A stretch of 64,000 nt of DNA. Source: a virus. The stretch spans positions 62,001 through 126,000 of the IMG/VR virus record IMGVR_UViG_3300022843_000009, one strand, 5' to 3'. The notes beneath the pieces are model-generated. The model had not been told where the DNA came from and did no database searches. It saw only the letters and a program-made list of their open reading frames with translations. This document shows positions 1 to 64,000 of this stretch, piece after piece. The translations under genes were made by a program, and so were the position numbers. Position 1 is the first letter of the stretch. Each line of letters opens with the position of its first letter.

Positions 1-39
1 GAAAATTTGAACTGTCAAACATTTTTCTATATCTCCCAT
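1..39 (-). CDS. Start of an unidentified protein (runs off the window)
   Basis: An ATG at 39-37 overlaps the stop codon of the upstream peptidase gene in a TAATG junction, and the frame stays open for 13 codons to the window edge (MGDIEKCLTVQIF). The overlap is the kind seen between many neighbouring genes here, which is the only support. Too little is visible to suggest a function. Confidence 0.4.
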   Translation of the reverse strand, partial: MGDIEKCLTVQIF

Positions 40-1121
40 TATGACATCTTGTATTTGAAGTCGTGGCCCGCTTTCAATTGAATTAAAAACTCGTACATTG
101 ATGCGATAACACTTTTTACATCTTCTTTATGTACAGTCTCAACTGTTGTGTGCATGTATTTTAGCGGGAAAGACATTAGAACAGATGCTGTTCCTTCACC
201 AGCATAAGCAATTGCGTCTGTATCTGTTCCAGTGTGGTTAGAAGACGCTGCTAACTGATACGGGATGGCGTTGCTGTCACAAACCTCTCGAACCATTTTA
301 AGAAGATTATTTTGAACCGCTGGAGCGATAGTCAACACACCGCCTTGCCCAGCCTCAAACAAGCCTTGTTTTGACGAGTTGTATGCTGGTGACGTGGTTT
401 CGTGACAAACATCCACTACGAACGCCACATCGGGCTCTATTCGCTTCGCAACCATACCTGCTCCACGCAAACCAATCTCCTCTTGTACGGCGTTCACCAC
501 ACAAAGCTTAAATGGTAATTCCACATTGTTCTCCTTCAAGAGTCTTGCGACTTCCGCTATTGCAAATCCGCCAATCTTGTTGTCGAGAGCTTTTGCGGTG
601 AAGTAATCTTTTCCGAGCCTCATGAAGTCCGCTTGGAATGTGATGATGGTTCCTACTTCGATTCCCATTTTCTCGGCATCCTTCTTATTTTTTGCTCCGA
701 TGTCCACAAAGATGCTTTCCAATGTCGATTCTTTCGCTCGCCCTTTTACATGAATTGCTGGATGACCGAACACTCCTTGAATTTTTCCTTTGGTTCCCCA
801 TACATCTACTCGCATAGATGGGGCTATTTGAGTATCGCTTCCTCCGTTGCGAATCACTTTAAGATAACCTCGGCTGTCAACTTGTTGAACATACCAAGCA
901 ATCTCGTCAGCATGGGCCTCAATCATTACTGTGTAATCGGAATCCATATCTCCCATTTCGGCTATGGCGCTTCCATATGTGTCCAGGTAAACATTATCCA
1001 CGTAATCTGAAATGTGTTTTACCCACACTTGCTGTCCACCCATCTGAACTTCAAACCCACTAGGCGAGCATGTGTTCAGGTATTCTTTTAAAAATTTCTT
1101 TTGGAGTTTTATTTTCGTCAT
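39..1121 (-). CDS. M42-family aminopeptidase
   Basis: A 360-residue M42 (glutamyl aminopeptidase/TET-type) metallopeptidase, expected to be a cytoplasmic di-metal enzyme that trims N-terminal residues from peptides. The family's metal and catalytic positions are visible: EAHADEIAW (first His/Asp), ALDNKIGG (bridging Asp), VQEEIGLRGA (catalytic and metal Glu), VVDVCHE (Asp) and YMHTTVETV (final His). Length is normal for the family. The start codon overlaps the mscL stop codon by 4 nt (ATGA), so the two genes are probably translationally coupled. Peptidases of this family are unusual in phages; a role in recycling peptides from host protein breakdown is a guess. Confidence 0.9.
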   Translation of the reverse strand: MTKIKLQKKFLKEYLNTCSPSGFEVQMGGQQVWVKHISDYVDNVYLDTYGSAIAEMGDMDSDYTVMIEAHADEIAWYVQQVDSRGYLKVIRNGGSDTQIAPSMRVDVWGTKGKIQGVFGHPAIHVKGRAKESTLESIFVDIGAKNKKDAEKMGIEVGTIITFQADFMRLGKDYFTAKALDNKIGGFAIAEVARLLKENNVELPFKLCVVNAVQEEIGLRGAGMVAKRIEPDVAFVVDVCHETTSPAYNSSKQGLFEAGQGGVLTIAPAVQNNLLKMVREVCDSNAIPYQLAASSNHTGTDTDAIAYAGEGTASVLMSFPLKYMHTTVETVHKEDVKSVIASMYEFLIQLKAGHDFKYKMS

Positions 1122-1567
1122 TTAGTAAGGTTATTGTTGAGCTCCTTTAAACCATCATCGATGGATTTGAGTAATTCTATATCTTTTGGAGTCTCCTCAG
1201 TCTTGTCGTCTGGGTCCTCTCGGCGAGCCTTATATAGGTTATATCCTTTTACTACAAAATACATTACCAAAGCTACAATTAAAAAGTCAATTGCAACCTC
1301 TATAAACTGTCCATAATTTATCGACACCGCTTCTTTTATGACGTCTCCATTTAGTTTCGTTTCATTCCTTAATGTTAATTGCATATCAGCAAAATTTGCA
1401 TAAGATGTAAACAAAGAGAAAGGAGGCATTATAATGTCTTTGACTAAAGAATTAATTAAGACACTGAATTTCATTCCGACTATGATTCCCACGACCATGT
1501 CTACGAAGTTCGCTTTGAGAGCAAACTTTTTAAATTCGGATACAAACTTTTTAACTGGGGCCATCAT
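1118..1567 (-). CDS. mscL: Large-conductance mechanosensitive channel MscL
   Basis: A 149-residue MscL homologue. The family layout is intact: a short N-terminal amphipathic helix, TM1 with the glycine-rich pore segment (FVDMVVGIIVGMKF), the signature DIIMPP after TM1, a periplasmic loop, TM2 (FIEVAIDFLIVALVMYF) and a charged C-terminal helix. MscL forms a homopentameric channel in the inner membrane that opens under membrane tension. The gene overlaps both neighbours by 4 nt and sits in an apparent operon with the M42 peptidase. In a phage it could alter the osmotic tolerance of the infected cell or assist lysis; neither role is shown by the sequence. Confidence 0.93.
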   Translation of the reverse strand: MMAPVKKFVSEFKKFALKANFVDMVVGIIVGMKFSVLINSLVKDIIMPPFSLFTSYANFADMQLTLRNETKLNGDVIKEAVSINYGQFIEVAIDFLIVALVMYFVVKGYNLYKARREDPDDKTEETPKDIELLKSIDDGLKELNNNLTK

Positions 1568-1911
1568 ACTGCGTATTCATCGCAGAAATCAAAAGTGAGT
1601 TCAAGCTCTGGGTCTTCCGCTGCTGCGTATTTTGCTTTGAACTGGTTTTCTTCGCAAAAATCAAGAAAGTTTTTGACCAGGTTTGCTGAATCAAACTCTT
1701 GGCCCTTGTCGAACAACCGTCGCACGATTGGGAACATCACCATTGCAGGATTAACTGTTATCGACTTCACCTGTTTAATCATTTTTTCATAGCCTGGAGA
1801 TAGAAGAAAATTCTTCATCGCCTCCATCTTGCTTGTGCATGCTACTTTTTTCGAATCATTGAGATGGTTAAGTAGTCCTGACTTCTCCCATAGCTCCATT
1901 ATTTTATTCAT
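1564..1911 (-). CDS. Hypothetical protein
   Basis: A 115-residue mixed helical protein with an acidic C-terminus (EDPELELTFDFCDEYAV). No family recognised. The stop codon overlaps the mscL start by 4 nt and the start overlaps the upstream zinc-finger gene by 8 nt, which makes it a genuine member of this packed operon. Confidence 0.7.
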   Translation of the reverse strand: MNKIMELWEKSGLLNHLNDSKKVACTSKMEAMKNFLLSPGYEKMIKQVKSITVNPAMVMFPIVRRLFDKGQEFDSANLVKNFLDFCEENQFKAKYAAAEDPELELTFDFCDEYAV

Positions 1912-2341
1912 TCCAAGGTGTTTTTTTACAAATTTCTATTACCTTCTTGCATCTATTTACAGAAAACATGCCTATGTGACACAATGCTTTGGGGATTCCC
2001 ATTTTCTTTCTAAGCCAACTGTAGGCTTCTCTTCTGTTCCAGTTCTTTCTCCTCTCGTAAGCAATGGGGTCGAAAGCCGCGTGGGCTTGCTTCCTCCAGT
2101 TGCGAAGCTCTCCTTTGGCAACACTGCCTAAGCTCTCCTTTGAGGTCTTATGGTGAACCCCAACATAAGCATCACAGGGCTCGCATAAATACATCATCCC
2201 ATAACTACGACCATACACAAGGGATGAATCCACGTATTTTGTTTCGCCTTTGCAGTAAGGACACTTCTTTCCTCGAAGTATTTCAAAGTCCGCCCCCAAA
2301 TGTTCGCATGCACTCTTTAATTCTGCATCATCTATTTCCAT
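1904..2341 (-). CDS. DUF3268-like zinc-finger protein
   Basis: A 145-residue protein resembling the DUF3268 zinc-finger-containing family. A CPYC pair near residue 27 and a CEPC pair near residue 53 would bind one zinc. The stretch between and after them (VYGRSYGMMYLCEPCDAYVG, then ELRNWRKQAHAAFDP and YSWLRKKMGI) matches my recollection of the family signature. The family occurs in phages and bacteria and its function is unknown; DNA or RNA contact is a guess from the basic C-terminal half. Confidence 0.75.
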   Translation of the reverse strand: MEIDDAELKSACEHLGADFEILRGKKCPYCKGETKYVDSSLVYGRSYGMMYLCEPCDAYVGVHHKTSKESLGSVAKGELRNWRKQAHAAFDPIAYERRKNWNRREAYSWLRKKMGIPKALCHIGMFSVNRCKKVIEICKKTPWNE

Positions 2342-2358
2342 AAGTCTCTACTCTGTAT

Positions 2359-2820
2359 CTATGACGGGTCGCGCACTTCCGACCAAACTTTACTATTTAA
2401 CCCTCTCTTGTATGTGGTCCCAAATCTGATTGGAGACGCCATGTTTGTTAATGCGATTTGCATCACAATCTTCGTCTCTTGAAATACTCGATACATTCGG
2501 AAATAATTCTCCTTGTACCAGGCTTTGTATTCCTCTAAATCCATTTTTGAAAACTCTTCCTGGGTCTTCTCTCCCATTTCTATTGCAATATCTTGGTCCC
2601 ACGGTTTATTTCCGAACGGACGCTTATCGTCTGTACAGAATATACCTTCGTAGCAAACGTCGTAGTCTGCTCCAAATGTGATATCTATTCTTGATGCTAA
2701 TTGGATGTGGTGGGGTTCGATTCTAAACTCCTGCGCATTTTCGAGCTCTGCACTAATAGAATTCTTTTGTGCGTCTAATGTTATAAGCTCGTCTTCTTTC
2801 CAAATTTCTCTAAACCACAT
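2359..2820 (-). CDS. Hypothetical protein
   Basis: A 153-residue soluble protein rich in aromatic and acidic residues, with no recognised domain. It heads the run of minus-strand genes down to the M42 peptidase. The DNA upstream carries a 16-bp element (2845-2860) that recurs upstream of a structural gene at 41353. Confidence 0.65.
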   Translation of the reverse strand: MWFREIWKEDELITLDAQKNSISAELENAQEFRIEPHHIQLASRIDITFGADYDVCYEGIFCTDDKRPFGNKPWDQDIAIEMGEKTQEEFSKMDLEEYKAWYKENYFRMYRVFQETKIVMQIALTNMASPIRFGTTYKRGLNSKVWSEVRDPS

Positions 2821-2844
2821 AAGGGGACATTTTTAGTGTGCCTC

Positions 2845-2860
2845 CAATATACGGTAGAAT
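2845..2860 (-). promoter_or_regulatory. Shared upstream element, copy 1
   Basis: Sense sequence ATTCTACCGTATATTG, 24 nt upstream of the start at 2820. It differs at one position from ATTCTGCCGTATATTG upstream of the gene starting at 41353. It may be a second promoter class; only two copies were noticed. Confidence 0.35.
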
Positions 2861-2872
2861 TCAGAAAAGGTT

Positions 2873-4222
2873 TCAGTCTTTTAACTTGGAAATCATTTCT
2901 CGTGCATCACGGTAGTTCATAATTGCTTTTCGATTATGCTTGTCTACGTTTATAATTTTAAGCATCACGCATACTTTGAGAAAATCTTTAATTGCTTCTG
3001 TAGTCATCTCTAAGCCTATTGACTCAACAGCTATCGTAAAATCACTAAACGTGTATAAATTCCCGCCTGGTATAACCTGTCCTTGGATGTAAAGAACACC
3101 CAAAAGTCTCATGTACATTTGAGACGTTTCGTCAAGAGAAGAAATATCAATCGCATCTACATTATTATTTATGTTTTCTAATACAATCAAATGTGAGTCT
3201 TCTGGGATATCCGTGTATACGGGCTCTTTCTTTTCTTCAGCTATCTCTTCTATCTTTAAAACGTCCGCTTTGGGAATGAAGTCTCCTGTAACGGTTTCTT
3301 TATAAACAATCTTATTAGTTCCTAAAGCAGGTTCGGGCTCAGTTGCTGGTCCAGGTTCTAGAAAAGGTTCGGGCTCAGTTGCTGGTCCAGGTGTTGGAAT
3401 CTTCTTTAAATCTTCTTCTTCTTTCCTAACGACCGTCATTTCAACGTTAAAGAAAAGTACGAGCATGATAGCAAATGGGTCAAATATTAAAACAAAAAAC
3501 CCAAAAAACCCTTTTGTTGCTGTATCCATCTCCACTCCAAGCATATCCGCAATCATTTTTAACGGAGCTGCTTCACCCTGAGAGAGTTCCCCGCTCATTA
3601 CAACGATGGAACTGTCGACCACTGCGATATTTTCTATCACTAATCCAATCTCATTATTTAGTGAGTCAATGTCGAAGTTAAGTAGAGATATCTCTGTATT
3701 TGTTTCTTGTAGAAGGTTTTTTGCTTCACGTGCACTTCTCCATGCTTGTCTATTTTGAAGTGAGTCCATCCTGTCCTCCTGCTGCTTTCTGAGGCTAGAA
3801 AGTCCGTCAGCTCTATTTTCTTTTCTGTTAATCTGGTCTTCGAATCGAACAACTTTTCCTTTAAGCGATTCTTTTTCTCTTTCTTTAAGTTGAATCTCTT
3901 GATTGCCTATTTGAAATTCAGCACTCGTCTCGGCATAGCCCCCAATTAGTTGGCCAAATATACCTATAGATGTTAAGGCCATTGCTACGATAATTCCAAA
4001 TATAGCTCCTGCTCTTTGCAAGATTCCAATTTCATTCCATCGCCTGTGAACAAAAGATGCTATAACCAATTTCCCAACCTCTAGCGCTGCTACTAAAAGT
4101 ATTGCTGCCGTTCCTGCTCCAGAGGCGAGTTTTCCCACACCTGTTACAGAGAAGAACGCAGCGCATCCTGCCATAAAAAGGGCTGTCAATGCAATTAGGT
4201 ATGCTCGTAATCGTCTTTTCAT
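2873..4222 (-). CDS. Membrane protein with central coiled coil
   Basis: A 449-residue protein. Hydrophobic segments lie at about residues 5-27, 33-58 and 70-95. A long charged coiled coil follows (about 100-215), then another hydrophobic segment near 235-262 (GFFGFFVLIFDPFAIMLVLF). Next comes a low-complexity Pro/Glu linker with two PGPATEPEP copies, then a soluble C-terminal domain. The N-terminal membrane block resembles an uncharacterised protein I recall from marine T4-like phages; this is memory, not a search. A cell-envelope role in infected cells is possible. A TAnnTTTG-type box lies 14 nt upstream of the start. Confidence 0.75.
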   Translation of the reverse strand: MKRRLRAYLIALTALFMAGCAAFFSVTGVGKLASGAGTAAILLVAALEVGKLVIASFVHRRWNEIGILQRAGAIFGIIVAMALTSIGIFGQLIGGYAETSAEFQIGNQEIQLKEREKESLKGKVVRFEDQINRKENRADGLSSLRKQQEDRMDSLQNRQAWRSAREAKNLLQETNTEISLLNFDIDSLNNEIGLVIENIAVVDSSIVVMSGELSQGEAAPLKMIADMLGVEMDTATKGFFGFFVLIFDPFAIMLVLFFNVEMTVVRKEEEDLKKIPTPGPATEPEPFLEPGPATEPEPALGTNKIVYKETVTGDFIPKADVLKIEEIAEEKKEPVYTDIPEDSHLIVLENINNNVDAIDISSLDETSQMYMRLLGVLYIQGQVIPGGNLYTFSDFTIAVESIGLEMTTEAIKDFLKVCVMLKIINVDKHNRKAIMNYRDAREMISKLKD

Positions 4223-4236
4223 TTATTACAAAGTAA

Positions 4237-4244
4237 CAAAATTA
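4237..4244 (-). promoter_or_regulatory. Candidate host-type promoter (-7 box)
   Basis: Sense sequence TAATTTTG fits the Bacteroidota -7 consensus TAnnTTTG and lies 14 nt upstream of the start codon at 4222. No convincing -33 element was seen at the usual distance. Confidence 0.4.
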
Positions 4245-4268
4245 TAGTTTAAAGCAAAGATATAATAA

Positions 4269-4703
4269 TTACTTTTCTCCTGGCTCAAGGTCAGTGTGTA
4301 TGTTATCGCCAATGTTGTTTTTATTTTTAAAGACTTTGATTTTTAAATCAATGAAATTTTTTGACTTTCCTATCGCGTGTTCATTGGGACGCAAATCTTT
4401 CAAGTGACGTCGAGTCCAGATATTAATTTCCCCATCTGGAAGGTAATAGTCTTCATAGTTGTAGTACCACAAGCCTGTTCTACTGTCGTGAAGGTATAGA
4501 GGGTGTTGTTCTCCATAAGAATAGGCTACATACATTTGCCCAAGCTCGCCTAAATCTTCCCCATAAGTGTGTGACCCAACAAAATTCTCTTGTCTATTTA
4601 TAAAATCTGCTGCTTCTTTATTTGTAATTCTTTCTTCATCAAGCTGCTCTTCATCAATGAACTGCTGCAAGGACTCGCGTATTGTTTTCAGTAACCTTTT
4701 CAT
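4269..4703 (-). CDS. Hypothetical protein with N-terminal amphipathic helix
   Basis: A 144-residue protein that begins with a short amphipathic helix (MKRLLKTIRESLQQFIDEEQ), followed by an aromatic-rich globular part (GLWYYNYEDYY) and a polar tail. Four other products in this window begin in a similar way, which may mark virion cargo. A late-type TATTTA element lies 17 nt upstream. No family recognised. Confidence 0.65.
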   Translation of the reverse strand: MKRLLKTIRESLQQFIDEEQLDEERITNKEAADFINRQENFVGSHTYGEDLGELGQMYVAYSYGEQHPLYLHDSRTGLWYYNYEDYYLPDGEINIWTRRHLKDLRPNEHAIGKSKNFIDLKIKVFKNKNNIGDNIHTDLEPGEK

Positions 4704-4720
4704 GAACAGTATCTTTTAGA

Positions 4721-4730
4721 TGTAAATAGG
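4721..4730 (-). promoter_or_regulatory. Late-type element
   Basis: Sense CCTATTTACA, 17 nt upstream of the start at 4703. It is a slightly divergent member of the TATTTAT motif set. Confidence 0.4.
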
Positions 4731-4802
4731 TGATTATTTAAGAATGGAAACCTTTGATTGACTCTTACGTATCTTTTATAAAACTACAATAACAACACTG
4801 AC

Positions 4803-5576
4803 ATGAGGATAAAGCATTTATTCATTATTTTGACTGCCTTGTTAAGTTTTACAATTTTTGCCTTCAACAACCCTAGAGAAGTTGACGCCGATTTTTTTAA
4901 ACACAGCTCAAGCGTGTCTGTTTTGGGGGCTCTAGTTCTATCAATGGAAGAAGCTAGATTTGACAAGCGAAAAGACTCTATTTACTCAAACTTGTTAGTT
5001 TACAATAAAGACGCTGTAAAGACCACGGCAATAAACATTTTAAATGCCATCGAAGCATTCCATTTAGATGAGACTAAGCAAATGTATGAGTATTCTCTTT
5101 TTCAACTCTTATATGAATCTAGAGGAATACATATGAATGGCGGCTCTTTATTGAAATCATCCGCAGGCGCTCTGGGGATTTGTCAAATAAAATCTACTAC
5201 AGCATTTCATTATTTAAAACTAGTAATGGGCGAGGATGACATGGATTTTCTAAGCAGTCTTGGTGCCACCCCTATTTCATTTACAGTAAATGATAAAGTC
5301 TCAAAAGTAGTTAATGGCGATGGTAAAGCTATTTGGATTACTCCTGTAAAAACTAAGAAAAAAGTTGCTAAATGGATGGAGAATGAAAAAAACTCTACTC
5401 TCTTGTGGGGTTTTATAATGAGGCGTAACACCGACAAATACGGTCACATAAATGCGCTCGTTATTTATAACACTGGAAAAGGTACTTGGGGTAAGCTTAG
5501 AAAGTCTGGATTCAATATGAATTCCCATTCTTATCTTCGAGGGATTCGAAAAGTGGAAAAAGTATTAAACAACTAA
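4803..5576 (+). CDS. Secreted lytic transglycosylase-like protein
   Basis: A 257-residue protein with a clear signal peptide (Lys/Arg start, hydrophobic core to about residue 20) and an SLT/lysozyme-like core. YES at 104-106 supplies the likely catalytic Glu105. AGALGICQIK at 121-130 matches the family's GAxGLMQ block, and NTGKGTWGK near 222-230 resembles the later NAG/Y block. Such enzymes cleave the glycan strand of peptidoglycan in the periplasm. The gene is a solitary plus-strand unit ending at a strong terminator, so it probably acts in lysis or wall remodelling. The leader is A-rich with no Shine-Dalgarno sequence. Confidence 0.8.
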   Translation: MRIKHLFIILTALLSFTIFAFNNPREVDADFFKHSSSVSVLGALVLSMEEARFDKRKDSIYSNLLVYNKDAVKTTAINILNAIEAFHLDETKQMYEYSLFQLLYESRGIHMNGGSLLKSSAGALGICQIKSTTAFHYLKLVMGEDDMDFLSSLGATPISFTVNDKVSKVVNGDGKAIWITPVKTKKKVAKWMENEKNSTLLWGFIMRRNTDKYGHINALVIYNTGKGTWGKLRKSGFNMNSHSYLRGIRKVEKVLNN

Positions 5577-5641
5577 AGAATATTCAACCTTTTGTCGTGA
5601 ACAACCTATCTGATGAATGGGTTTTTCGCTTGGTCATATAA

Positions 5642-5678
5642 AAAAAGCGGTTGATGAATAATTCATCAACCGCTTTTT
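5642..5678. terminator. Bidirectional intrinsic terminator
   Basis: A 17-bp perfect stem (AAAAAGCGGTTGATGAA with its complement) and a very short loop, A-tract on one side and T-tract on the other. It lies between two convergent genes and can serve both the transglycosylase and ssb. Confidence 0.9.
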
Positions 5679-5705
5679 AACATGTAATTTCAGCAGAGAC
5701 TTCCT

Positions 5706-6278
5706 TTAGAAAGGAAGGTCGTCACTTGATTCGTTAAAATCATTTTGAGTAAAAGACTGACCTTGTGGTTGACCTTGTGGTTGACCTTGTGGTTGACCTT
5801 GTGGTTGACCTTGTGGTTGACCTTGTGGTTGACCTTGTGGTTGACCTTGTGGCTGACCCTGTGGCTGACCTTGTCCCGCATACTCGTTTACGTTTTGCTG
5901 CGCCTGACCTTGATTGCTTGATTGCTCACGCTGATTAGGGAGAAGCGTTAGCTTCCTAGCATGTACATAAGCTTTTTCTTTTTTCTGGCCAGATTCTTTA
6001 TCTACCCAGCTGTTGTAGCGAAGTTCTCCTTCTATTAGTAAGGAGTTTCCTTTTTTTGTGAAGTTTTTCACCACATCCGCTTGAGCACCCCACACCTCTA
6101 TAGTATGCCAGTGCGAATCCTGTTGCTTGTTTCCACTCGCGTCCATGTAAGTGCGGTTTGTCACCATGTTTATTAAAGCTTTTGGCGTAGTCTTGCCTGA
6201 GGCTTTTGAAGTAATCTGGCTATACTCTGGGTCACTACCTAAAGTTCCGCAAAGAGTTACACTGTTAAATCCGTCCAT
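5706..6278 (-). CDS. ssb: Single-stranded DNA-binding protein
   Basis: A bacterial-type SSB of 190 residues. The OB-fold occupies about residues 1-110 (GTLGSDPEY, then HWHTIEVWGAQA and LLIEGELRYNSW). A Gln/Gly/Pro linker with perfect QPQG repeats follows, and the acidic tip DDLPF recruits partner proteins in bacterial SSBs. Start chosen at 6278 because the protein aligns from MDGFNSVTLCG and the leader is A-rich (AACAAAAAACAACAAA), as in Bacteroidota genes; the upstream in-frame ATG at 6428 would add 50 AT-rich, unstructured residues. It coats single-stranded DNA during replication and recombination. Confidence 0.92.
   Translation of the reverse strand: MDGFNSVTLCGTLGSDPEYSQITSKASGKTTPKALINMVTNRTYMDASGNKQQDSHWHTIEVWGAQADVVKNFTKKGNSLLIEGELRYNSWVDKESGQKKEKAYVHARKLTLLPNQREQSSNQGQAQQNVNEYAGQGQPQGQPQGQPQGQPQGQPQGQPQGQPQGQPQGQPQGQSFTQNDFNESSDDLPF
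5761..5868 (-). repeat. 12-bp minisatellite in ssb (QPQG linker)
   Basis: Nine consecutive 12-bp units (plus-strand CCTTGTGGTTGA), the first seven identical, the last two with single changes. They encode tetrapeptide repeats in the SSB linker. Identical units suggest recent slippage, and the length change stays in frame. Confidence 0.95.
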
Positions 6279-6454
6279 TTTGTTGTTTTTTGTTGTGTTT
6301 TTGTGAAGCCAAACATTAGCCTCCTGTCCAATTGTAAATTTATAATTTATCTTTATAATTATAATACATTTAGCAAGTATTTTAAAGGTTTTTTTAAACA
6401 TTTGTTTAACTTTTTTTATATCAGACAAGATATAGGTGAAAAAGGGCTTTTTAG

Positions 6455-6465
6455 GCTTATTTATG
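6455..6465 (+). promoter_or_regulatory. Late-type element
   Basis: Sense GCTTATTTATG, 15 nt upstream of the ATG at 6481. Member of the TATTTAT motif set. Confidence 0.5.
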
Positions 6466-6480
6466 TGAAAGCATAATCAA

Positions 6481-7986
6481 ATGAGTAAGAAGAAAATCTT
6501 TAGTCTGGTCGAGAACTTTGTAAAGGCCTTTGAGAAAAAATACAGTTTGATTTCAGAAGCCGACGAAGAGGCTCCGAAATCGGCTAGCCCTGAAGCTAGA
6601 GAAATGCGCAAACAAGTTATCAACGCCTTGATAGCTCCTCAGCCTAATAGGGAAGGGAAAGTAAAACCTCCAGCTACCGCTCAGAAGGCGGAGGAAATGG
6701 CTAAGGCAATAGTTTCTAGGGGAGCTGCTGCACGAACCATGATTAAAGGAAAGAGTAGTTACATAAATTACCAAACAACAATTGGAGATGCTAATAAAGG
6801 AGATTTAGGGGCTTCTGCAGAGTCTCAAACATTGGATTTGGTAATTGAGCTTCTAGTCCAAGCATATAATACTCCGCTAGGTGAGGAAGGGCCACTTAGC
6901 CTTTCTGCTGTGACTCCTGAGATGAAGAGAAACATTATAGATGGACTTCGTTTTATATTTTTTCCTCTTGATGCTGCTGGGAACCCGACGCCTTTCTTTT
7001 TCTGGACATGGTATGGGCCTCAGGTTGGGATGAGTGTTCAGCTTTATAAGCCGCGAAAAGTAAATCCTGACACAGGGCAAGATTACGTAAACAAAGAGGC
7101 TATGGTCGAATATTCTCTTGAAGCTTATGATTACATTGCTTCATACACCATTCCTACGGCTTTAGCGAGAGAAGTAGCTAGTTCTGGCGAAAAGACATCG
7201 AGTTACATAATTGGCTCCACTAGAAATAGAATTAGCAAGATTATGTCTAATGATTCAAAGTTTGGTGACGTTGGTTTTGGTGGGACTAAGGGTCAGAGGC
7301 AAGATAGAAGCGGCACACCAAGAGGGCGGTCAATGAATATAAGTACTGATGTAGACAAGGATTATGAAAAACTCCAAGGAGACGATGAAGCTTATTTTGA
7401 CATCTCTAAATACGGTGACTTAGGTGCGAGTGCTGCTCAAGACATAGAAGCGGCTCTTTACGCTCTAGGCGGAACAAAGCCACCAATGCACCAAAAGCAA
7501 ATGTATTCAGCCGTAATCTCTAACAATGAGAAATTTGACAGCTTGAAAAGCTTTGCTGAATGGATGGTTGATAATGTGTCTCAATATCCAGCTATCTCTG
7601 AGTACTTCGGAAACTGGCCTGGAGAAGACTCTAAGTTCTATGTGAAAAAGACAATGAACGAAATTGCATCACTGTTTAAAAGTGGTAAGTTCCTAAAAGT
7701 TCGACAAGAAGTTTTTGATGAAAAGTATGCAAAAATAATCAATAAAAACCCAGAGTTAGGGGCGAGTTTTGCTGGCGACTTCTTTGGACTCGACGCAAAT
7801 GCAGACGATAGCTCTAAAACAATGGGTGGATACGACCCTGTCTCAGGAAAAGAGTGGGGAGCAGTTGGAGACGACGGCGAACGTTATGCTCAAGTTGATG
7901 ACCCAGACGCTTTCTACGCAAATCTTGAAGAGGCTGTGAACTTTAGATTGTTTGAATTAGCTTTGAACCGCGCTCTACTAATCTAA
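6481..7986 (+). CDS. Hypothetical protein, possibly virion-associated
   Basis: A 501-residue protein of no recognised family. It begins with a Lys-rich amphipathic helix (KIFSLVENFVKAFEKK) followed by a flexible acidic, Ala/Pro-rich stretch, then a large globular region. The start is preceded by a late-type TATTTAT element, as for tail genes, and the N-terminus resembles four other products here. Both points hint that it may be packaged in the virion; this is inference. It overlaps the convergent gene at 7978 by 9 nt. Confidence 0.7.
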   Translation: MSKKKIFSLVENFVKAFEKKYSLISEADEEAPKSASPEAREMRKQVINALIAPQPNREGKVKPPATAQKAEEMAKAIVSRGAAARTMIKGKSSYINYQTTIGDANKGDLGASAESQTLDLVIELLVQAYNTPLGEEGPLSLSAVTPEMKRNIIDGLRFIFFPLDAAGNPTPFFFWTWYGPQVGMSVQLYKPRKVNPDTGQDYVNKEAMVEYSLEAYDYIASYTIPTALAREVASSGEKTSSYIIGSTRNRISKIMSNDSKFGDVGFGGTKGQRQDRSGTPRGRSMNISTDVDKDYEKLQGDDEAYFDISKYGDLGASAAQDIEAALYALGGTKPPMHQKQMYSAVISNNEKFDSLKSFAEWMVDNVSQYPAISEYFGNWPGEDSKFYVKKTMNEIASLFKSGKFLKVRQEVFDEKYAKIINKNPELGASFAGDFFGLDANADDSSKTMGGYDPVSGKEWGAVGDDGERYAQVDDPDAFYANLEEAVNFRLFELALNRALLI

Positions 7987-8256
7987 TAAAATTTCTATCT
8001 CTCTCAAAAAATTCTCAAACTCGGAAGGGTTTGGGAATTTTTGCTTTAGAGAGATTGCTAATTTGCCCCAATCGTCGTCCCACATCGTTGTGTTGTTCGA
8101 TTTAGTTACTCCATTTTCTCTAAGGAAAGCATTTCCCGCAGTTACTATTGAAGCAACTTCATTCGTTTTAAACCAGTTCTTAACGATTGCTCTTGTGATG
8201 TCTTCCTCTGTTATCTCAACATCAACATTGATGCTCTTTTTTACGTACAATGCCAT
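7978..8256 (-). CDS. Hypothetical protein
   Basis: A 92-residue acidic protein with no recognised domain, convergent with the 6481 gene and overlapping it by 9 nt at the 3' end. Confidence 0.6.
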   Translation of the reverse strand: MALYVKKSINVDVEITEEDITRAIVKNWFKTNEVASIVTAGNAFLRENGVTKSNNTTMWDDDWGKLAISLKQKFPNPSEFENFLREIEILLD

Positions 8257-8290
8257 TATAATTTGATTATTGTGTTATAGCAAAACTATA

Positions 8291-8326
8291 AAAAAAAAAG
8301 GGTTGACATCGCACCGCCAACCCTTC
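8291..8326 (-). terminator. Intrinsic terminator
   Basis: Stem AAGGGTTG (8298-8305) pairs with CAACCCTT (8318-8325), followed on the minus strand by a long U-tract. It closes the minus-strand unit ending at 8345. Confidence 0.85.
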
Positions 8327-8344
8327 CTTTTCAGACTAATGCTC

Positions 8345-8602
8345 TTAAAGAGCCTTTACCACTACGGTATCAAAGTCGTTGGATTCTACTTTTACAATAG
8401 TTCCAGCGTCAGTGATTTTATATATAAGTCCTTTTGTGTCAAAAAACAGCTTATCATAGTTCATTGTTGCAGAGTGCTCTATAACTAGACCAGTTTTTTT
8501 GTTTCTTATCATAATTCGGGGCTTGACATCTGTTGCCAAATAGGATTCAAAAATCTTATTTGCGTCCGAATGAAATGATTCATTTTGTACTTGCTCTTGC
8601 AT
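8345..8602 (-). CDS. Hypothetical protein
   Basis: An 85-residue protein, probably a small beta-rich domain (IMIRNKKTGLVIEHS, LIYKITDAGTIVKVES). No family recognised. It has its own host-type promoter box only 4 nt upstream of the ATG and its own terminator, so it can be a monocistronic, possibly leaderless unit. Confidence 0.65.
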   Translation of the reverse strand: MQEQVQNESFHSDANKIFESYLATDVKPRIMIRNKKTGLVIEHSATMNYDKLFFDTKGLIYKITDAGTIVKVESNDFDTVVVKAL

Positions 8603-8606
8603 GGGA

Positions 8607-8614
8607 CAAATATA
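8607..8614 (-). promoter_or_regulatory. Host-type promoter (-7 box TATATTTG)
   Basis: Sense TATATTTG matches TAnnTTTG exactly. It lies 4 nt upstream of the ATG at 8602, which would put the transcript start at or very near the start codon. Confidence 0.5.
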
Positions 8615-8615
8615 A

Positions 8616-9071
8616 TCACCTATTCTTGAAAAATCTAATTAAGTTCTCTACAATTCGGACATCGTTTTCAAAAAACTCAGCCAAATCGTCTAACATGTTT
8701 TCTGGAAGGTCGTCTAGTTTAAACCAGCCCCAACCAGAAGCTTCTTTTTCAGTTTCGATATCTGGAATCCATTCTGCATCAAACAAACCAGCATAAATGT
8801 AATATTTAAAATGATTAGTGTTTATGATATCGATTGGTCTATTTGATATTTTATAGTCGATTTTGCATCTAGTCTCTTCCCAAAACTCTCTTTTGGCACA
8901 GTCCTTTGGAGTTTTATCTTGACCTTCCTCGAATCCTCCTCCCCAGGTTGCCCATTCAAGCGGATTGCTTTGGTGCTCGCCACGTTTACATAGCAAGACT
9001 CGTCCTGTTGTGTAACATATAGGAAGGATTCCTGCTCCAATTAGTTTGTGCTTTAGTTCGTGCTCTTTCAT
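8616..9071 (-). CDS. Nudix hydrolase
   Basis: A 151-residue Nudix protein expected to hydrolyse a nucleoside diphosphate linked to another group, using Mg2+. The Nudix box is GGFEEGQDKTPKDCAKRE followed by FWEE. RE and EE are intact, but there is one extra residue between GG and RE compared with MutT, and the first box Glu is not cleanly aligned. Start chosen at 9071 because the longer starts (9107, 9188) overlap a small membrane-protein gene whose stop lies at 9074-9076. Substrate cannot be told; damaged nucleotides or NAD-type compounds are usual for phage Nudix enzymes. Confidence 0.85.
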   Translation of the reverse strand: MKEHELKHKLIGAGILPICYTTGRVLLCKRGEHQSNPLEWATWGGGFEEGQDKTPKDCAKREFWEETRCKIDYKISNRPIDIINTNHFKYYIYAGLFDAEWIPDIETEKEASGWGWFKLDDLPENMLDDLAEFFENDVRIVENLIRFFKNR

Positions 9072-9073
9072 TA

Positions 9074-9223
9074 CTAATAAATAGAGTTCTTTCTTTGTTT
9101 GTTCCATGTCTCCATAACTAAGATTGGAACCGCAATAAACAAGAAGAAAGCCGATGTGAATAAGAAGACGGTTGGAATTATTAAACAATAAACAACTAAG
9201 AGCGCAAAGGTGTTTCGTAACAT
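9074..9223 (-). CDS. Small membrane protein (49 aa)
   Basis: A short reading frame starting ATG at 9223: two hydrophobic stretches (FALLVVYCLIIPTVF and FFLFIAVPILV) and a basic C-terminal tail (NKQRKNSIY). The stop lies 2 nt before the Nudix start, so the two genes abut. Hydrophobic pattern and tight spacing support it; no homologue recognised. The fold could suit a holin-like or envelope peptide, but nothing proves that. Confidence 0.5.
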   Translation of the reverse strand: MLRNTFALLVVYCLIIPTVFLFTSAFFLFIAVPILVMETWNKQRKNSIY

Positions 9224-9237
9224 GAAATAGTGCTTTG

Positions 9238-9321
9238 TTATAGGTAGTCTGAAATATTATGACTAATGTTTATGTTGTTAGCGGTTTCTAAAAATTTGTA
9301 GTGCTTTTCTGTCAAAGACAT
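9238..9321 (-). CDS. Possible 27-aa peptide
   Basis: A 27-codon frame (ATG at 9321) encoding a polar peptide beginning MSLTEKHYKFLET. It fills part of the gap between the helicase and the small membrane protein and is followed after 14 nt by the next ATG. Size makes it uncertain. Confidence 0.3.
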   Translation of the reverse strand: MSLTEKHYKFLETANNINISHNISDYL

Positions 9322-9368
9322 AAAAAAATTAATGTCATGAAAACTGTGCCACGTGGTTGCTTTTTTTT

Positions 9369-10832
9369 TCACATGATTCCCCATAACATATAAAAAAGCT
9401 TGTGCTTAGCTCTTGTTACTGCGACATAATGAATATTCTGTGCCTCTCTGTCTTTGGCATCATAATTGAAACTTACTTTCTTGAGCTCTTTTTTTGGAAG
9501 GACGAAGCCATTGTCTATTAATATCTCTGGTGCACATGAGTTAACCACTACTACGTCTTCAAACTCTCTTCCTTTTGATTTATGAATGGTAGTAATAAAT
9601 TTTTTAGAATCTTCGTTGATTTTTATGAACGCTATAAGCTCTTGTGGAGAGTCAAAGTGACTTTGCATATCTTTCACTTTTCTATCTAAAACAGGATTTG
9701 ATTTGTTTTTTTTCATATCATCCAAATCTTTTTTTGTGAGATAATTTTCATACCTCATTGGGTACCTTTCCACCAGTAGCTTCTTTTCTAATTGTCGAAT
9801 CACTGCGTTAGTTCGAACCAGGACGGCGCACTCTCTTGAATTATCAAGAATTGTTATCAATTCTTGAGTGCTAGTTCTAATGATGTAATCCACTTCTCCA
9901 GGCATTGGGGAATTGGGCTGTGCTTCTAATTCTGAATACGAGTTTGAATTATTAACGATTTCAATGTCACTTCTAAAGTTAACTGTCAGCGTCATTTCTT
10001 TTGATTTGCGCCTATCTGAGAGCATTTTAATCAATCGATTCGCGTTTGCTCCAGAGTATCCGTATATTGACTGAAATATGTCTCCAATTAAGTAGTAGTA
10101 TCGAGCGTTTAAAGATAAAAGAACCCTTAACTGCAAGGCAGATGTGTCTTGGAACTCGTCCACAAAAATATAATCATACTTACCTTTGAACATTTTAAGC
10201 CATTTATCATCCTTGAAAAGTTTATCAACCTCTATCAACATGTCTGAGAAATCGCGAGCGTAAGTTTCTCTCTGAAACCTTTCGTACTCCAAGAGAAAGT
10301 TTGGAAAAGCAGACTTTTCACCTTCGGCCTGCATAAGCTTGTAGGCAGCTATTTTAGACGAAATAACATCTGCACTGGTGTACATTTCACTGATATTTGT
10401 GTAAAACTCTTCTTTCTCTTCCGACGATGCGTGTCTTGGTGGAGAAAATTGTTCTTTATACCATTTGACAAAGTCAAACCAGCTTGTTACATCTTTCCAT
10501 TTGCCAGCCTTATTAAGGATATGGAAGCAGAATGAGTGAATTGTTGTTATTTTAATTTGGTCATTTCCAATTCTCGATTTTAATTCTTCGGTCGCAGCCT
10601 TTGTAAAAGAGAAAAAGATAATTCTAGATGGGTCAACCCCGCGTCTAATTAAATTTTTTAGTCGTTCAACACAGGAAAAAGTTTTACCGCTTCCTGCAAC
10701 TGCAGATAAGACAATAGACTCTTTTCCTTTGAACTCAATAAATGTCCTTTGCTCTTCTGTAAGTTGTCTGTCGTGAATCTCGTCGAAAATGTCAATTTGG
10801 CTAAGGTCTCTTCCTTTTTGCTTTTTTGCCAT
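9369..10832 (-). CDS. UvrD/Rep-type superfamily 1 DNA helicase
   Basis: A 487-residue SF1A helicase, shorter than cellular UvrD (about 720) but with all main motifs: AVAGSGKT (44-51, Walker A), FFSFTKAATEEL (Ia), TTIHSFC, FVDEFQDTS (Walker B), GDIFQSIYGYSGAN (III), TVNFRSD (IV), TTIHKSKGREFEDV (V) and YVAVTRAKHKL (VI). It should unwind DNA 3'-5' with ATP and may act in replication restart, recombination or displacement of proteins, as Dda and UvrD do. It lies 11 nt downstream of the DnaQ-like gene, in one transcriptional direction. Confidence 0.9.
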   Translation of the reverse strand: MAKKQKGRDLSQIDIFDEIHDRQLTEEQRTFIEFKGKESIVLSAVAGSGKTFSCVERLKNLIRRGVDPSRIIFFSFTKAATEELKSRIGNDQIKITTIHSFCFHILNKAGKWKDVTSWFDFVKWYKEQFSPPRHASSEEKEEFYTNISEMYTSADVISSKIAAYKLMQAEGEKSAFPNFLLEYERFQRETYARDFSDMLIEVDKLFKDDKWLKMFKGKYDYIFVDEFQDTSALQLRVLLSLNARYYYLIGDIFQSIYGYSGANANRLIKMLSDRRKSKEMTLTVNFRSDIEIVNNSNSYSELEAQPNSPMPGEVDYIIRTSTQELITILDNSRECAVLVRTNAVIRQLEKKLLVERYPMRYENYLTKKDLDDMKKNKSNPVLDRKVKDMQSHFDSPQELIAFIKINEDSKKFITTIHKSKGREFEDVVVVNSCAPEILIDNGFVLPKKELKKVSFNYDAKDREAQNIHYVAVTRAKHKLFYMLWGIM

Positions 10833-10843
10833 TCTCTAGTTTG

Positions 10844-11674
10844 TTATTGAGGTTGAGGAGTGTTCATTTTTTTAATGAAACTCTCAATGATGTTTTTTGT
10901 GTCTCTAGGAGTTTTTTCTGAATTTATCATCCACGTGATATACCCCATATCTGTTGTAACGATTTCATCCAATGGTCTTCCTTTATACTTTCCAAAGTTC
11001 AGGTTGATTTTTCCGCTGTCGTCTTTTACAAGCTGCCCTTTCATATCAACTGCGCCTTTTCCTTTTCCGAATGTCTCAGAAATAGATGATGTGTTGTTGT
11101 TGAATGACTTTTCAACTCCGTTTTTGTCTGTAATTATTTGACCTTGATGTTTATCAATCATCCCATTAAGGATTTTGACATAGTTCACGGTGTGGGCCTC
11201 GCTACCAATCGGAGCTCCTCTCATGAAATCTTGATTCGCAAATTGCGCTGATGCCTGGATGAAGTCTCTTGGAGATATCTGGTGATACATAGACTGTAGG
11301 TCTACGATGTTTCGGTCTGAACAAGAAAACGCAAGGCCTGCTCTTGCAAACTCTTCCATTAAAAAGTTGAGGTCGAATTCAACATTGAACCCCGCGATGT
11401 CTGCATCGCCAATAAAGCGGTGAAGATTTTGAGCTATGCTGAAAAATGTGGGTTGACTGCTCACTATATCATCGGTGATGCCGTTCCTACTTGATGCCTC
11501 CTCTGGGATGGGCATTTCGGGGTTAATTAGTCTTGTCCCTGTCTTTTGTGTGCCGTCTGGGTTGTATCGAGTGATTGTGAGTTGTACAATCCTATCCAAA
11601 TTCGGCTTTAACCCTGTCGTATGCGCCTTAATGAATACGATGGACTTTGTGAGCTGTAAATTCAATGTATCCAT
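10844..11674 (-). CDS. DnaQ-fold protein with degraded exonuclease site
   Basis: A 276-residue protein. Residues 1-165 follow the DEDDh exonuclease fold, but motif I reads FIKAHTTGL where active enzymes have FDxETTGL (Asp to Lys, Glu to His). Motif II NVEFDLNFL keeps its Asp. Motif III AHTVNYV keeps His but lacks the final Asp. A C-terminal segment (NFGKYKGRPLDEI near 225-240) resembles the DUF3820 module found after some DnaQ-like domains. It is therefore probably inactive as a nuclease and may bind DNA or a replisome partner. A TACTTTTG promoter box lies about 20 nt upstream. An intact DnaQ domain is fused to the phage polymerase elsewhere. Confidence 0.8.
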   Translation of the reverse strand: MDTLNLQLTKSIVFIKAHTTGLKPNLDRIVQLTITRYNPDGTQKTGTRLINPEMPIPEEASSRNGITDDIVSSQPTFFSIAQNLHRFIGDADIAGFNVEFDLNFLMEEFARAGLAFSCSDRNIVDLQSMYHQISPRDFIQASAQFANQDFMRGAPIGSEAHTVNYVKILNGMIDKHQGQIITDKNGVEKSFNNNTSSISETFGKGKGAVDMKGQLVKDDSGKINLNFGKYKGRPLDEIVTTDMGYITWMINSEKTPRDTKNIIESFIKKMNTPQPQ

Positions 11675-11693
11675 GATTTTTGTATTTATAATC

Positions 11694-11701
11694 CAAAAGT
11701 A
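11694..11701 (-). promoter_or_regulatory. Host-type promoter (-7 box TACTTTTG)
   Basis: Sense TACTTTTG matches TAnnTTTG, 19 nt upstream of the ATG at 11674. Confidence 0.4.
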
Positions 11702-11716
11702 TAACTTTTTTTGGAA

Positions 11717-11992
11717 TTATAACCATGATTCTTCAATCATTTTTCTCCTCGCTTCTAAATCAAGAGGACTCCATAATTCAACTGTTTCTTCTTGAAAATC
11801 AACCTCTTCATCCTTTGCCCAAAACCATCGAACCTGACTCACATTCTCTACAGTGTTGTATAGAAAGTGCCCGTCCTCCTCCACGGAGCTTTTAATCAAA
11901 AGCTCCCCATTAGGGATGCAATTCCCATTTGAAAATATTTTAACCTCTTTAAGTCGATAATAAGCTACCTGTGTTTCAACACACTTACTCAC
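11717..11992 (-). CDS. Hypothetical protein
   Basis: A 91-residue, Trp- and Glu-rich small protein with no recognised family. Its start overlaps the sigma-factor stop by 8 nt, so it is likely co-transcribed and translationally coupled with it. A role tied to the sigma factor is possible but unsupported. Confidence 0.6.
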   Translation of the reverse strand: MSKCVETQVAYYRLKEVKIFSNGNCIPNGELLIKSSVEEDGHFLYNTVENVSQVRWFWAKDEEVDFQEETVELWSPLDLEARRKMIEESWL

Positions 11993-12866
11993 CGCTTCCT
12001 AGGTTTGTATTCAAAAACTCTTTTAGGGCAGAACTTTTTTCAAAAACCCTAAGCCTTCTAAGTGTGTCTTCTTTTATTTGTCTAACTCTCTCGTTGGTTA
12101 ATTCTAATCTCTCAGCGATGTCGCGAAGAGTCGTAGCCTCTTCATTGTTTAATCCGAAATACATGTTTAATATAACCTTTTCTCTTTCAGTTAAATTGTC
12201 AAACAACTCGTTTAACTCATCTTTCAATGCCTGGTGATTCATATCTTGTTCAAACCGTTGATAAGAGTCTCCAATTAAAAAGTCTTTTACCTCTGTTTGT
12301 GAGTCAGATTTTATCTGGTCATCAATAGAAACTTCGAAGTTTCCATTGATGTTAAAGCTTTTAATATCGCTTTCTGTAATTTCATCTATCTCGGCTAAGA
12401 TTTCTTCATCAGAAGGCTCTCGACCTAAACGTTGGTAAAGCTTTTCTTTTGTTTTTACAATCTTGTTGATGGAGTTGATTCGATTTACAGGGAGCCTGAT
12501 GTTCCCAGAGTGGTCGTTTACCGCTTTTATAAGTGCGTGGCGAATCCACCATACGGCGTAGGAAATAAACTTAAAACCCTTTGTCTCATCAAACCTGCTA
12601 ACAGCTTCCATAAGGCCGATATTACCCTCTGAAATTAAATCCTCCAGAGGAAGTCCGCTGTATAGATATTCTTTTGCCACAGAAATAACAAATCTCAAAT
12701 TAGTCTTTGTTAAGTCATGAAATGCTTTCTCGTCTCCAGCCTTAGCCTTGACAGCCAGTTTAACTTGGTCATCCCCACTAAGGACTTCTATCTTTTTAAT
12801 GTCTTTGTAATAGCTTTTTACGGAAACTGATTCCTTATAATAGCTACTTTCTCTTTCTTTTTGCAT
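11985..12866 (-). CDS. RNA polymerase sigma-70 factor, primary type
   Basis: A 293-residue sigma-70 protein without region 1.1, the size and layout of Bacteroidota RpoD. Region 1.2 is near residues 15-50. Region 2 is complete (TNLRFVISVAKEY, LISEGNIGLMEAVSRFD, GFKFISYAVWWIRHALIKAV). Region 3 covers about 125-200. Region 4 carries the helix-turn-helix TLRDIAERLELTNERVRQIK. The core- and -10-binding parts are very close to a housekeeping sigma rather than to T4 gp55. It should direct host polymerase to phage promoters, perhaps the TATTTAT elements before virion genes or host-type boxes. Confidence 0.93.
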   Translation of the reverse strand: MQKERESSYYKESVSVKSYYKDIKKIEVLSGDDQVKLAVKAKAGDEKAFHDLTKTNLRFVISVAKEYLYSGLPLEDLISEGNIGLMEAVSRFDETKGFKFISYAVWWIRHALIKAVNDHSGNIRLPVNRINSINKIVKTKEKLYQRLGREPSDEEILAEIDEITESDIKSFNINGNFEVSIDDQIKSDSQTEVKDFLIGDSYQRFEQDMNHQALKDELNELFDNLTEREKVILNMYFGLNNEEATTLRDIAERLELTNERVRQIKEDTLRRLRVFEKSSALKEFLNTNLGSGE

Positions 12867-12896
12867 CGCCGCGAAGTTTGGTAAACACTATAAATC

Positions 12897-13451
12897 TTAA
12901 TCGTTCCAATTAAGATTCGCAAAGAACTCTTTTAACTCTTCAAAGTCTTCTTTACTTGTTACATTCATTAGGCATTCCACAGCGCCTTCCTCTTTTTTGT
13001 CCATCCTCATCCCTTTGATGCGAACATTTAAATACCTCTTTTCCAACCCTCTCTGCCTATGCGAAACCAGGTCAAACTCAAGTTCCCCATGTTTCTCAGA
13101 ACTTAAACTGTAATAAGTTTCATCATAAGGCTTTGATTCAGCGGTGTCTGGAACGCTGTTAAATTGCTCCTCTGTTACTAACGATGGCTGAGACACAGGC
13201 TGTTGCTTATCGGCGACAATTGGTTCTTGAACAACTGGTTCTTGAACAGTTTGTGATTGAATAGTTTGTGATTGAATAGTTTCTCCCAAAGAAGGTAGTT
13301 GAACCTGAGGGGGAATTCTTGGTTTAATTCTGCGAGATGGCATACCTGTACCTTTAATTTTTTGTTTCTTCTTCAAAGGTAGCACGATTATAATCAGAAA
13401 ACAAATTATAATTATGTCAAATAGTCCTAGAATCTCTAATGTTTGTAACAT
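12897..13451 (-). CDS. Single-pass membrane protein with Pro/Gln-rich linker
   Basis: A 184-residue protein if it starts at 13451 (MLQTLEILG; an in-frame ATG at 13472 adds 7 residues). One hydrophobic segment at about 9-27, a basic flank, a Pro/Gln/Val linker with short repeats (TIQSQTIQSQTVQEPVVQEP), then a C-terminal soluble domain. The layout resembles membrane-tethered SPOR- or TonB-type proteins, but no such domain is recognisable. It overlaps the upstream HAD gene by 35 nt. Confidence 0.65.
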   Translation of the reverse strand: MLQTLEILGLFDIIIICFLIIIVLPLKKKQKIKGTGMPSRRIKPRIPPQVQLPSLGETIQSQTIQSQTVQEPVVQEPIVADKQQPVSQPSLVTEEQFNSVPDTAESKPYDETYYSLSSEKHGELEFDLVSHRQRGLEKRYLNVRIKGMRMDKKEEGAVECLMNVTSKEDFEELKEFFANLNWND

Positions 13452-14214
13452 GATGTCCAAAGAAATTAACATTCGGGAAAACTTCCCTAACCTTGTCTTC
13501 AGTAGTTTTTAACCAATTGGCTTTGTCCTCATAAAAATGAACTTCGTCATATTGACCTTCTTCTATCTCTTTCAAGATGACAGTGGATTTCCACTCTGGG
13601 ATTCCGATTTTTCCTGCTCCTGGAAAACAATGTAAACCTCTGTTTGGATATTCTAAATTAGCCCATCGCAGTGTAATGTCTATTGCTTTTTTTAATTTTT
13701 CATCTCGGCCCGTAACAATCATCTTGTTTTGAGCGGCATTATAAGCAGAAATGAGTTTTTCGTTTACTTTTGACCCAATAGTTGAATCGTCCTTATGAAA
13801 GCCTTTAATTTCTTTTACGGTAAGATACCCTTGTTTTTCAGTGAAAGCCCCAGGAAAGTCTCTCATTTCACTCCGTCGGACACCGTGGCGTTGAGTAAAC
13901 TCTTTCGCTGGAGTTGAATCAACCACGTCATCTATTTTATCCTGTATAATACCCATCTGGGCGCCAGGAAGAGGGCGTCCGTTTCTAGCGTCAACGACAA
14001 TAATAAAATCACCTTTCACTTGAAAAATAACATCCTTACCAAAAATCATATTGAATATATGCTTGGATTTTCGGAGTTGAGACTTATTATCAGCTCCGTC
14101 TCCAGAAACTCCAAGGTCTATGACCCCTTTTTCGTCTGAGTCCATATACTCTGCGAATGTAGGTGTGTATGTCAGAGTGTCGTCGTAATCAAACACATCT
14201 AGTCTTTTGTTCAT
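13417..14214 (-). CDS. HAD-superfamily protein (RNA-repair-type HAD)
   Basis: A 265-residue protein with HAD motifs. Motif I VFDYDDTLT carries both catalytic Asp residues, motif II is MIVTGRDEK, a conserved Lys lies in the region near 205-215, and motif IV is VHFYEDKANW. The spacing and GRD motif resemble the HAD domain of the 'Swiss Army Knife' RNA-repair family. It should be a Mg2+-dependent phosphatase or phosphotransferase; a role in nucleic-acid end repair is plausible. It is divergent from the gene at 14252. Confidence 0.75.
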   Translation of the reverse strand: MNKRLDVFDYDDTLTYTPTFAEYMDSDEKGVIDLGVSGDGADNKSQLRKSKHIFNMIFGKDVIFQVKGDFIIVVDARNGRPLPGAQMGIIQDKIDDVVDSTPAKEFTQRHGVRRSEMRDFPGAFTEKQGYLTVKEIKGFHKDDSTIGSKVNEKLISAYNAAQNKMIVTGRDEKLKKAIDITLRWANLEYPNRGLHCFPGAGKIGIPEWKSTVILKEIEEGQYDEVHFYEDKANWLKTTEDKVREVFPNVNFFGHHVTNIRDSRTI

Positions 14215-14251
14215 GCGTAACTTTTTTTACTCATCTTCGTACATATATAAG

Positions 14252-14668
14252 ATGAAGCTATTTTTAATAAAATTTAAGAGTATAGACAACGAAAAAGAGG
14301 TCTATGATAAGCTTTTTGAGCTAGCTGACGGCAGGTCTTTTATACCGTTGGACTCTACTACTTTTATATTATTGGCTAATAGAACTAAAAAAACTGTCCT
14401 TCATACCTTAAAGTTTGAATTAGAGCCAGGATTTTTATTAGTTGACATCTCCGAAAATAACATAGAAGATTTCTTTGTCGATAACAGCTTTGACCAAACT
14501 CATCTCCATAATTTCATTGAAGAGTATCATAATGAGCGTGACAAATGTAGTTCAAATTCAAGCAAGACTCTATCTGAGCTTGATATTATTTTAGATAAAA
14601 TCAGTGCCCATGGAATTGACGAGCTGACATGGAGAGAGAGAAAGCGCTTAGAAGAATTGTCTAATTAA
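14252..14668 (+). CDS. Hypothetical protein with SHOCT-like tail
   Basis: A 138-residue protein from the ATG at 14252 (a longer frame from 14207 would overlap the divergent HAD gene). The N-terminal half looks alpha/beta (MKLFLIKFKSIDNEKE). The tail LDKISAHGIDELTWRERKR resembles the short helical module at the end of many Bacteroidota proteins (LDKI..G...LT..E). Function unknown. Its 3' end overlaps the convergent gene by 4 nt. Confidence 0.65.
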   Translation: MKLFLIKFKSIDNEKEVYDKLFELADGRSFIPLDSTTFILLANRTKKTVLHTLKFELEPGFLLVDISENNIEDFFVDNSFDQTHLHNFIEEYHNERDKCSSNSSKTLSELDIILDKISAHGIDELTWRERKRLEELSN

Positions 14669-15069
14669 ACCTTTAACTTCATGTCTGGGGTGTGAAAGTT
14701 TTTCTTTCGCATGATTGTTTGATTAACTAATTCATACTGGCCCTTCCCAGTTTTGTTTAATGCGAATGGGATATTGATATTGGAATTTAAATCAATAATA
14801 ACCGCTTCTGTTCCTTTTTTAAAATTTGGAATCTTCTGCCCATATTTTCTATAAGTCTTTGTGAATAAATCTACTAGCTCTTGAGATTCAATCTCTTTAC
14901 CATTCCTTGGGTCGTTGAGTCTATCAACGAAGTGGTGGGTGAACTCTATGTCTACCCCAACATCTCTGAATAAGTCATCAGCATAATCCTCTACTTGGTT
15001 TAAGTCTTTCTGAGTCATAAACTCCATTAAGTAACCTCTAACCGTGTGTCTCAAATGTTCTAAGTCCAT
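14665..15069 (-). CDS. Conserved phage protein, unknown function
   Basis: A 134-residue basic protein starting with an amphipathic helix (LRHTVRGYLMEFM). The core contains HHFVDRLNDPRNGK and the C-terminus NQTIMRKKNFHTPDMKLKV. I recall similar sequences from other T4-like phages, but not a function. It shares a TAATG stop/start with the preceding gene. Confidence 0.65.
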   Translation of the reverse strand: MDLEHLRHTVRGYLMEFMTQKDLNQVEDYADDLFRDVGVDIEFTHHFVDRLNDPRNGKEIESQELVDLFTKTYRKYGQKIPNFKKGTEAVIIDLNSNINIPFALNKTGKGQYELVNQTIMRKKNFHTPDMKLKV

Positions 15070-15371
15070 TAGTAAAGTGTTTTGTATTTGAGTATCTTTT
15101 GCATCGCTACAGCGTCCAGCACAAGGCCTTCTCCATTTTGCAGTGTAAGCGTGTATTGTTTGCTGATTGCATCCTCTAAAGTCTCAAAACTTAACCTGGT
15201 TCCATCGATGGAAAATCCTCTTTCTGAATATACCACTGCAAACGGTGATTCTGTTTGAGAATCAAACTGAACAACTGTCTCAGGTTTCCTAGCTTGCTGC
15301 TGTGGGACTTGTGGAGGCATTTGAGAAAGCGCCTCTTTCACCAACTTTAATATATGCGTTGCTTTGTCCAT
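15069..15371 (-). CDS. Hypothetical protein with N-terminal amphipathic helix
   Basis: A 100-residue protein: N-terminal helix THILKLVKEALSQ, a Pro/Gln linker, then a small beta-rich domain. First gene of a two-gene unit behind a late-type element, so probably expressed late and possibly packaged. No family recognised. Confidence 0.65.
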   Translation of the reverse strand: MDKATHILKLVKEALSQMPPQVPQQQARKPETVVQFDSQTESPFAVVYSERGFSIDGTRLSFETLEDAISKQYTLTLQNGEGLVLDAVAMQKILKYKTLY

Positions 15372-15383
15372 TTAATAGCTTTT

Positions 15384-15394
15384 CAATAAATAGG
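15384..15394 (-). promoter_or_regulatory. Late-type element
   Basis: Sense CCTATTTATTG, 12 nt upstream of the ATG at 15371. Confidence 0.5.
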
Positions 15395-15398
15395 TAAA

Positions 15399-15428
15399 GA
15401 AAAACGCCTGGCGGTAGAGCTCAGGCGT
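15399..15428 (-). terminator. Intrinsic terminator
   Basis: ACGCCTG (15404-15410) pairs with CAGGCGT (15422-15428), with a U-rich run following on the minus strand. It separates the gene ending at 15475 from the late unit starting at 15371. Confidence 0.8.
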
Positions 15429-15474
15429 CTTCATTAATGAGAAACAAACAATAATTATGGCAACAAATATTGAT

Positions 15475-15801
15475 TTATTCTTTTTCTGGTTTATCAAAAT
15501 CAGGAACAAACTCTTCTCCTCCAGTTTGCTGATTACGTGCTGATTTCATGAATTCAGAAAATTGCATGAATTCTTTCTCTTCTTTCCCTTTCTTTCTAGC
15601 AAGCTTATTAGAGTATCCAACGCTTCTTGCTTTTTGTTCAGCAACAGTTCTTTTTTTGCCAGCCTTCTTAGAGTGGTGTTTTTTGTACTTGGCTATGTTT
15701 TTCATCTTTTTCATTGCTTCATTGTTATGGAATAATATGAGAGCACTTAAATCAAATCCAAAGCATAAACCAAAATTATCCTTAACATACGCAATCTCCA
15801 C
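15475..15801 (-). CDS. Small basic protein
   Basis: A 108-residue frame; a start at 15714 (MKKMKNIAKYKK) would give a 79-residue, strongly basic protein (KYKKHHSKKAGKKRTVAEQK) with an acidic C-terminus. Charge suggests nucleic-acid contact. The longer form overlaps the upstream gene by 20 nt. No family recognised. Confidence 0.55.
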   Translation of the reverse strand: MEIAYVKDNFGLCFGFDLSALILFHNNEAMKKMKNIAKYKKHHSKKAGKKRTVAEQKARSVGYSNKLARKKGKEEKEFMQFSEFMKSARNQQTGGEEFVPDFDKPEKE

Positions 15802-16126
15802 CGCATCCTCCGTCTCCTAAATCGTTGTTACAGGTGGATGGCGGTGTTGGGTTGTACGGGGTGCCTGTGTTGTTTGTGATGTACGAATTAGGGATGCTAA
15901 AGATGTGGGGAAGCTCTAGGCCCAAATCTTCAAGAAGCTTTACAGATTTTTGAGCAGCTAGAGTTTCTTTTAAAACCCAATCGACTCCTATTCCTTGTTC
16001 GTCAGAATAATCTGTGTTGTCTTGGATTTTGTAGGCAAACTTTGATATTTCAATAACCTTCCATTCTTGAATATCTCCTTCCTCTTCTATCACAAGGTAT
16101 CTGTGATTTAATTTTAGGTTTTTCAT
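15782..16126 (-). CDS. Hypothetical protein with Cys/Gly-rich tail
   Basis: A 114-residue protein with a small N-terminal beta-rich domain (HRYLVIEEEGDIQEWKVIEI) and a tail ending GDGGCGGDCVC, which could bind a metal or form disulfides. No family recognised. Confidence 0.6.
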   Translation of the reverse strand: MKNLKLNHRYLVIEEEGDIQEWKVIEISKFAYKIQDNTDYSDEQGIGVDWVLKETLAAQKSVKLLEDLGLELPHIFSIPNSYITNNTGTPYNPTPPSTCNNDLGDGGCGGDCVC

Positions 16127-16170
16127 GTTTTTTTACTTTTAATTATATTGATATAATATTAATTCTTCTT

Positions 16171-16196
16171 GCAAATAACATCAAGATGTTATTTGC
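16171..16196. repeat. 26-bp perfect inverted repeat
   Basis: GCAAATAACATC, 2 nt, then its exact complement. It lies 45-70 nt upstream of the gene starting at 16126 and beyond the nrdA terminator. No U-tract follows, so an operator is more likely than a terminator. Confidence 0.6.
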
Positions 16197-16225
16197 AGAG
16201 CATGGAGAATTTTTTTTAATTATAA

Positions 16226-16255
16226 AAAAAGACCCCCACTAAGGAAGGTCTTTTT
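16226..16255 (-). terminator. Intrinsic terminator of the nrdA unit
   Basis: AAAAAGACC (16226-16234) pairs with GGTCTTTTT (16247-16255); a U-tract follows on the minus strand. It ends the unit that contains the nrdA pieces. Confidence 0.85.
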
Positions 16256-16266
16256 ATACATCAAAA

Positions 16267-16917
16267 TTATGCTCCACAGCCAAAGCAATCAAAATCGCTT
16301 TCTTCTGGTCTAGCAGGTAGGTCATCGTAATCAGCTGTTGGTTCGTCTAATTGTTCTTCTTGCGCTTTTTTTGTCACAGTAAACTGAATAGCATCTGCAG
16401 CAGGCTTTGTCCGTAAGTAATACATTCCAGTCTTAAGTCCTTTGTTCCATCCATAGAAGTGCATTGAGGTTAATTTTTGAAAATCTGGTTCGTCAATAAA
16501 CACATTCATAGACTGACTTTGACAAATAAATGCACCTCTATCTGCTGCCATGTCAAGAATATTTTTCTGCTTAATCTCCCAAACAGTTTTGTAAACATCC
16601 TGGATATCTTCTGGAATCTCATCGATTCCTTGGACAGAGCCTCTGTTAGCGATGATTTTATTTCTAAGATTAAAGTCCCAGATTTTCAATTCGATTAATC
16701 TTTCAACCAAGTGAGGGTTCACCAATACAAAGTTTCCAGAAAGAACTTTACGCTCGTAAATGTTTGAAGTAAAAGGCTCAAAACATTCGTTGTTTCCTAG
16801 GATTTGTGCTGTGTTATGACTTACGCATCCGTTCCCCATTATGTAATGCTCCTCTCCTGGTACCGCTAAATCCCATGTAGGCTTTACTTTGCTTGGTGTT
16901 ATTTTTTTTACTTTCAT
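16267..16917 (-). CDS. nrdA: Split-intein C-half fused to ribonucleotide reductase alpha C-terminal part
   Basis: A 216-residue protein. Residues 1-35 are an intein C-terminal fragment ([20 protein letters not shown] then HN). Residues 36-216 are the C-terminal part of class I NrdA, starting [17 protein letters not shown], with the radical-transfer Tyr pair ([12 protein letters not shown]) and the C-terminal redox pair CFGC. Trans-splicing with the product of 18240-20456 would rebuild a 799-residue NrdA. Its start overlaps the endonuclease stop by 4 nt. Alone it lacks the active-site cysteines, so it cannot reduce ribonucleotides. Confidence 0.93.
16813..16917 (-). other. NrdA split intein, C-fragment (35 aa)
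   Basis: Begins at the ATG at 16917 and ends in His-Asn (codons CAT AAC), directly before a Thr codon that would be the +1 nucleophile. The short size and VSHN end fit a typical intein C-fragment. Confidence 0.88.
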
Positions 16918-18182
16918 TTTATATTGTTTTTAAGAAGAAAGTCTTCTACTTTCTCGTTGTTTACCTCTTTAGTTGAGCTGCTCCAAAGCTCTAAATATTT
17001 ATACCCTTTCTCTAAAGCTAAGTCCTTCTTTCTCTGGTCTATGTTGTGTATTTCATCTGCAGACATTTTAACTCTATTAATACCTGAGCCTTTTAATCTC
17101 CAAGATTCCCAATTTTTCCACTCCTCCTTACTTAGCCTTTCTGGGTTTGGATGATATCTTTCGCCATGATACTCAATTATGATTTTTCGCTCAGGAATAG
17201 AAAAATCATAAAACCTCATGCAAGCGGAGTATTCGTCGTAAATACCTAACTCCTTACTCTCATCTATACCCACAAGTACTTCGAGTTCGCTTGAAAACTT
17301 ATCAAACAGCGGTTGAAAAAACACAAGACTCTCTTTAGAAGCTCTTCCGAAATGTACTTGTTTCTTTAAAAAAATCTGCTCCACTTTGTTAATCGATTCT
17401 TTCTTTGACAAGCCTTTTGATATCCAATAATCCACTGAAGAGGTGTTTAAATTTTCTGTATGAAACTTTTTTCTCATCTCTTCCGCATCCTCCTTGCTAT
17501 ATCCTTTATTAATCCAGTGTTTAGAAGTGAATACGCTTGTTTCTTTTTTTGCATCAACGTACTTATCCCACATATCTTTACCTTTATCTTCTCCGTGCTG
17601 TTGAATATACTTTTCTTTCGTGTGCTTTGAAGAATCTTGAAACTCTTTAAACAAGCTCAACCCTTTCTTTTCTCCATGTCTTTCTATAAAACCTTTCTCA
17701 GACGTTGCTTTGGAAGATTTGAAATTATCAATCTCAACCAGTGCTTCTTTCTCTGAAAAGCCCTTCTCAACCCAGTACTCCACTTTATAAGGAGTAACCC
17801 TGCTGCTGTAGGCATTTTCTTTTTTAATATTACCTAGCTCTAAACCCCATTTTAAATGGTAAAACTTATCTGAGTTAGAATCTGTCTTATTGGTTAATCT
17901 ATACTTTACATATTTTTTAAACCTTTCTCCATCAAAACTCTCAGACAACTCTTTTATGTTATCCCTTACTTTATGGCCAGGCATTTCTTTGCTTTGAATT
18001 ACTTCAAAAGCAGAAATAAAGTGACTCACATCTAAGGACTCATGCATTTTAATTAATGCATACCCTGCCTTGATGTTGTCAAATATTAATTTGTCCATTT
18101 CAATGTTTGAGTTTCTTCTGAAAAAATCAGATACCCCCTTTAAAGTTCTTATCTCTGTATTATTAATTTTAAACCTATCCAT
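16914..18182 (-). CDS. Free-standing Vsr/DUF559-like homing endonuclease inside split nrdA
   Basis: A 422-residue protein lying exactly between the two nrdA pieces. The C-terminal third has a Vsr-like nuclease pattern: [20 protein letters not shown], then a Lys/Asp helix and [10 protein letters not shown]. The middle holds alternating short modules that probably bind DNA: three of the type W-x2-K-G-[FYL]-S-x2-[ED] and two of the type [FY]-I-x2-H-G-E-x-K-G. The arrangement matches the 'fractured gene' homing endonucleases described from marine metagenomes. It should cut intein-less nrdA alleles and promote spread of the insert. A 32-bp palindrome with a late-type element lies directly upstream. 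Confidence 0.82.
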
Positions 18183-18213
18183 TCTGTGCTATTTATTAAT
18201 AAATAGCACAGAA
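18182..18213. repeat. 32-bp perfect palindrome
   Basis: TTCTGTGCTATTTATT followed by its exact complement, with no spacer. It overlaps the first base of the endonuclease start codon and contains the late-type element in both directions. It could be a late promoter, a hairpin that limits read-through from nrdA, or a protein-binding site. Confidence 0.9.
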
Positions 18214-18239
18214 CTTTAGGCTGTCATGCCAGACGCAAC

Positions 18240-20456
18240 TTAGTTTTCAATTAGTTCTTCACATTTAATAGTTAGAATATCATCGTCTTCTTTTAACTCA
18301 TTTACATAAACCCACTCATCTCCTGTAGTTCGACTCACAAGAAATCTATGATTTCCCGTAGCCTCCATTGTAGACCCATCTTCCATTTCTATATGGTAGA
18401 CCTGCTTATGCCCATTGTAGTACATCTTATCAGTTTCAACCTCTCCATTCATCGTGTCAACAATAACTGACTCTTTAAGAGTAATCCAATGTGGAGCATC
18501 AACCGACTCAATAGTTTTCCAATCAATTCCACTTTGTTCTAAAATAGATTTGAAATTATTCACTTTTCCTTGGCTAAAGAACTCAGTGTCAATTACTTGA
18601 CAACTTGCTGTAGGCATTGGAGCCAACAGCAGAGAGTTTCTAGCTCCAAACTCTTTCACTTTGTCCTTTAGACCATTCCAGTCCAAATTTAGATTCGGTG
18701 AGAGCTGAGACTCTTCCCAGTAATCAAACTGGAAAATGCCTTTGCTTAGGTCTGAGCCTGGGAACGTTTCATATGCTCCATCTTTCATAGCTTCCTCCAT
18801 AGAGGCCTCCATAGAAGCGAAGTAAATCATTTCGAAGATTTCCCTATTAAGTTGCTTTGCTACCTCCGAATCGAATGCCACGTGCATCTTAGCGAACACA
18901 TCGGCTAAACCTTGAACACCAATGCCAATTGGTCTGTGACGTAGGTTTGATTTCTTAGCCTCCACAACTGGGTAGAAATTTCGGTCGATAACCTTGTTAA
19001 GGTTTTTTGTGACCACCTTTGTAACCTCATATAGCTTATCAAAATCAAACTCGTACACTTTCTTGCTTGGGGTCTTAGCTGTGTTTGTTTGCTTCAAATA
19101 CATTGGCAACGCAATAGATGCAAGATTACAAACAGCTACTTCATCTGGAGAAGTGTACTCCATAATTTCTGTACAGAGATTAGAGGACTTGATTGTTCCC
19201 AAGTGCTTTTGATTAGATTTATGGTTAGCGGCATCCTTGTAAAGCATGTATGGAGTTCCTGTTTCAATTTGAGATTCAAGAATCTTGAACCAAATGTCTT
19301 GAGCAGGGATTGTCTCACGCCCTTTGCCTTGCCTCTCATATTTGGTGTACAACTTCTCAAAGTCATCTCCATAGCAGTCTGAAAGCCCAGGGCACTCGTT
19401 AGGGTCCATTAAAGTCCAGCTTGCGCCTTCATCAACTCGTTTCATAAACAAGTCTGGAATCCACATCGCGTAAAACAAATCTCTCGCACGCATCTCTTCT
19501 TTTCCTGTGTTCTTTTTCAAATTAAGAAACTCGCGTATGTCTGCATGCCAAGGCTCTAAGTAGATTGCAAAAGAACCTTTTCGTTTTCCTCCACCCTGGT
19601 CAACATAACGAGCTGTGTCGTTAAAGTTTCTAAGCATTGGAACAATTCCATTAGAGGTTCCGTTGGTTCCTTTAATATAAGAGCCTTTGGCTCTTATGTT
19701 GTGAATGCTCAACCCTATCCCTCCAGCTGATTGTGAAATCAATGCACACTGCTTTAAAGTGTCATATATTCCATCAATAGAATCATCTTTCATCGTTAAC
19801 AGGAAACAGGAAGACATTTGCGGTTTTGGAGTCCCTGCATTAAACAATGTAGGTGTTGCATGAGTAAAATACTTCATGGATAATAAATCATAAGTCTCTA
19901 TAGCTTTGTCAATATCATCCATGTGAATACCTACTGCAACGCGCATAAAAAGATGTTGAGGCCTTTCTGCTGGTGTTCCATGAGTCTTAAGAAGATACGA
20001 GCGTTTCATTGTCATGAATCCAAAATAGTCAAGCTGAAAATCTCGGTCTTGAATGATTGCCCCATTAAGTCTTGCACTGTTTTTTTTCACCACCGCATAG
20101 GCTTCCTCGCTAATAAGCGGTGCTGGTGCTTTTGTGATTGGGTCGACATACTCGTAGAGGTCTTTTATTGTCTGAGAAAACAATTTCTTTGTTTCCTTGT
20201 GAAGTGAAGTAATGGCTATTCTGGCTGCCAACTTTGAGTAATCTGGATGTGTTGTAACAAGAACGGCTGCCTTCTGAGCTGCTAATTCATCTAATTGCGT
20301 TGTTGATACACCGTCGAATATTCCTTGAATAACTTTTTGGGCTACTTCTGAATAATTAACTGCCTCCGATAAATCATAGCATTGCTTTTTAATTCTAGCA
20401 GCTATCTTATCAAACCTAACTTCTTCCTTAGAGCCGTTGCGTTTAGTAACTTGCAT
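18240..20456 (-). CDS. nrdA: Ribonucleotide reductase alpha N-terminal part fused to split-intein N-half
   Basis: A 738-residue protein. Residues 1-618 are class Ia NrdA: an ATP-cone at the N-terminus ([20 protein letters not shown]), redox cysteines in SSCFLLTM and VAVCNLASI, and the active-site NLCTEI. The enzyme part stops at [12 protein letters not shown], and residues 619-738 are an intein N-fragment. The remainder of NrdA is encoded at 16267-16917. NrdA reduces ribonucleoside diphosphates with NrdB (next gene upstream) to supply dNTPs. The catalytic Cys set is here, while the radical-transfer Tyr pair is on the other piece, so splicing is needed for function. Confidence 0.93.
18243..18602 (-). 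other. NrdA split intein, N-fragment (120 aa)
   Basis: Starts with Cys (TGT at 18602-18600) directly after the NrdA sequence PMPTAS and runs to the stop. Block B is recognisable as [14 protein letters not shown]. Block A (CQVIDTEF) is followed by an unusual insertion of about 40 residues before the usual strand pair. The insertion splits the conserved PMPTAS-TAQILG loop of NrdA. Confidence 0.85.
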
Positions 20457-20475
20457 GTTTTGATTGTTATGTTGT

Positions 20476-20540
20476 AAAAAAAAAGAATAAGAGCCCCTAT
20501 CCGATACTGCCCATATCGGTTAAGTATAGGGGCTTTTACT
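20476..20540 (-). terminator. Intrinsic terminator of nrdB
   Basis: AGCCCCTAT (20492-20500) pairs with ATAGGGGCT (20526-20534), with a second inner helix CCGATA/TATCGG. A run of U follows on the minus strand. It lies between nrdB and nrdA, so nrdA probably also has its own start of transcription or depends on read-through. Confidence 0.88.
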
Positions 20541-21530
20541 TTAAAAATCTGCGTCTTTGCTGAATGTCCTGGAGGATTTCCCACTGGCAACTCCAGGCTT
20601 TGCGTATTCACCGACTCGCCCTTCGAAGAAATTTGTTTTTGTGTCCACAGAAATCTTTTCCATGAAGTCAAACGGATTGATTGCATTATATTGTTTTGGA
20701 CAGTTGAACTCGACAAGTAATCGGTCTGCCACAAACTCAATATAACTTTGCATCTGAAGAGCATTCATCCCTAAAAGACTCACTGGTAATGCATCTGTCA
20801 CGAATTCTTTCTCTATATTGACAGCATCTTTAATGATTTCAATGATTTCATCTTTAGAAATCTTGTTCACTAAGTGTTTGTTGAAAATGTGTACAGCAAA
20901 ATCACAGTGCAATCCTTCATCTCTGGAAATTAGCTCGTTTGAAAAAGCTAACCCTGGCATTAATCCTCGGTCTTTTAACCAAAAAATAGAGCAAAAGCTT
21001 CCTGAAAAGAAAATGCCCTCGACTGCTGCAAACGCAACTAATCTTTGAGCAAATGTCCCTTCATCAATCCATTTTAAAGCCCATTCAGCTTTCTTGCGAA
21101 CACAGTCAAGAGTTTCTATCGCTCTAAAGAGCTTGTCTTTCTCGTTGCCGTCTTTAACGTAGGTATCGATTAATAGGGAATATGTTTCCGAGTGTACGTT
21201 CTCCATTGCTATTTGGAATCCGTAGAAGAACTTAGCCTCTGGATATTGAACCTCTGAAAGGAAGTTCTCTGCCAAATTCTCGTTTACAATTCCATCACTA
21301 GCTGCAAAAAAAGCAAGAACATGCTTAATGAAATGACGCTCATTATCGTTTAATTTATCATTCCAATCTACAAGGTCGGCCTCTAAATCAATTTCTTCAG
21401 CCGTCCATATACACGCCTGTTGTTGTTTATAGTGTTGCCAAATATCATTGTGTTGAATCGGAAAAATCACAAAGCGGTTTGGATTTTCTTGTAAAATAGG
21501 CTCTATCCTATCAAGCGTCTTTTCACTCAT
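20541..21530 (-). CDS. nrdB: Ribonucleotide reductase beta subunit
   Basis: A 329-residue class I NrdB. The di-iron ligands and radical site are visible: [11 protein letters not shown] (Asp), [15 protein letters not shown] (Glu, His and the radical Tyr, in the eukaryote-like order), [10 protein letters not shown] (Glu), and [11 protein letters not shown] (Glu, His). The C-terminus FSKDADF is the tail that docks on NrdA. The protein generates the tyrosyl radical used by NrdA. It is intact, unlike its split partner, and is separated from it by a terminator. Confidence 0.95.
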
Positions 21531-21622
21531 AGTAATTAAATTTTAGTCTTTAAGAATTATTAATACTCAATCCGAAAACCAGTTGAGTTTTTGGGGGGCC
21601 TTTCTAAATATGGCTTCTTTTT

Positions 21623-21644
21623 ACTAAGTCGGGCTTAGTTTTTT
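21623..21644. terminator. Weak hairpin downstream of the primase-helicase
   Basis: ACTAAG (21623-21628) pairs with CTTAGT (21634-21639). The T-run follows on the plus strand, where no gene ends, so its role for the minus-strand gene ending at 21699 is doubtful. Confidence 0.25.
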
Positions 21645-21698
21645 CACATCGTCATTTAGCCCTTATAAACGACAATAAAAGCAGCTAAATAAGTTTTT

Positions 21699-23834
21699 TT
21701 ATTCCTCACCAAAGGAATCATAGTCTTCAAAATCTTCTGGGTCCCAGTCGTTCGTGTCCAAACCGAGCTCGCCTTCTAGTTGTTGACTTTCTTTTTCGTT
21801 TCTCGCGGTCGATTCTGAGTCACTTCTCTCTTCTTCTTGCTGTTGAAAAGCTGACCAATCATTCTCAGAAACTTTCGTCTCAGGGTTTGACATAGACTCG
21901 TGGTGAACATACTCTTTATCGAACGGAGTGTAAATTTCCTTTGCATCAACACTTGAGTCCTCATAACTGTGGTCTAGCTTTTCTTCATGATACCTAGCTG
22001 TTTCAATATTGTAAATCAAATTTGCCGTACCTGGGCGACCAATGAGTTTCTGCTTCTTAATTTTTTGAGACACAAACTGTACAAGCCCAGGATGTCGGAA
22101 CGTGTCGAAGTGTGCTTCATTTCCTTGGGTGCGTCTAGCTCTCAGTCTTGAGAGGTAATATGGCTGATACGTTGCAAGCAAGTTATCTACTTTATTGCTC
22201 CACATTGCTCCACCAGCCAAGTTGTACTGGTCAGGAAGCTGATGGTTTCCTGCGTTCATCAAATCGTCGGTCTGATTGCGGTCAGTAACTTTCTCAATGT
22301 TTCCTTTAGGGTGACAAACGATAATTTTGTATATGTTGTGGTCCAGAGCGAATCTTTTTTCCTTGCTCAGGTACACTCCGATATATTGGTCGTCTCTACC
22401 TCCTGCTGATGCCCAGTCATTATCCAACTGGTTAAATGGGTCAGTCATGCACCCCTTGATGTCATGCTTGATAATTAGTTCTTCAAACCTGTCATTAATG
22501 TATCGTGGAGTCGGAGTGTCGTCCTTTGGGTACACAAAGTAAAAGTGCTCCATCATAAAATCAATTCCACGGTTGTACTCCGCAAGTGTCATTTGATTAG
22601 GGTGATAATGCTCTGTGGACTGCCCTACATACATATGTATTAAGTCTTTATAGAAGTCAATAGGAGGGTTTTGCTCTGGTGAGAAAATGCCCCATTTTGT
22701 TCCTTCTTTAAAGCTTTTAATAAGCATTAGTTGGAGCATTAGTGTGGTTTTACCGTGATTAGGTATTCCGTGCATAATGTTCACCTCTCCTAGCTTCCAC
22801 CTCCAGTGTGGGTCAATAGAATTAAAGTAAGTGGTCTCTCCTTTCGCATCTCCTTTGATGTAGGACTGAACCATCGCCTCCCTGATATCTTTCAAGTATA
22901 TTACGTCACGCGCTGGCGATTCTGGGTCAAAGTCGCTCATCTCACCTTCTTGGGTGAAAAAAGAGTTTTCGTGCTGATTAGCATACGTAATATAAACCCT
23001 CTTTACAATCTCTCTAAAGTCTCTTGAGTCAACAGAAGATGCCCTGGGTTGGTAATCCTCGATTAGGTTTTCGATGACAAAATCCATCTTTAACCCAAAT
23101 CTATTACAGGCTGAAGCTATGTAAACTAAAAATTTATGCTTGTTTCCGTCTCCATAATCATTTGTCCTGTCTGCCCACGCTTTTACTCGACGATAAACTT
23201 CACGTCGGTCTGAAAGTTTTGTTCCGTCTTTAGAGAACTCAGTGACCACTGGTTTCTCTTTAATCATGATATCAAACACCTTACTATCTGGATTCACAAA
23301 TAGATTTGGGTCATAGCTCTCATAGCATAACCTCGAAATATCTTTCAAATCATCCCAACCTTCAAAGTCGTCCATCTTAAAGTACATTCGAAGTGCTTCG
23401 AAATACTTACTATAGTCGCTTATTACTGCTGGGATTTTTATCAGCACTTTGATACCATCTCCACTTGGAGAGCGGAAATAGGCGTATGTATACGAATCCT
23501 TCTCTAATGCCCCTGTCCACTTCTCGTAGTGTTCTATGTGGTCAAAATCAAGGCAAATTAATCCTGCAGATTCCTGGATTGCATCGTTCGCTCTCCATTT
23601 AAACTTTCCCGAAAAAGAGTACGCTGGCAGATTCTTTTTAAGAGTGCTTCGCTGCTCTTTAAATTCCTCAGTGATTGGAAGCGCTCTTAGACCTTCAATC
23701 CACTCTTTTGAATGACCAGACTTTATTCTCTCCAATGCTTTCGTTACATCAATGTGATGTGGGTTTTTCGAGTCGAAAGTGTTTTTGTAAATTGTTATAG
23801 TTCTTGTCCCTACTTCATGATTCTTCTTGTCCAT
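21699..23834 (-). CDS. Primase-helicase (BT4734/VirE-N-like plus DnaB-type helicase)
   Basis: About 711 residues if the start is 23834 (MDKKNHEVGTRTITIYKN, A-rich leader); in-frame ATGs at 23864 and 23903 are alternatives. The N-terminal part has the BT4734/VirE-N pattern common in Bacteroidota (LPITEEFKEQRSTLKKNLPA, LICLDFDH, YAYFRSPSGDGIKVLIKI), which is related to archaeo-eukaryotic-type primases; LDFDH carries the likely metal-binding Asp pair. The C-terminal half is a RecA-fold replicative helicase with Walker A GIPNHGKTT and an Asp-containing B motif (GCMTDPFNQL). It should lay primers and unwind the fork for the phage polymerase. The last 60 residues are acidic and disordered. Confidence 0.85.
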   Translation of the reverse strand: MDKKNHEVGTRTITIYKNTFDSKNPHHIDVTKALERIKSGHSKEWIEGLRALPITEEFKEQRSTLKKNLPAYSFSGKFKWRANDAIQESAGLICLDFDHIEHYEKWTGALEKDSYTYAYFRSPSGDGIKVLIKIPAVISDYSKYFEALRMYFKMDDFEGWDDLKDISRLCYESYDPNLFVNPDSKVFDIMIKEKPVVTEFSKDGTKLSDRREVYRRVKAWADRTNDYGDGNKHKFLVYIASACNRFGLKMDFVIENLIEDYQPRASSVDSRDFREIVKRVYITYANQHENSFFTQEGEMSDFDPESPARDVIYLKDIREAMVQSYIKGDAKGETTYFNSIDPHWRWKLGEVNIMHGIPNHGKTTLMLQLMLIKSFKEGTKWGIFSPEQNPPIDFYKDLIHMYVGQSTEHYHPNQMTLAEYNRGIDFMMEHFYFVYPKDDTPTPRYINDRFEELIIKHDIKGCMTDPFNQLDNDWASAGGRDDQYIGVYLSKEKRFALDHNIYKIIVCHPKGNIEKVTDRNQTDDLMNAGNHQLPDQYNLAGGAMWSNKVDNLLATYQPYYLSRLRARRTQGNEAHFDTFRHPGLVQFVSQKIKKQKLIGRPGTANLIYNIETARYHEEKLDHSYEDSSVDAKEIYTPFDKEYVHHESMSNPETKVSENDWSAFQQQEEERSDSESTARNEKESQQLEGELGLDTNDWDPEDFEDYDSFGEE

Positions 23835-24516
23835 CTGTATCTTTTCGTTGCGTTGCTGTTCCATAATAGTTCCCGATTGTCCATTTTCGAGAACTGTGCC
23901 CATTTTGAAGCCTGTGATTTGGGTTCTGATTTAGATACTCTATAAACTTATCACCGTAAAGTGTGCGCGGTCGAATGAAGTTTGTCATCTTATCGTTGTC
24001 TTGCCACTCTAGCGTCTTTATTTCGTTTACTATTTTAAAGTCTTTTACTGTTTTCCCGTCTTTCAGCCATCTCTCTACAAACTCAAATGTCTCCAAACTG
24101 TCTGTGGGGAAGCTTCTTTTTGCAAACAAATTTAAGTGCTCTACAATTTCTTTCACCACTGGATAAGTTGGTGATTTAAGAAAGTCTGCAGACTTTATTT
24201 TGCTATTCTTGTGCTCTTGGAGCATGCGCTTGCTGAAGTAGGCTCCTGTTGATGAATCTTGAAGCAATACGCCTTTGTCAAAGAGCTCTCCAAATGCGTT
24301 GTTGAATACGTTTTCATTTGTTACCCTCAACATTTTCTGTATATCAAACCTTGACATCACTTTGTTTCGAAAAACCATGTAACCATATGGGTCTCCTCTA
24401 TGCATATGACATAGAAGGTCAATCCACATCCCTTTCGCCGTTAAAGAGCAATGCTTTAACTTAGCATCATCCAACCAGTCTTCTGGGTAAAATGTAAATC
24501 CTTGTCTGTCTATCAT
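23815..24516 (-). CDS. Replication-initiator-like protein (phage C-terminal conserved domain)
   Basis: A 233-residue protein. The N-terminus FTFYPEDWLDDAKLKHCSLT looks like the winged-helix part of phage replication organisers. The C-terminal part (VKEIVEHLNLFAKRSF, later KMTNFIRPRTLYGDKFIEYL) matches the Phg_2220_C-type domain. Such proteins bind the origin or load the helicase. It sits directly upstream of the primase-helicase, overlapping it, and its start overlaps the exonuclease stop by 4 nt, consistent with a replisome operon. Confidence 0.75.
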   Translation of the reverse strand: MIDRQGFTFYPEDWLDDAKLKHCSLTAKGMWIDLLCHMHRGDPYGYMVFRNKVMSRFDIQKMLRVTNENVFNNAFGELFDKGVLLQDSSTGAYFSKRMLQEHKNSKIKSADFLKSPTYPVVKEIVEHLNLFAKRSFPTDSLETFEFVERWLKDGKTVKDFKIVNEIKTLEWQDNDKMTNFIRPRTLYGDKFIEYLNQNPNHRLQNGHSSRKWTIGNYYGTATQRKDTDGQEES

Positions 24517-25538
24517 AGTTGTATATTGTTGTAGTTTCTTCCGTACTCTCTCTCGTTCACCATTAAGGAATAAAACACTGAAAAAAAGTCTTCTATAGTT
24601 CCACTAATGTAATCTTCGTACCCGTCTGAACGGAAATAACTGATTGTTGTTTGTATGTCTCTATCCTCGCTTAGTGGCAAATAAATAGTTTCACTAATTT
24701 GCTCGTAGTCTTCTAGTTGTAAAGAAGGGTTTTCTAAATTAAGCATACTTGCGTTTCTAATCAACAGGTCTCTTGACTCTAAGATTTGCCGATAAACAAT
24801 TAAGCTTTTTTCTTCCTGGAGGATTTCAGCTTCCTCACACATCTGTTGGTATGTATATTTCTCATCTTTAATAATTGGGAAGAATTTAATGATTTTATCT
24901 CTACTTAACCTGTCTACTCCATCTACAAAACTGTTTCCCACGAAGCAATTAAGCATTAGTTCATTTTCAATATTGTAACCAAGCTTCTTCTGAAAATTTG
25001 CCTTGGTTATCAAATTCATTTTTGGAGTCATTACAGAAACGTTATCATCTATCAATTGATAGAATTCGTGCTCCCTAGAGAATATTATAATTCGCTCACC
25101 TTCTTTTGTTGATTGGTTAACATATCCAGCTAGCATATCTGTGCCTTCGGTTTTTTTTGAAATCAACTGACGAACAGAGCAATTATCTAAAAGTCTCTGA
25201 CATTTGTTTATTTGTCTCAATATTGCCAAGTCATGTTCTTCACGTTCAGTTTCCACACCAAAATCCGTTTCAATATAGAGTCGCTTTCTCTTTTCCCATT
25301 CTTTTTGCTTTTCAAGATGATAGGGAGGGTAGTTTTTGTACTTTGTATCCCCAGCCTCCATACCATCCCATGCCACCACAACCCTTGACGGTCGAACGTG
25401 GTGAAGAAGGTAATTGAGTGCCTCGAAGAACCCAACAATTCCTCCACACTTTAACCTCTGCTCTTTGTTCTCATACTTCAAACGCTTAAAATGTTGGCGC
25501 TTAACCAACCAGTCTCCGTACAAGATTAAAGTCTGCAT
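24513..25538 (-). CDS. 5'-3' exonuclease / RNase H-like protein with altered acidic residues
   Basis: A 341-residue PIN-fold protein from the ATG at 25538 (MQTLILYGDWLVKRQ); the start is set by a promoter box 23 nt upstream. Family positions are recognisable: LYGDWL (Asp), VVVAWDG (Asp), KKTEGTDMLAGY (Glu and Asp). Two metal Asp positions read FSREHEFYQL instead of SGDKDFYQL, and the GDxSD loop reads GNSFVDGVD. In T4, the equivalent RNase H removes RNA primers. The changed residues leave activity uncertain. Confidence 0.75.
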   Translation of the reverse strand: MQTLILYGDWLVKRQHFKRLKYENKEQRLKCGGIVGFFEALNYLLHHVRPSRVVVAWDGMEAGDTKYKNYPPYHLEKQKEWEKRKRLYIETDFGVETEREEHDLAILRQINKCQRLLDNCSVRQLISKKTEGTDMLAGYVNQSTKEGERIIIFSREHEFYQLIDDNVSVMTPKMNLITKANFQKKLGYNIENELMLNCFVGNSFVDGVDRLSRDKIIKFFPIIKDEKYTYQQMCEEAEILQEEKSLIVYRQILESRDLLIRNASMLNLENPSLQLEDYEQISETIYLPLSEDRDIQTTISYFRSDGYEDYISGTIEDFFSVFYSLMVNEREYGRNYNNIQL

Positions 25539-25560
25539 GCTGAAATTATAATTTATTCTA

Positions 25561-25568
25561 CAAATATA
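25561..25568 (-). promoter_or_regulatory. Host-type promoter (TTTG and TATATTTG boxes)
   Basis: Sense TATATTTG with a TTTG box 18 nt further upstream, 22 nt before the start codon at 25538. This is the best match to a complete Bacteroidota promoter in the window and would drive the replication operon. Confidence 0.65.
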
Positions 25569-25594
25569 AAAAATATCTGTTACCATCAAAGCAG

Positions 25595-25637
25595 AAAACG
25601 CCTGAAACTCATGTCAACTCATGAGTTTAGGCGTTTT
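25595..25637 (-). terminator. Intrinsic terminator of the recombinase gene
   Basis: AAAACGCCT..AACTCATG and its complement form a long imperfect stem with a short loop, followed on the minus strand by UUUUCUG. It ends the recA/uvsX unit just upstream of the promoter of the next operon. Confidence 0.85.
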
Positions 25638-25682
25638 CGCTATTCTAAGAACTTATGTTTTCAGAGGTATTAGCAAAGAGTT

Positions 25683-26819
25683 CTAGTCCAAGCTAACATG
25701 GTCCCAATCGTTATCATATTCAAGACTCCACCCGTCTTTTGTCGACGCTTTGTAATCGTCAATTGCTTTCTTTTCGTCCATAATGAAGCCGTGGTCTGTG
25801 CAGAGAATTTTTCCCCTAGCAGATACGTTATTTACGTGATTTTTAACGAGTCGAATGGCGCTTCGAATTGCAAAGGATACTTTTATTCCATCTTTTGTAG
25901 CTTCTACTTTAGATGACCTTGATTGAACTCCACCCATTTGTATAACAAATGTTGATGCTAACCAAATACCTTCTCCTCCGTATGGTGCCAAAGATGACAT
26001 CGTTGCTGGTGGTGTTGGTGGCTTAGTGTAAGCGTGATTTACAAAGAAGATAGAGTTTGTGTAAGGATAATCATCTCTTCTTGAACTGTTTATCTTTTTG
26101 CAGATGTGTCGTTTTATTCTCTGGTGAATTACTCTTGCTGTAGACATCATTCCACCACTACCTTTTCCTGCGTCAACAGCCTCACGCTCAGCGTTAGACT
26201 GTGCTTGGCCGATAGAATCCCAGATAAACACGATGTCCATTGGGAATTCTCCATTCTCTTGCATTTTGATATACCTATCAACAATGTCACAACCTTCCTC
26301 AATAGTATCTACATCATTATGGATGTGACAATAGTTCTTGTCGGTGATTAGCCCCATAATCTCAGCTCTCTCTATGGAGAACTTGTTCTCGGTGATAATC
26401 AACACAGGGAATATTCCTTGTTTTTGAGCAAACGTGCCCAATTCGACCGCCATTGTTGTTTTACCGACATCTGAGTGCCCGTAAACCATCGATGCGTGAC
26501 CCATTGGCAATCCAGGCTGCCTTAGCGTCTCTTTGAATGCAGTGGACATGTTAATCCATTCCTGCGGTTTCATTTTTACTTGTTTGAAATCAATTTTGTC
26601 TGTAATTGATTCCATTTTAGCGAATTTTTTAGATATTTCCATCTTTTTTTTATCCATTCGCTTTTTAAACTTTATCTGTTCAGTTAAAAGACCAACCATA
26701 TGTTCGTTGTTCTCTTTTTTCGAAAATTCTAAAGCCGATTCCAGCTCAATAAGTGTCATCTTATCGAGCCCGTAGTCCTTAGGGTCATTTGATTTTATTT
26801 CTTCCGCTTTTCTTGCCAT
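25683..26819 (-). CDS. uvsX: RecA/UvsX-type recombinase
   Basis: A 378-residue RecA-fold recombinase. Residues 1-90 are a charged helical N-terminus. Walker A is GHSDVGKTT (114-122), Walker B is IVFIWDSIG, and a GKGSGGMMSTARVIHQRI segment follows as the likely DNA-binding loop. The VNHAYTKP stretch corresponds to the conserved polar loop of RecA/UvsX. It should form filaments on single-stranded DNA and catalyse strand exchange, working with SSB. It is a single-gene unit with its own terminator and tandem late-type elements 81-118 nt upstream. Confidence 0.88.
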   Translation of the reverse strand: MARKAEEIKSNDPKDYGLDKMTLIELESALEFSKKENNEHMVGLLTEQIKFKKRMDKKKMEISKKFAKMESITDKIDFKQVKMKPQEWINMSTAFKETLRQPGLPMGHASMVYGHSDVGKTTMAVELGTFAQKQGIFPVLIITENKFSIERAEIMGLITDKNYCHIHNDVDTIEEGCDIVDRYIKMQENGEFPMDIVFIWDSIGQAQSNAEREAVDAGKGSGGMMSTARVIHQRIKRHICKKINSSRRDDYPYTNSIFFVNHAYTKPPTPPATMSSLAPYGGEGIWLASTFVIQMGGVQSRSSKVEATKDGIKVSFAIRSAIRLVKNHVNNVSARGKILCTDHGFIMDEKKAIDDYKASTKDGWSLEYDNDWDHVSLD

Positions 26820-26900
26820 TGCTACTTTTATTGCTGTTAATTACTGCCTTGGTTCCAAAGCTACATGCTGGGTTGACCTAGTTATAGCAGTCGTTTTTTT

Positions 26901-26937
26901 CTATAAATAAGCGATAAAAAACACCTATCAATAAGCG
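26901..26937 (-). promoter_or_regulatory. Tandem late-type elements
   Basis: Sense CGCTTATTTATAG (26913-26901) and CGCTTATTGATAG (26937-26925), two near-identical copies 11 nt apart, upstream of the recombinase gene. The distance to the start codon is longer than for the other elements. Confidence 0.4.
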
Positions 26938-26965
26938 TTTATATTGCTAAATAAATCCTTCGTGC

Positions 26966-27220
26966 TTAATCGTGCTCTACACTGATTCTTATCGTTAGTA
27001 CGCCTTCTAGCCCACTTTCGTGAATAAACTCTAGCCCTACTAGCATGCCTTCTTTTGTAAGAAGCTCTGCCCCAACTCCATGACCAAACTCCGCACATCT
27101 GTCTATAAACTCGTAAAGAATAAGCTGTCTCGTTTCTTCTATGACTTGCTCAAAAGCGTATTTTTGAACTACGTGCTGAAAACACAGACTAAGAGCAGTC
27201 TTTATTTGCTCTTTTGTCAT
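26966..27220 (-). CDS. Hypothetical protein
   Basis: An 84-residue protein with a helical N-terminal half (KALSLCFQHVV-type pattern) and a beta C-terminus (VLTIRISVEHD). Start overlaps the upstream zinc-ribbon stop by 4 nt, so the two are coupled. No family recognised. Confidence 0.6.
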   Translation of the reverse strand: MTKEQIKTALSLCFQHVVQKYAFEQVIEETRQLILYEFIDRCAEFGHGVGAELLTKEGMLVGLEFIHESGLEGVLTIRISVEHD

Positions 27221-27597
27221 CGTCTGTTATTCTGTGTGTCATCGGATTGAGGGACCCTCCAGTCATACACTGGCCATCCATCTGTTGTTTTTAATGGGCT
27301 TCCATCTGGGTTTTTTTTAGTTCTCAAAAAAACCACATCAGATTTCTTTTGCTGTCCAAAGTTTACTCTGGCTTTACAATCTTTACACGTGATGTGTGTG
27401 TACTGCAATTCATCCTCTTTAGTGATATGAGAACTAAGCGCAAGGTGGTCTCCCCCACAATTTCCACATTTATACACGTCAGGAAATGAGAACATTTTAG
27501 CTCCCTCGACAATTTCGAACATAGTGTCTCCATTAACTATGAAAGCATGCATTTCTCTTCCTATTTTTTTCTTAATTATTCGCCCATATTTGGCCAT
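27217..27597 (-). CDS. Zinc-ribbon protein
   Basis: A 126-residue basic protein with two Cys pairs, KCGNCGG near residue 44 and TCKDCKA near 70, forming a probable zinc ribbon. A flexible tail ends DDTQNNRR. Likely nucleic-acid or protein binding. No named family recognised. Confidence 0.65.
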   Translation of the reverse strand: MAKYGRIIKKKIGREMHAFIVNGDTMFEIVEGAKMFSFPDVYKCGNCGGDHLALSSHITKEDELQYTHITCKDCKARVNFGQQKKSDVVFLRTKKNPDGSPLKTTDGWPVYDWRVPQSDDTQNNRR

Positions 27598-27667
27598 GAC
27601 GTTTGGTTTTAAATATTATAAAATGTTTATTAAAAGTGAACCCAAACTCTTGTAAAATCAAGTTGTT

Positions 27668-27810
27668 TTATAAGGAAAAAATGTTCAAGGGAAGCTTTTT
27701 ATAAGGTAAATCTGTTTCGCTACGATTAAATTTATCTAGCAATTCTGATGTGGTACCTTTCTTAATTGAAAACGTGGCTTATCTGTAAGGTTTTCCCAGT
27801 TACGCCCCAT
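27668..27810 (-). pseudogene. Possible frameshifted small gene
   Basis: This gap of about 290 bp (27598-27887) holds one coding-like trace. An ATG at 27810 opens MGRNWENLTD, then the coding pattern continues in a different frame (ATFSIKKGTTSELLDK, on to KKLPLNIFSL and a stop at 27668). Reading both parts together needs a 2-nt shift near 27780. It may be a decayed gene, a sequencing error or chance. Confidence 0.25.
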
Positions 27811-27887
27811 TTTAATCCTACTGTCTGTGTGCTGTAGCGTTTAAAAAAAATACGTTTAACGCAAACACATGCTTGCCTAATAAAAAA

Positions 27888-30800
27888 TTAGTTCAATAAA
27901 CCTTGAGCTTTATCCCACAACTTCTGATAACGAAGTATATTCGTAGCCCTATCTGTAACTAAAATCTGTTCAACACTCGTTAAAGCAGGTGATAGCCATT
28001 TAAGAATATAATAATCCATTATATTATCTCTAGTAATAGGGCCTTTGAAACTGACTGATTTTCCATTTTCAAGTTGTGCAGTTCTAGGTTTTTTCGTTTT
28101 ACTAGTTATAGTTTTTGCCATAAACAACAACCCTTTCTCATCGCTCTCGAAAGAAGCAAAAGCGCGATATTTAGTTGTTCTTACACCTTGCCCTCCTTTC
28201 CCTTCACTTGATAAAATGCTTCCATTAATTAATTCACTATTACCCCATCGACCAATGTCTGCCATAATGCCAAAATGGTTATAGTTAAACCCACCAATAA
28301 CTTCGCCATTGTATTGTTCCTTAAGGGCAGTAAATAATATGGCTGTTTTTATATCAAGATTAGCGGTAACACTTGACTTAATTTTATTCGCTAATTCTTC
28401 AGGAGTGATAGCTGTCCAAAAACGAGATTTATTTGTGTACACAGGAAAATACTTGATTTTATTACCAGGTAATTCTGATATAGGAATGATGTCTGCGTCA
28501 CCTGTATATTCGCTTTGTGGTGCTGTTAAATTATCGCCTTCTGGCTTCAAATATTCTAACTCAACTCCTCTGTCTTCTGCTGTTTTAGCTAAGGTCTCTA
28601 TGGTGATAGGAAATATTCCTCCGTAGTCGTTCTCTAAATAAAACCGCATTCGCATTCCCTCCATAGTCGTCTCAAAATTGTTCGGAGTGATTGAGTGCTT
28701 CACACTTAATATCTGATACAGTCCGTCAAACATTGGGAGATTTCTTAGAAAGAAAAATTGCATCGGAAATATTTGAGCATTTCCTAGTACATCAATTGTG
28801 GATGTGTACGAACGCCCAGCCATCACGTTGAGCATCGAGCAATCAGTTGTGACTCGTTTGTTGGAGTTCTCATTGTTCACAAGACGCTCAAGGTTAATTA
28901 CTGATTCCGCTGTTACCTTATTATCTTGTGTCGAAACTTGAATATTCTTTACAATATTGTTTTCTGTAGAACCGTACTTCACCTCTAAAGCATCTACATC
29001 CAAATCCTCTTGGCTTCTAGATAGCGCAGCTGGAGTCGTATACGTGTCTGATGGCTTCAGCGCTCTGGACTCTGGTGTCGGAATAAACATTACATGGAAA
29101 AAGTTGATGACTCTTTGAGCCCCGTCATAATTCTTAGGTGTGTAGATATCGTTTACGTCTAAATAGTTTGCGTATCCAGGAATTGGAATAAACATGAAAT
29201 TGTTCTTGGAACATATCGCTTGAATGACATTCAATACAGTTGTATCTGAACGAGCCTCACTTAAAGCATCTGTGTTGATGAGTGCGTTTTCTACCTGTAT
29301 AAACTGATTATTAGCCGTTGAGTTAGCTTGTTTAATCCTTTGAAGAGGAAAGTCATAAACAAACACCCCGCTCCTAGAAGACACTGTGTCACTAGCTGAC
29401 GCCGTTGCTGCATAGTTTACGTCTGTCGTATTTAAACCTCTTCCAAGTGTTCCTAAACCACATGAACCATATTCTTTCATTAACTCCACAGCAAGTTGGC
29501 TGTGTCCTGGTGCTATAGTGTTTGTGATGTTTCCACCTGAATCGACATCATCTCTGAACACGATGGAATTCCACTGTTGGAATAGCGAGTGGAATTGCTT
29601 GTAGATTATATTTTCTCCTTCTTGTGCATTTCCTAGAATTTGAGTTATAACGTTATTATCCTCTGTTTCAATCTCTTGAATTAACTCTAAAATTTTAGAA
29701 CACACTTTATAAATATATCTTCTTTGATATGTTCCTTCTATCGCACCATTATTGACTGCGCTATTTCTTTTTCCTGTGAATAAATCAAAAGAAATTCTTT
29801 CATTTAGTTCAACAAAATCAGCTGCTGCTGCCGAGTTCGATATTTCTACAGCGGGAGAAATAATAGCGGCAGCAGCATCACTCACTAAAGTTGAAGACGA
29901 ATCTTCAGAAAAGATGCTTGTAACAAGGTTTAGTCCTCCTTGAAAAAGGTTTGCTCCTACTTGAAAAATGCCTGTTACTATTTGAGCATAACCTTGAACA
30001 ACGTCTGCTGTTGCGTCGGCGATTATCCCATCTAGTATTTCGTCGGAATTCTTATAGGCATTATCGTTTAAGTAAAAAGCTTTTACGAATAAAATTGGAT
30101 TTTGGCTTGATACTTCAACTCCACCAGTATTATCCTCTGGGACGTTGGGGTTTTTTATTTTCCTTCGAAAAAGGAATGCTTCTTTATAGTCTTCTGTAGA
30201 TGCAAACGAATTAATCCATGTATTTGTTTGAAAGTTTCCGAGATTATCGTTTAATTCCGTGCTGCTATCATTGGAACGTATCTTTTGGTAATCAAACACT
30301 ATATCTTTGGAGATAATCTTGTTAAAAAGCTCTACTGCTTCTGTTAAGTCCTCTCCGTCTTCTCCTAGAGCTTCCTCTATGTAATAAAAGTTTTCATTGG
30401 TGGCGGATGCATCGTTGTTATCACCTGCTTCATAGCCTTGCCCAATTAAGACTTCTTTTGCTCTAATTGCATCTTCTCCTTCATAAGCTAGCCAGAAAGT
30501 TCGAAAATCTCTCTCCTTCTTGTGTACTCCTGTAAAATAAGGCACGCCGTTATTTATAAAGTGGTTTCCAGCCATGCTGGCTTGGTCTATAGACGCCAAG
30601 TCGCCCGTGAAAAGGCCTTCTAAGGCTTCTTTTACAGACATCGTTACAGGTCTCTTTTTGTCGTCGTTTATCCCAGCTACAAAAGTTTTCAACTCTTCTT
30701 GAGTTGTAATTTTTTCTATCTCAGTTGTTTGTCCATTATGTTCAATTACGACCTCATAATTCAAAATAACTGAATCCACAGCATCTTCTGAATCAGTTTT

Positions 30801-32600
30801 TAGAAAATCTTCTAAATCAAACACATTTTTGTCTAATGCTCCATTTGGAAGCTTAAAACCAGTTCCTTTTGGAGTGAGGAGGCGTGTCCAGAAGGTGCAA
30901 AAATTCTTTAGTTGCTGCTTATGTAAATCTGAGCCTGAATTTGGCAATCTTCGTATGTCACTGGCTGATATGTTCTGAATATCTTTATCAGTAAGGGCGT
31001 CGATTCTATCTTCGTCTGCATCTCCTGGGTCAGTAATAACGTCGTTTTTAGTAAACCAAGCCGCTATAGCTGAACGTCCTAAAATGTCTTTAGCAAAGCT
31101 TGTATAACTTGAGCCATTATATGGTTTTGGTGCAAATAGTTCCAGAACACTTATCGGGTGTGCAACGTTTTCGTTTACAGCGGTCGTGTCGATGTTTGCA
31201 ATATTCTGAAATTCTAGAATACCTTGGGTAATTGCGGCGGTAAATGTTCTTACAAAGTCTAGCTCGTTTCCCGCTTCTTCTATTCCAAATATTCCTTTTG
31301 CTGGAACTTCCTCTCCCTCCTCTGTAATCAGTAGAGGATAGTGACGAGCAATTAAATTATCCTGCTCGACTGCTGCTTTTCTTGTTAATTTGAATTCTGA
31401 ATATCCTTTTATTCCAGCCTCTAAAATTCTTCCCATCACATAAGCAGAGTCTGATGCTATCTGGTTTAAAACTCTGCTAATTGTGAGCGCATTTAGTTTC
31501 CCATATGTTCTCGCATATCTTTTGGCAGAAATTTCTTTTTGTATCTCTTCCAGATTTGCATTTATAACCGAATAAACTCTGTCTCTTATCTCTTTTTTTT
31601 CGTCTCTAGAAATAATATTATTTTCTTGAACATCAGTTGCATCCTCTGAAGCAATAATGTCATCTCCTTGAAAATCGGTTATATCTCTGTCAAAAAAACG
31701 ACCTTTCTTTGAGTCAATGAGAACCTTCGATAAAACGAATTCTAAGCTACCCGTCAGGCTACCTTTAAGGTCTTCTTCGTCGACTTTTTCAACTGCTTCC
31801 CTATCTAGCTGTATCGTTTTAAAGCCTTGAACTTGTTCCCCATCTACACTTCCACTCAATATAGAAAATGCAGCTGAACCTTTATTTGTTGCATATGCTG
31901 TTGCATTCGACTTTAAATCCCCAAGTGCAGTAACCAGGTTGTCAAATGTTTCAGTAACCTGATTTGTTGTTATTTCTACCTCGTTTCCAATCTCCATAAG
32001 TTCTTGTATACTTGAGCTGTACTCTGGAGCAGCGGCTAGGTCAGGGTTAGGGTTGTCTGGGTCTATTGTACCGTCCATCACTTTTAATGCGTTCGCTGCT
32101 AAAATAAAAGAGAATGGCAAGTCAGCAAAAAACCCCCATTGATGAGGAACAAATACACCTTTAATGGAGTATGATGCATCGTCTGAGTTAAAAGAAATAT
32201 CATACTTCTTCATACTCAACATGTAGGTTACTTGTCTGCCTAAATAACCTTTAAATGTAAACTTAAACTTTGGTGGTGGCCAAGCAAAAAATACACTGTA
32301 ATCTATTCCTTGAGAGTTATTCCCACCAAACATCGTATTGCCATACAAGTCTTTAAACGTAATCTCAATAATGGGCTGTAAAGAGGTGCTAACATCGATA
32401 CTGATGTCAGTTATACCAAATCCTATGCTTTGTGCTATATGCTTTGAAGTGTGAACTTCTGTCCCTTCTGGGCCATAAAGGTCCGCGTTAAAATATCTAC
32501 GCCCCGTTAAGTCATATTGCTTTCCGTCTACTATAGCTTGCAGCGACGCACTTATATAAAGGTCTTTATGTCTGAAGTACTCTGGCGTTATTATCGACAT
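27888..32600 (-). CDS. Very large baseplate hub-type protein with C-terminal glucosaminidase-like domain
   Basis: A 1570-residue virion protein. The N-terminus (about 1-170) is beta-rich and tail-protein-like. A segment near 1200-1310 (LNVMAGRSYTSTIDVLGNA, later LPMFDGLYQILSVKHSI) resembles the hub domain of gpD/gp27-type proteins, where a late ring domain ends with a short tail-tube-like fold. The last 150 residues contain FNYNHFGIMADIGRWG and KYRAFASFESDEKGLLFMA, the pattern of FlgJ/glucosaminidase-type wall hydrolases. This would combine roles that T4 divides between gp27 and gp5. It shares a TAATG junction with the gp53-like gene. Confidence 0.7.
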   Translation of the reverse strand: MSIITPEYFRHKDLYISASLQAIVDGKQYDLTGRRYFNADLYGPEGTEVHTSKHIAQSIGFGITDISIDVSTSLQPIIEITFKDLYGNTMFGGNNSQGIDYSVFFAWPPPKFKFTFKGYLGRQVTYMLSMKKYDISFNSDDASYSIKGVFVPHQWGFFADLPFSFILAANALKVMDGTIDPDNPNPDLAAAPEYSSSIQELMEIGNEVEITTNQVTETFDNLVTALGDLKSNATAYATNKGSAAFSILSGSVDGEQVQGFKTIQLDREAVEKVDEEDLKGSLTGSLEFVLSKVLIDSKKGRFFDRDITDFQGDDIIASEDATDVQENNIISRDEKKEIRDRVYSVINANLEEIQKEISAKRYARTYGKLNALTISRVLNQIASDSAYVMGRILEAGIKGYSEFKLTRKAAVEQDNLIARHYPLLITEEGEEVPAKGIFGIEEAGNELDFVRTFTAAITQGILEFQNIANIDTTAVNENVAHPISVLELFAPKPYNGSSYTSFAKDILGRSAIAAWFTKNDVITDPGDADEDRIDALTDKDIQNISASDIRRLPNSGSDLHKQQLKNFCTFWTRLLTPKGTGFKLPNGALDKNVFDLEDFLKTDSEDAVDSVILNYEVVIEHNGQTTEIEKITTQEELKTFVAGINDDKKRPVTMSVKEALEGLFTGDLASIDQASMAGNHFINNGVPYFTGVHKKERDFRTFWLAYEGEDAIRAKEVLIGQGYEAGDNNDASATNENFYYIEEALGEDGEDLTEAVELFNKIISKDIVFDYQKIRSNDSSTELNDNLGNFQTNTWINSFASTEDYKEAFLFRRKIKNPNVPEDNTGGVEVSSQNPILFVKAFYLNDNAYKNSDEILDGIIADATADVVQGYAQIVTGIFQVGANLFQGGLNLVTSIFSEDSSSTLVSDAAAAIISPAVEISNSAAAADFVELNERISFDLFTGKRNSAVNNGAIEGTYQRRYIYKVCSKILELIQEIETEDNNVITQILGNAQEGENIIYKQFHSLFQQWNSIVFRDDVDSGGNITNTIAPGHSQLAVELMKEYGSCGLGTLGRGLNTTDVNYAATASASDTVSSRSGVFVYDFPLQRIKQANSTANNQFIQVENALINTDALSEARSDTTVLNVIQAICSKNNFMFIPIPGYANYLDVNDIYTPKNYDGAQRVINFFHVMFIPTPESRALKPSDTYTTPAALSRSQEDLDVDALEVKYGSTENNIVKNIQVSTQDNKVTAESVINLERLVNNENSNKRVTTDCSMLNVMAGRSYTSTIDVLGNAQIFPMQFFFLRNLPMFDGLYQILSVKHSITPNNFETTMEGMRMRFYLENDYGGIFPITIETLAKTAEDRGVELEYLKPEGDNLTAPQSEYTGDADIIPISELPGNKIKYFPVYTNKSRFWTAITPEELANKIKSSVTANLDIKTAILFTALKEQYNGEVIGGFNYNHFGIMADIGRWGNSELINGSILSSEGKGGQGVRTTKYRAFASFESDEKGLLFMAKTITSKTKKPRTAQLENGKSVSFKGPITRDNIMDYYILKWLSPALTSVEQILVTDRATNILRYQKLWDKAQGLLN

Positions 32601-32902
32601 TACTTGTTTTTATTTCTATTGATTTGCTGAAAAATCTCTTGCTCTACTTCTTGAAGTGGAAAAGGAATTCTTATTACTGTTCTGTCTGGAATGTCAAACT
32701 CTAGAGAGTAGTCAGGGTTAGCCCATAAAATGATTCTCCAACATTCTTCTTCTCTGTAATAGTCTCCAGCAATTCTATCTAATCGATTTCGCTTTTTGTC
32801 GTAAACAATTCGCTTATCAGTTGACCTTTTTGAGATAGTAATGGGAGGCATATTGAGTTGCTTGTCTCCGTCTTGTAGGTATTGGTAAAAATTAACAGCC
32901 AT
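32600..32902 (-). CDS. Baseplate wedge gp53-like protein
   Basis: A 100-residue protein with a LysM-like core, RNRLDRIAGDYYREEECW, followed by WANPDYSLEFDIPDRTVIRIP. This matches the baseplate wedge gp53 family of T4-like phages, in which the LysM-like fold connects wedge and hub. A late-type element lies 12 nt upstream. Confidence 0.75.
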   Translation of the reverse strand: MAVNFYQYLQDGDKQLNMPPITISKRSTDKRIVYDKKRNRLDRIAGDYYREEECWRIILWANPDYSLEFDIPDRTVIRIPFPLQEVEQEIFQQINRNKNK

Positions 32903-32914
32903 CAGTGTGTTTTA

Positions 32915-32926
32915 CCATAAATAGTA
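32915..32926 (-). promoter_or_regulatory. Late-type element
   Basis: Sense TACTATTTATGG, 12 nt upstream of the ATG at 32902. Confidence 0.55.
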
Positions 32927-32958
32927 ACGTGCAAATTTTCTATTATAAAGGAGCTAGG

Positions 32959-35900
32959 TTACCAAACCTTTCGTTGAGAGTAATATCCGCCAACATCTGT
33001 TGCAGTAAGTGGACGATAACTATTGTTATCTCCCTTTTTATAGGTACCATAAGGCCCTATTATGGTAAAAGCCACTGTGACCAAAGCCCATAGCGGCTGG
33101 ACTTTACCTCGTTGTAGGCACCAGACTGTGTCGGAATAATCCTTACTGATTGAGTTTACGATGCAGTCATGGTCTAGCCAATCTCCAAGTCGCAAGTGCG
33201 CAACAGGTGGTGTGGTGAATGAAAATCCAACTTTCTTATTTTGCCCATTATTTTCACGTGGACGAGTTAGCTTGCTTAAGAAACTCATTCTACGTCTAAA
33301 GTCAGCTTTATCTCCAGAGAAAAACGCTGGCTGGAAACCGAGGTTTTTTTTCATATCATCTAAAACAGATTCAACATTTCTAATACTAGTTATCTCACTG
33401 TCTGCATTTGGAGGCTGTGTATAATTAAGAAGGTTAGATGGGTTATAGATATTTCCTCCGTCTTTATAATTCTCAGAAAATCTTGTTTTCTCAACAATAT
33501 TTCCTTCTGCGTCTTTCCCAGCTGTTACACGCTTTTCTTCAATTGATTTAGAAATTTTTATGAGAATAAGTTTGTTCGACTCTATTCTTTCTCGAATTGG
33601 ATTTATTTTAGTTTCCCTATCGATTTGCATCATCAAATTCCCATTGAATAATGCCGAAGCCACACTAGCTTCTGGAGTGTCATAACTAGCTTCTATATCA
33701 GCTATAGACTGATTGTCTTTTGATATCAATTTCTCTAACGCAGCTTGTGCAGCAACATCTTGGTCAACTCCTTTAATTTTTTCCCTATCGTCATCCGACA
33801 AATCTGTGAATATTCCTTCTTTTTCGAAATCATACTTTAATGTTCCCATCACTGGGTCTCCTCCTCCGTTTTGCAGACTTTGCAATAACTCAGAAACACT
33901 TGGTGTATCAGTAAGCCCTAATTCTACTTCTTGAGCAAAGTCTGTCAACACAAAAAAGTTGATTGAACCGCTTCTACGAGCATTGTTATATGTGTAAATA
34001 GCTTCTGGGCGGCCAAGCATGTTTGTTTCATTCCAGTTTGCCTCTTCATTTTCTTGGAAAGACTTAATATAAGGAGGGAAGTACATAGTTCGAAGCTGGG
34101 TTTCTTGCCCTGCTTCATTTTCGATGGCATAATTTGTGATGCCAAACATTAGTTCCCCTGCTTCGGCTGGAGCATACAAGTTTGAGACTGAATATCTCTG
34201 CTTTCTTATTTTAGGGGCGCCGTTGGGCCTTACTCCTGTTATAAATTCTCTTTGACCAATTTTATAATTTTGAGCATATCGTACAGTTGAGTCGTTTGCA
34301 ATCCTGTCGATTACTTTTTTAATAGACCTTGGTCCAGAAGCAAACTCTTCTTCCCCGTCGCCTCTATCACCTAGAGGGTTTCCAGCATATGACTTAGCTA
34401 GTAAATCATCTGCCTGCGGTTCATCTCCAATGTTATTTATTGTGCTACTTTTAAACTTCGCAGCAACATTAACAGAGCTCCCGTCTAAATCAAGCATTGA
34501 ACCAGCAGGGTTGCCAGCTTGTAGCCAAGCTCTGTAACCTATTGAATTTTGTCCATTACGCAAGTGCATATCCTGGATTTTGCTTCTTGTGGTAGAAACT
34601 CCATCATCACTCACAAATAAACTCTCTTCTATTTTATCTTTATCTGTCTCTCTATCTCTGTATTGCGTCCCTTCTGAACCAAACATCCCTGGCCTATAGT
34701 CATTACGAGCCAATAAGGCCGTGCGGACAAGTGCACCGAAAGCAAAATTTCGAGACACCCCAATGAATGCCTGAGTGCCAAAGCCTTCTACATTGACGCC
34801 AAAAAGGCCTCCTTGTAAGTTTTTTGATAACTGCTCCTTTCGGGCTTGCTCTGAGTCTGATAAAATGTTAGAAATCGAAGAAACATTGCTAGACATCTGC
34901 TCTAGTCGATAAGGGTCAGAGTCCCCTAATATATCACTTACAGCGCCAACGTTAAACGCCAATAAAGCTTCTCTGTATGGGCTTGAGTCCGTTTCCAGGT
35001 CTGATTCCGACGGAACATTGTTCGATAAGTCATCTTCTCGGAAAGGAACTGAGTCCGTTTCCAAGTCTGATTCCGACGGAACATTGTTCGATAAGTCATC
35101 TTCTCGGAAAGGAACTGAGTCCGTTTCCAAGTCTGATTCCGACGGAACATTGTTCGATAAGTCATCTTCTCGGAAAGGAACTGAGTCCGTTTCCAGGTCT
35201 GATTCCGACGGAACATTGTTCGATAAATCATCTTCTCGGAAAGGAACTGAGTCCGTTTCCAGGTCTGATTCCGACGGAACATTGTTCGATAAATCATCTT
35301 CTCGGAAGGGAATTGAGTCCGTTTCCAGGTCTGATTCTGATGGAACATTGTTCGATAAGCCGTCTTGTCGGAAGGGAATTGAGTCCGTTTCCAAGTCTGA
35401 TTCCGACGGAACATTGTTCGATAAATCATCTTCTCGGAAGGGAATTGAGTCCGTTTCCAGGTCTGATTCTGACGGAACATTCTTAGCGAGTTGGTCATCT
35501 CGAAGTGATGCTGTGTCTGCTTCAAGGTCTGATTCTGACGGAACATTGTTTGATAAGCCGTCTTCTCGGAAGGGAGCTGAGTCCGTTTCCAAGTCTGATT
35601 CTGACGGAACATTGTTTGATAAGCCGTCTTCTCGGAAGGGAACTGAGTCCGTTTCCAAGTCTGATTCTGACGGAACATTCTTAGCGAGTTGGTCATCTCG
35701 AAGCGATGCTGTGTCTGCTTCAAGGTCTGATTCTGACGGAACATTCTTAGCGAGTTGGTCATCTCGAAGCGATGCTGTGTCTGCTTCAAGGTCTGATTCT
35801 GACGGAACATTGTTCGATAAGCCGTCTTCTCGGAAGGGAACTGAGTCCGTTTCTAGGTCTGATTCTGACGAAACATTTTTTGATAGCTGTCCATCTCTAA

Positions 35901-36456
35901 AGTCTTGAGTATCCTCGATTACATCTGATGTGTTCGACACATTCTTAGCAAGTTGGTCATCTCGAAGCGATGCTGTGTCTGCTTCTAAGTCTGATTCCAA
36001 CGGAACATTTTTAGACAGCATTTGCTCTCTAAAGTCTTTTGATTTTTTTAAATGAGGTTCTGTGCTAATTGTTTCATTTTTAGCGAGTTGTTCAAGTCGA
36101 TATTTTTTAGATATCTCTAAAACAGAGGTCTCGCTAATAATGTTCCTTGTAAGCTGAGCTGCTCGATATGTTTCAGACAACTCTTTAATATCGGAGATAG
36201 CTGGAACAATTTTAGCTAAAGCTGCTTGACGATAAACCTCAGTATCTTCAATGATATCTGTGTTTTTTGGTACGTTTTTAGAAAGAAGATTTTCTCTCGC
36301 CTCTGGATACAAAACGTCATATACAGACGTTGGTATCTGCACATTTCTTGACTGCATATCCTCGCGAACATCGTCTGAAAACTCACCATAGTACTTAGTG
36401 AATTTCTCGAATAATCTTTCCTTATCGTCGTTTGGGTCCCAAAGTGTGTTGTACAT
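32959..36456 (-). CDS. Baseplate/tail protein with 23 tandem 22-residue repeats
   Basis: A 1165-residue protein. Residues 38-545 are 23 repeats of about 22 residues with pattern N-V-x3-S-D-[LI]-x2-D-[ST]-x2-[FY]-R-x3-L-[SA]-[NK]; two units have 23. Residues 550-1165 are a structural domain (MYFPPYIKSFQENEEANWNE, then HLRLGDWLDHDCIVNSISKD and the IIGPYG end) like tail-tube or baseplate-initiator proteins near the tape measure. The repeats could form a long fibre-like or solenoid extension. The gene lies between the tape measure and gp53-like genes, with a late-type element upstream. Confidence 0.7.
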   Translation of the reverse strand: MYNTLWDPNDDKERLFEKFTKYYGEFSDDVREDMQSRNVQIPTSVYDVLYPEARENLLSKNVPKNTDIIEDTEVYRQAALAKIVPAISDIKELSETYRAAQLTRNIISETSVLEISKKYRLEQLAKNETISTEPHLKKSKDFREQMLSKNVPLESDLEADTASLRDDQLAKNVSNTSDVIEDTQDFRDGQLSKNVSSESDLETDSVPFREDGLSNNVPSESDLEADTASLRDDQLAKNVPSESDLEADTASLRDDQLAKNVPSESDLETDSVPFREDGLSNNVPSESDLETDSAPFREDGLSNNVPSESDLEADTASLRDDQLAKNVPSESDLETDSIPFREDDLSNNVPSESDLETDSIPFRQDGLSNNVPSESDLETDSIPFREDDLSNNVPSESDLETDSVPFREDDLSNNVPSESDLETDSVPFREDDLSNNVPSESDLETDSVPFREDDLSNNVPSESDLETDSVPFREDDLSNNVPSESDLETDSSPYREALLAFNVGAVSDILGDSDPYRLEQMSSNVSSISNILSDSEQARKEQLSKNLQGGLFGVNVEGFGTQAFIGVSRNFAFGALVRTALLARNDYRPGMFGSEGTQYRDRETDKDKIEESLFVSDDGVSTTRSKIQDMHLRNGQNSIGYRAWLQAGNPAGSMLDLDGSSVNVAAKFKSSTINNIGDEPQADDLLAKSYAGNPLGDRGDGEEEFASGPRSIKKVIDRIANDSTVRYAQNYKIGQREFITGVRPNGAPKIRKQRYSVSNLYAPAEAGELMFGITNYAIENEAGQETQLRTMYFPPYIKSFQENEEANWNETNMLGRPEAIYTYNNARRSGSINFFVLTDFAQEVELGLTDTPSVSELLQSLQNGGGDPVMGTLKYDFEKEGIFTDLSDDDREKIKGVDQDVAAQAALEKLISKDNQSIADIEASYDTPEASVASALFNGNLMMQIDRETKINPIRERIESNKLILIKISKSIEEKRVTAGKDAEGNIVEKTRFSENYKDGGNIYNPSNLLNYTQPPNADSEITSIRNVESVLDDMKKNLGFQPAFFSGDKADFRRRMSFLSKLTRPRENNGQNKKVGFSFTTPPVAHLRLGDWLDHDCIVNSISKDYSDTVWCLQRGKVQPLWALVTVAFTIIGPYGTYKKGDNNSYRPLTATDVGGYYSQRKVW
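34822..36345 (-). repeat. 66-bp tandem repeat array
   Basis: Twenty-three units of about 66 bp coding for the 22-residue repeats. Units 14-20 (35020-35481) are almost identical at the DNA level; units at both ends are diverged. Two unit types (xxEADTASLRDDQLAK and xxETDSxPFREDxLSN) are interspersed, a mosaic pattern expected from recombination between copies. Confidence 0.95.
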
Positions 36457-36473
36457 GCCTTGCTAATATCTTT

Positions 36474-36485
36474 CCCATAAATAAC
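36474..36485 (-). promoter_or_regulatory. Late-type element
   Basis: Sense GTTATTTATGGG, 17 nt upstream of the ATG at 36456. Confidence 0.5.
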
Positions 36486-36497
36486 TGGGAGAAAAAA

Positions 36498-39400
36498 TCA
36501 TCGACCACTTTGAGTAGCAGTGTCTTTAAGGATTTTGTGTTTAATTTCTCTACCATTTTCTCCAATGAGTTTAATTTCGATTTTTCTAACATCTCCACTA
36601 GCTCCTCCAGAGCCTCCAGACACAGCACTACTAAGTGCTGCAGCTAAAGCGTTTAAAGAGTTTGCGCTAGACGATGTCGACATTGCATCTGCTATTTTCT
36701 GCATTTCCTCAAGCTTCTTTGTGTCAATTTGGCCCAAAGTGGCTTTTAATTCCTTCATAGAATCTGCAAACTTACTCATTGCTTCGGCTGCTCTTTCTAG
36801 ATTTGTAGCCAACGGGTCCAGCGCATGGCCCATCATTAATATACTACCTGCCATTGCCATCATACCTAATAACACTAATGGGTTAGCAAAAACTAAAGAA
36901 GCAAGACCAAACGCAGCTATTCCTGGGGCTGCACTCAATAATGCACCGCCCATTGCTGAGATGCCATCCCAATTTACATTTGCTAATCGCTCAAATGCTA
37001 CCGCAGCTATCATTAAAGACACAGCCATAAGAACCATCATTCCGCCAATAGCGAGAATCACCCCTATCCCTATTGCTAAAAGGATTGCTTGAGGACCTGC
37101 TAATAGAGCTCCTATGGCAAATACCATCCCTATTGATGCAGCCATAAAAACAAGAGATGCTATCACAGCGGGCCATTTCACATCACTCATCATTTGTAGA
37201 GCAAATGCAAACGGTACCATAGCTGCGCCGATTATAAACATCGCCAAAGAACCTCTAACAACTCCTTTCATGTCAGTCTTTGCACCAATTGCAGCCATCG
37301 CAGCTACACCTCCCGCCAGTATCAAAAGAGATACAGCAGATGTAGCCATTTGGTCTGCAGATGCCTCCCCGCCCCATTGAGCCATTGCTGCTGAAAAACC
37401 AACAACAGCGCCGCCAATTAAGACTACAGCAAGAGCAAACCTCGCTACGCCTGGTATACTAATTTTAACTTTTGAAAGTGCGCCAAGACTTTTAGCTAGC
37501 GCTGTTATACCTGAGCCAGCGCTTTTTGACATCTTGCCAGCAAACGCAATACTTATACCTCTTCCTATGATTAAGCCAATCAACGGCACTGCTACCACAA
37601 GAGCTGCTGTAATTGACTTTGTAAAAGTGCCACCTAAAGAGCTAAACCAGCTAATAGCTTGAGTCATCCATTCCAGCATTGGTTGAAACACGGTTATAGT
37701 GTTTGTCAGGCTTGCAATAAAAGCGTCCATTGACTGTCTGAAAGACATATTAGAAGCTGCTTGGGCGTCAATGTTTTTTTGGTCTTCTTTCTTTTGCTGG
37801 AAAGCCGCTGCTAAATTTGTAGAGTTTACATTAGCTAAGCTATTGATATCGTTCTTATCCAAAAATGCTTGACCATCAGTTGTTAATTTAAACCCTCCTT
37901 TACCGTCTGATTCCATCATGTCGGCAAAAGAGCTTCTTAACGCTTCTGGGTCCATATCTAAGCCTTTAGCCATTTCAGTAAAGTCTAATCCACCGTTAAA
38001 CATTTTAAGCTTCTCCATATCAAGAGCGTTTCTTTCGATTATAGAAAACATTTCTTCATATTCTAAACCAACAGCCTGAGCTGCTATCCTTAGCCTGTCT
38101 CCATCAATTGGGTCAAGACTGAATTTACCATCGTTATTCACTCTTCCAATGTCCGCGCCCATTGTTGCAATAATTTTTTGCAACTCTTTTGGCCCTTTAC
38201 GCGACGCAGCCAACAAGTCCATCGGGTTTAAATTTGAAAATGAGCCAGCAGCAAGTTGTAAGTCAGCCGCCATTTGCATCGCTCCCTCTATTGTTCTTGC
38301 TTTTTCTGCAACATTAAAAATGCTATCAACACTAATTCTTAATTGTTCAGCTCTTGCAGCCATTTTTGCAAGAGACTCTTCTCCGTCAGTAAAGCCAAAA
38401 GACTTCATTTTTGTGAGATTCTTATTAATAGACTGAAGCACGTTTTTTGAATTAACCCCAAGCATCCTAGCTTCGCTGTTTGCTTCTTCAAAATATTCTT
38501 TTACCCCTTCTGTGCTATAACCCATTTTGATTAGGTTAGCTCCCAGCTCGGCTACTTCCTTTGTAGCTACTCCTGTAGCCATAGAGATTGCTCCCCAAGA
38601 AAGCGCCATGTCCTTAGTGGCCATGCTAGTGGTTTGAAGCTCCTCCCCGATTTCTCCAACCATTTGGCCTGCATCTGCTAAAGACATTCCAAACTCAGCC
38701 ATACCTGATGTGAAATCAGCATTGGCTACTGAATCCATTTCAGAAAGCAGTATACCAGAATCTCTCTGGATGCCATTTGAGACTTTGTCCCACTCAAACA
38801 ACCCTTTAATCATTGAGTTTCTGAAATTCTCAGACATCTCATTGAGTCCACCCATTATGTCTAGCCCTTTCTCGCTGGTCTTGTTTGCCTCTAAAAGTGC
38901 TTCATTGTACTCAAGTTGAACGTTGATTAAGTTTTCGTGCCCATTACTCAAAGAACTTAGTAGGCCCGTGTTTAAAAGTATGGACTCTCTTGTCTCTTCA
39001 GAATAACCTGCAATAGCTTCTCCATTTGAGCTAGCAAGGTCTTCAAGCACTCTAAACTGCTCCTCTAGGGTGTTAAATCCTTCAAGAGTTTCCGCTAATG
39101 AGCCTCCGCTTCTAGATATTTTGTCAATCTCATCCTGAAGCTTAGTTAGGTTAACATCTTCAAACTTTTCACCAAGCGCACCAGCGTCATATAAAAGACT
39201 AGCTGAGTTATCAGATATGACTTTTAGACTGCCTTGCAATTGAGCCGTAATATCCCTGCCTAGAGCTAGTTTAGCGTCTTCTAGGTTGCCTTTTAGTTTG
39301 TTAGACTCCTTTGCAAGTGTCTCCATCGTTTCAGCAGAGCGCTCTATTTCGCCAAAAAAAGCAGCCCCAGAAACACCGAACACCTCACTTGTAATCGACT

Positions 39401-39506
39401 TCCATACATTCAATAAAGCGTTAGAGTCCTGTTTCTGCTTTCGCTGAAACTCTTCATACTTTTTGAAACTATCTTCGTTAAATACTTCTCCCGTGTTGTC
39501 GGCCAT
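36498..39506 (-). CDS. Tail tape measure protein
   Basis: A 1002-residue protein from MADNTGEVFNED (ATG at 39506, 13 nt after a late-type element; a longer frame from 39551 would include the element). The first 600 residues are helical and coiled-coil-like. The next 300 contain a run of Gly/Ala-rich hydrophobic segments (for example LIGLIIGRGISIAFAG and LLAIGIGVILAIGGMMVL), followed by a short helical tail. Long helices plus a multi-segment hydrophobic zone are typical of tape measures, which set tail length and may enter the host membrane during ejection. Confidence 0.85.
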   Translation of the reverse strand: MADNTGEVFNEDSFKKYEEFQRKQKQDSNALLNVWKSITSEVFGVSGAAFFGEIERSAETMETLAKESNKLKGNLEDAKLALGRDITAQLQGSLKVISDNSASLLYDAGALGEKFEDVNLTKLQDEIDKISRSGGSLAETLEGFNTLEEQFRVLEDLASSNGEAIAGYSEETRESILLNTGLLSSLSNGHENLINVQLEYNEALLEANKTSEKGLDIMGGLNEMSENFRNSMIKGLFEWDKVSNGIQRDSGILLSEMDSVANADFTSGMAEFGMSLADAGQMVGEIGEELQTTSMATKDMALSWGAISMATGVATKEVAELGANLIKMGYSTEGVKEYFEEANSEARMLGVNSKNVLQSINKNLTKMKSFGFTDGEESLAKMAARAEQLRISVDSIFNVAEKARTIEGAMQMAADLQLAAGSFSNLNPMDLLAASRKGPKELQKIIATMGADIGRVNNDGKFSLDPIDGDRLRIAAQAVGLEYEEMFSIIERNALDMEKLKMFNGGLDFTEMAKGLDMDPEALRSSFADMMESDGKGGFKLTTDGQAFLDKNDINSLANVNSTNLAAAFQQKKEDQKNIDAQAASNMSFRQSMDAFIASLTNTITVFQPMLEWMTQAISWFSSLGGTFTKSITAALVVAVPLIGLIIGRGISIAFAGKMSKSAGSGITALAKSLGALSKVKISIPGVARFALAVVLIGGAVVGFSAAMAQWGGEASADQMATSAVSLLILAGGVAAMAAIGAKTDMKGVVRGSLAMFIIGAAMVPFAFALQMMSDVKWPAVIASLVFMAASIGMVFAIGALLAGPQAILLAIGIGVILAIGGMMVLMAVSLMIAAVAFERLANVNWDGISAMGGALLSAAPGIAAFGLASLVFANPLVLLGMMAMAGSILMMGHALDPLATNLERAAEAMSKFADSMKELKATLGQIDTKKLEEMQKIADAMSTSSSANSLNALAAALSSAVSGGSGGASGDVRKIEIKLIGENGREIKHKILKDTATQSGR

Positions 39507-39519
39507 TCTGTAGCTCTTT

Positions 39520-39532
39520 GCTATAAATAACC
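39520..39532 (-). promoter_or_regulatory. Late-type element
   Basis: Sense GGTTATTTATAGC, 13 nt upstream of the tape measure ATG. Confidence 0.55.
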
Positions 39533-39537
39533 AATAA

Positions 39538-39575
39538 AGAAAAAAAGCCACCTTGGAGGGTAGCCTTTTTTCTTT
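39538..39575. terminator. Intrinsic terminator
   Basis: GCCACC (39547-39552) pairs with GGTAGC (39559-39564), with one G-U pair, flanked by an A-tract and a T-tract, so it could work in both directions. It separates the gene ending at 39593 from the tape measure promoter. Confidence 0.75.
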
Positions 39576-39592
39576 TCACGTAAACATTTTCA

Positions 39593-39799
39593 CTAAGCGA
39601 ATTCTATTTCTTTTAAAAACATAGCTTGTATAATAGCTTCCTTGCACTGTTTAAGTGTTCTGCAGGGCCACACAAGCTTTTGAGTATTCATCAAAATACT
39701 AACTCTGTATTTGTTGCCGTTTTTAAATTTACCACGGCGAAAAGCTAGCTCATTATCAGCACATTCTTTTTTAATACAGTCTATCGTTAGTCGACTCAT
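39593..39799 (-). CDS. Hypothetical small protein
   Basis: A 68-residue basic protein (LAFRRGKFKNGNKYRVS, TLKQCKEAIIQAM). It follows the membrane protein gene by 2 nt in a tail-gene operon. No family recognised. Confidence 0.6.
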   Translation of the reverse strand: MSRLTIDCIKKECADNELAFRRGKFKNGNKYRVSILMNTQKLVWPCRTLKQCKEAIIQAMFLKEIEFA

Positions 39800-39801
39800 G
39801 T

Positions 39802-40359
39802 TTAATCTTTTTGATTCATCAAGAACTTTAAACCATCGCTCTGCCCCATTGCTCCTAATCTAGAATTTAGATTTGAAGCAGCTCTCTTAGAATTATGCCC
39901 TTGATAAGCTCCAGATGATATAGCATCTAGCATTGATGTTTTAACTAATATTTCCGCAGCCTCACTTTGACTCACCGCACCCATTTTTGACTCTCTAAAA
40001 GCAATCACTCGATTAATGTTGTAATAAGAAGTTGGTCCTAAGTTTCTACCTGAGCCTTGTTGTAACATCATTGCCTGATTTCTTATAAAGTTTCCAAATG
40101 AGCCCTGATTAAAATAAATATGAAACTTACCTGTCAAAGCGTTATTTATATGTAGAAAAAAAATTACAATTTGCCAAACTACGTAAAGAGTTAAGCCATG
40201 ACGAATCATTTCTCCTGCTAAGTCCCCGAATGTTCCAGTGAGCCATTTGTCTAGTTTGTAATGCTCAACAGGGCCCATCCAAAACAGCCAAATCCCGACT
40301 ACGGCGGCATGCCACAGTGCGTAAATAAACTTTTCTATTCTCCAGCTTAAAGGCATCAT
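39802..40359 (-). CDS. Membrane-associated protein of the tail operon
   Basis: A 185-residue protein if it starts at 40359, just after the stop of the preceding gene (a frame from 40386 would overlap it). Two hydrophobic segments in the first half (FIYALWHAAVVGIWLFWMG and LTLYVVWQIVIFFLHI), then a polar Ser/Ala-rich half. Being in a tail operon it could be a virion protein that inserts in the host membrane, or a membrane protein of unrelated function. No family recognised. Confidence 0.65.
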   Translation of the reverse strand: MMPLSWRIEKFIYALWHAAVVGIWLFWMGPVEHYKLDKWLTGTFGDLAGEMIRHGLTLYVVWQIVIFFLHINNALTGKFHIYFNQGSFGNFIRNQAMMLQQGSGRNLGPTSYYNINRVIAFRESKMGAVSQSEAAEILVKTSMLDAISSGAYQGHNSKRAASNLNSRLGAMGQSDGLKFLMNQKD

Positions 40360-40360
40360 A

Positions 40361-41353
40361 TTAAAATTTGATTTTTTGTGGAACAAATCCTGACTCTTTG
40401 TCTACAGCTTTTAAAGTTGGCAACTCAGGCTTATCGTTTGATATAACAATCTCTTGGATATCATTCATAATGTTATCCTGAAACAGTTTTGGGATTCTCA
40501 TCTCCGCTCCTATTCGGATGCTAGAGCGAGCTTCGAAGTCTATGGGGTTATAATCTGAAATCGTGCTTACTCTAAAATGATTCCAAGTCAACTTAACCTC
40601 ATTCCCATCGTGCGTTAATTCTTTTAGAGCAATTGATTTCCCAGAGCTTTTATAAGACTGTAGAACTCGAAAAGAAAACACTCTTTCTTCGGTGTCTTTA
40701 AATGTTACATACTGCCCTGAATTCAAGCTAAACATTGACACTATTAAGTTAGAAGACCTATTGTCTACTTTCTTAACTCCAGATACTGGAATCCCAAATG
40801 TAGAGAGATTCATTTGACGATTGAGCATTTGAGCAACTCTTGACGCAGGGAATGACTTTATGTTCTTGGCCTCATATGTCCCTTCAGTGAATGCTATTTC
40901 ATCTTTCAATGAAAACATGCTAGGAGTTCCTAGAGTCCCTGAAACAGATGCTCCAGGACTGATTTTGTCAAATATAGAAGAATTATTAATCACTCCCTCA
41001 ACAGTTCCTCCTTTGATTGTGTCGACAAAATTATCACAAACAAGATTTCCTTGCTCCCACACACCATTAAACATTTTAACTTTATATTCGGAAGAACCAT
41101 GCTCAATAGGCGCAATAGTCATTCTATGTGCGGAGTATTTTCCGTTCTTTAGAAAAGCTAATGAACCGTTATCAAAGTCATGCGCTACAAAACCTTTTAA
41201 GTCCGCCCCATTTACAAAACGAACAGTTTTAGTTTGATTATCACCTATTGTTATAGAGTCTCCTTGAACAACCGCATTGGTATTGATTGGTTCAACTACT
41301 GGAGCTTCTGTATCGCTTAAAACCTTCTCTAATATACGTTGAATGAATCCCAT
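40361..41353 (-). CDS. Hypothetical structural protein
   Basis: A 330-residue, beta-rich protein with an N-terminal helix (MGFIQRILEKVL) and no recognised family. It lies between the tape measure group and the gp26-like pair. A tail or baseplate role follows only from position. The upstream DNA has the second copy of a 16-bp element also seen at 2845. Confidence 0.6.
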   Translation of the reverse strand: MGFIQRILEKVLSDTEAPVVEPINTNAVVQGDSITIGDNQTKTVRFVNGADLKGFVAHDFDNGSLAFLKNGKYSAHRMTIAPIEHGSSEYKVKMFNGVWEQGNLVCDNFVDTIKGGTVEGVINNSSIFDKISPGASVSGTLGTPSMFSLKDEIAFTEGTYEAKNIKSFPASRVAQMLNRQMNLSTFGIPVSGVKKVDNRSSNLIVSMFSLNSGQYVTFKDTEERVFSFRVLQSYKSSGKSIALKELTHDGNEVKLTWNHFRVSTISDYNPIDFEARSSIRIGAEMRIPKLFQDNIMNDIQEIVISNDKPELPTLKAVDKESGFVPQKIKF

Positions 41354-41374
41354 AATTTATGTTTGTCTTATTAA

Positions 41375-41390
41375 CAATATACGGCAGAAT
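41375..41390 (-). promoter_or_regulatory. Shared upstream element, copy 2
   Basis: Sense ATTCTGCCGTATATTG, 21 nt upstream of the ATG at 41353. It matches 15 of 16 positions of the copy at 2845-2860. Confidence 0.35.
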
Positions 41391-41478
41391 CTGTATTTTG
41401 TTACAATACAAAGATTTTATAAGTTTATCATAAATAGTTTTGAATTGAAACCAACGAATTGTACGAATAAAACTAGCT

Positions 41479-42366
41479 CTAGCGATTGCTTTTGCTTGCA
41501 GCCTTTCTTTCTTGTGAATTTCTGTCATCAATTGCCTTTTTCAATCTATTCATCAGCCACATACGCTCAACTGTCGGCATTTTTACTGCCTCTGACCAAG
41601 AAACCCCGCCCTGGGAATGGTAGGAAATATTGAATATTTGCTCCATCATTCCTTGACGATAACTGTTTGGTAATTTAAGGAAATTATGGTCTGTAGAAAA
41701 TTTTTGTTTAAACTCGTGATGACAACTTTCACACTCATGGTCCACTTCTGTTTTTACGCCTGGTGTGTTTTTCTCTAAAAAGTCTTTTAGAAACCTAGAA
41801 TCCTTTATAGGCATGTTGGGAACCACTCCTTTTATTTCACGAGGGTCTTTGAGGCCTCCAATCTCCACTATAATTCGTCCGAGCTTATTAGTAAACCCTA
41901 TTTTTCCTTCGCGCTCAGCCTCTACCTCTTCGACGTATGTTGGAACTCGAAGCTTTACATTCTTTTTAGAAACGGGGAGCTCTAAATTGAAAATCTGACC
42001 TTTATCTGGAAATTGCTCAACCTCTTTCATTTTAAATTGAGAGATGTAAGCATTTGCCTCTTGTTCTTTTTTACATTTAGGGCAACGAATATTAAGGTCA
42101 AGCTTATCTCCAAAAGCTGTGGACCTTAAAAACATAGAAATGGCTTGCACATCTCCAGGGACAAGTTTGTTTATATCAAAATCATCTATTATTACCGCTT
42201 CAAGAACTTTTCTAAGACCATCTCCATTTTCCATGATGGTTTGGTCTGTAAGAATGTACTCTTCTTCATACGAAAGGTATCTGACGTAAAAGAATGATTT
42301 ATTTTCTGGGTAATATAATCCTTGCGATGGAACATTCACCATAGAGTATGGTCGATAATTTTCCAT
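41479..42366 (-). CDS. gp26/gp51-like baseplate hub assembly protein (paralogue 2)
   Basis: A 295-residue protein of the T4-type baseplate hub assembly group. N-terminus MVNVPSQGLYYPENKSFFYV, then a helical region. A zinc knuckle from CPKC near residue 97 may pair with CESC near 219, ahead of a C-terminal helical part. The next gene upstream encodes a protein of the same plan, so the two are tandem paralogues; they are 2 nt apart. Confidence 0.65.
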   Translation of the reverse strand: MENYRPYSMVNVPSQGLYYPENKSFFYVRYLSYEEEYILTDQTIMENGDGLRKVLEAVIIDDFDINKLVPGDVQAISMFLRSTAFGDKLDLNIRCPKCKKEQEANAYISQFKMKEVEQFPDKGQIFNLELPVSKKNVKLRVPTYVEEVEAEREGKIGFTNKLGRIIVEIGGLKDPREIKGVVPNMPIKDSRFLKDFLEKNTPGVKTEVDHECESCHHEFKQKFSTDHNFLKLPNSYRQGMMEQIFNISYHSQGGVSWSEAVKMPTVERMWLMNRLKKAIDDRNSQERKAASKSNR

Positions 42367-42368
42367 CG

Positions 42369-43424
42369 TTAGAATTCTGCGTCTGGATAAAATAGTTTAA
42401 GAGTAATTGGGATTGGCTTGGTTTCTACTGTTCCACAACTTGGGCATTCGAAATCATAATCCATATTTAGTCCTGGCTCAATTTTCTTGAGTTCATCTCG
42501 GAAATACTTAGAGTCTTGCATTGGCATAGCCTCCACATAGCTTTTGATATACACCTTGTCGCGCTTCCCATTTACTTCCATGATGTGAAGAAGATATTTG
42601 TGGGTAAGTGATTTTGAAATCTTAAATCTACCTTTTTTAAAATCCTGCTGTGCATACTTGTTGATTATGGATTCATCTGCTCCTGTCAACAGTCTAAACT
42701 TGATTGGGACTTTAAGTTGCTTCATTTGAAGTGAAAACTCTCCCATATCATCTGGCTTATGTTTTACTTCGTTTGCTTTTAACTTTGATAAATCCACTAT
42801 TGGAGCATGTGCCTTGCCGCAGCTGCCACATGCTCTTGGGCCTGGCTCATAATCGTCGCCAAGTCCAGTTCTTCTAAGTTGAATCAAAACATAATTGCGG
42901 TCGCCCGTTAGCATGTCTATTGGTCTGATGTCTTTATCTATGACAGATGCATCGAGGAGCGCATCTAATTGTTCGTTAGCTCGAATCAAACCTATATCAT
43001 AAAGGATGTCATCTTCTGTTGCTGTAAGATGCTTTATTGTGACGGTAGATTTTCCTCCTTTGTAAAAGTATCCACGAGACGGGAGGTCAATTTCTTCGGT
43101 TGGTGCCTGGAAGAAATCCCCAACGTCTTCTGCTCGAATGTTGTTTCTAGTTGCGACCTGTGCTTTTTCCGCCTCTTCCTCTTGTTTCTTATCTGCTGAC
43201 TCCGCTTTTGAAATCATTAGATACTTTTCAGCTTGGTCTTTAGGGATTCCCATTTTGGTTAACAAAGTAGGAATGTCTTTGTCTTCTGTTCCTTGGTCTT
43301 TTAAAGCTTGAATTATAGCTCTAACCTCTCCTGGGTCAACATTTCTTTCAGAGAGATTTTCAAATGTATCATCGGTCTTGACAGGGTTGTCTTTTCTTTT
43401 GCCAATTTCTATTTTCTCACTCAT
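42369..43424 (-). CDS. gp26/gp51-like baseplate hub assembly protein (paralogue 1)
   Basis: A 351-residue protein. Residues 1-95 are a charged, probably flexible extension (with an UBA-like patch, VRAIIQALKDQGTEDKDIPT). From EEIDLPSRGYFYKGGKSTV on, it follows the plan of the downstream gene: ACGSCGKAH and FECPSCGTVE provide two Cys pairs, as in its partner. Likely part of hub assembly or a tail chaperone. A late-type element lies 20 nt upstream. Confidence 0.65.
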   Translation of the reverse strand: MSEKIEIGKRKDNPVKTDDTFENLSERNVDPGEVRAIIQALKDQGTEDKDIPTLLTKMGIPKDQAEKYLMISKAESADKKQEEEAEKAQVATRNNIRAEDVGDFFQAPTEEIDLPSRGYFYKGGKSTVTIKHLTATEDDILYDIGLIRANEQLDALLDASVIDKDIRPIDMLTGDRNYVLIQLRRTGLGDDYEPGPRACGSCGKAHAPIVDLSKLKANEVKHKPDDMGEFSLQMKQLKVPIKFRLLTGADESIINKYAQQDFKKGRFKISKSLTHKYLLHIMEVNGKRDKVYIKSYVEAMPMQDSKYFRDELKKIEPGLNMDYDFECPSCGTVETKPIPITLKLFYPDAEF

Positions 43425-43444
43425 TAATTGAATATTTATGTTCA

Positions 43445-43455
43445 GCTATAAATAT
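43445..43455 (-). promoter_or_regulatory. Late-type element
   Basis: Sense ATATTTATAGC, 20 nt upstream of the ATG at 43424. Confidence 0.5.
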
Positions 43456-43486
43456 GGAGTTCTAAAAAAAATAAAATAAAGGTTTT

Positions 43487-43909
43487 TTAAGTATTGGTTA
43501 TACTTGAATCCAAATCTACTTGAGAAGATGTTTGTGACATCTGGTTGACCCTGTCTTTATAGTCTTTATTTTGCTGATTCATCTTCCCCATTGTGGCAAG
43601 AACTCTGCCAAGTTCTTCTTCCTGGTCATCAGTTGACTCAATTTCGTCTTCAATGCCATCCATTTTTGTTTTATCAGTTTTTTTCATCATTGTGTTGATT
43701 GACTTATCTGGATGCACTTGAATACCCTGCTGCTTCTTTAAGCTGTTGAGACTTTTTTCTTGGTCTTTTTTTCGCTGCTGAGCCACAGCAATTAAATCCT
43801 CAATTGATTCTGGAGAATATTCTAGCTCCTCGCCATTATCTGCCCCAATATTAGAATACTCCAATAAGTATTTGCGAATTTCGCTTCGTATGTATGACTC
43901 GTTGTTCAT
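43487..43909 (-). CDS. Hypothetical protein with N-terminal amphipathic helix
   Basis: A 140-residue, mostly helical, very polar protein. It begins with ESYIRSEIRKYLLEYSN and continues as a Gln/Lys/Asp-rich, probably extended chain. The start resembles four other small proteins here that may be packaged. It shares one base with the stop of the endonuclease gene upstream. Confidence 0.6.
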   Translation of the reverse strand: MNNESYIRSEIRKYLLEYSNIGADNGEELEYSPESIEDLIAVAQQRKKDQEKSLNSLKKQQGIQVHPDKSINTMMKKTDKTKMDGIEDEIESTDDQEEELGRVLATMGKMNQQNKDYKDRVNQMSQTSSQVDLDSSITNT

Positions 43910-44367
43910 TATTGTTCTTTATTGTATTGTTCAAAATGCTCACACACAGAACTGTAATTTTCATTGATGTCTTTTTCCCATACTCTTTCCAGAACGTAAC
44001 CCAACCCCCGTGCAAGGCTGTCTTTATAGAGGTCGTTCTTTTTGTTCTTAATTTGCATATGATTTAGCTCCCCCTCGGTATAGACTTTTGGATTTCCATG
44101 GTAGTAATCTCCATCAATCTCCACTAAAACATTATAGTCTGGTAGGTAAAAATCATAAATCACATCGTTAAGAATTCTTTGAGGTTCGCAATTCACACCC
44201 ATCTTCTTCATCATCTTTTCAAATTTCTTTTCTGGGGCGGTCATCTTTTTGGTCATTGCCGCAGCTTGCCCTTCCATATATTTTTTCTTGTTTATCTCAT
44301 GCTGGTCTTTATACAAGTCTTTATACATCTGCTTCTTTAACCACGCGGCTTTCTTCTGCATGCTCAT
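43909..44367 (-). CDS. Free-standing Vsr/DUF559-like endonuclease
   Basis: A 152-residue protein. Residues 1-60 are basic and helical. The C-terminal 90 carry FYLPDYNVLVEIDGDYYHGN, a Lys-rich helix (MQIKNKKNDLYKDSLARGL) and VLERVWEKDI, the same nuclease plan as the endonucleases inside split nrdA and dnaE. No intein is visible in the adjacent genes, so it may be a stand-alone homing endonuclease or a repair-type nuclease. One arm of a divergent promoter pair precedes it. Confidence 0.75.
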   Translation of the reverse strand: MSMQKKAAWLKKQMYKDLYKDQHEINKKKYMEGQAAAMTKKMTAPEKKFEKMMKKMGVNCEPQRILNDVIYDFYLPDYNVLVEIDGDYYHGNPKVYTEGELNHMQIKNKKNDLYKDSLARGLGYVLERVWEKDINENYSSVCEHFEQYNKEQ

Positions 44368-44375
44368 CGTTCTGT

Positions 44376-44425
44376 GTTTATCATAAATAGGGCAAAATGG
44401 TTTCGTTTGCCTATTTATGATAAAC
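44376..44425. promoter_or_regulatory. Divergent late-type promoter pair in an inverted repeat
   Basis: GTTTATCATAAATAGGGCAAA (44376-44396) and its near-exact complement at 44406-44425 (one extra G in the left arm) point a TATTTATGATAAAC element toward the endonuclease gene (minus) and the PAS gene (plus). The identity extends beyond the core, suggesting one promoter was duplicated in inverse orientation. Confidence 0.65.
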
Positions 44426-44453
44426 CTTTAAATTAAAAAATAGTTTGCCGTTT

Positions 44454-45680
44454 ATGGAGAGCAATATTAACATAGAACTTCTTAAATCACTCACGGAAAA
44501 ACTTAATCGACGCGACAAAGATATTCTTGATTCAGAAAAAATGTTTAGAGGTTTTTTTGAAAACTCTTCAGCTGGAATGTGTATAGCAAATGTTGAAGAT
44601 GAAATGTTTATTAAAGTTAATTCTGTTTTTTGCAAGTGGTTAGGATACTCTGAAGAGGAATTGCTATCATCTCCTATATTGTCTTTTATTTCTCCGAACA
44701 GTGTTGATAAAACTAAAGCTGTTTTGACTAAGCTAAAAAAAGGTATTGAGAGTGTTATTGAAGGATTTGTGAATGAATATCTCCATAAGGATGGTCATAG
44801 CGTTTGGTTAAAATGGAATTCTTCAATTCCTGATAATAATGGGATTAATTACAGCGTTTGTGCGAACATAACAACAGAAATTCAACAAGCTATAAAAATT
44901 AGTAAACAAGATAAAATTTACAAAGTTTTAACTGAAAGTAGTCACGAAGCTATTTGCTTGCATGACACCAAAGGAAATTATATATACGTTTCTCCTTCTT
45001 ACGAAAAGCTTTTTGGATACAGTCAAAGTGACATGGTTGAAAAAAATGCTTATGATTTTGTGTTGCCTGAAGATGTTGAAAGAATAAAAAAAGAATCACA
45101 CAAACCTTTGATGAAAAATAAAGATTTTCAAATTGCAAGGTTTCGACTTCGACATAAAAAAGGGTATTATGTGTGGGTAGAGTCTTGTTCGAAGCCGATA
45201 CTTGAAAATGGAGAAATTACTGAAATAAGGACTAGCACTAAGGTGATTACAGAAGTTATAAAATCTGAAAAAGAAGCTTTTATAAACAGGGAAATATATG
45301 AGAAAATTCTTCATAACACTCGTGAACTTGTGAAAGTGTATAAAATAAACGATGGCCCTCCGTCTTTGGTTTACATATCTCCCTCTTGTTTAGAATATAC
45401 TGGATATGCTCCTGAAGAGCATGTAAAACAAAGTTTATCAGAATTGATTCATCCAGAAGATGAAGAAAAAACAATGAAAAAAATGTTAAGTGTTTTGAAT
45501 ACAAAAAAAACACTTATTGTAAAGTACAGAGGGAAGCATAAAACAAAAGGTTATAAGCTAGCAAGCAGCATAGTAAGTCCAATATTGAATGAAGAGGGAG
45601 AAGTGAGCTATATTGTTTTGTCTAGCAAGGTAATCCAAGAGTTAAATAACGATAAACATAACAGTGAAGATGTCGGATAA
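44454..45680 (+). CDS. Three-PAS-domain sensor protein without output domain
   Basis: A 408-residue protein from the ATG at 44454. Three successive PAS/PAC units cover about residues 25-140 (FENSSAGMCIANVEDEMFI, EYLHKDGHSVWLKW), 145-265 (SSHEAICLHDTKGNYIYVSP, FRLRHKKGYYVWVES) and 275-400 (VYISPSCLEYTGYAPEEH, KYRGKHKTKGYKLAS). No kinase, GGDEF, HTH or other effector follows; the chain ends shortly after PAS3. PAS domains bind ligands or partners, so this may sense a small molecule, redox state or light, or act as a dimerising scaffold. It overlaps the coiled-coil membrane gene by 11 nt and has a late-type element 34 nt upstream. Confidence 0.88.
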   Translation: MESNINIELLKSLTEKLNRRDKDILDSEKMFRGFFENSSAGMCIANVEDEMFIKVNSVFCKWLGYSEEELLSSPILSFISPNSVDKTKAVLTKLKKGIESVIEGFVNEYLHKDGHSVWLKWNSSIPDNNGINYSVCANITTEIQQAIKISKQDKIYKVLTESSHEAICLHDTKGNYIYVSPSYEKLFGYSQSDMVEKNAYDFVLPEDVERIKKESHKPLMKNKDFQIARFRLRHKKGYYVWVESCSKPILENGEITEIRTSTKVITEVIKSEKEAFINREIYEKILHNTRELVKVYKINDGPPSLVYISPSCLEYTGYAPEEHVKQSLSELIHPEDEEKTMKKMLSVLNTKKTLIVKYRGKHKTKGYKLASSIVSPILNEEGEVSYIVLSSKVIQELNNDKHNSEDVG

Positions 45681-46101
45681 CCAAGAAAAAAATGGATGGA
45701 ACGAATGGTCAAAGCACATCATTCGTGAATTAGAACGTTTAAATGAAAGCTCTGAAAAACTTCGTGAAGGCATTCAAGATAGTAATTTAGAGATAACAAA
45801 ACTTAAAGGACTAGAGAAAGAAATTGTTGAGCTAAAATCAGGAGTAACGTCAATTAAAAATGAGATAGAAAAATCCTCTTACAAATTTCAAGCCCGTGTA
45901 GATGAAAGAATAAAGACTCTGATTAAAGAAATTAACGAAAATGTAGTTGAAGTTAAAAATTCAACAGACAGCCTCATTGAAAGAATTTCTAAACTTGAAG
46001 ACTACAAAAGCTACATAGTAGGGATTGGAGTTGCTGTCGGTATAATAATAACCTTTATTATATCAGTATTAGCGCTTTTTGACTGGGGTTCTATCACTTA
46101 A
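45670..46101 (+). CDS. Coiled-coil, C-terminally membrane-anchored protein
   Basis: A 143-residue protein from the ATG at 45670 (an in-frame GTG lies 6 nt earlier). Residues 15-115 are a heptad-rich coiled coil (ERLNESSEKLREGIQDSN, LIKEINENVVEVKNSTD). Residues 118-138 form one transmembrane helix (IVGIGVAVGIIITFIISVLAL). The gene starts inside the 3' end of the PAS gene, so the two are translated together. It is a natural candidate for a membrane partner through which the PAS protein acts; that link is inferred. Confidence 0.75.
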   Translation: MSDNQEKNGWNEWSKHIIRELERLNESSEKLREGIQDSNLEITKLKGLEKEIVELKSGVTSIKNEIEKSSYKFQARVDERIKTLIKEINENVVEVKNSTDSLIERISKLEDYKSYIVGIGVAVGIIITFIISVLALFDWGSIT

Positions 46102-46151
46102 TATTTGTCGTCTTTGACTAAAACCACAGTGTGTTGAATAGCGTATGATTC

Positions 46152-46958
46152 TTAGCAACCAGGGCCGCTCTTTGCTTTGAGTGGAAATGAGAGGAATGCT
46201 AAAAAGTTTGGCTCAACGGTAATGAATAAGTTTTTCCACCAGTATCCGTATCCGAATTTCTCTTTCATTATTTCTCCCACAACTTTCCTAGCTTTTTTAG
46301 GTACTATTACAGTCTTTACAGAAGTGCCCTCAATTATGTGTGCAGCTCTTTTTCGGCCTTTTATTCTTTCAATGTAATTCATCTTCTCCCACCATTGTAT
46401 TAGCGTTTGAGATTGGGTTCTGCTAATTTCTAATTCATTGGAAATAAGCGTTACAGACATGCTCACAAATTCTCCCTTAATTTCAGTACGATTTTCTTTA
46501 TTCACTTCATTGAAGCGGTTGCTAATCTCGTTCTTAAGGCTAGAGTGGACGTGATGTATCTGTCTTGCTTTGTACTCAACTAATTTTAGAAGCAGCAGCT
46601 TCTTCATTTCAGACACAGTGGTGATATTTCTACCTTGTGTATCTATCGTGCATCGATGTTTAACTATGAGCCCGTTAATTGGCTTTTCTACTTTGTTATG
46701 AGAGACCATTTGGAGGTTGCCGTGGTGAAATTTAGCAAGACCCCATTTAATCATCGTTGGAACACATCTCCTAAGGATTGAAACGGATATACCAAGCTTT
46801 TCCGAAGCAGACCTCCAGGAAAAATTATAAATTACAGGGGATTTTTTGAATCGCCCTCGAATTAGGTAATACAAAGCCAGAGCGTCTAAAGCATTCCTGT
46901 AATGGAAATGACCTATAACGCCTTCATTTGTCTTGATATAATATCTCGTTTTCCTAAT
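46152..46958 (-). CDS. Winged-helix DNA-binding protein, possible non-ATG start
   Basis: A protein with two putative winged-helix parts: SWRSASEKLGISVSILRRCV near the N-terminus and SVTLISNELEISRTQSQTLI in the middle, ending in a basic/aromatic tail. The pattern suits a phage replication or transcription regulator. The open frame extends back past the first in-frame TTG (46874) through coding-like sequence (TRYYIKTNEGVIGHFHYRNA) to an ATT at 46958 that overlaps the upstream stop (AATTAG). No ATG, GTG or other TTG occurs in that stretch. If only standard starts are allowed, the gene is 46152-46874. Confidence 0.6.
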   Translation of the reverse strand: MRKTRYYIKTNEGVIGHFHYRNALDALALYYLIRGRFKKSPVIYNFSWRSASEKLGISVSILRRCVPTMIKWGLAKFHHGNLQMVSHNKVEKPINGLIVKHRCTIDTQGRNITTVSEMKKLLLLKLVEYKARQIHHVHSSLKNEISNRFNEVNKENRTEIKGEFVSMSVTLISNELEISRTQSQTLIQWWEKMNYIERIKGRKRAAHIIEGTSVKTVIVPKKARKVVGEIMKEKFGYGYWWKNLFITVEPNFLAFLSFPLKAKSGPGC

Positions 46959-47316
46959 TGTCGTAAAATTGAGAGTTGTCCTCTTGTTGTTTTATATGTG
47001 GGCACACGACGATGGTCTGTTGTAAAACATTTAACACCCTCATCATAGCTCCTAAATCGTACATCTTATATTCTCGACAAAGCTTATGAAAATCATTTTC
47101 ACAAACGTATCTAAATGTTGGTTGTCCGTCGATTTCAAGTCGAAGAGGAAAATAATCCCATCCGTCTTGCATCATGCTGTTTTTGTACAATAACGTGCCA
47201 TTGGCTCGCATTCGCCGAGTTGTCCCTATTGATGCGATTATACCGCCTGATTCTTTTGATTCCTCCAAGTTATTCAAGAGGTGTTTGTCAAACCAATAAT
47301 GTTTCTTCATATGCAT
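46954..47316 (-). CDS. Hypothetical protein
   Basis: A 120-residue protein (ATG at 47316 or 47310). Features are a His/Lys-rich start, TTRRMRANGTLLYKNS and a Met/Val-rich C-terminal helix. No family recognised. It overlaps the 3' end of the polymerase C-part gene by 29 nt. Confidence 0.6.
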   Translation of the reverse strand: MHMKKHYWFDKHLLNNLEESKESGGIIASIGTTRRMRANGTLLYKNSMMQDGWDYFPLRLEIDGQPTFRYVCENDFHKLCREYKMYDLGAMMRVLNVLQQTIVVCPHIKQQEDNSQFYDN

Positions 47317-48379
47317 GCATTACTGTTGTTAATTTAACTCTTCCGTTAAAGTTTAAAAATCCTTTTTCGTTTCGTTTGAATTTGCCTACGTATACAGCTT
47401 GTTTCTGTAGCTGAGGAAGAAGTTTTTCACTAATTGGAGAAAATATATTGAACTTTACAGTGTCAATACCATCGCTTCCATGTATAGAGATAAAGTCTTT
47501 TCCTTTTTTAGTTTTCTTAAATAAGATATCATTGATAATAAACCAGTAAAAACCTTCTTCAGCATAATGTGGTAGTGGAAGAATAGCTTCTTTCGACTTG
47601 TCACTCATTTCCCCCATTCGGGTGTGAATAATTGAAACTCGATTAATTTCTTCCATATCAAAACCACATACTCCCATAAATTCATCTTGCTTTTCAATAT
47701 CGGAAGTTGCTGCGTATTTTAAATGGTCTATTCTATGAGTGTACTCGATATCATCCATGTCGAACATTGCAAACTGCGAAGCGTCTTTAGGTTTTTTCTT
47801 CCTGTTTTTATCTCTTAGAAACATTAAATATTCTCTAGAAGTGCTCCAGTCATCAAACATTCCCGCTTGTAAACAAGAACGAAAAGAAGTCTTGTTGAAT
47901 TTAGTGAAGGGTATATCAAAAAAAGCAGCCATAGATATTTCGCTAAATTTCTTCCCTTTTATTGCTAAATTATCTTTCAACTCTTTATAAGCAATATCTC
48001 CCATCCCAGTCATGCTAGAGAAACCCATTGTGATTTCGTTGGGGCCAGTCATCGACCATCTCCATATTGAGAATCTAGTCGGAGGTTTTATAGTGATTCC
48101 TCTAGATATTGCAGCGGTGATTGTCTGAGTCAGCCATTGTTTTTCTTTCTCCTTTCCAGCGTTTGAAGACTTTTGCTCGTTCAATAGCGCTGTATAAAAG
48201 TATACTGGGTAGTAATGCTTTAAGTATAAAGTTTGCATAGCGATGTATGCGTATGAAACCGAGTGACTATTTGAAACACAGATATCATTTGCATAGAAGT
48301 TGTGATGTTCATTATCGATTTCTAAATCGTAAGTATCTACCACTCCTATTTCTTCAACTTCTATAATAGATTCAAACAT
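47288..48379 (-). CDS. dnaE: Split-intein C-half fused to DNA polymerase III alpha C-terminal part
   Basis: A 363-residue protein. Residues 1-37 are an intein C-fragment (TYDLEIDNEHHNFYANDICV, then SN). Residues 38-363 start SHSVSYAYIAMQTLYLKHYY, the conserved DnaE block after the polymerase core, and run through the helix-hairpin-helix region to an OB-fold-like end (KKGKDFISIHGSDGIDTV). Joined to the middle piece by trans-splicing it would complete the alpha subunit. The start overlaps the endonuclease stop by 19 nt. Confidence 0.9.
   Translation of the reverse strand: MFESIIEVEEIGVVDTYDLEIDNEHHNFYANDICVSNSHSVSYAYIAMQTLYLKHYYPVYFYTALLNEQKSSNAGKEKEKQWLTQTITAAISRGITIKPPTRFSIWRWSMTGPNEITMGFSSMTGMGDIAYKELKDNLAIKGKKFSEISMAAFFDIPFTKFNKTSFRSCLQAGMFDDWSTSREYLMFLRDKNRKKKPKDASQFAMFDMDDIEYTHRIDHLKYAATSDIEKQDEFMGVCGFDMEEINRVSIIHTRMGEMSDKSKEAILPLPHYAEEGFYWFIINDILFKKTKKGKDFISIHGSDGIDTVKFNIFSPISEKLLPQLQKQAVYVGKFKRNEKGFLNFNGRVKLTTVMHAYEETLLV
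48269..48379 (-). other. DnaE split intein b, C-fragment (37 aa)
   Basis: Ends Ser-Asn before a Ser +1 residue. A penultimate Ser also occurs in the Npu DnaE intein. The segment EHHNFYAN is shared with the C-terminus of portal intein 1, pointing to a common origin of those C-terminal blocks. Confidence 0.85.
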
Positions 48380-49350
48380 TTTATTTTGTTTTTTATAATT
48401 GACTCGTTATTAATTATATCATTCTCCCACAATTCTATAAGCTGAAAACTCCCGTCACTTTCAACTGCATGCCTTTTTTTTATATCTCTTTTCTTGTTCT
48501 TTATTTGAACATCATGAGTACACCCGCTATGTCTTGTATTTTGATTACTATGAAAAAAATCTCCCTGTACTTCTATTAAAATGCTTCCTATTCTAAAGTC
48601 AAAAGAATAACCATAACAAGAAAACTCTTCTTCCCATGTACCTTTGAATTCTTTAGCGTGATTTGATTCAGAATAAGTATCTTTTCCAAATCGTTCACTT
48701 AGCATTCTCTTTACCTCAAGATGAGGTTTTGATTGACCATGAGAATAGACACCACTTTTGTATCTAGCTATCGTTATATCTCTAAGGCGCTGTTTAGTTT
48801 CTTCTGAATGTTTAAATCCAGTATGACCATGTATTTCTCTTTTTTTAGCACTCTCTGACATGCGCTCAAGTGTTTCATTGCTGAATTCAACGCCTTTTCT
48901 GCGCTCAGAAAGCTTTTTCATGACTTCATTATTATCTTTAGTTTTTCCTTTGTTCCAAGCTTTTATACCGTACATAGGGTTTCCTTTTCCTTTGCGTTCT
49001 TCCTTCATTCTTTCGACGTGAAGTTTATATTCTTTATTATTTTCCGCCACGTACTTAGCAGTTTCTGTTGTAGTACAATTATTCGAAAATTTACCGAAAA
49101 CAATAGAGCCTTGAAGTTTGTAACTAGGCTTATCTCCTGTAATCGGACACAAAGGAGTTGTAATGGATTCTGGAAGCAAATCTACCAAACTCTTCCCATA
49201 AACACTTTTGTGATAATAATTTGATATCTCAGAATTGTAGTAGTTGTTGTTTTGTCTAATTAAAACTAATGACAACTTTGCCCTCCATTTTTTCATATCA
49301 ATATCTTCGCCATTCACTATATCCTTTTTGAAATCGATTTTTACTTTCAT
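48361..49350 (-). CDS. Free-standing homing endonuclease between dnaE middle and C parts
   Basis: A 329-residue protein. The central region has NUMOD3-like DNA-binding modules (NPMYGIKAWNKGKTKDN, KLSERRKGVEFSNETLERMS, GHTGFKHSEETKQRLRDI). The C-terminal 100 carry a Vsr-like nuclease (YSFDFRIGSILIEVQGDFFH, then VQIKNKKRDIKKRHAV and LIELWENDI). It occupies the gap between the two halves of intein b, like the enzyme in nrdA, and should mobilise that intein. The gene begins 33 nt after the stop of the middle part. Confidence 0.82.
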   Translation of the reverse strand: MKVKIDFKKDIVNGEDIDMKKWRAKLSLVLIRQNNNYYNSEISNYYHKSVYGKSLVDLLPESITTPLCPITGDKPSYKLQGSIVFGKFSNNCTTTETAKYVAENNKEYKLHVERMKEERKGKGNPMYGIKAWNKGKTKDNNEVMKKLSERRKGVEFSNETLERMSESAKKREIHGHTGFKHSEETKQRLRDITIARYKSGVYSHGQSKPHLEVKRMLSERFGKDTYSESNHAKEFKGTWEEEFSCYGYSFDFRIGSILIEVQGDFFHSNQNTRHSGCTHDVQIKNKKRDIKKRHAVESDGSFQLIELWENDIINNESIIKNKIKCLNLL

Positions 49351-49383
49351 AATATATAGTATATAGACTGAGATTTGTTAAAA

Positions 49384-51006
49384 CTAGTTTATTTTTACAG
49401 AAAGCTTTTGTTCAATAATATCTTTCAGAGGTAACATACCTTGTTCAGTCATTATTTTATGGTCCAAAGTGCATTCTAAAATTTTCCCACTACTTGTCTT
49501 AATTCGATAAACTTTCTTTTTACCGTTGTTATGACGAGCTTTCACTGGAACCCATTCATTTTTTTTCGTGTCTGGATTATAACCTAAAATCATATCTCCT
49601 GGCCTAGTTTTTAAAAGAGATATTTTTCCCTTTTCCTTTTCTGTGACTTCACAGTTTTCAGATAAACATTTGTTAAACGAATACCCTAGATAATCAGAAA
49701 GGTATAAAAGGATTTTATCAACCTCTTCTTTCGGAACACCATTTTCCTCTGCTCCAGATACAAACTTACTCCAATACTCTTCGTAAGCTTTATAGTTCTT
49801 ACTTTCCTTTTCGTCCTGAGTGAGTTCTTCTCCTTGGTTTGTTTTTTTTATAAGCTTCGCAGCTTTATCAAGTGCACGACGCAAGTTATCACCCTCTCCT
49901 AAATCCATTCCCGCTATCTCTTTTGCGATAAATTGAATTTGCTCCTGAAACACCAGTACACCGTTAGTTTTTTCTAATATTGGCTTTATCAAATCAGATG
50001 GAAATTCAATCTGTCCTGGGAACCTCTTGTTATCAACGTATTGACGGTGGGCTCCAATTCCCATTGGGCCTGGTCGATAAAGAGCATTACAAGCAGCCAT
50101 TTCTTCAAAGTTCTCAACGTTGAGTCCTCGAATCAAAGCGTTCATGCCTGGCGATTCAAATTGGAATATACCGTGGTTCTGACCAAGCATTAACTCCTTG
50201 TAAAGGTTTTGGTCATCAAACTGCTCATCAATATTCATTATTGTATCGAACAAATCAATCTTTTCACCATCCTTAACCATCTTGATACAATCCATGATGA
50301 TATTAATTGTTGACACTTTCAAACGGTCAAGCTTCAATATCCCAAGATAACTCAAGTCTTTTCCAGAGCGGTCCCCCTCTTGATATGCTGATACAATTGA
50401 TTTATTAGAGACAATCATATTTGTTGGGAGGTAGTCCCAAGAAGGCCCAGGAGTAATAACAACTCCAGCGGCGTGTTTACCAAAACCTCTCACTTGACCC
50501 TGAAGAGCCAGTGTTTGTTCTATAATTACTTTGTTGGATGAATCAGTAAGCCATCTTTGTACGAGTGGACTGCAATCATCTGACTGAGCATGGTTTTCTA
50601 ACCACCAAGCCAAGTTGTATTCGACTTTGTCGAACTTCGGCATCTCTTTAGTGATTTGAGCTACATCCGATTCAGTTCCTGTTGCTTCTGGCCCACGGTG
50701 TGCACGAACAACGTCCTTCAAACATCCTCTTTCATTCCATTTAGAAAAAGTACCAACACTCATTACTCGTTCTCTACCATATTTTTTGTAAAGGAAGTCA
50801 TCAGTTTCATGGTCTGTTCCTGTTTGAAAATCAATATCTAAATCGGGAGGGCTATTGTGTATGATTATCAGTGAGTTACACTCTTTATTTAAAGCTTTAC
50901 TAGAAGTAGATTTGACCATAAAATATGGGTCCCCTTCAAAAGATAAGTCATAAACTGGCCCGTCGTACTGTATCTTGCGTATTGACTTTATGCTGACTGT
51001 CTTCAT
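49384..51006 (-). CDS. dnaE: DNA polymerase III alpha middle part flanked by two intein halves
   Basis: A 540-residue protein from ATG 51006, which overlaps the endonuclease stop by 4 nt (a longer frame from 51057 would overlap it further). Residues 1-51 are intein a C-fragment. Residues 52-446 are the central DnaE polymerase block, starting SPPDLDIDF with the catalytic Asp pair and including RGFGKHAAGVVI, GIFQFES and RPGPMGIGAH. Residues 447-540 are the N-fragment of a second intein. It must react at both ends, with the N-part and the C-part, to give a full polymerase. One polypeptide bearing halves of two different split inteins is rare. Confidence 0.92.
   Translation of the reverse strand: MKTVSIKSIRKIQYDGPVYDLSFEGDPYFMVKSTSSKALNKECNSLIIIHNSPPDLDIDFQTGTDHETDDFLYKKYGRERVMSVGTFSKWNERGCLKDVVRAHRGPEATGTESDVAQITKEMPKFDKVEYNLAWWLENHAQSDDCSPLVQRWLTDSSNKVIIEQTLALQGQVRGFGKHAAGVVITPGPSWDYLPTNMIVSNKSIVSAYQEGDRSGKDLSYLGILKLDRLKVSTINIIMDCIKMVKDGEKIDLFDTIMNIDEQFDDQNLYKELMLGQNHGIFQFESPGMNALIRGLNVENFEEMAACNALYRPGPMGIGAHRQYVDNKRFPGQIEFPSDLIKPILEKTNGVLVFQEQIQFIAKEIAGMDLGEGDNLRRALDKAAKLIKKTNQGEELTQDEKESKNYKAYEEYWSKFVSGAEENGVPKEEVDKILLYLSDYLGYSFNKCLSENCEVTEKEKGKISLLKTRPGDMILGYNPDTKKNEWVPVKARHNNGKKKVYRIKTSSGKILECTLDHKIMTEQGMLPLKDIIEQKLSVKIN
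49387..49668 (-). other. DnaE split intein b, N-fragment (94 aa)
   Basis: Starts at Cys (TGT, 49668-49666) after DnaE residues GYSFNK. Recognisable order: CLSENCEV (block A), VYRIKTSSGKILECTLDHKI (block B), then MLPLKDIIEQKLSV. It resembles the N-half of cyanobacterial DnaE split inteins, but the insertion point is four residues further on. Confidence 0.87.
50854..51006 (-). other. DnaE split intein a, C-fragment (51 aa)
   Basis: Runs from the ATG at 51006 to His-Asn, directly before Ser +1 of SPPDLDIDF. The VYDLSFEGDPYFMV part matches block F. Its length, 51 residues, is longer than the other two C-fragments here (35 and 37). Confidence 0.85.
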
Positions 51007-52067
51007 TGAATTGCTTTTTTTAAGGTAGCTTTTACTTCTTCTCTGTTTTTGTCCCAATCATGTTCCCATATGATAAAAACACGATATCCTGTTATCTTTT
51101 TAATTTGCTTAATTCTCTGTTCGTCAATCTCCCAAAGTTGTCCTGCTGTTTTCTTTTTATGAGGATGAAAGTAATCTGCTTTAAACTTTAATGGATTACA
51201 GTGCCAATAGTCTCCATAAAATTCTACTATAATACGGTTTTTAGGATTATAAAAATCTACATGATATGCTTTTTTGTTTTCAACATCAGCAACTATAATT
51301 TGTTGATTTTCACTTTCATCATAAAAACTCGAATCAATAAGCTTTAAATCAGAAACAAGGTATTCAACGAGTTTTTGCTCTTTTTTAGAACTCCCACTTC
51401 CAAAGTTGACTTGGATTTCATGTTGCACATTATCACTGTGGAATATATTCTCAACTCCATATTTTTCCATCATTGTTTCAGTCACAGCACTATAATGACT
51501 TCCTCTGTTTAAAAACCAAGGCACCCCGTATTTGTCTTGAATGGATTTAGATATCTTATCTCTAACTTCTTGTATTTGTACTGGAGAAGTTAACCCTGTT
51601 GTTCCATAAGTTTCATTTAATCCTTTTTGATATTTTTCTCTATAACCTTTTGTTCGATAGTATATTTTTTTGTAATCACCGTGCTTCATATAAAACCCAT
51701 GCTCCCAAAAAAACTTTCCCCCTCTAGAAGGATGGAGTTTGTGACGTATTTTTTTGTTATAAATTTTTGTAAAATATTCAACTTGACTCCCAGTTAAAGG
51801 GTAGTTTTTAGTATCCACCTCCAATCTCATCTGCGTCTTACCACGGTCAATGATGTAATGAAAACCAGTGATGACACCAGTTTTTTTATTATCTCTAATT
51901 AACATAGCTCCAATAATGCAAGAAGGAGAAACAGCTAAACCACACTTATATGGCCACTCTTTGATTTCTTTTTTTGTTGGAACAGCATGAATAAGAGAAG
52001 TCTCACGAAGTCTTTGGTCGAGTTCCGCTTTTGTAATATCTTCTATGCTTAATAATAAATCTATCAT
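51003..52067 (-). CDS. Free-standing homing endonuclease between dnaE N and middle parts
   Basis: A 354-residue protein. The first 230 residues hold basic modules (GYREKYQKGLNETYGTTGLT, VRDKISKSIQDKYGVPWFL, MMEKYGVENIFHS), which look like repeated DNA-binding units. Residues about 240-354 are a Vsr-like nuclease (HVDFYNPKNRIIVEFYGDYW then HCNP, and GYRVFIIWEHDW). It sits inside the break made by intein a together with a 110-residue protein. 4-nt overlaps on both sides couple it to its neighbours. Confidence 0.82.
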   Translation of the reverse strand: MIDLLLSIEDITKAELDQRLRETSLIHAVPTKKEIKEWPYKCGLAVSPSCIIGAMLIRDNKKTGVITGFHYIIDRGKTQMRLEVDTKNYPLTGSQVEYFTKIYNKKIRHKLHPSRGGKFFWEHGFYMKHGDYKKIYYRTKGYREKYQKGLNETYGTTGLTSPVQIQEVRDKISKSIQDKYGVPWFLNRGSHYSAVTETMMEKYGVENIFHSDNVQHEIQVNFGSGSSKKEQKLVEYLVSDLKLIDSSFYDESENQQIIVADVENKKAYHVDFYNPKNRIIVEFYGDYWHCNPLKFKADYFHPHKKKTAGQLWEIDEQRIKQIKKITGYRVFIIWEHDWDKNREEVKATLKKAIQ

Positions 52068-52396
52068 TTTAGAAAGTCTTTATCTATAGATAGGCTCGGA
52101 TTTTTAAACTCCAGTTCATACAGCCCCCAAAGCGCTTCTGCAATCTCATTTCCTCTTTCATCAATATTGTCAAACCACCCCTTCTCATTAGAGGGTATTT
52201 TGTGGGTATCTCTCGCGTTAATTCTTCCAATATCATGAGAGCCTTTATTGGAAGACATTGACATTATAATGTGGTCTAAGAATATTCTCACCTGCTTATC
52301 CCATTCTGTTGGTTTTTGCCAAGCTGGAATTATAAGTTTAGAACCTTCTTGACACATACCTTTAAAATTAATATCTCTACTTCCTTGTACTATCAT
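52064..52396 (-). CDS. Unidentified 110-aa protein inside the dnaE break
   Basis: A soluble protein (MIVQGSRDINFKGMCQEG start, Trp-containing core, acidic C-terminal helix) with no recognised family. It overlaps the stop of the dnaE N-part by 4 nt and the endonuclease start by 4 nt, so it belongs to the inserted cassette rather than to DnaE. Comparable breaks in this window (nrdA, dnaE intein b) carry only an endonuclease. Confidence 0.6.
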   Translation of the reverse strand: MIVQGSRDINFKGMCQEGSKLIIPAWQKPTEWDKQVRIFLDHIIMSMSSNKGSHDIGRINARDTHKIPSNEKGWFDNIDERGNEIAEALWGLYELEFKNPSLSIDKDFLK

Positions 52397-54582
52397 AATT
52401 TTCGTATTAACATTTTATCTGTCTCTAATAACTCATCCACGCGAATATCAACACGCTCTCCTTTGCGCATCACAGGTACAATGTGATTCCCCGTCAATTT
52501 TACAATGATGGAATCTTCAGTTTCAATCTCAAACACCTCATCAGCTGGTGTGATATCTCGCTTATGCACTTGAACCAAAACGCCGTTGCCTGATTCTGTT
52601 TCAACTGGGTCCCCAGGAACAATATCTCCGATAGGTTTCAGTGAGCCATCTTTCATCAACACCAGCCCATCTTCAGTAACGCAATTACGTGCTGGATTCA
52701 AAAAACGCTCAAAATACAGCCCGAATTGAATAGGGTCAATCTTAGTGATGTCAAGACACCATGCTAATAAAGAACCAGCTGCAGAGCCTCTTCCACTTCC
52801 AATTTCAAAACCTCTTTTCTTATAATCTCGAATAATTTCCCAGTTTACAAGGAAGTAGTCAAGCATCTTCTTGTCCTTAATTACTTTTAACTCGTAATGG
52901 AGTCTATTTGTGTACTCATCTACAACCTCTTGTGTCTGTTGTAATTTTCCTTTGGTAAACTTACGTCCGAGCTTTTGCTTGAGTTTCGCAAAAGCCATCT
53001 TTGTGATAATGGTTTCCGTGTCCTCTGCTCCTGCCCAATCTATAATGTCTTTCGTTGGTTCGTAACGAGGGTATTTTTCAACCCCTACTTCAAATTCAAA
53101 ATTGCAACGCTCAGCCAGCTTCAAAGTGTTATCCATGAATATCTGTAGAATGTTGTGCGGGTAATTGTATCCAAATTTTGAATTCAGAACATAGTAGTCT
53201 TTTCTCGACAAATAATACAGATTTCTTCGTTCCTCTAAACGACACTTATCCATCCCTATTTGTTGTTTTATAGCGGAAACAGTGTCTTGCAAAGACGCTT
53301 CTTTTTGCTTAACATAATGAACATCATTATCTAAAATCACCATTGCCTTCGTGGCGGATGCCATTTTTAAAACAAAGTTGTTAAATCGCTTTTGCTCACC
53401 AATCTCTGAAAACTTAATTTCTGCGATATAATCTGGGCCAAATGCTTTTTGTAATCGTTCCCAATATTTAGAAGCTGCCGTCTTTTGTCCTTTAAAAAAC
53501 AAACTTGCGAGATATCCTTGGTAGTTTCCAGTGGTAACAATCAAACCTTCTTTGTTCTCAATTAACCAATCAGTGTGAATACGAGAATACATCCCATCAA
53601 AACCTTCTGAATGAGATTTAAATATCAGCTTATTAAGGTTTACAAAACCCACTTGGTTTTTAACAATGATTTTTATTGGGTATCCACCTTTTTCTGACTC
53701 TTCGGAGCCAACAGTATCGTTGAGATAGATTTCAATTCCAAATATTGGCTTGATTCCGTATTTTTCAGCTTTCTGTGACAACTCTAGACTGCCTGACATG
53801 GTTTCGACATCAATAACAGCGAGAGATGTGTGCCCTAGTTCTTTAGCACGCTTAAGATAATTATCAATACTACCTGAGCCACGAAGCAAGCTATAGTGAG
53901 TGTGACAAGAGAAATGAACTAACGGCTTAGCTTCCTCTTCTGGGGATACCGATACGTGGGCAACACTCTCAGAAGAAAACCCATTAGAGGAATCGGAAGG
54001 AAGTTCTTTAAATCCGAAAATGCCAAGCCGTTGAAGTTCAAAAAAACATTTAGCGGTTGCTTGCACATCGAAAAATGCGTTGTGAGCACCTAAAAAGTCT
54101 TTCCCAAAAAGCTTATTATGGAGCTCAATAAGTTTTGGAAATTTATAACCCCGACGACCCCTTAATTTACAAAAGTCAATTGTAAGCTTCATCGTGTCAA
54201 CGGGAAATATTGAAGCTAGATTGTGACTCATCGATGCTCGATGAAATTCACACCCCATAATTCCAAGGTCAAAATTGATATTATGTGCTATGAGGTAATA
54301 GTTACGCTCTAGAGCAATTTTAAACTGATTTAAGGCATCAAGCATAGAAATTCCTTCTGCGTGCGCCTTTTCGTTTGATATGCCGTGTATTTGAACGACT
54401 TCGTGAGGAATGTTGTATCCTTCAGGTTTAATTATAAGGTCGTGCCTGGATATTTCGCTGCCGTCTTGTGCATATTCAACCCAGGCTAACTGTACTAGTC
54501 GAGGCCAGTTATCTGCATCTGTCCAAGGTGCGTTAAACCGTTTTGGCCTGCCAGTAGTCTCTGTATCGAAGACTATATACAT
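52393..54582 (-). CDS. dnaE: DnaQ exonuclease-PHP-polymerase III alpha N-terminal part fused to split-intein N-half
   Basis: A 729-residue protein. Residues 1-185 are an intact DEDDh proofreading exonuclease (VFDTETTG with Asp6 and Glu8, HNINFDLGIM with Asp105, HNAFFDV with His167 and Asp172). Residues 222-430 are a PHP domain (CHTHYSLLRGSGS) in which the usual ITDH reads VIDVE. The polymerase region begins and carries GSGRGSAAGSLLAW. It ends at FERFLNPARN (residue 633), just before the catalytic PDxDxDF, and residues 634-729 are intein. The catalytic Asp pair is on the middle piece. A TATATTTG promoter box lies 26 nt upstream. Confidence 0.92.
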   Translation of the reverse strand: MYIVFDTETTGRPKRFNAPWTDADNWPRLVQLAWVEYAQDGSEISRHDLIIKPEGYNIPHEVVQIHGISNEKAHAEGISMLDALNQFKIALERNYYLIAHNINFDLGIMGCEFHRASMSHNLASIFPVDTMKLTIDFCKLRGRRGYKFPKLIELHNKLFGKDFLGAHNAFFDVQATAKCFFELQRLGIFGFKELPSDSSNGFSSESVAHVSVSPEEEAKPLVHFSCHTHYSLLRGSGSIDNYLKRAKELGHTSLAVIDVETMSGSLELSQKAEKYGIKPIFGIEIYLNDTVGSEESEKGGYPIKIIVKNQVGFVNLNKLIFKSHSEGFDGMYSRIHTDWLIENKEGLIVTTGNYQGYLASLFFKGQKTAASKYWERLQKAFGPDYIAEIKFSEIGEQKRFNNFVLKMASATKAMVILDNDVHYVKQKEASLQDTVSAIKQQIGMDKCRLEERRNLYYLSRKDYYVLNSKFGYNYPHNILQIFMDNTLKLAERCNFEFEVGVEKYPRYEPTKDIIDWAGAEDTETIITKMAFAKLKQKLGRKFTKGKLQQTQEVVDEYTNRLHYELKVIKDKKMLDYFLVNWEIIRDYKKRGFEIGSGRGSAAGSLLAWCLDITKIDPIQFGLYFERFLNPARNCVTEDGLVLMKDGSLKPIGDIVPGDPVETESGNGVLVQVHKRDITPADEVFEIETEDSIIVKLTGNHIVPVMRKGERVDIRVDELLETDKMLIRKL
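52396..52683 (-). other. DnaE split intein a, N-fragment (96 aa)
   Basis: Starts at Cys (TGC, 52683-52681). Block A is CVTEDGLVLM, followed by GSLKPIGDIVPGDPV; block B is DSIIVKLTGNHIVPVM. It ends at the stop that overlaps the 110-residue gene. Normal splice-site chemistry (Cys1, then Asn end and Ser +1 on the partner). Confidence 0.87.
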
Positions 54583-54608
54583 GTTGTTGAATTAGTGTGT
54601 TGCCGAAG

Positions 54609-54616
54609 CAAATATA
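54609..54616 (-). promoter_or_regulatory. Host-type promoter (TATATTTG box) of dnaE
   Basis: Sense TATATTTG exactly matches TAnnTTTG, 26 nt upstream of the ATG at 54582. It would produce a short leader. Confidence 0.55.
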
Positions 54617-54683
54617 ATTCAATTTTAAGTTATAATCCAACTTTAGTTTAAAACTAATTCATTGAATCTATGAGGATTGAAGG

Positions 54684-54702
54684 GTTAATTATACTAATTA
54701 AC
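54684..54702. repeat. Inverted repeat upstream of dnaE
   Basis: GTTAATTA, 3 nt, then its exact complement. It lies between the histone-like gene and the dnaE promoter in a gap (54596-54818) that otherwise has no convincing gene. It may be an operator; no U-tract follows. Confidence 0.45.
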
Positions 54703-54818
54703 AGCTGTTTAGCCTGTCGTGAGACTACTTAAATTTATTGTTGGATAGCCGTTGTAATCCCAGTTTGGAGCTCGTGTTGTCATTCATCAACATAATCATA
54801 CCGACGTTGATTGACAAG

Positions 54819-55085
54819 TTATTCGTAATCTGAGTCGTAGTCTTGTCGTTGCTTCAGAATGTCTCTAGATAAATCTTTTAAAGCAGCATGTATACGCCGA
54901 AGGCGGGAACGACTTCTCGTTCCCGCCGATTTCGTTTTTCGGTAGCTGTAAAATTTAGTTACATCAGTGGAATAAAGGTCCTCTAGTTCCTCTATAATCT
55001 TCGCTAGTTTACGCTTTACACTGTACGTGTCATTAACATTTGAGTGTTCATCAAACTTACTCTTCCTCGTCATAGTCTTCTTCAA
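54819..55085 (-). CDS. Histone H1-like (Hc1-type) small basic protein
   Basis: An 88-residue protein (ATG at 55085 or 55073). The helical core ELEDLYSTDVTKFYSYRKTK followed by SAGTRSRSRLRRIHAALKD matches the Bacteroidota histone H1-like pattern of EKFYE-x-SAAGTRLRKAM-x-IK. Such small proteins bind DNA non-specifically. It is directly downstream of the portal gene and overlaps it by 29 nt, the position of head core genes in T4-like phages. A role in DNA condensation or scaffolding is possible. Confidence 0.65.
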   Translation of the reverse strand: MKKTMTRKSKFDEHSNVNDTYSVKRKLAKIIEELEDLYSTDVTKFYSYRKTKSAGTRSRSRLRRIHAALKDLSRDILKQRQDYDSDYE

Positions 55086-58000
55086 TTATTTCCATATCAG
55101 AATTTTGCCCAGTTTCAGATATTATTTGGTCAATCTCATCCATTATATCTCTAGCTTTTCTTGCTAAATCATTACTGGTAGAGACAAGAGGGTTTCCTTG
55201 AACTCTTTCTTTTATTACTCCTTTTGGTATAATGTAATTTTCAATATTTTTCTCAGATTCTTTTAAATTTCCCTTTATCTCACTAATCATTTTATCAGTC
55301 TGACTGATAAATTCTTCGTTTGATTTAAACAAAACGTTTTTTTCTCTGTCTTTCTTTTCTTCCTCGCTTTCTTCCGTAAATACTTCTTCATCGGTTTCCT
55401 CAAGCTCTTTAAGCAAGTCATCAATTGCACTATCAACACGCTTGTTGTGACCTTCCCAAATGCGTTCTCTTTTAGTTTCTGATATAGGCTCGCTATCACT
55501 TACTGGAGGCGCTCCTCCTGCATCGCCTCCAACTTCATCTCCACCTCCCATATCAAGGTCTCCAGATGGGTCTCCAGCCAGCGAGTCTCCTCCTCCGCCA
55601 AAGCCTCCGCCGCCGCCGCCGCCGTCATCTCCCATTAAATCTTCGTTCTCAGCGTTTTGGAGTGCTTCTGCTGCTCCTGGGATTTCAAATTTATCATCCA
55701 AATCTTTGAACAATCCAATCTTTTTGTATGTCTGCGGAGCAAATTCAATCTCCGTAAACAGTTTCCTTTCAACTTTTTTCTGACGAAGCATTTTCTTGAT
55801 ATCCTTTTCAGAAAATCCAAGAATGTATTTCATACCCCAAGTGTAAGAAGCAGGTGAGTAGATATCTTGTGACACAAACAATGTAAATACTTCAAGTCGA
55901 GATTTCATCGTCTCTAGCTTCAACAGCTCTTGTTGAGTAGAAGGGTTTGTGAGTTTTAAATCAAAATCATTAATCTCGTCTTCATGCCCAAGAAACGCTA
56001 AGTGAATTTTACCAATTCGACGAAGTTCCATTAGAACTTGCTCCTGGATTCTATTAATGGTCCTAGCAAATCTTAAATCTGCTTGAGACAGTGTTGGCCC
56101 CCCAGGTAAATTCTCAGCATAATTCAAATAAGTTTTTGGAACCTTTAACGCCGCGAATAGTTTATTTTCTAAATATTCAATATCTTGAATGTCACCTAGA
56201 TTGCTATTTTGTGTAAAAACTCCGACAGAAAGTGCAAAATTATGGTGGTCATGTAGTTCATGATTTCCATCTACAGTTATTGTGCCTGTGTCTTGAGGTG
56301 TTTCTAGCCACTCAATCGATGCCACTTTATGATTAAATAATTCGGCTTTTTTCGTGAAATCTCTCCAGTTAGAATACCCAAATGACTTCATCATCTTCAC
56401 TAAGTTATTGTGGGTGAAAGATGACATTTTCTTCAATTGCTTGTTCCCTTTGTTTATGTTGTTAAATTCAGACATAAACCCAGAATTAGAGACATTAATG
56501 TCTCGTAGAATGTTGGTGGCACTCATGCCGTCTTGAAAACGAGAGACCACAAACTCCAACATTACATCGTTGTAATTTATTTCTTGTTTTTCTTGAATGG
56601 CTTCACGCAGAGAACCATCGGCCCATTGTTTAGAAGCGGCAATAGATGATTTTAGACGAGAAGAAGATGTTTTTCTTGCTTTACGATATCCAGCTATTCG
56701 TTTCTTTTCAAAATCAGCTTTAAAATCTTCATCTTGCAGTAGCTCTTGAATTCGTTCTGTTGCTTTTTCTAAGTTGATTCGTGCTACTACTCTTTTAGAT
56801 TCTAATTCTTTCTCAGAGATATTATCCCAATACTTATTTCTACCTTCTTTACGCTCTTTTTTATAAGAAGCATACATAGATTGATGAAGCATAACATGGT
56901 CATGGAAATTCATTAATTTTAAATTCTCTGGAGAATTATTGTATCGGTCAAAATCATAATGATGAATCACGTTTTTGTTTTCCACATTTTTTTGATAAAC
57001 ATGTTCCTTGTGCAAATTGCGCTCATACATGTAATTATGAACCATACGATGTGTATACTCCCAGGATTTGCTTTGGTGGTCCCACACTTGTTCATATGTT
57101 TTAGCTTTAGGTTTGTTTTTGAAAATCTTCTGAAACCTCTTCTCAAAACTCCACATAGAATCTCCTTCTTCAAGATTTTGTGCTTCTTGTATACCTTTAA
57201 AACGAGTAGGGAACTTGTGGTCAGGTGTAACAATAACAGACTCTCCGTTGTCAAAAGTCAATTTCATTACTTTAGCGTCTTTACGAGTAACTCCAGCCCA
57301 TGTAATTTTTCCTGGAACTATTACTCCAGTTTCTGGATTTATACTGTAAGTCCAAAGCTGTTTTCCTTCATCACGCTCTTTAATGATTTCCTGAAGCTCA
57401 AGGCTTCGACCATCAAGAAGGTTGATTTTAGTATCTAGAGCCAAACAAGCTCCAGGAAGTGTGTCAATTTTTGTGCTCTTGTCACCACGAACTGGAATAA
57501 AATAATCTTCCGAGATATTCATTGGGTCATAACGATAACTCATATTGCCGTCGTTCTGATTCACAATAGGCTGTTTTTTAACTTGCTTTTGGATACGCTG
57601 CATGTATTGCTTAACATCAGCATCCTCCAAGTTGCCTACCTCAATGTAGAATATTCTACGCTCTGGAGCTCTTGTGATTCTATAGACCAACATTGAGTCC
57701 TCAGCGAGCTGTAGTTGCTTCCAAAGTTTTCTAGCAGGGTCTAAGATAGAGTTGTGAACGACTATCCCATTCGCATAGAAATTATGGTGTTCATGCTCTA
57801 CGTGGATATCATAAACCTGCTCTGCTTTTTCAGAGTTCTCAATAGAGATGATTGGAGATAAGATGAAACCACTATTAATCCTATTTGATAACTCATGTTT
57901 TGCTGCTTGTTTAATTTTAGAGTCATAAAAGTAGAAGTAGAAACTTTTCTTTCTTTTGTATTCTTTTCCCCAAAAAACAACAGAACTTCTATCTCTTGAA

Positions 58001-59520
58001 CAGATTTTGCCAGTCTTTCTACCTATTGATTGTAATAGCGTTTTTAAGTCTTTTACTAAAATTTCATTTGCTAATTCTATTGTGTATCTTTTACAGTTCC
58101 ACTCGTCAATATTTACAGAACCATCAGCGTCTATAATGCCTTCTATTAAAGCTTCTCTTATTTCTAATGACGCCTCAAAAATCCAACTAGGCAATCTTTT
58201 AATATAAACATTTCCTTTAAACCCGTTATTTTCGAGAATATAAGAAAGCAACTTTGAGTTACATACTGTTTGAGAAAATTCTAAACTACCCTCTAAATTT
58301 GCGTTTTTAAGGTTTATAGTGTCTTTTCCTGAAAACTTCTTCAAAAGTGAAGCGTATTTTTTATTTAAAGATTCGTCAATACCTCGTGCAAAAAAAACAG
58401 AATCGTTAAAAACCCATCCATCTCCTAGTAAAAAACCCCATAGCCTTGCAAAATCAACATCAACAACATCAGGGATTAAATCAATGTTGTTTTTATATCC
58501 GTTGAAGTTTCTCTCTTCTTTTAGTTCTTTATTTAAAAAAATATCTACCCCTGAAGGGTTTTCTCCAGAATCTATAACAAGCAGATTTCCTAATCTTAAA
58601 TCGTCAACTTGTTTGTATACGAACCCACCATCCTCGTACACCATAAAACTGTGCTCCTCAGAGGTTTCTATTTCATTATTCTTTGTTCTAATCTTTATAA
58701 TTTCTTTTTCACCAGAACAAATTGTATCTAAGACTTTTGTGACTTCTTTTTTTTGTGTGTCAGAGTTAAATGAAAAAACTAAATCTCCTTTCTCTATATC
58801 TTTTATAAACTTATACCCTGTACTTGTCTCTATATAAGTGTCGTGCTTCAAGCACCGTCCGTAAGGAAGTTTTCTAGTATCCTCAATAAGCCTGAAATGG
58901 GCAACCTGCCACGATTCAAAGTAATCTTGCGTTGTTTCCCAGCGGAAACGTACAGAACTTGCTGTTCCATCGAATCCTTCTTCACGGTGAATTTCTTCTT
59001 GAGGAAGAGTCATGAAGTCATAAATACCTTCGTCTTTATGGACATGTAAGTGAACGAAATAATCTCCATACTTAATAAGGTCTCTAATCCATAAACTCAA
59101 ATTGTAATCGATATTCATTCTGTTATGGAATAAATCATCTAACTTAGATTTGATTCTATCATTGGAGCTATAAACCTCTAAAATGTTTCCACGCTCGTTT
59201 CTTGTGAGACATTCGTCTCGAATTATATCTAATGCGGCAGACACCTCTGGAGACTGGTCCATTGCACGATAATCATGATAAGAATTGACACGGTCTGTGT
59301 CATAATAAATAGTTCTGGTGTATAGGTCATGACTGATTTTATTTACTTGCCAATCAAGGTACTGCTGTTGAAAATCCTCTAATGAACCAAAAAGACCTTG
59401 CGAGGGAGTGGATATTCCAGGCGGTTGCCCTTGTGCGTCCATAGGAGGAGTGCGTCGCTTGTTATTGTTAACAGCGTCATAGACTCTTTGAAATATACTA
59501 TTATTGCTTTCTTGTGCCAT
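55057..59520 (-). CDS. Portal protein (gp20-like) with two inteins
   Basis: A 1487-residue precursor. Portal sequence: residues 1-222 (to LPYGR), 591-691 (SILDPARKLWKQLQLAEDSM ... DTLPGA) and 1106-1487 (SNLGDIQDIEYLENKLFAAL and onward), together 705 residues. These pieces follow the T4 gp20 plan (for example DQSPEVSAALDIIRDE). The rest is intein 1 (223-590) and intein 2 (692-1105), which must be removed. The C-terminal part has a Gly-rich linker followed by an acidic, helical tail that is longer than in T4. The portal is the DNA gateway of the head and binds the terminase encoded upstream. Confidence 0.9.
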   Translation of the reverse strand: MAQESNNSIFQRVYDAVNNNKRRTPPMDAQGQPPGISTPSQGLFGSLEDFQQQYLDWQVNKISHDLYTRTIYYDTDRVNSYHDYRAMDQSPEVSAALDIIRDECLTRNERGNILEVYSSNDRIKSKLDDLFHNRMNIDYNLSLWIRDLIKYGDYFVHLHVHKDEGIYDFMTLPQEEIHREEGFDGTASSVRFRWETTQDYFESWQVAHFRLIEDTRKLPYGRCLKHDTYIETSTGYKFIKDIEKGDLVFSFNSDTQKKEVTKVLDTICSGEKEIIKIRTKNNEIETSEEHSFMVYEDGGFVYKQVDDLRLGNLLVIDSGENPSGVDIFLNKELKEERNFNGYKNNIDLIPDVVDVDFARLWGFLLGDGWVFNDSVFFARGIDESLNKKYASLLKKFSGKDTINLKNANLEGSLEFSQTVCNSKLLSYILENNGFKGNVYIKRLPSWIFEASLEIREALIEGIIDADGSVNIDEWNCKRYTIELANEILVKDLKTLLQSIGRKTGKICSRDRSSVVFWGKEYKRKKSFYFYFYDSKIKQAAKHELSNRINSGFILSPIISIENSEKAEQVYDIHVEHEHHNFYANGIVVHNSILDPARKLWKQLQLAEDSMLVYRITRAPERRIFYIEVGNLEDADVKQYMQRIQKQVKKQPIVNQNDGNMSYRYDPMNISEDYFIPVRGDKSTKIDTLPGACLALDTKINLLDGRSLELQEIIKERDEGKQLWTYSINPETGVIVPGKITWAGVTRKDAKVMKLTFDNGESVIVTPDHKFPTRFKGIQEAQNLEEGDSMWSFEKRFQKIFKNKPKAKTYEQVWDHQSKSWEYTHRMVHNYMYERNLHKEHVYQKNVENKNVIHHYDFDRYNNSPENLKLMNFHDHVMLHQSMYASYKKERKEGRNKYWDNISEKELESKRVVARINLEKATERIQELLQDEDFKADFEKKRIAGYRKARKTSSSRLKSSIAASKQWADGSLREAIQEKQEINYNDVMLEFVVSRFQDGMSATNILRDINVSNSGFMSEFNNINKGNKQLKKMSSFTHNNLVKMMKSFGYSNWRDFTKKAELFNHKVASIEWLETPQDTGTITVDGNHELHDHHNFALSVGVFTQNSNLGDIQDIEYLENKLFAALKVPKTYLNYAENLPGGPTLSQADLRFARTINRIQEQVLMELRRIGKIHLAFLGHEDEINDFDLKLTNPSTQQELLKLETMKSRLEVFTLFVSQDIYSPASYTWGMKYILGFSEKDIKKMLRQKKVERKLFTEIEFAPQTYKKIGLFKDLDDKFEIPGAAEALQNAENEDLMGDDGGGGGGGFGGGGDSLAGDPSGDLDMGGGDEVGGDAGGAPPVSDSEPISETKRERIWEGHNKRVDSAIDDLLKELEETDEEVFTEESEEEKKDREKNVLFKSNEEFISQTDKMISEIKGNLKESEKNIENYIIPKGVIKERVQGNPLVSTSNDLARKARDIMDEIDQIISETGQNSDMEIIEEDYDEEE
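56206..57447 (-). other. Portal intein 2 (414 aa) with HNH endonuclease domain
   Basis: Starts CLALDTKINLLDG, block B MKLTFDNGESVIVTPDHKFP, ends FTQN before Ser +1. The penultimate Gln is not the usual His. The insert contains an HNH motif (NVIHHYDFDRYNNSPENLKL then HDHVMLH) and a long basic, NUMOD-like helical region. It lies at the conserved LPGA-NLG site of the portal. Confidence 0.88.
57751..58854 (-). other. Portal intein 1 (368 aa) with LAGLIDADG endonuclease domain
   Basis: Starts CLKHDTYIETSTGYKFIKDI, block B IIKIRTKNNEIETSEEHSFM, ends YANGIVV then HN before Ser +1 (codon check AAC, CAC). The two DOD motifs read LWGFLLGDGWV (intein residues 138-148) and LIEGIIDADGSV (236-247), both with the catalytic acid. 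It lies at the portal site LPYGR-SILDPAR. Confidence 0.92.
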
Positions 59521-59549
59521 TTTTATTTTTTATTTCATGCCTCTTTGCA

Positions 59550-61307
59550 TCACCCAACCAGCCATGAAAGGTCGTTTGGGTCGTCTTCATCAGCTTCATC
59601 GTCGCTTCCTAACCATAATCCTCCTGCTCCTGGAGGGATAAAATTTTCATCAAAATCTTTTTTATCCCGCAACCTTTGTGTTTTCTCGTCTGGAGTTTCT
59701 TCTGCCCCTTCGGAAGAACTAGCGTTGAAAGTCATGGCTTCAAGCATAGATTTGTACATATTCTTAGCATTAACCACATTATAATACTCTGTCTGTCTAA
59801 TATAAAGGGCAATACCATAAGCCATAACTAAGTCATCGTGATATCCTTTCTCAGCTTCCTCTTTTCCGTTCTTTTTGAGATTTCTAACAAACGTTTCCAT
59901 CTCGCCAATTAACCGAATTGAGTTCACAGTGGCTGTGGTTTCTCTAAATGCTTCACGCATAGCGTTTACTAATCCTGGTCTAGATTGTGCTGTCGTCTGA
60001 AACCCTGGAATCCCATCGCCTGGATTTACTTTATAATCAATCCATCGAACATGGATTTCTTTGATAGATTTTGATTCATAAAGTCTTGGATATTTAAGTT
60101 GATTTCTCAGTTCAAAACATGTTACGAGGCCGTGATTGTTGGCCTCGACAACCACAAACGCCGTATTGTAGTACATTGCAATTTTCTCAATGTAACGAGC
60201 GAACACATCTGGGTCACATTTACCCTGGTATTCCGCTACTTGATTAAGAGTGTCTACATCTAAAACTTGAATAGTTGAATAATCATCTCCTCTATAAGCA
60301 ACGTCGCAAGCCACAATATATTTAGCCTGTAGTTTTGGTGCTTCGAAAATATGACAAGGCTGGACAGTCCCAACTAGATTATGACTTTCTGCTGTCACAT
60401 CAAAATACACGACGGGCCTGATGTTTTCAGTCTCAATTCGCTGTCGTTGTCTGGCAATTAAATCTGGGTCCAACGCTAACAACTTGGAACCTTCAAATGA
60501 TAAGTCAAGCTCCTGTGCTATTTTAACTCCATCATACTGAACTTCTTTACATCGCTTTTCATACCAAGGGCTCCAAGGTTTTAAAATACCTTTTGAGTCT
60601 TCTCTATACTCTAAATCAATAGCTGATTTTGGGTTTTCGGTCCAGTGAACCTTAATTGGGTTGAAGGCACCATCTCCGCGTGCGGCGTCGACCCAGAACT
60701 TGTGATATAGATTACCTGTTCCGTTTGGTGTTGAAATAACAATACAGTCTCCTTCTGTTTGCGATAAAGAAGGGGCTGCGGCTGTCCAGATATCATCGTC
60801 GTCTTTAACAAACGCCCACTCATCTAATATTAAGAGAGTAGGAGCGTCTCCACGACCTGCGTTTTTACCAGCTGCCTTAGCGATTGCAATATTCCCATTG
60901 GCGTGCTCGATTTTCATCGTAGCCATAGAAACTTCATCGCGGTTTTTACTATAAATAAAATCAGGAAGATTGATAAAAACATTCTTGACGTGTTTTAGAA
61001 ATCTAACTGCGCCGTCTTGGTTGTTGGCGATAATTACGATTGTCTCATCCAGACCAAATATCATTCTCCAGGCAACATAACATGCGGTAATTACTGATAA
61101 ACCAGTTTGACGTGACTTTAAAATCACATTCCATTTGTGGTCCATGTATGAATCCAGAACTCTCTCTTGATAATCAAAACACTTAATGTTGGCTTGCTGG
61201 TCTTTTAGTACATCATAGGCATAACAAAAACTGTTAATAAAGTAAATAGGGTCCATCGAACACTCCATTAATTCAGCTTCCTTGTCTAATATCTTAGTTT
61301 GTTCCAT
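59550..61307 (-). CDS. Terminase large subunit (gp17-like)
   Basis: A 585-residue packaging motor from ATG 61307 (MEQTKILDKEAE; a 6-codon longer frame starts at 61325 but ends next to the late-type element). Walker A is KSRQTGLS (64-71), Walker B LLILDEWAFV, coupling region VISTPNGTGNLYHKFW. The C-terminal RNase H-fold nuclease has IVACDVAYRGDD, VVVEANNHG and HDDLVMAYGIAL. The acidic tail ends DLSWLVG, like the T4 gp17 end. It docks on the portal, pumps DNA with ATP and cuts the concatemer. Confidence 0.94.
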   Translation of the reverse strand: MEQTKILDKEAELMECSMDPIYFINSFCYAYDVLKDQQANIKCFDYQERVLDSYMDHKWNVILKSRQTGLSVITACYVAWRMIFGLDETIVIIANNQDGAVRFLKHVKNVFINLPDFIYSKNRDEVSMATMKIEHANGNIAIAKAAGKNAGRGDAPTLLILDEWAFVKDDDDIWTAAAPSLSQTEGDCIVISTPNGTGNLYHKFWVDAARGDGAFNPIKVHWTENPKSAIDLEYREDSKGILKPWSPWYEKRCKEVQYDGVKIAQELDLSFEGSKLLALDPDLIARQRQRIETENIRPVVYFDVTAESHNLVGTVQPCHIFEAPKLQAKYIVACDVAYRGDDYSTIQVLDVDTLNQVAEYQGKCDPDVFARYIEKIAMYYNTAFVVVEANNHGLVTCFELRNQLKYPRLYESKSIKEIHVRWIDYKVNPGDGIPGFQTTAQSRPGLVNAMREAFRETTATVNSIRLIGEMETFVRNLKKNGKEEAEKGYHDDLVMAYGIALYIRQTEYYNVVNAKNMYKSMLEAMTFNASSSEGAEETPDEKTQRLRDKKDFDENFIPPGAGGLWLGSDDEADEDDPNDLSWLVG

Positions 61308-61323
61308 AAAGGGTTGTATCAAC

Positions 61324-61334
61324 ACTAAATAGCT
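61324..61334 (-). promoter_or_regulatory. Late-type element
   Basis: Sense AGCTATTTAGT, 16 nt upstream of the terminase ATG at 61307; one base differs from the TATTTAT core. Confidence 0.45.
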
Positions 61335-61367
61335 TAGAATTAGTCATTTTTGCCTTACTTTCAGCTA

Positions 61368-61676
61368 TTAGGAACCTATATAGATGCTTGTCGATATATT
61401 TTCAGAAGATTTAAAGCTGAATATACCAGACATGTAAATTGTGTTTGTTGTGATGTTATTAAAATATATTTGATATTCTCCAATGGTTGAAGCTGAAAAA
61501 CTTGCTGTATAAACTCCTCTTGGAGCATCAGATATGGCAAAATTAAGAGTGGCGCCAGCATATAAAGAGCCATTTCGATAAAGCTTGTTAACGAAAGTTG
61601 CCCCAGACTCCACATTATTACTGGAATCGGTTGAAACAATGTTTTGATAGATAGTGTCTCCTGTTCTATATGCCAT
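61368..61676 (-). CDS. Beta-rich structural protein
   Basis: A 102-residue, Ser/Thr-rich beta protein (SVTLRNA-poor, with GVYTASFSASTIGEYQIYF). The VESGATFVNKLYRNGS stretch recalls VESGATITNQEV in the product of 63373-63774, so both may share an Ig-like fold. No enzyme motif. Expressed from its own late-type element; probably a virion decoration or tail protein. Confidence 0.6.
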   Translation of the reverse strand: MAYRTGDTIYQNIVSTDSSNNVESGATFVNKLYRNGSLYAGATLNFAISDAPRGVYTASFSASTIGEYQIYFNNITTNTIYMSGIFSFKSSENISTSIYIGS

Positions 61677-61690
61677 TTTAAGAGCTTTTT

Positions 61691-61702
61691 TTATAAATAG
61701 GC
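61691..61702 (-). promoter_or_regulatory. Late-type element
   Basis: Sense GCCTATTTATAA, 14 nt upstream of the ATG at 61676. Confidence 0.55.
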
Positions 61703-61705
61703 GAG

Positions 61706-62629
61706 TTATTCTATCTCACGTATTACATTCCGTTTAGAAAGTTTATACTGTCTCATATTCCCCTCCTTTGCGAATTCATAACCTTCTTCCCACCATTTTA
61801 ACATTTGTTCTTTGTCAAAAACGAGCGAATTTTCAGTTAGTCGATAAGGCGTGTATATAATGTTTATTTTAACATCTCTCTTATTAGCTTCTAATTGAGC
61901 CATTTCAACATTCGTTTGTGATATTTTACGTTGCATCATTCGAATTAGTTTATTTGAGAGATGAATGACATTTTTTGTCTTGTTTTTAGCTGTTGCACCA
62001 AATTTTTCAGGACGTAATACAATAACATCTATTTCAGTGGCTCCCGCATCAATAGCAGCTTGTATAGGGATGTGTTGCAAAATTGCACCATCAACATATT
62101 CCTTCCCTTGATGTTCAAAAAGAGTCATAAAAGGAGGGGTATTGGCGGATGCCCACAACCACTTGCAAAACATTTCATATCCCCAATCTTTTGATGACAT
62201 GTATTCAATTTTTTCATCAGTAATATTTGCGACTGCAGCAATTACTTCCTTTCCCTCACTAGTGAGTTTGTCATAGTGTTTTTCTTTGAAAAACTTTTTA
62301 ATAAGTTCTAATAAACCCTCGCTCTCGCCTAAAGTTGTTTTTAAAGTAGCTATTCTATAAGCCATTTTAAGATAACTGGGACTTCCGTCTTTTCTAAATG
62401 GATTATAAGAGAATATGTCATCAGCGCTTACGCTGGTGTAACCTTCTTTTAAAGTGCTTATTTCACGAATAGAAGTAAGCGGAGCTAACAAGCTTCCAGT
62501 GGATGTTCCGACGTAAAGGTCGTAGTCGAGCTTTAAGTCCTCAGTAAGATATTGAATCACACCTCCTGCCCAAGCTCCTTTTGAACCTCCACCAGAAAGA
62601 CAAAGAGCTCTTTTTATTTTACGTTCCAT
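61706..62629 (-). CDS. Patatin-like phospholipase
   Basis: A 307-residue patatin-family protein. The oxyanion loop is SGGGSKGAWAGGV, the nucleophile elbow GTSTGS (Gly-x-Ser-x-Gly), and the catalytic Asp lies in VDGAI. Family members hydrolyse acyl chains of membrane phospholipids with a Ser-Asp dyad. No signal peptide is visible, so it would act from the cytoplasmic side or be delivered in the virion. Patatins occur only occasionally in phages; a lysis or membrane-damage role is inferred. A late-type element lies about 112 nt upstream. Confidence 0.88.
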   Translation of the reverse strand: MERKIKRALCLSGGGSKGAWAGGVIQYLTEDLKLDYDLYVGTSTGSLLAPLTSIREISTLKEGYTSVSADDIFSYNPFRKDGSPSYLKMAYRIATLKTTLGESEGLLELIKKFFKEKHYDKLTSEGKEVIAAVANITDEKIEYMSSKDWGYEMFCKWLWASANTPPFMTLFEHQGKEYVDGAILQHIPIQAAIDAGATEIDVIVLRPEKFGATAKNKTKNVIHLSNKLIRMMQRKISQTNVEMAQLEANKRDVKINIIYTPYRLTENSLVFDKEQMLKWWEEGYEFAKEGNMRQYKLSKRNVIREIE

Positions 62630-62740
62630 TTGTGTAACTATTAAAACCTTGCTTATATAAGCTTAAAAATGATAATGGTAAATACCTATTTAGATTAATC
62701 TAAAAATGTATTATAAACACACTCTTAAGTACTCTTTTTA

Positions 62741-62750
62741 ATAAATAGGT
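62741..62750 (-). promoter_or_regulatory. Late-type element (toward the lipase)
   Basis: Sense ACCTATTTAT on the minus strand in the 196-bp divergent gap between the lipase and tail tube genes, further from its gene than the other elements. The same gap also holds GCTTATATAAGC (62651-62662), a 12-bp palindrome. Confidence 0.35.
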
Positions 62751-62790
62751 AAACTAATATCTCAAGCCGCTACAAAACTTTTTTCTGCCA

Positions 62791-62802
62791 GCTATTTATA
62801 GG
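62791..62802 (+). promoter_or_regulatory. Late-type element of the tail tube gene
   Basis: Sense GCTATTTATAGG, 23 nt upstream of the ATG at 62826; the leader after it is A-rich (AAATAACAATAAAAGC). Confidence 0.6.
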
Positions 62803-62825
62803 AAATAACAATAAAAGCTACAATA

Positions 62826-63314
62826 ATGGCAGATATGTTTCGACCTGTTCCTATCGAGCAGGAACCAAAATTAAAAAATCGATTTGTGCTAGAGTTCCCA
62901 ACGGAGCTTGCTATCGATTCGTATATGGTTCAAACTACGAAAGCGCCTTCACTGAACATCAAATCAGTTGAGATACCATACATGAATACTTCGACATTCG
63001 TCGCTGGTAGAGCCGTATGGCAAACAATGGAGGTTTCATTCATTGACGTGATTGGTCCCTCTACGACTCAAAAATTGATGGAGTGGGTACGACTTCACTT
63101 TGAATCAGCTACGGGACGTGGCGGATACGCAGTTGGATACAAAAAGAACCTTGTACTGAAAGGGGTAGACGGACCTGGAGTTGAAATTCAAAAATGGACC
63201 CTTATCGGATGCCAAATAGTAGACGCAAGCTTTGGAGATTACGATTATAGTTCTGATGATTTGATTATGCCTACCCTGACCCTCCAACCAGACAGGTGTA
63301 TTCTCAGTAATTAA
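62826..63314 (+). CDS. Tail tube protein (gp19-like)
   Basis: A 162-residue protein of the T4 gp19-type tail tube group: NRFVLEFPTELAIDSYMVQT at the start, PSLNIKSVEIPYMNTSTFVA in the middle, and GCQIVDASFGDYDYSSDDLI near the end. Stacked hexamers form the inner tube of the contractile tail. It is the first gene of a plus-strand unit and is followed by a terminator. Confidence 0.85.
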   Translation: MADMFRPVPIEQEPKLKNRFVLEFPTELAIDSYMVQTTKAPSLNIKSVEIPYMNTSTFVAGRAVWQTMEVSFIDVIGPSTTQKLMEWVRLHFESATGRGGYAVGYKKNLVLKGVDGPGVEIQKWTLIGCQIVDASFGDYDYSSDDLIMPTLTLQPDRCILSN

Positions 63315-63330
63315 GAAATTCACAACAAAA

Positions 63331-63365
63331 CACACAAAAACCCTCACAGTAGGGTTTTTTGTGTG
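63331..63365 (+). terminator. Intrinsic terminator after the tail tube gene
   Basis: CACACAAAAACCCT (63331-63344) pairs with the region 63351-63365, and the T-tract is inside the right arm. High expression of the tube gene relative to downstream genes would fit this partial stop. Confidence 0.8.
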
Positions 63366-63372
63366 ATATATT

Positions 63373-63774
63373 ATGGCTGGAGTTATAAAGATATACCGAC
63401 GATTCAGAGTACTCACGTTTTCAAACAGTGGGGGTACAAACATCGAGTCATATACAGTTATAAACCCAGCATCTCTTACTGCTGATGTATACAACGCATC
63501 GACTGGTGATTCCCTTGTGGAATCAGGAGCAACAATAACAAATCAAGAAGTAGGATTCTATTTCGCAGACCTCGACGAGATTCTCTATAACACAGATGAT
63601 AATTACGAGATTTATTGGAGAGTTAAGTACACTGCTGATTCCCCAGTAAAGTTACAGTATACCCGATTCAAGTTTAAGATGTCTCCGACAGTGGGACGAG
63701 AAATAGAAGTAGAAATGCTTAACAACAAACCACTAGATTTTACAGTAGTTAGTAACCAATTCACAACGTCATAA
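63373..63774 (+). CDS. Beta-rich structural protein
   Basis: A 133-residue beta protein (VLTFSNSGGTNIESYTVI, EVGFYFADLDEILYNT, YEIYWRVKYT) of probable Ig-like fold. It may be related to the product of 61368-61676. Its stop overlaps the next start (TAATG). Likely a tail or decoration protein; no specific family recognised. Confidence 0.65.
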   Translation: MAGVIKIYRRFRVLTFSNSGGTNIESYTVINPASLTADVYNASTGDSLVESGATITNQEVGFYFADLDEILYNTDDNYEIYWRVKYTADSPVKLQYTRFKFKMSPTVGREIEVEMLNNKPLDFTVVSNQFTTS

Positions 63775-64000
63775 TGCCTTTAAGTCAAAGAGATTTCATC
63801 ATCAAGCAAAACGATACTCTGCCAGTGTTGCGAATTTGTGTGTTTGATTACTCCAATCTCACGACTAGGATACCATTCAACATGACTGGGGCTACCGCTG
63901 TTACATTTTCAATGGTGGATAGACATGGGAATTACAAAGTAGCTGGAGCCGCTGGCTCGCTACAATCTATATCAGGCGGAACAATCCAATACAATTGGGC
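63774..64000 (+). CDS. BppU-N-like structural protein (partial)
   Basis: The first 75 codons of a gene that runs off the window. The beginning (SQRDFIIKQNDTLPVLRICV, then FNMTGATAVTFSMVD) has the pattern of BppU N-terminal Ig-like domains found in baseplate and tail proteins. It is coupled to the previous gene by a TAATG overlap. Confidence 0.6.
   Translation, partial: MPLSQRDFIIKQNDTLPVLRICVFDYSNLTTRIPFNMTGATAVTFSMVDRHGNYKVAGAAGSLQSISGGTIQYNW

Follow-up and report, generated by a model that had tools for sequence, protein, structure and literature searches.

Bacterial MscL, as known from E. coli and M. tuberculosis (PF01741), is the closest described counterpart of the protein considered here, which is encoded in a 64,000-nucleotide stretch of viral DNA (hereafter the window). 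They agree in length, topology and fold; the hydrophobic gate, the packing glycines and the C-terminal helix are likewise common to both. The window copy differs in being phage-borne, in sharing no more than about 48% identity with the closest cellular MscLs, and in carrying the substitutions G14A, A20V, A27M, A28K and K31V (residue positions are given in E. coli MscL numbering).

Carriage of MscL by phages is already known. Lacticaseibacillus phage R23.1 carries an MscL gene (PMC10219966), as do Bacillota-like prophages. These phages resemble the window phage in carrying MscL, but they are temperate, their MscL is cargo of the lysogeny module and it belongs to another branch of the family, whereas the window gene is part of an operon of a large phage. 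In two IMG/VR prophages (L026 and L028), MscL has repressor or lipoprotein genes on one side and the integrase on the other, and in L026 it lies beside an Abi_2 gene. In a Bacillota-like prophage (L046), MscL is located in the lysogeny module near the integrase, with a frame that looks broken. Estuarine Caudoviricetes vOTUs also carry MscL, with an abundance increasing with salinity (PMC13288924, 2026); as far as considered here, that study is an abundance survey in which gene context, phylogeny and residue analysis were not found. Finally, Tetraselmis virus 1 and Cafeteria roenbergensis virus contain MscL-like ORFs with no assigned function (PMC6163359). These are virus-encoded too, but they belong to algal and protist viruses, are of about 101 amino acids and are very divergent. 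No mention of MscL was found in the jumbo-phage papers that were searched, and no functional test in the papers found on viral MscL genes. The present case adds a natural variant of TM1 and an operon context that large Bacteroidota-type phages have partly in common.

Genomic context of the phage mscL gene

The window corresponds to bases 62,001–126,000 of a 141,051-base IMG/VR virus record (G000), in which mscL is found at 63.1 kb. This record is that of a contractile-tailed phage, with genes for a tail sheath, a baseplate hub, RNR, a helicase, a split DNA polymerase and a sigma factor; it also carries Clp ATPases, a class II tRNA synthetase and 15 tRNAs. The tail sheath, baseplate hub, RNR, split polymerase, sigma factor and tRNA genes are spread over both sides of mscL, which argues that mscL is not a carry-over of host DNA. 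The RNR is nearest to that of Tenacibaculum phage pT24 (58%). Moreover, the density per base of the motif TAnnTTTG, a Bacteroidota-type −7 box, is about 2.5 times higher in intergenic than in intragenic parts of the window. These two features point weakly to a Bacteroidota host. The bacteria infected by this phage are probably marine Bacteroidota. The genes at the mscL end of the window form a compact string on the minus strand (window coordinates unless stated otherwise):

4237–4262, minus strand: a TAnnTTTG element at 4237 and a second one at 4255, upstream of the gene at 2873–4222
2873–4222, minus strand: predicted membrane protein of 449 aa with about five hydrophobic segments, upstream in the mscL string
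2359–2820, minus strand: ORF of 153 aa with no assigned function, member of the mscL string
1904–2341, minus strand: DUF3268 zinc-finger protein (phrog_1934), 145 aa, overlapping the 115-aa ORF by 8 nt
1564–1911, minus strand: ORF of 115 aa, directly upstream of mscL, overlapping the mscL start by 4 nt
1118–1567, minus strand: mscL, 149 aa, intact frame from ATG to TGA
39–1121, minus strand: M42-family aminopeptidase, 360 aa (PF05343, E = 2e-73), its start codon overlapping the mscL stop by 4 nt
record 61,605–62,039, just beyond the window, minus strand: protein "Y", 144 aa, one-base overlap with the M42 gene

On the minus strand, the order is thus 449 aa, 153 aa, DUF3268, 115 aa, MscL, M42, Y. 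The short overlaps suggest translational coupling, and the pair of TAnnTTTG elements is a weak candidate for the promoter of the string. The 449-aa protein is 32% identical to the product of a gene near M42 in the 735-kb phage LR756501. Family searches matched no known family for the 115-aa ORF. The same was true of Y, the only homologue of which was found in a 110-kb contig (see below) and the structure model of which is of low confidence (pLDDT 45).

Identity and predicted fold of the window MscL

The product of mscL matches Pfam PF01741 with 113.4 bits (E = 1.1e-32; cut-off 27.4 bits) over the entire profile (1–123 of 123), and NCBIfam TIGR00220 (mscL) with 92.4 bits, above the cut-off of 71 bits. 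A PHROG family is also matched. When compared with PDB sequences, the protein matches MscL chains (28oa, E = 4e-24). The AlphaFold2 model has a pLDDT of 82 and its elements follow one another as in MscL; structure comparison of this model with the PDB returns MscL as the top three matches (probability 1.00, E about 2–3e-3). Two transmembrane helices, an S1 helix, a periplasmic loop and a C-terminal helix are all found in the model:

residues 4–53 of the product: S1 helix and TM1, as one helix
residues 63–84: periplasmic beta loop
residues 86–117: TM2
residues 128–148: C-terminal helix

Judged from these profile matches and from the predicted fold, positions 1118–1567 encode a genuine MscL, with a match far beyond chance. 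The preliminary description of this DNA, which had proposed a complete MscL gene in a phage, is therefore borne out by the ORF, the Pfam, NCBIfam and PDB matches, the fold and the location in a phage.

Residues of TM1 and gating

The same description held that all structural signatures of MscL are intact. This holds for the fold elements, the hydrophobic gate and the packing glycines: M24, I28, G27 and G31 of the window protein occupy E. coli positions 19, 23, G22 and G26, respectively, and M at position 19 and I at position 23 are frequent among cellular MscLs. F10, N15, D18, G22, G26, F29, P43, G76, F85, K97 and N100 are also retained. As a general statement, it is nevertheless too strong. 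The window protein was compared with 110 cellular MscLs, of which 80 were obtained by a pattern-based scan and 30 were the top family matches; both sets are biased to typical sequences. G14 and A20, each found in all 110 of these sequences, are replaced by A and V. Position 28 is A in 105 of them and S in the other 5, and is K in the window protein; A27M and K31V occur in none of the 110. F93Y is found in one of the 110, and V16F is a further change in TM1 of the window protein. The MscLs of the two closest viral relatives (L015 and L016, see below) retain G14, A20 and A27.

According to published work (PMC5578686), the pore lock of MscL comprises V16, L19, A20, G22, V23 and G26, and G14 serves as a hinge in the model given there. 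The window sequence lacks several near-invariant TM1 residues that are typical of the family (G14, A20, a small residue at each of positions 27 and 28, and K31), which weakens the claim of an unchanged channel. It does not weaken membership of the MscL family, since the curated cut-offs do not rest on these TM1 residues. As five TM1 substitutions are absent from the cellular set, gating may be retuned; the unusual residues may alter or impair gating or the opening threshold. Such naturally occurring changes at TM1 positions that are invariant elsewhere are also ready-made probes of MscL gating.

Viral relatives, selection and origin

A single-sequence search with the window MscL yielded no viral relative. 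In profile searches that included IMG/VR, the close viral MscL relatives were only two, L015, in a 73-kb contig (G001), and L016, in a 110-kb contig (G002). The window MscL is 43% identical to L015 and 41% to L016, and these two are 67% identical to each other. Both contigs contain large tRNA sets. Since no close relative of the window MscL was found, dN/dS could be considered only for the L015/L016 pair, in which dN is about 0.25 and dS is saturated or at least 1.15. The MscLs of this pair are thus under purifying selection in phages.

In the 110-kb contig, MscL overlaps the preceding ORF by one base and the homologue of Y directly follows it (32%, E = 5e-13), whereas an M42 gene (47%) is located 10–11 kb from MscL. 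The MscL-Y neighbourhood is therefore preserved in two divergent phages, M42 having been inserted or moved. M42 was looked for in the 73-kb contig and was not found. These observations qualify the earlier proposal that mscL belongs to an operon with an M42 peptidase and small proteins: the tight packing, the 4-nt overlaps with the M42 and 115-aa genes and the presence of both MscL and M42 in a related contig speak for it, but the adjacency of MscL and M42 is not conserved. The surroundings of MscL in L015 and L016 are rich in NAD/ADP-ribose genes (NAMPT, a NUDIX protein, KptA, ADP-ribosylglycohydrolase, NADAR and a macro domain).

The M42 peptidase has relatives of its own in very large phages. 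In the 635-kb phage LR745206, one gene is 60% identical to the window copy, and further homologues occur in 636-, 462- and 735-kb phages; a single-sequence search with it found no IMG/VR relative. In the M42 tree, the copies of the window, of the 110-kb contig and of the 635-kb and 462-kb phages form one group (SH-aLRT 100). A single viral origin of these phage sequences is likely rather than demonstrated, because the cellular sequences in the tree come only from Flavobacteriaceae and a single Ignavibacteria genome, and because several of its branches are long.

As for the origin of MscL, an 88-row tree places the window protein in a 16-row set of MscLs that are mostly from marine Bacteroidota (SH-aLRT 97) and nests L015 and L016 within those of Flavobacteriaceae. 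Two of these Flavobacteriaceae copies (L054 and L055) are chromosomal and lie beside gyrase/topoisomerase genes (gene names assigned by eye). In a smaller tree, built with care, L015 and L016 again group with Flavobacteriaceae (bootstrap 100), but the window row, the branch of which has a length of 1.9, takes no firm position; across trees, this branch measures 1.2–1.9 changes per site. A single clade for the three phage MscLs, on which the choice between one acquisition and two depends, was not rejected by the AU test (p = 0.134) and gained no support either; this result carries a long-branch risk. Being phage-encoded and placed among Bacteroidota MscLs, mscL has the features of a phage auxiliary gene (moron).

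Possible roles of the phage channel

The explanation that we favour, and to which we give roughly even chances, is that a large contractile-tailed phage acquired MscL, retains it in the same operon as a peptidase and would use it to protect the infected cell as an osmotic safety valve. The gene would be expressed during infection, and in the inner membrane of the host its product would form a homopentameric, tension-gated and non-selective pore. Turgor would rise through solute import driven by the phage, through the breakdown of peptides and through osmotic changes in the surrounding water; the pore would open near lytic tension and release small solutes, and the infected cell would survive these rises until the phage's own lysis genes act. 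At record positions 11,735–15,111 (L002:11735-15111), the phage carries an ABC importer operon of the taurine/nitrate/sulfonate type, consisting of an ATPase, a permease and a substrate-binding protein fused to an OmpA domain; its homologues are strong in the 110-kb contig and weaker in the 73-kb contig. Importer and peptidase could together raise the internal solute content, which fits a release valve without proving it. If the channel works, large phages would control the turgor of their hosts by means of a mechanosensitive protein that is among the best understood, and existing MscL assays could be used to ask how early bursting of an infected cell is avoided.

MscL is found in 87 of 101 Flavobacteriaceae genomes, many of which have two. 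As most of these genomes have the gene, it is plausible that the phage MscL acts as an extra channel beside the host's own. By the same count of candidate hosts, the phage copy may be redundant, which would count against the valve. The five TM1 substitutions at strongly conserved positions, among them those at the G14 hinge and at A20 of the pore lock, could impair or retune gating and would count against it as well.

It may also be imagined, although this is unlikely, that the channel helps lysis. Opening easily or late, it would collapse ion gradients, leak solutes and trigger or speed up lysis. A20V, G14A, V16F, A28K and K31V, located at the pore lock or hinge, could lower the opening threshold, and gain-of-function MscL mutants are known in the same part of TM1 (PMC10244533, PMC5578686). 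However, mscL sits in an operon with a peptidase and small genes, an SSB gene is nearby, and no holin or endolysin family was matched among the ten proteins scanned at the mscL end of the window. Furthermore, the changes at positions 16–26 remain hydrophobic, unlike those polar mutations of the MscL gate that cause gain of function.

Slightly more unlikely is a fallback channel, which would work by the valve mechanism but would complement the host instead of adding to it, some hosts such as streamlined marine Flavobacteriaceae being without MscL. Among the 14 Flavobacteriaceae genomes with no MscL match, 11 are of 2.2 Mb or smaller; as the genomes lacking MscL are mostly small, the phage copy could be the sole MscL in some hosts. 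Against this, the small genomes may be incomplete assemblies and most Flavobacteriaceae do possess MscL.

It appears improbable that mscL is a cargo gene, neutral or in decay, which was captured from a host, is under relaxed constraint and no longer has channel function. Its long branch and the several changes at near-invariant positions would agree with such a fate, but the frame is full-length and intact within a tight overlapping operon, gate and fold are kept, and MscL is retained under purifying selection in the two other phage contigs.

In a more speculative and at least equally improbable reading, MscL would have been retuned (G14A, A20V, V16F and a charge shifted from position 31 to 28) to open at a tension unlike that of the host channel. 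With the ABC importer and the peptidase, it would serve as a dedicated turgor-control module timing infection or lysis.

Lastly, the idea that mscL is host DNA brought in by contamination or by a misjoined contig, which the preliminary description had named as fatal to its proposal, is scarcely tenable: many MscL matches in the "phages" collection do lie on chromosomal or unverified records with host-like DNA (for example L007 and L010–L012), but here phage genes flank mscL on both sides across more than 60 kb, the adjoining M42 is nearest to a huge-phage M42 and, a few genes further upstream, another gene also has its homologue in a huge phage, so that contamination was rejected. Most MscL matches in that collection were set aside as host-like DNA. 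In L007 (CAKLQH020000002, "Acinetobacter phage MD-2021a"), the surroundings of mscL are those of an ordinary bacterial chromosome (typA, rsmC, mutM and others), and this mscL is therefore a host gene.

Other features of the phage record

Outside the window, at record positions 26,550–33,692 (L003:6550-13692), the phage encodes a type I CRISPR-Cas system. Its array has at least 27 repeats with a 66-nt period and a repeat near GTTGTGATTCCCTTGCAGAATGAGATGATAAACAGG, and is followed by genes for a Cas6-like protein, a 293-aa protein without assignment, a Cas7fv-like protein and Cas3. Two further loci are located in the window:

47288–54582, minus strand: DNA polymerase III-like gene split into three pieces, which are separated by homing-endonuclease-like ORFs and have intein-like ends
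16914–20456, minus strand: RNR large subunit, the end of which matches phrog_16259, and next ORF, matching phrog_22677

The polymerase gene resembles one that has been fractured and carries split inteins, and phrog_16259 and phrog_22677 are also found at its broken ends. Finally, tRNAs with the anticodons TTA (reading UAA) and CTA (reading UAG) are predicted at L004:4381-4453 (record 44,381–44,453 of the window phage) and L141:3790-3863 (record 23,790–23,863 of the 110-kb contig); these are possible suppressor tRNAs.
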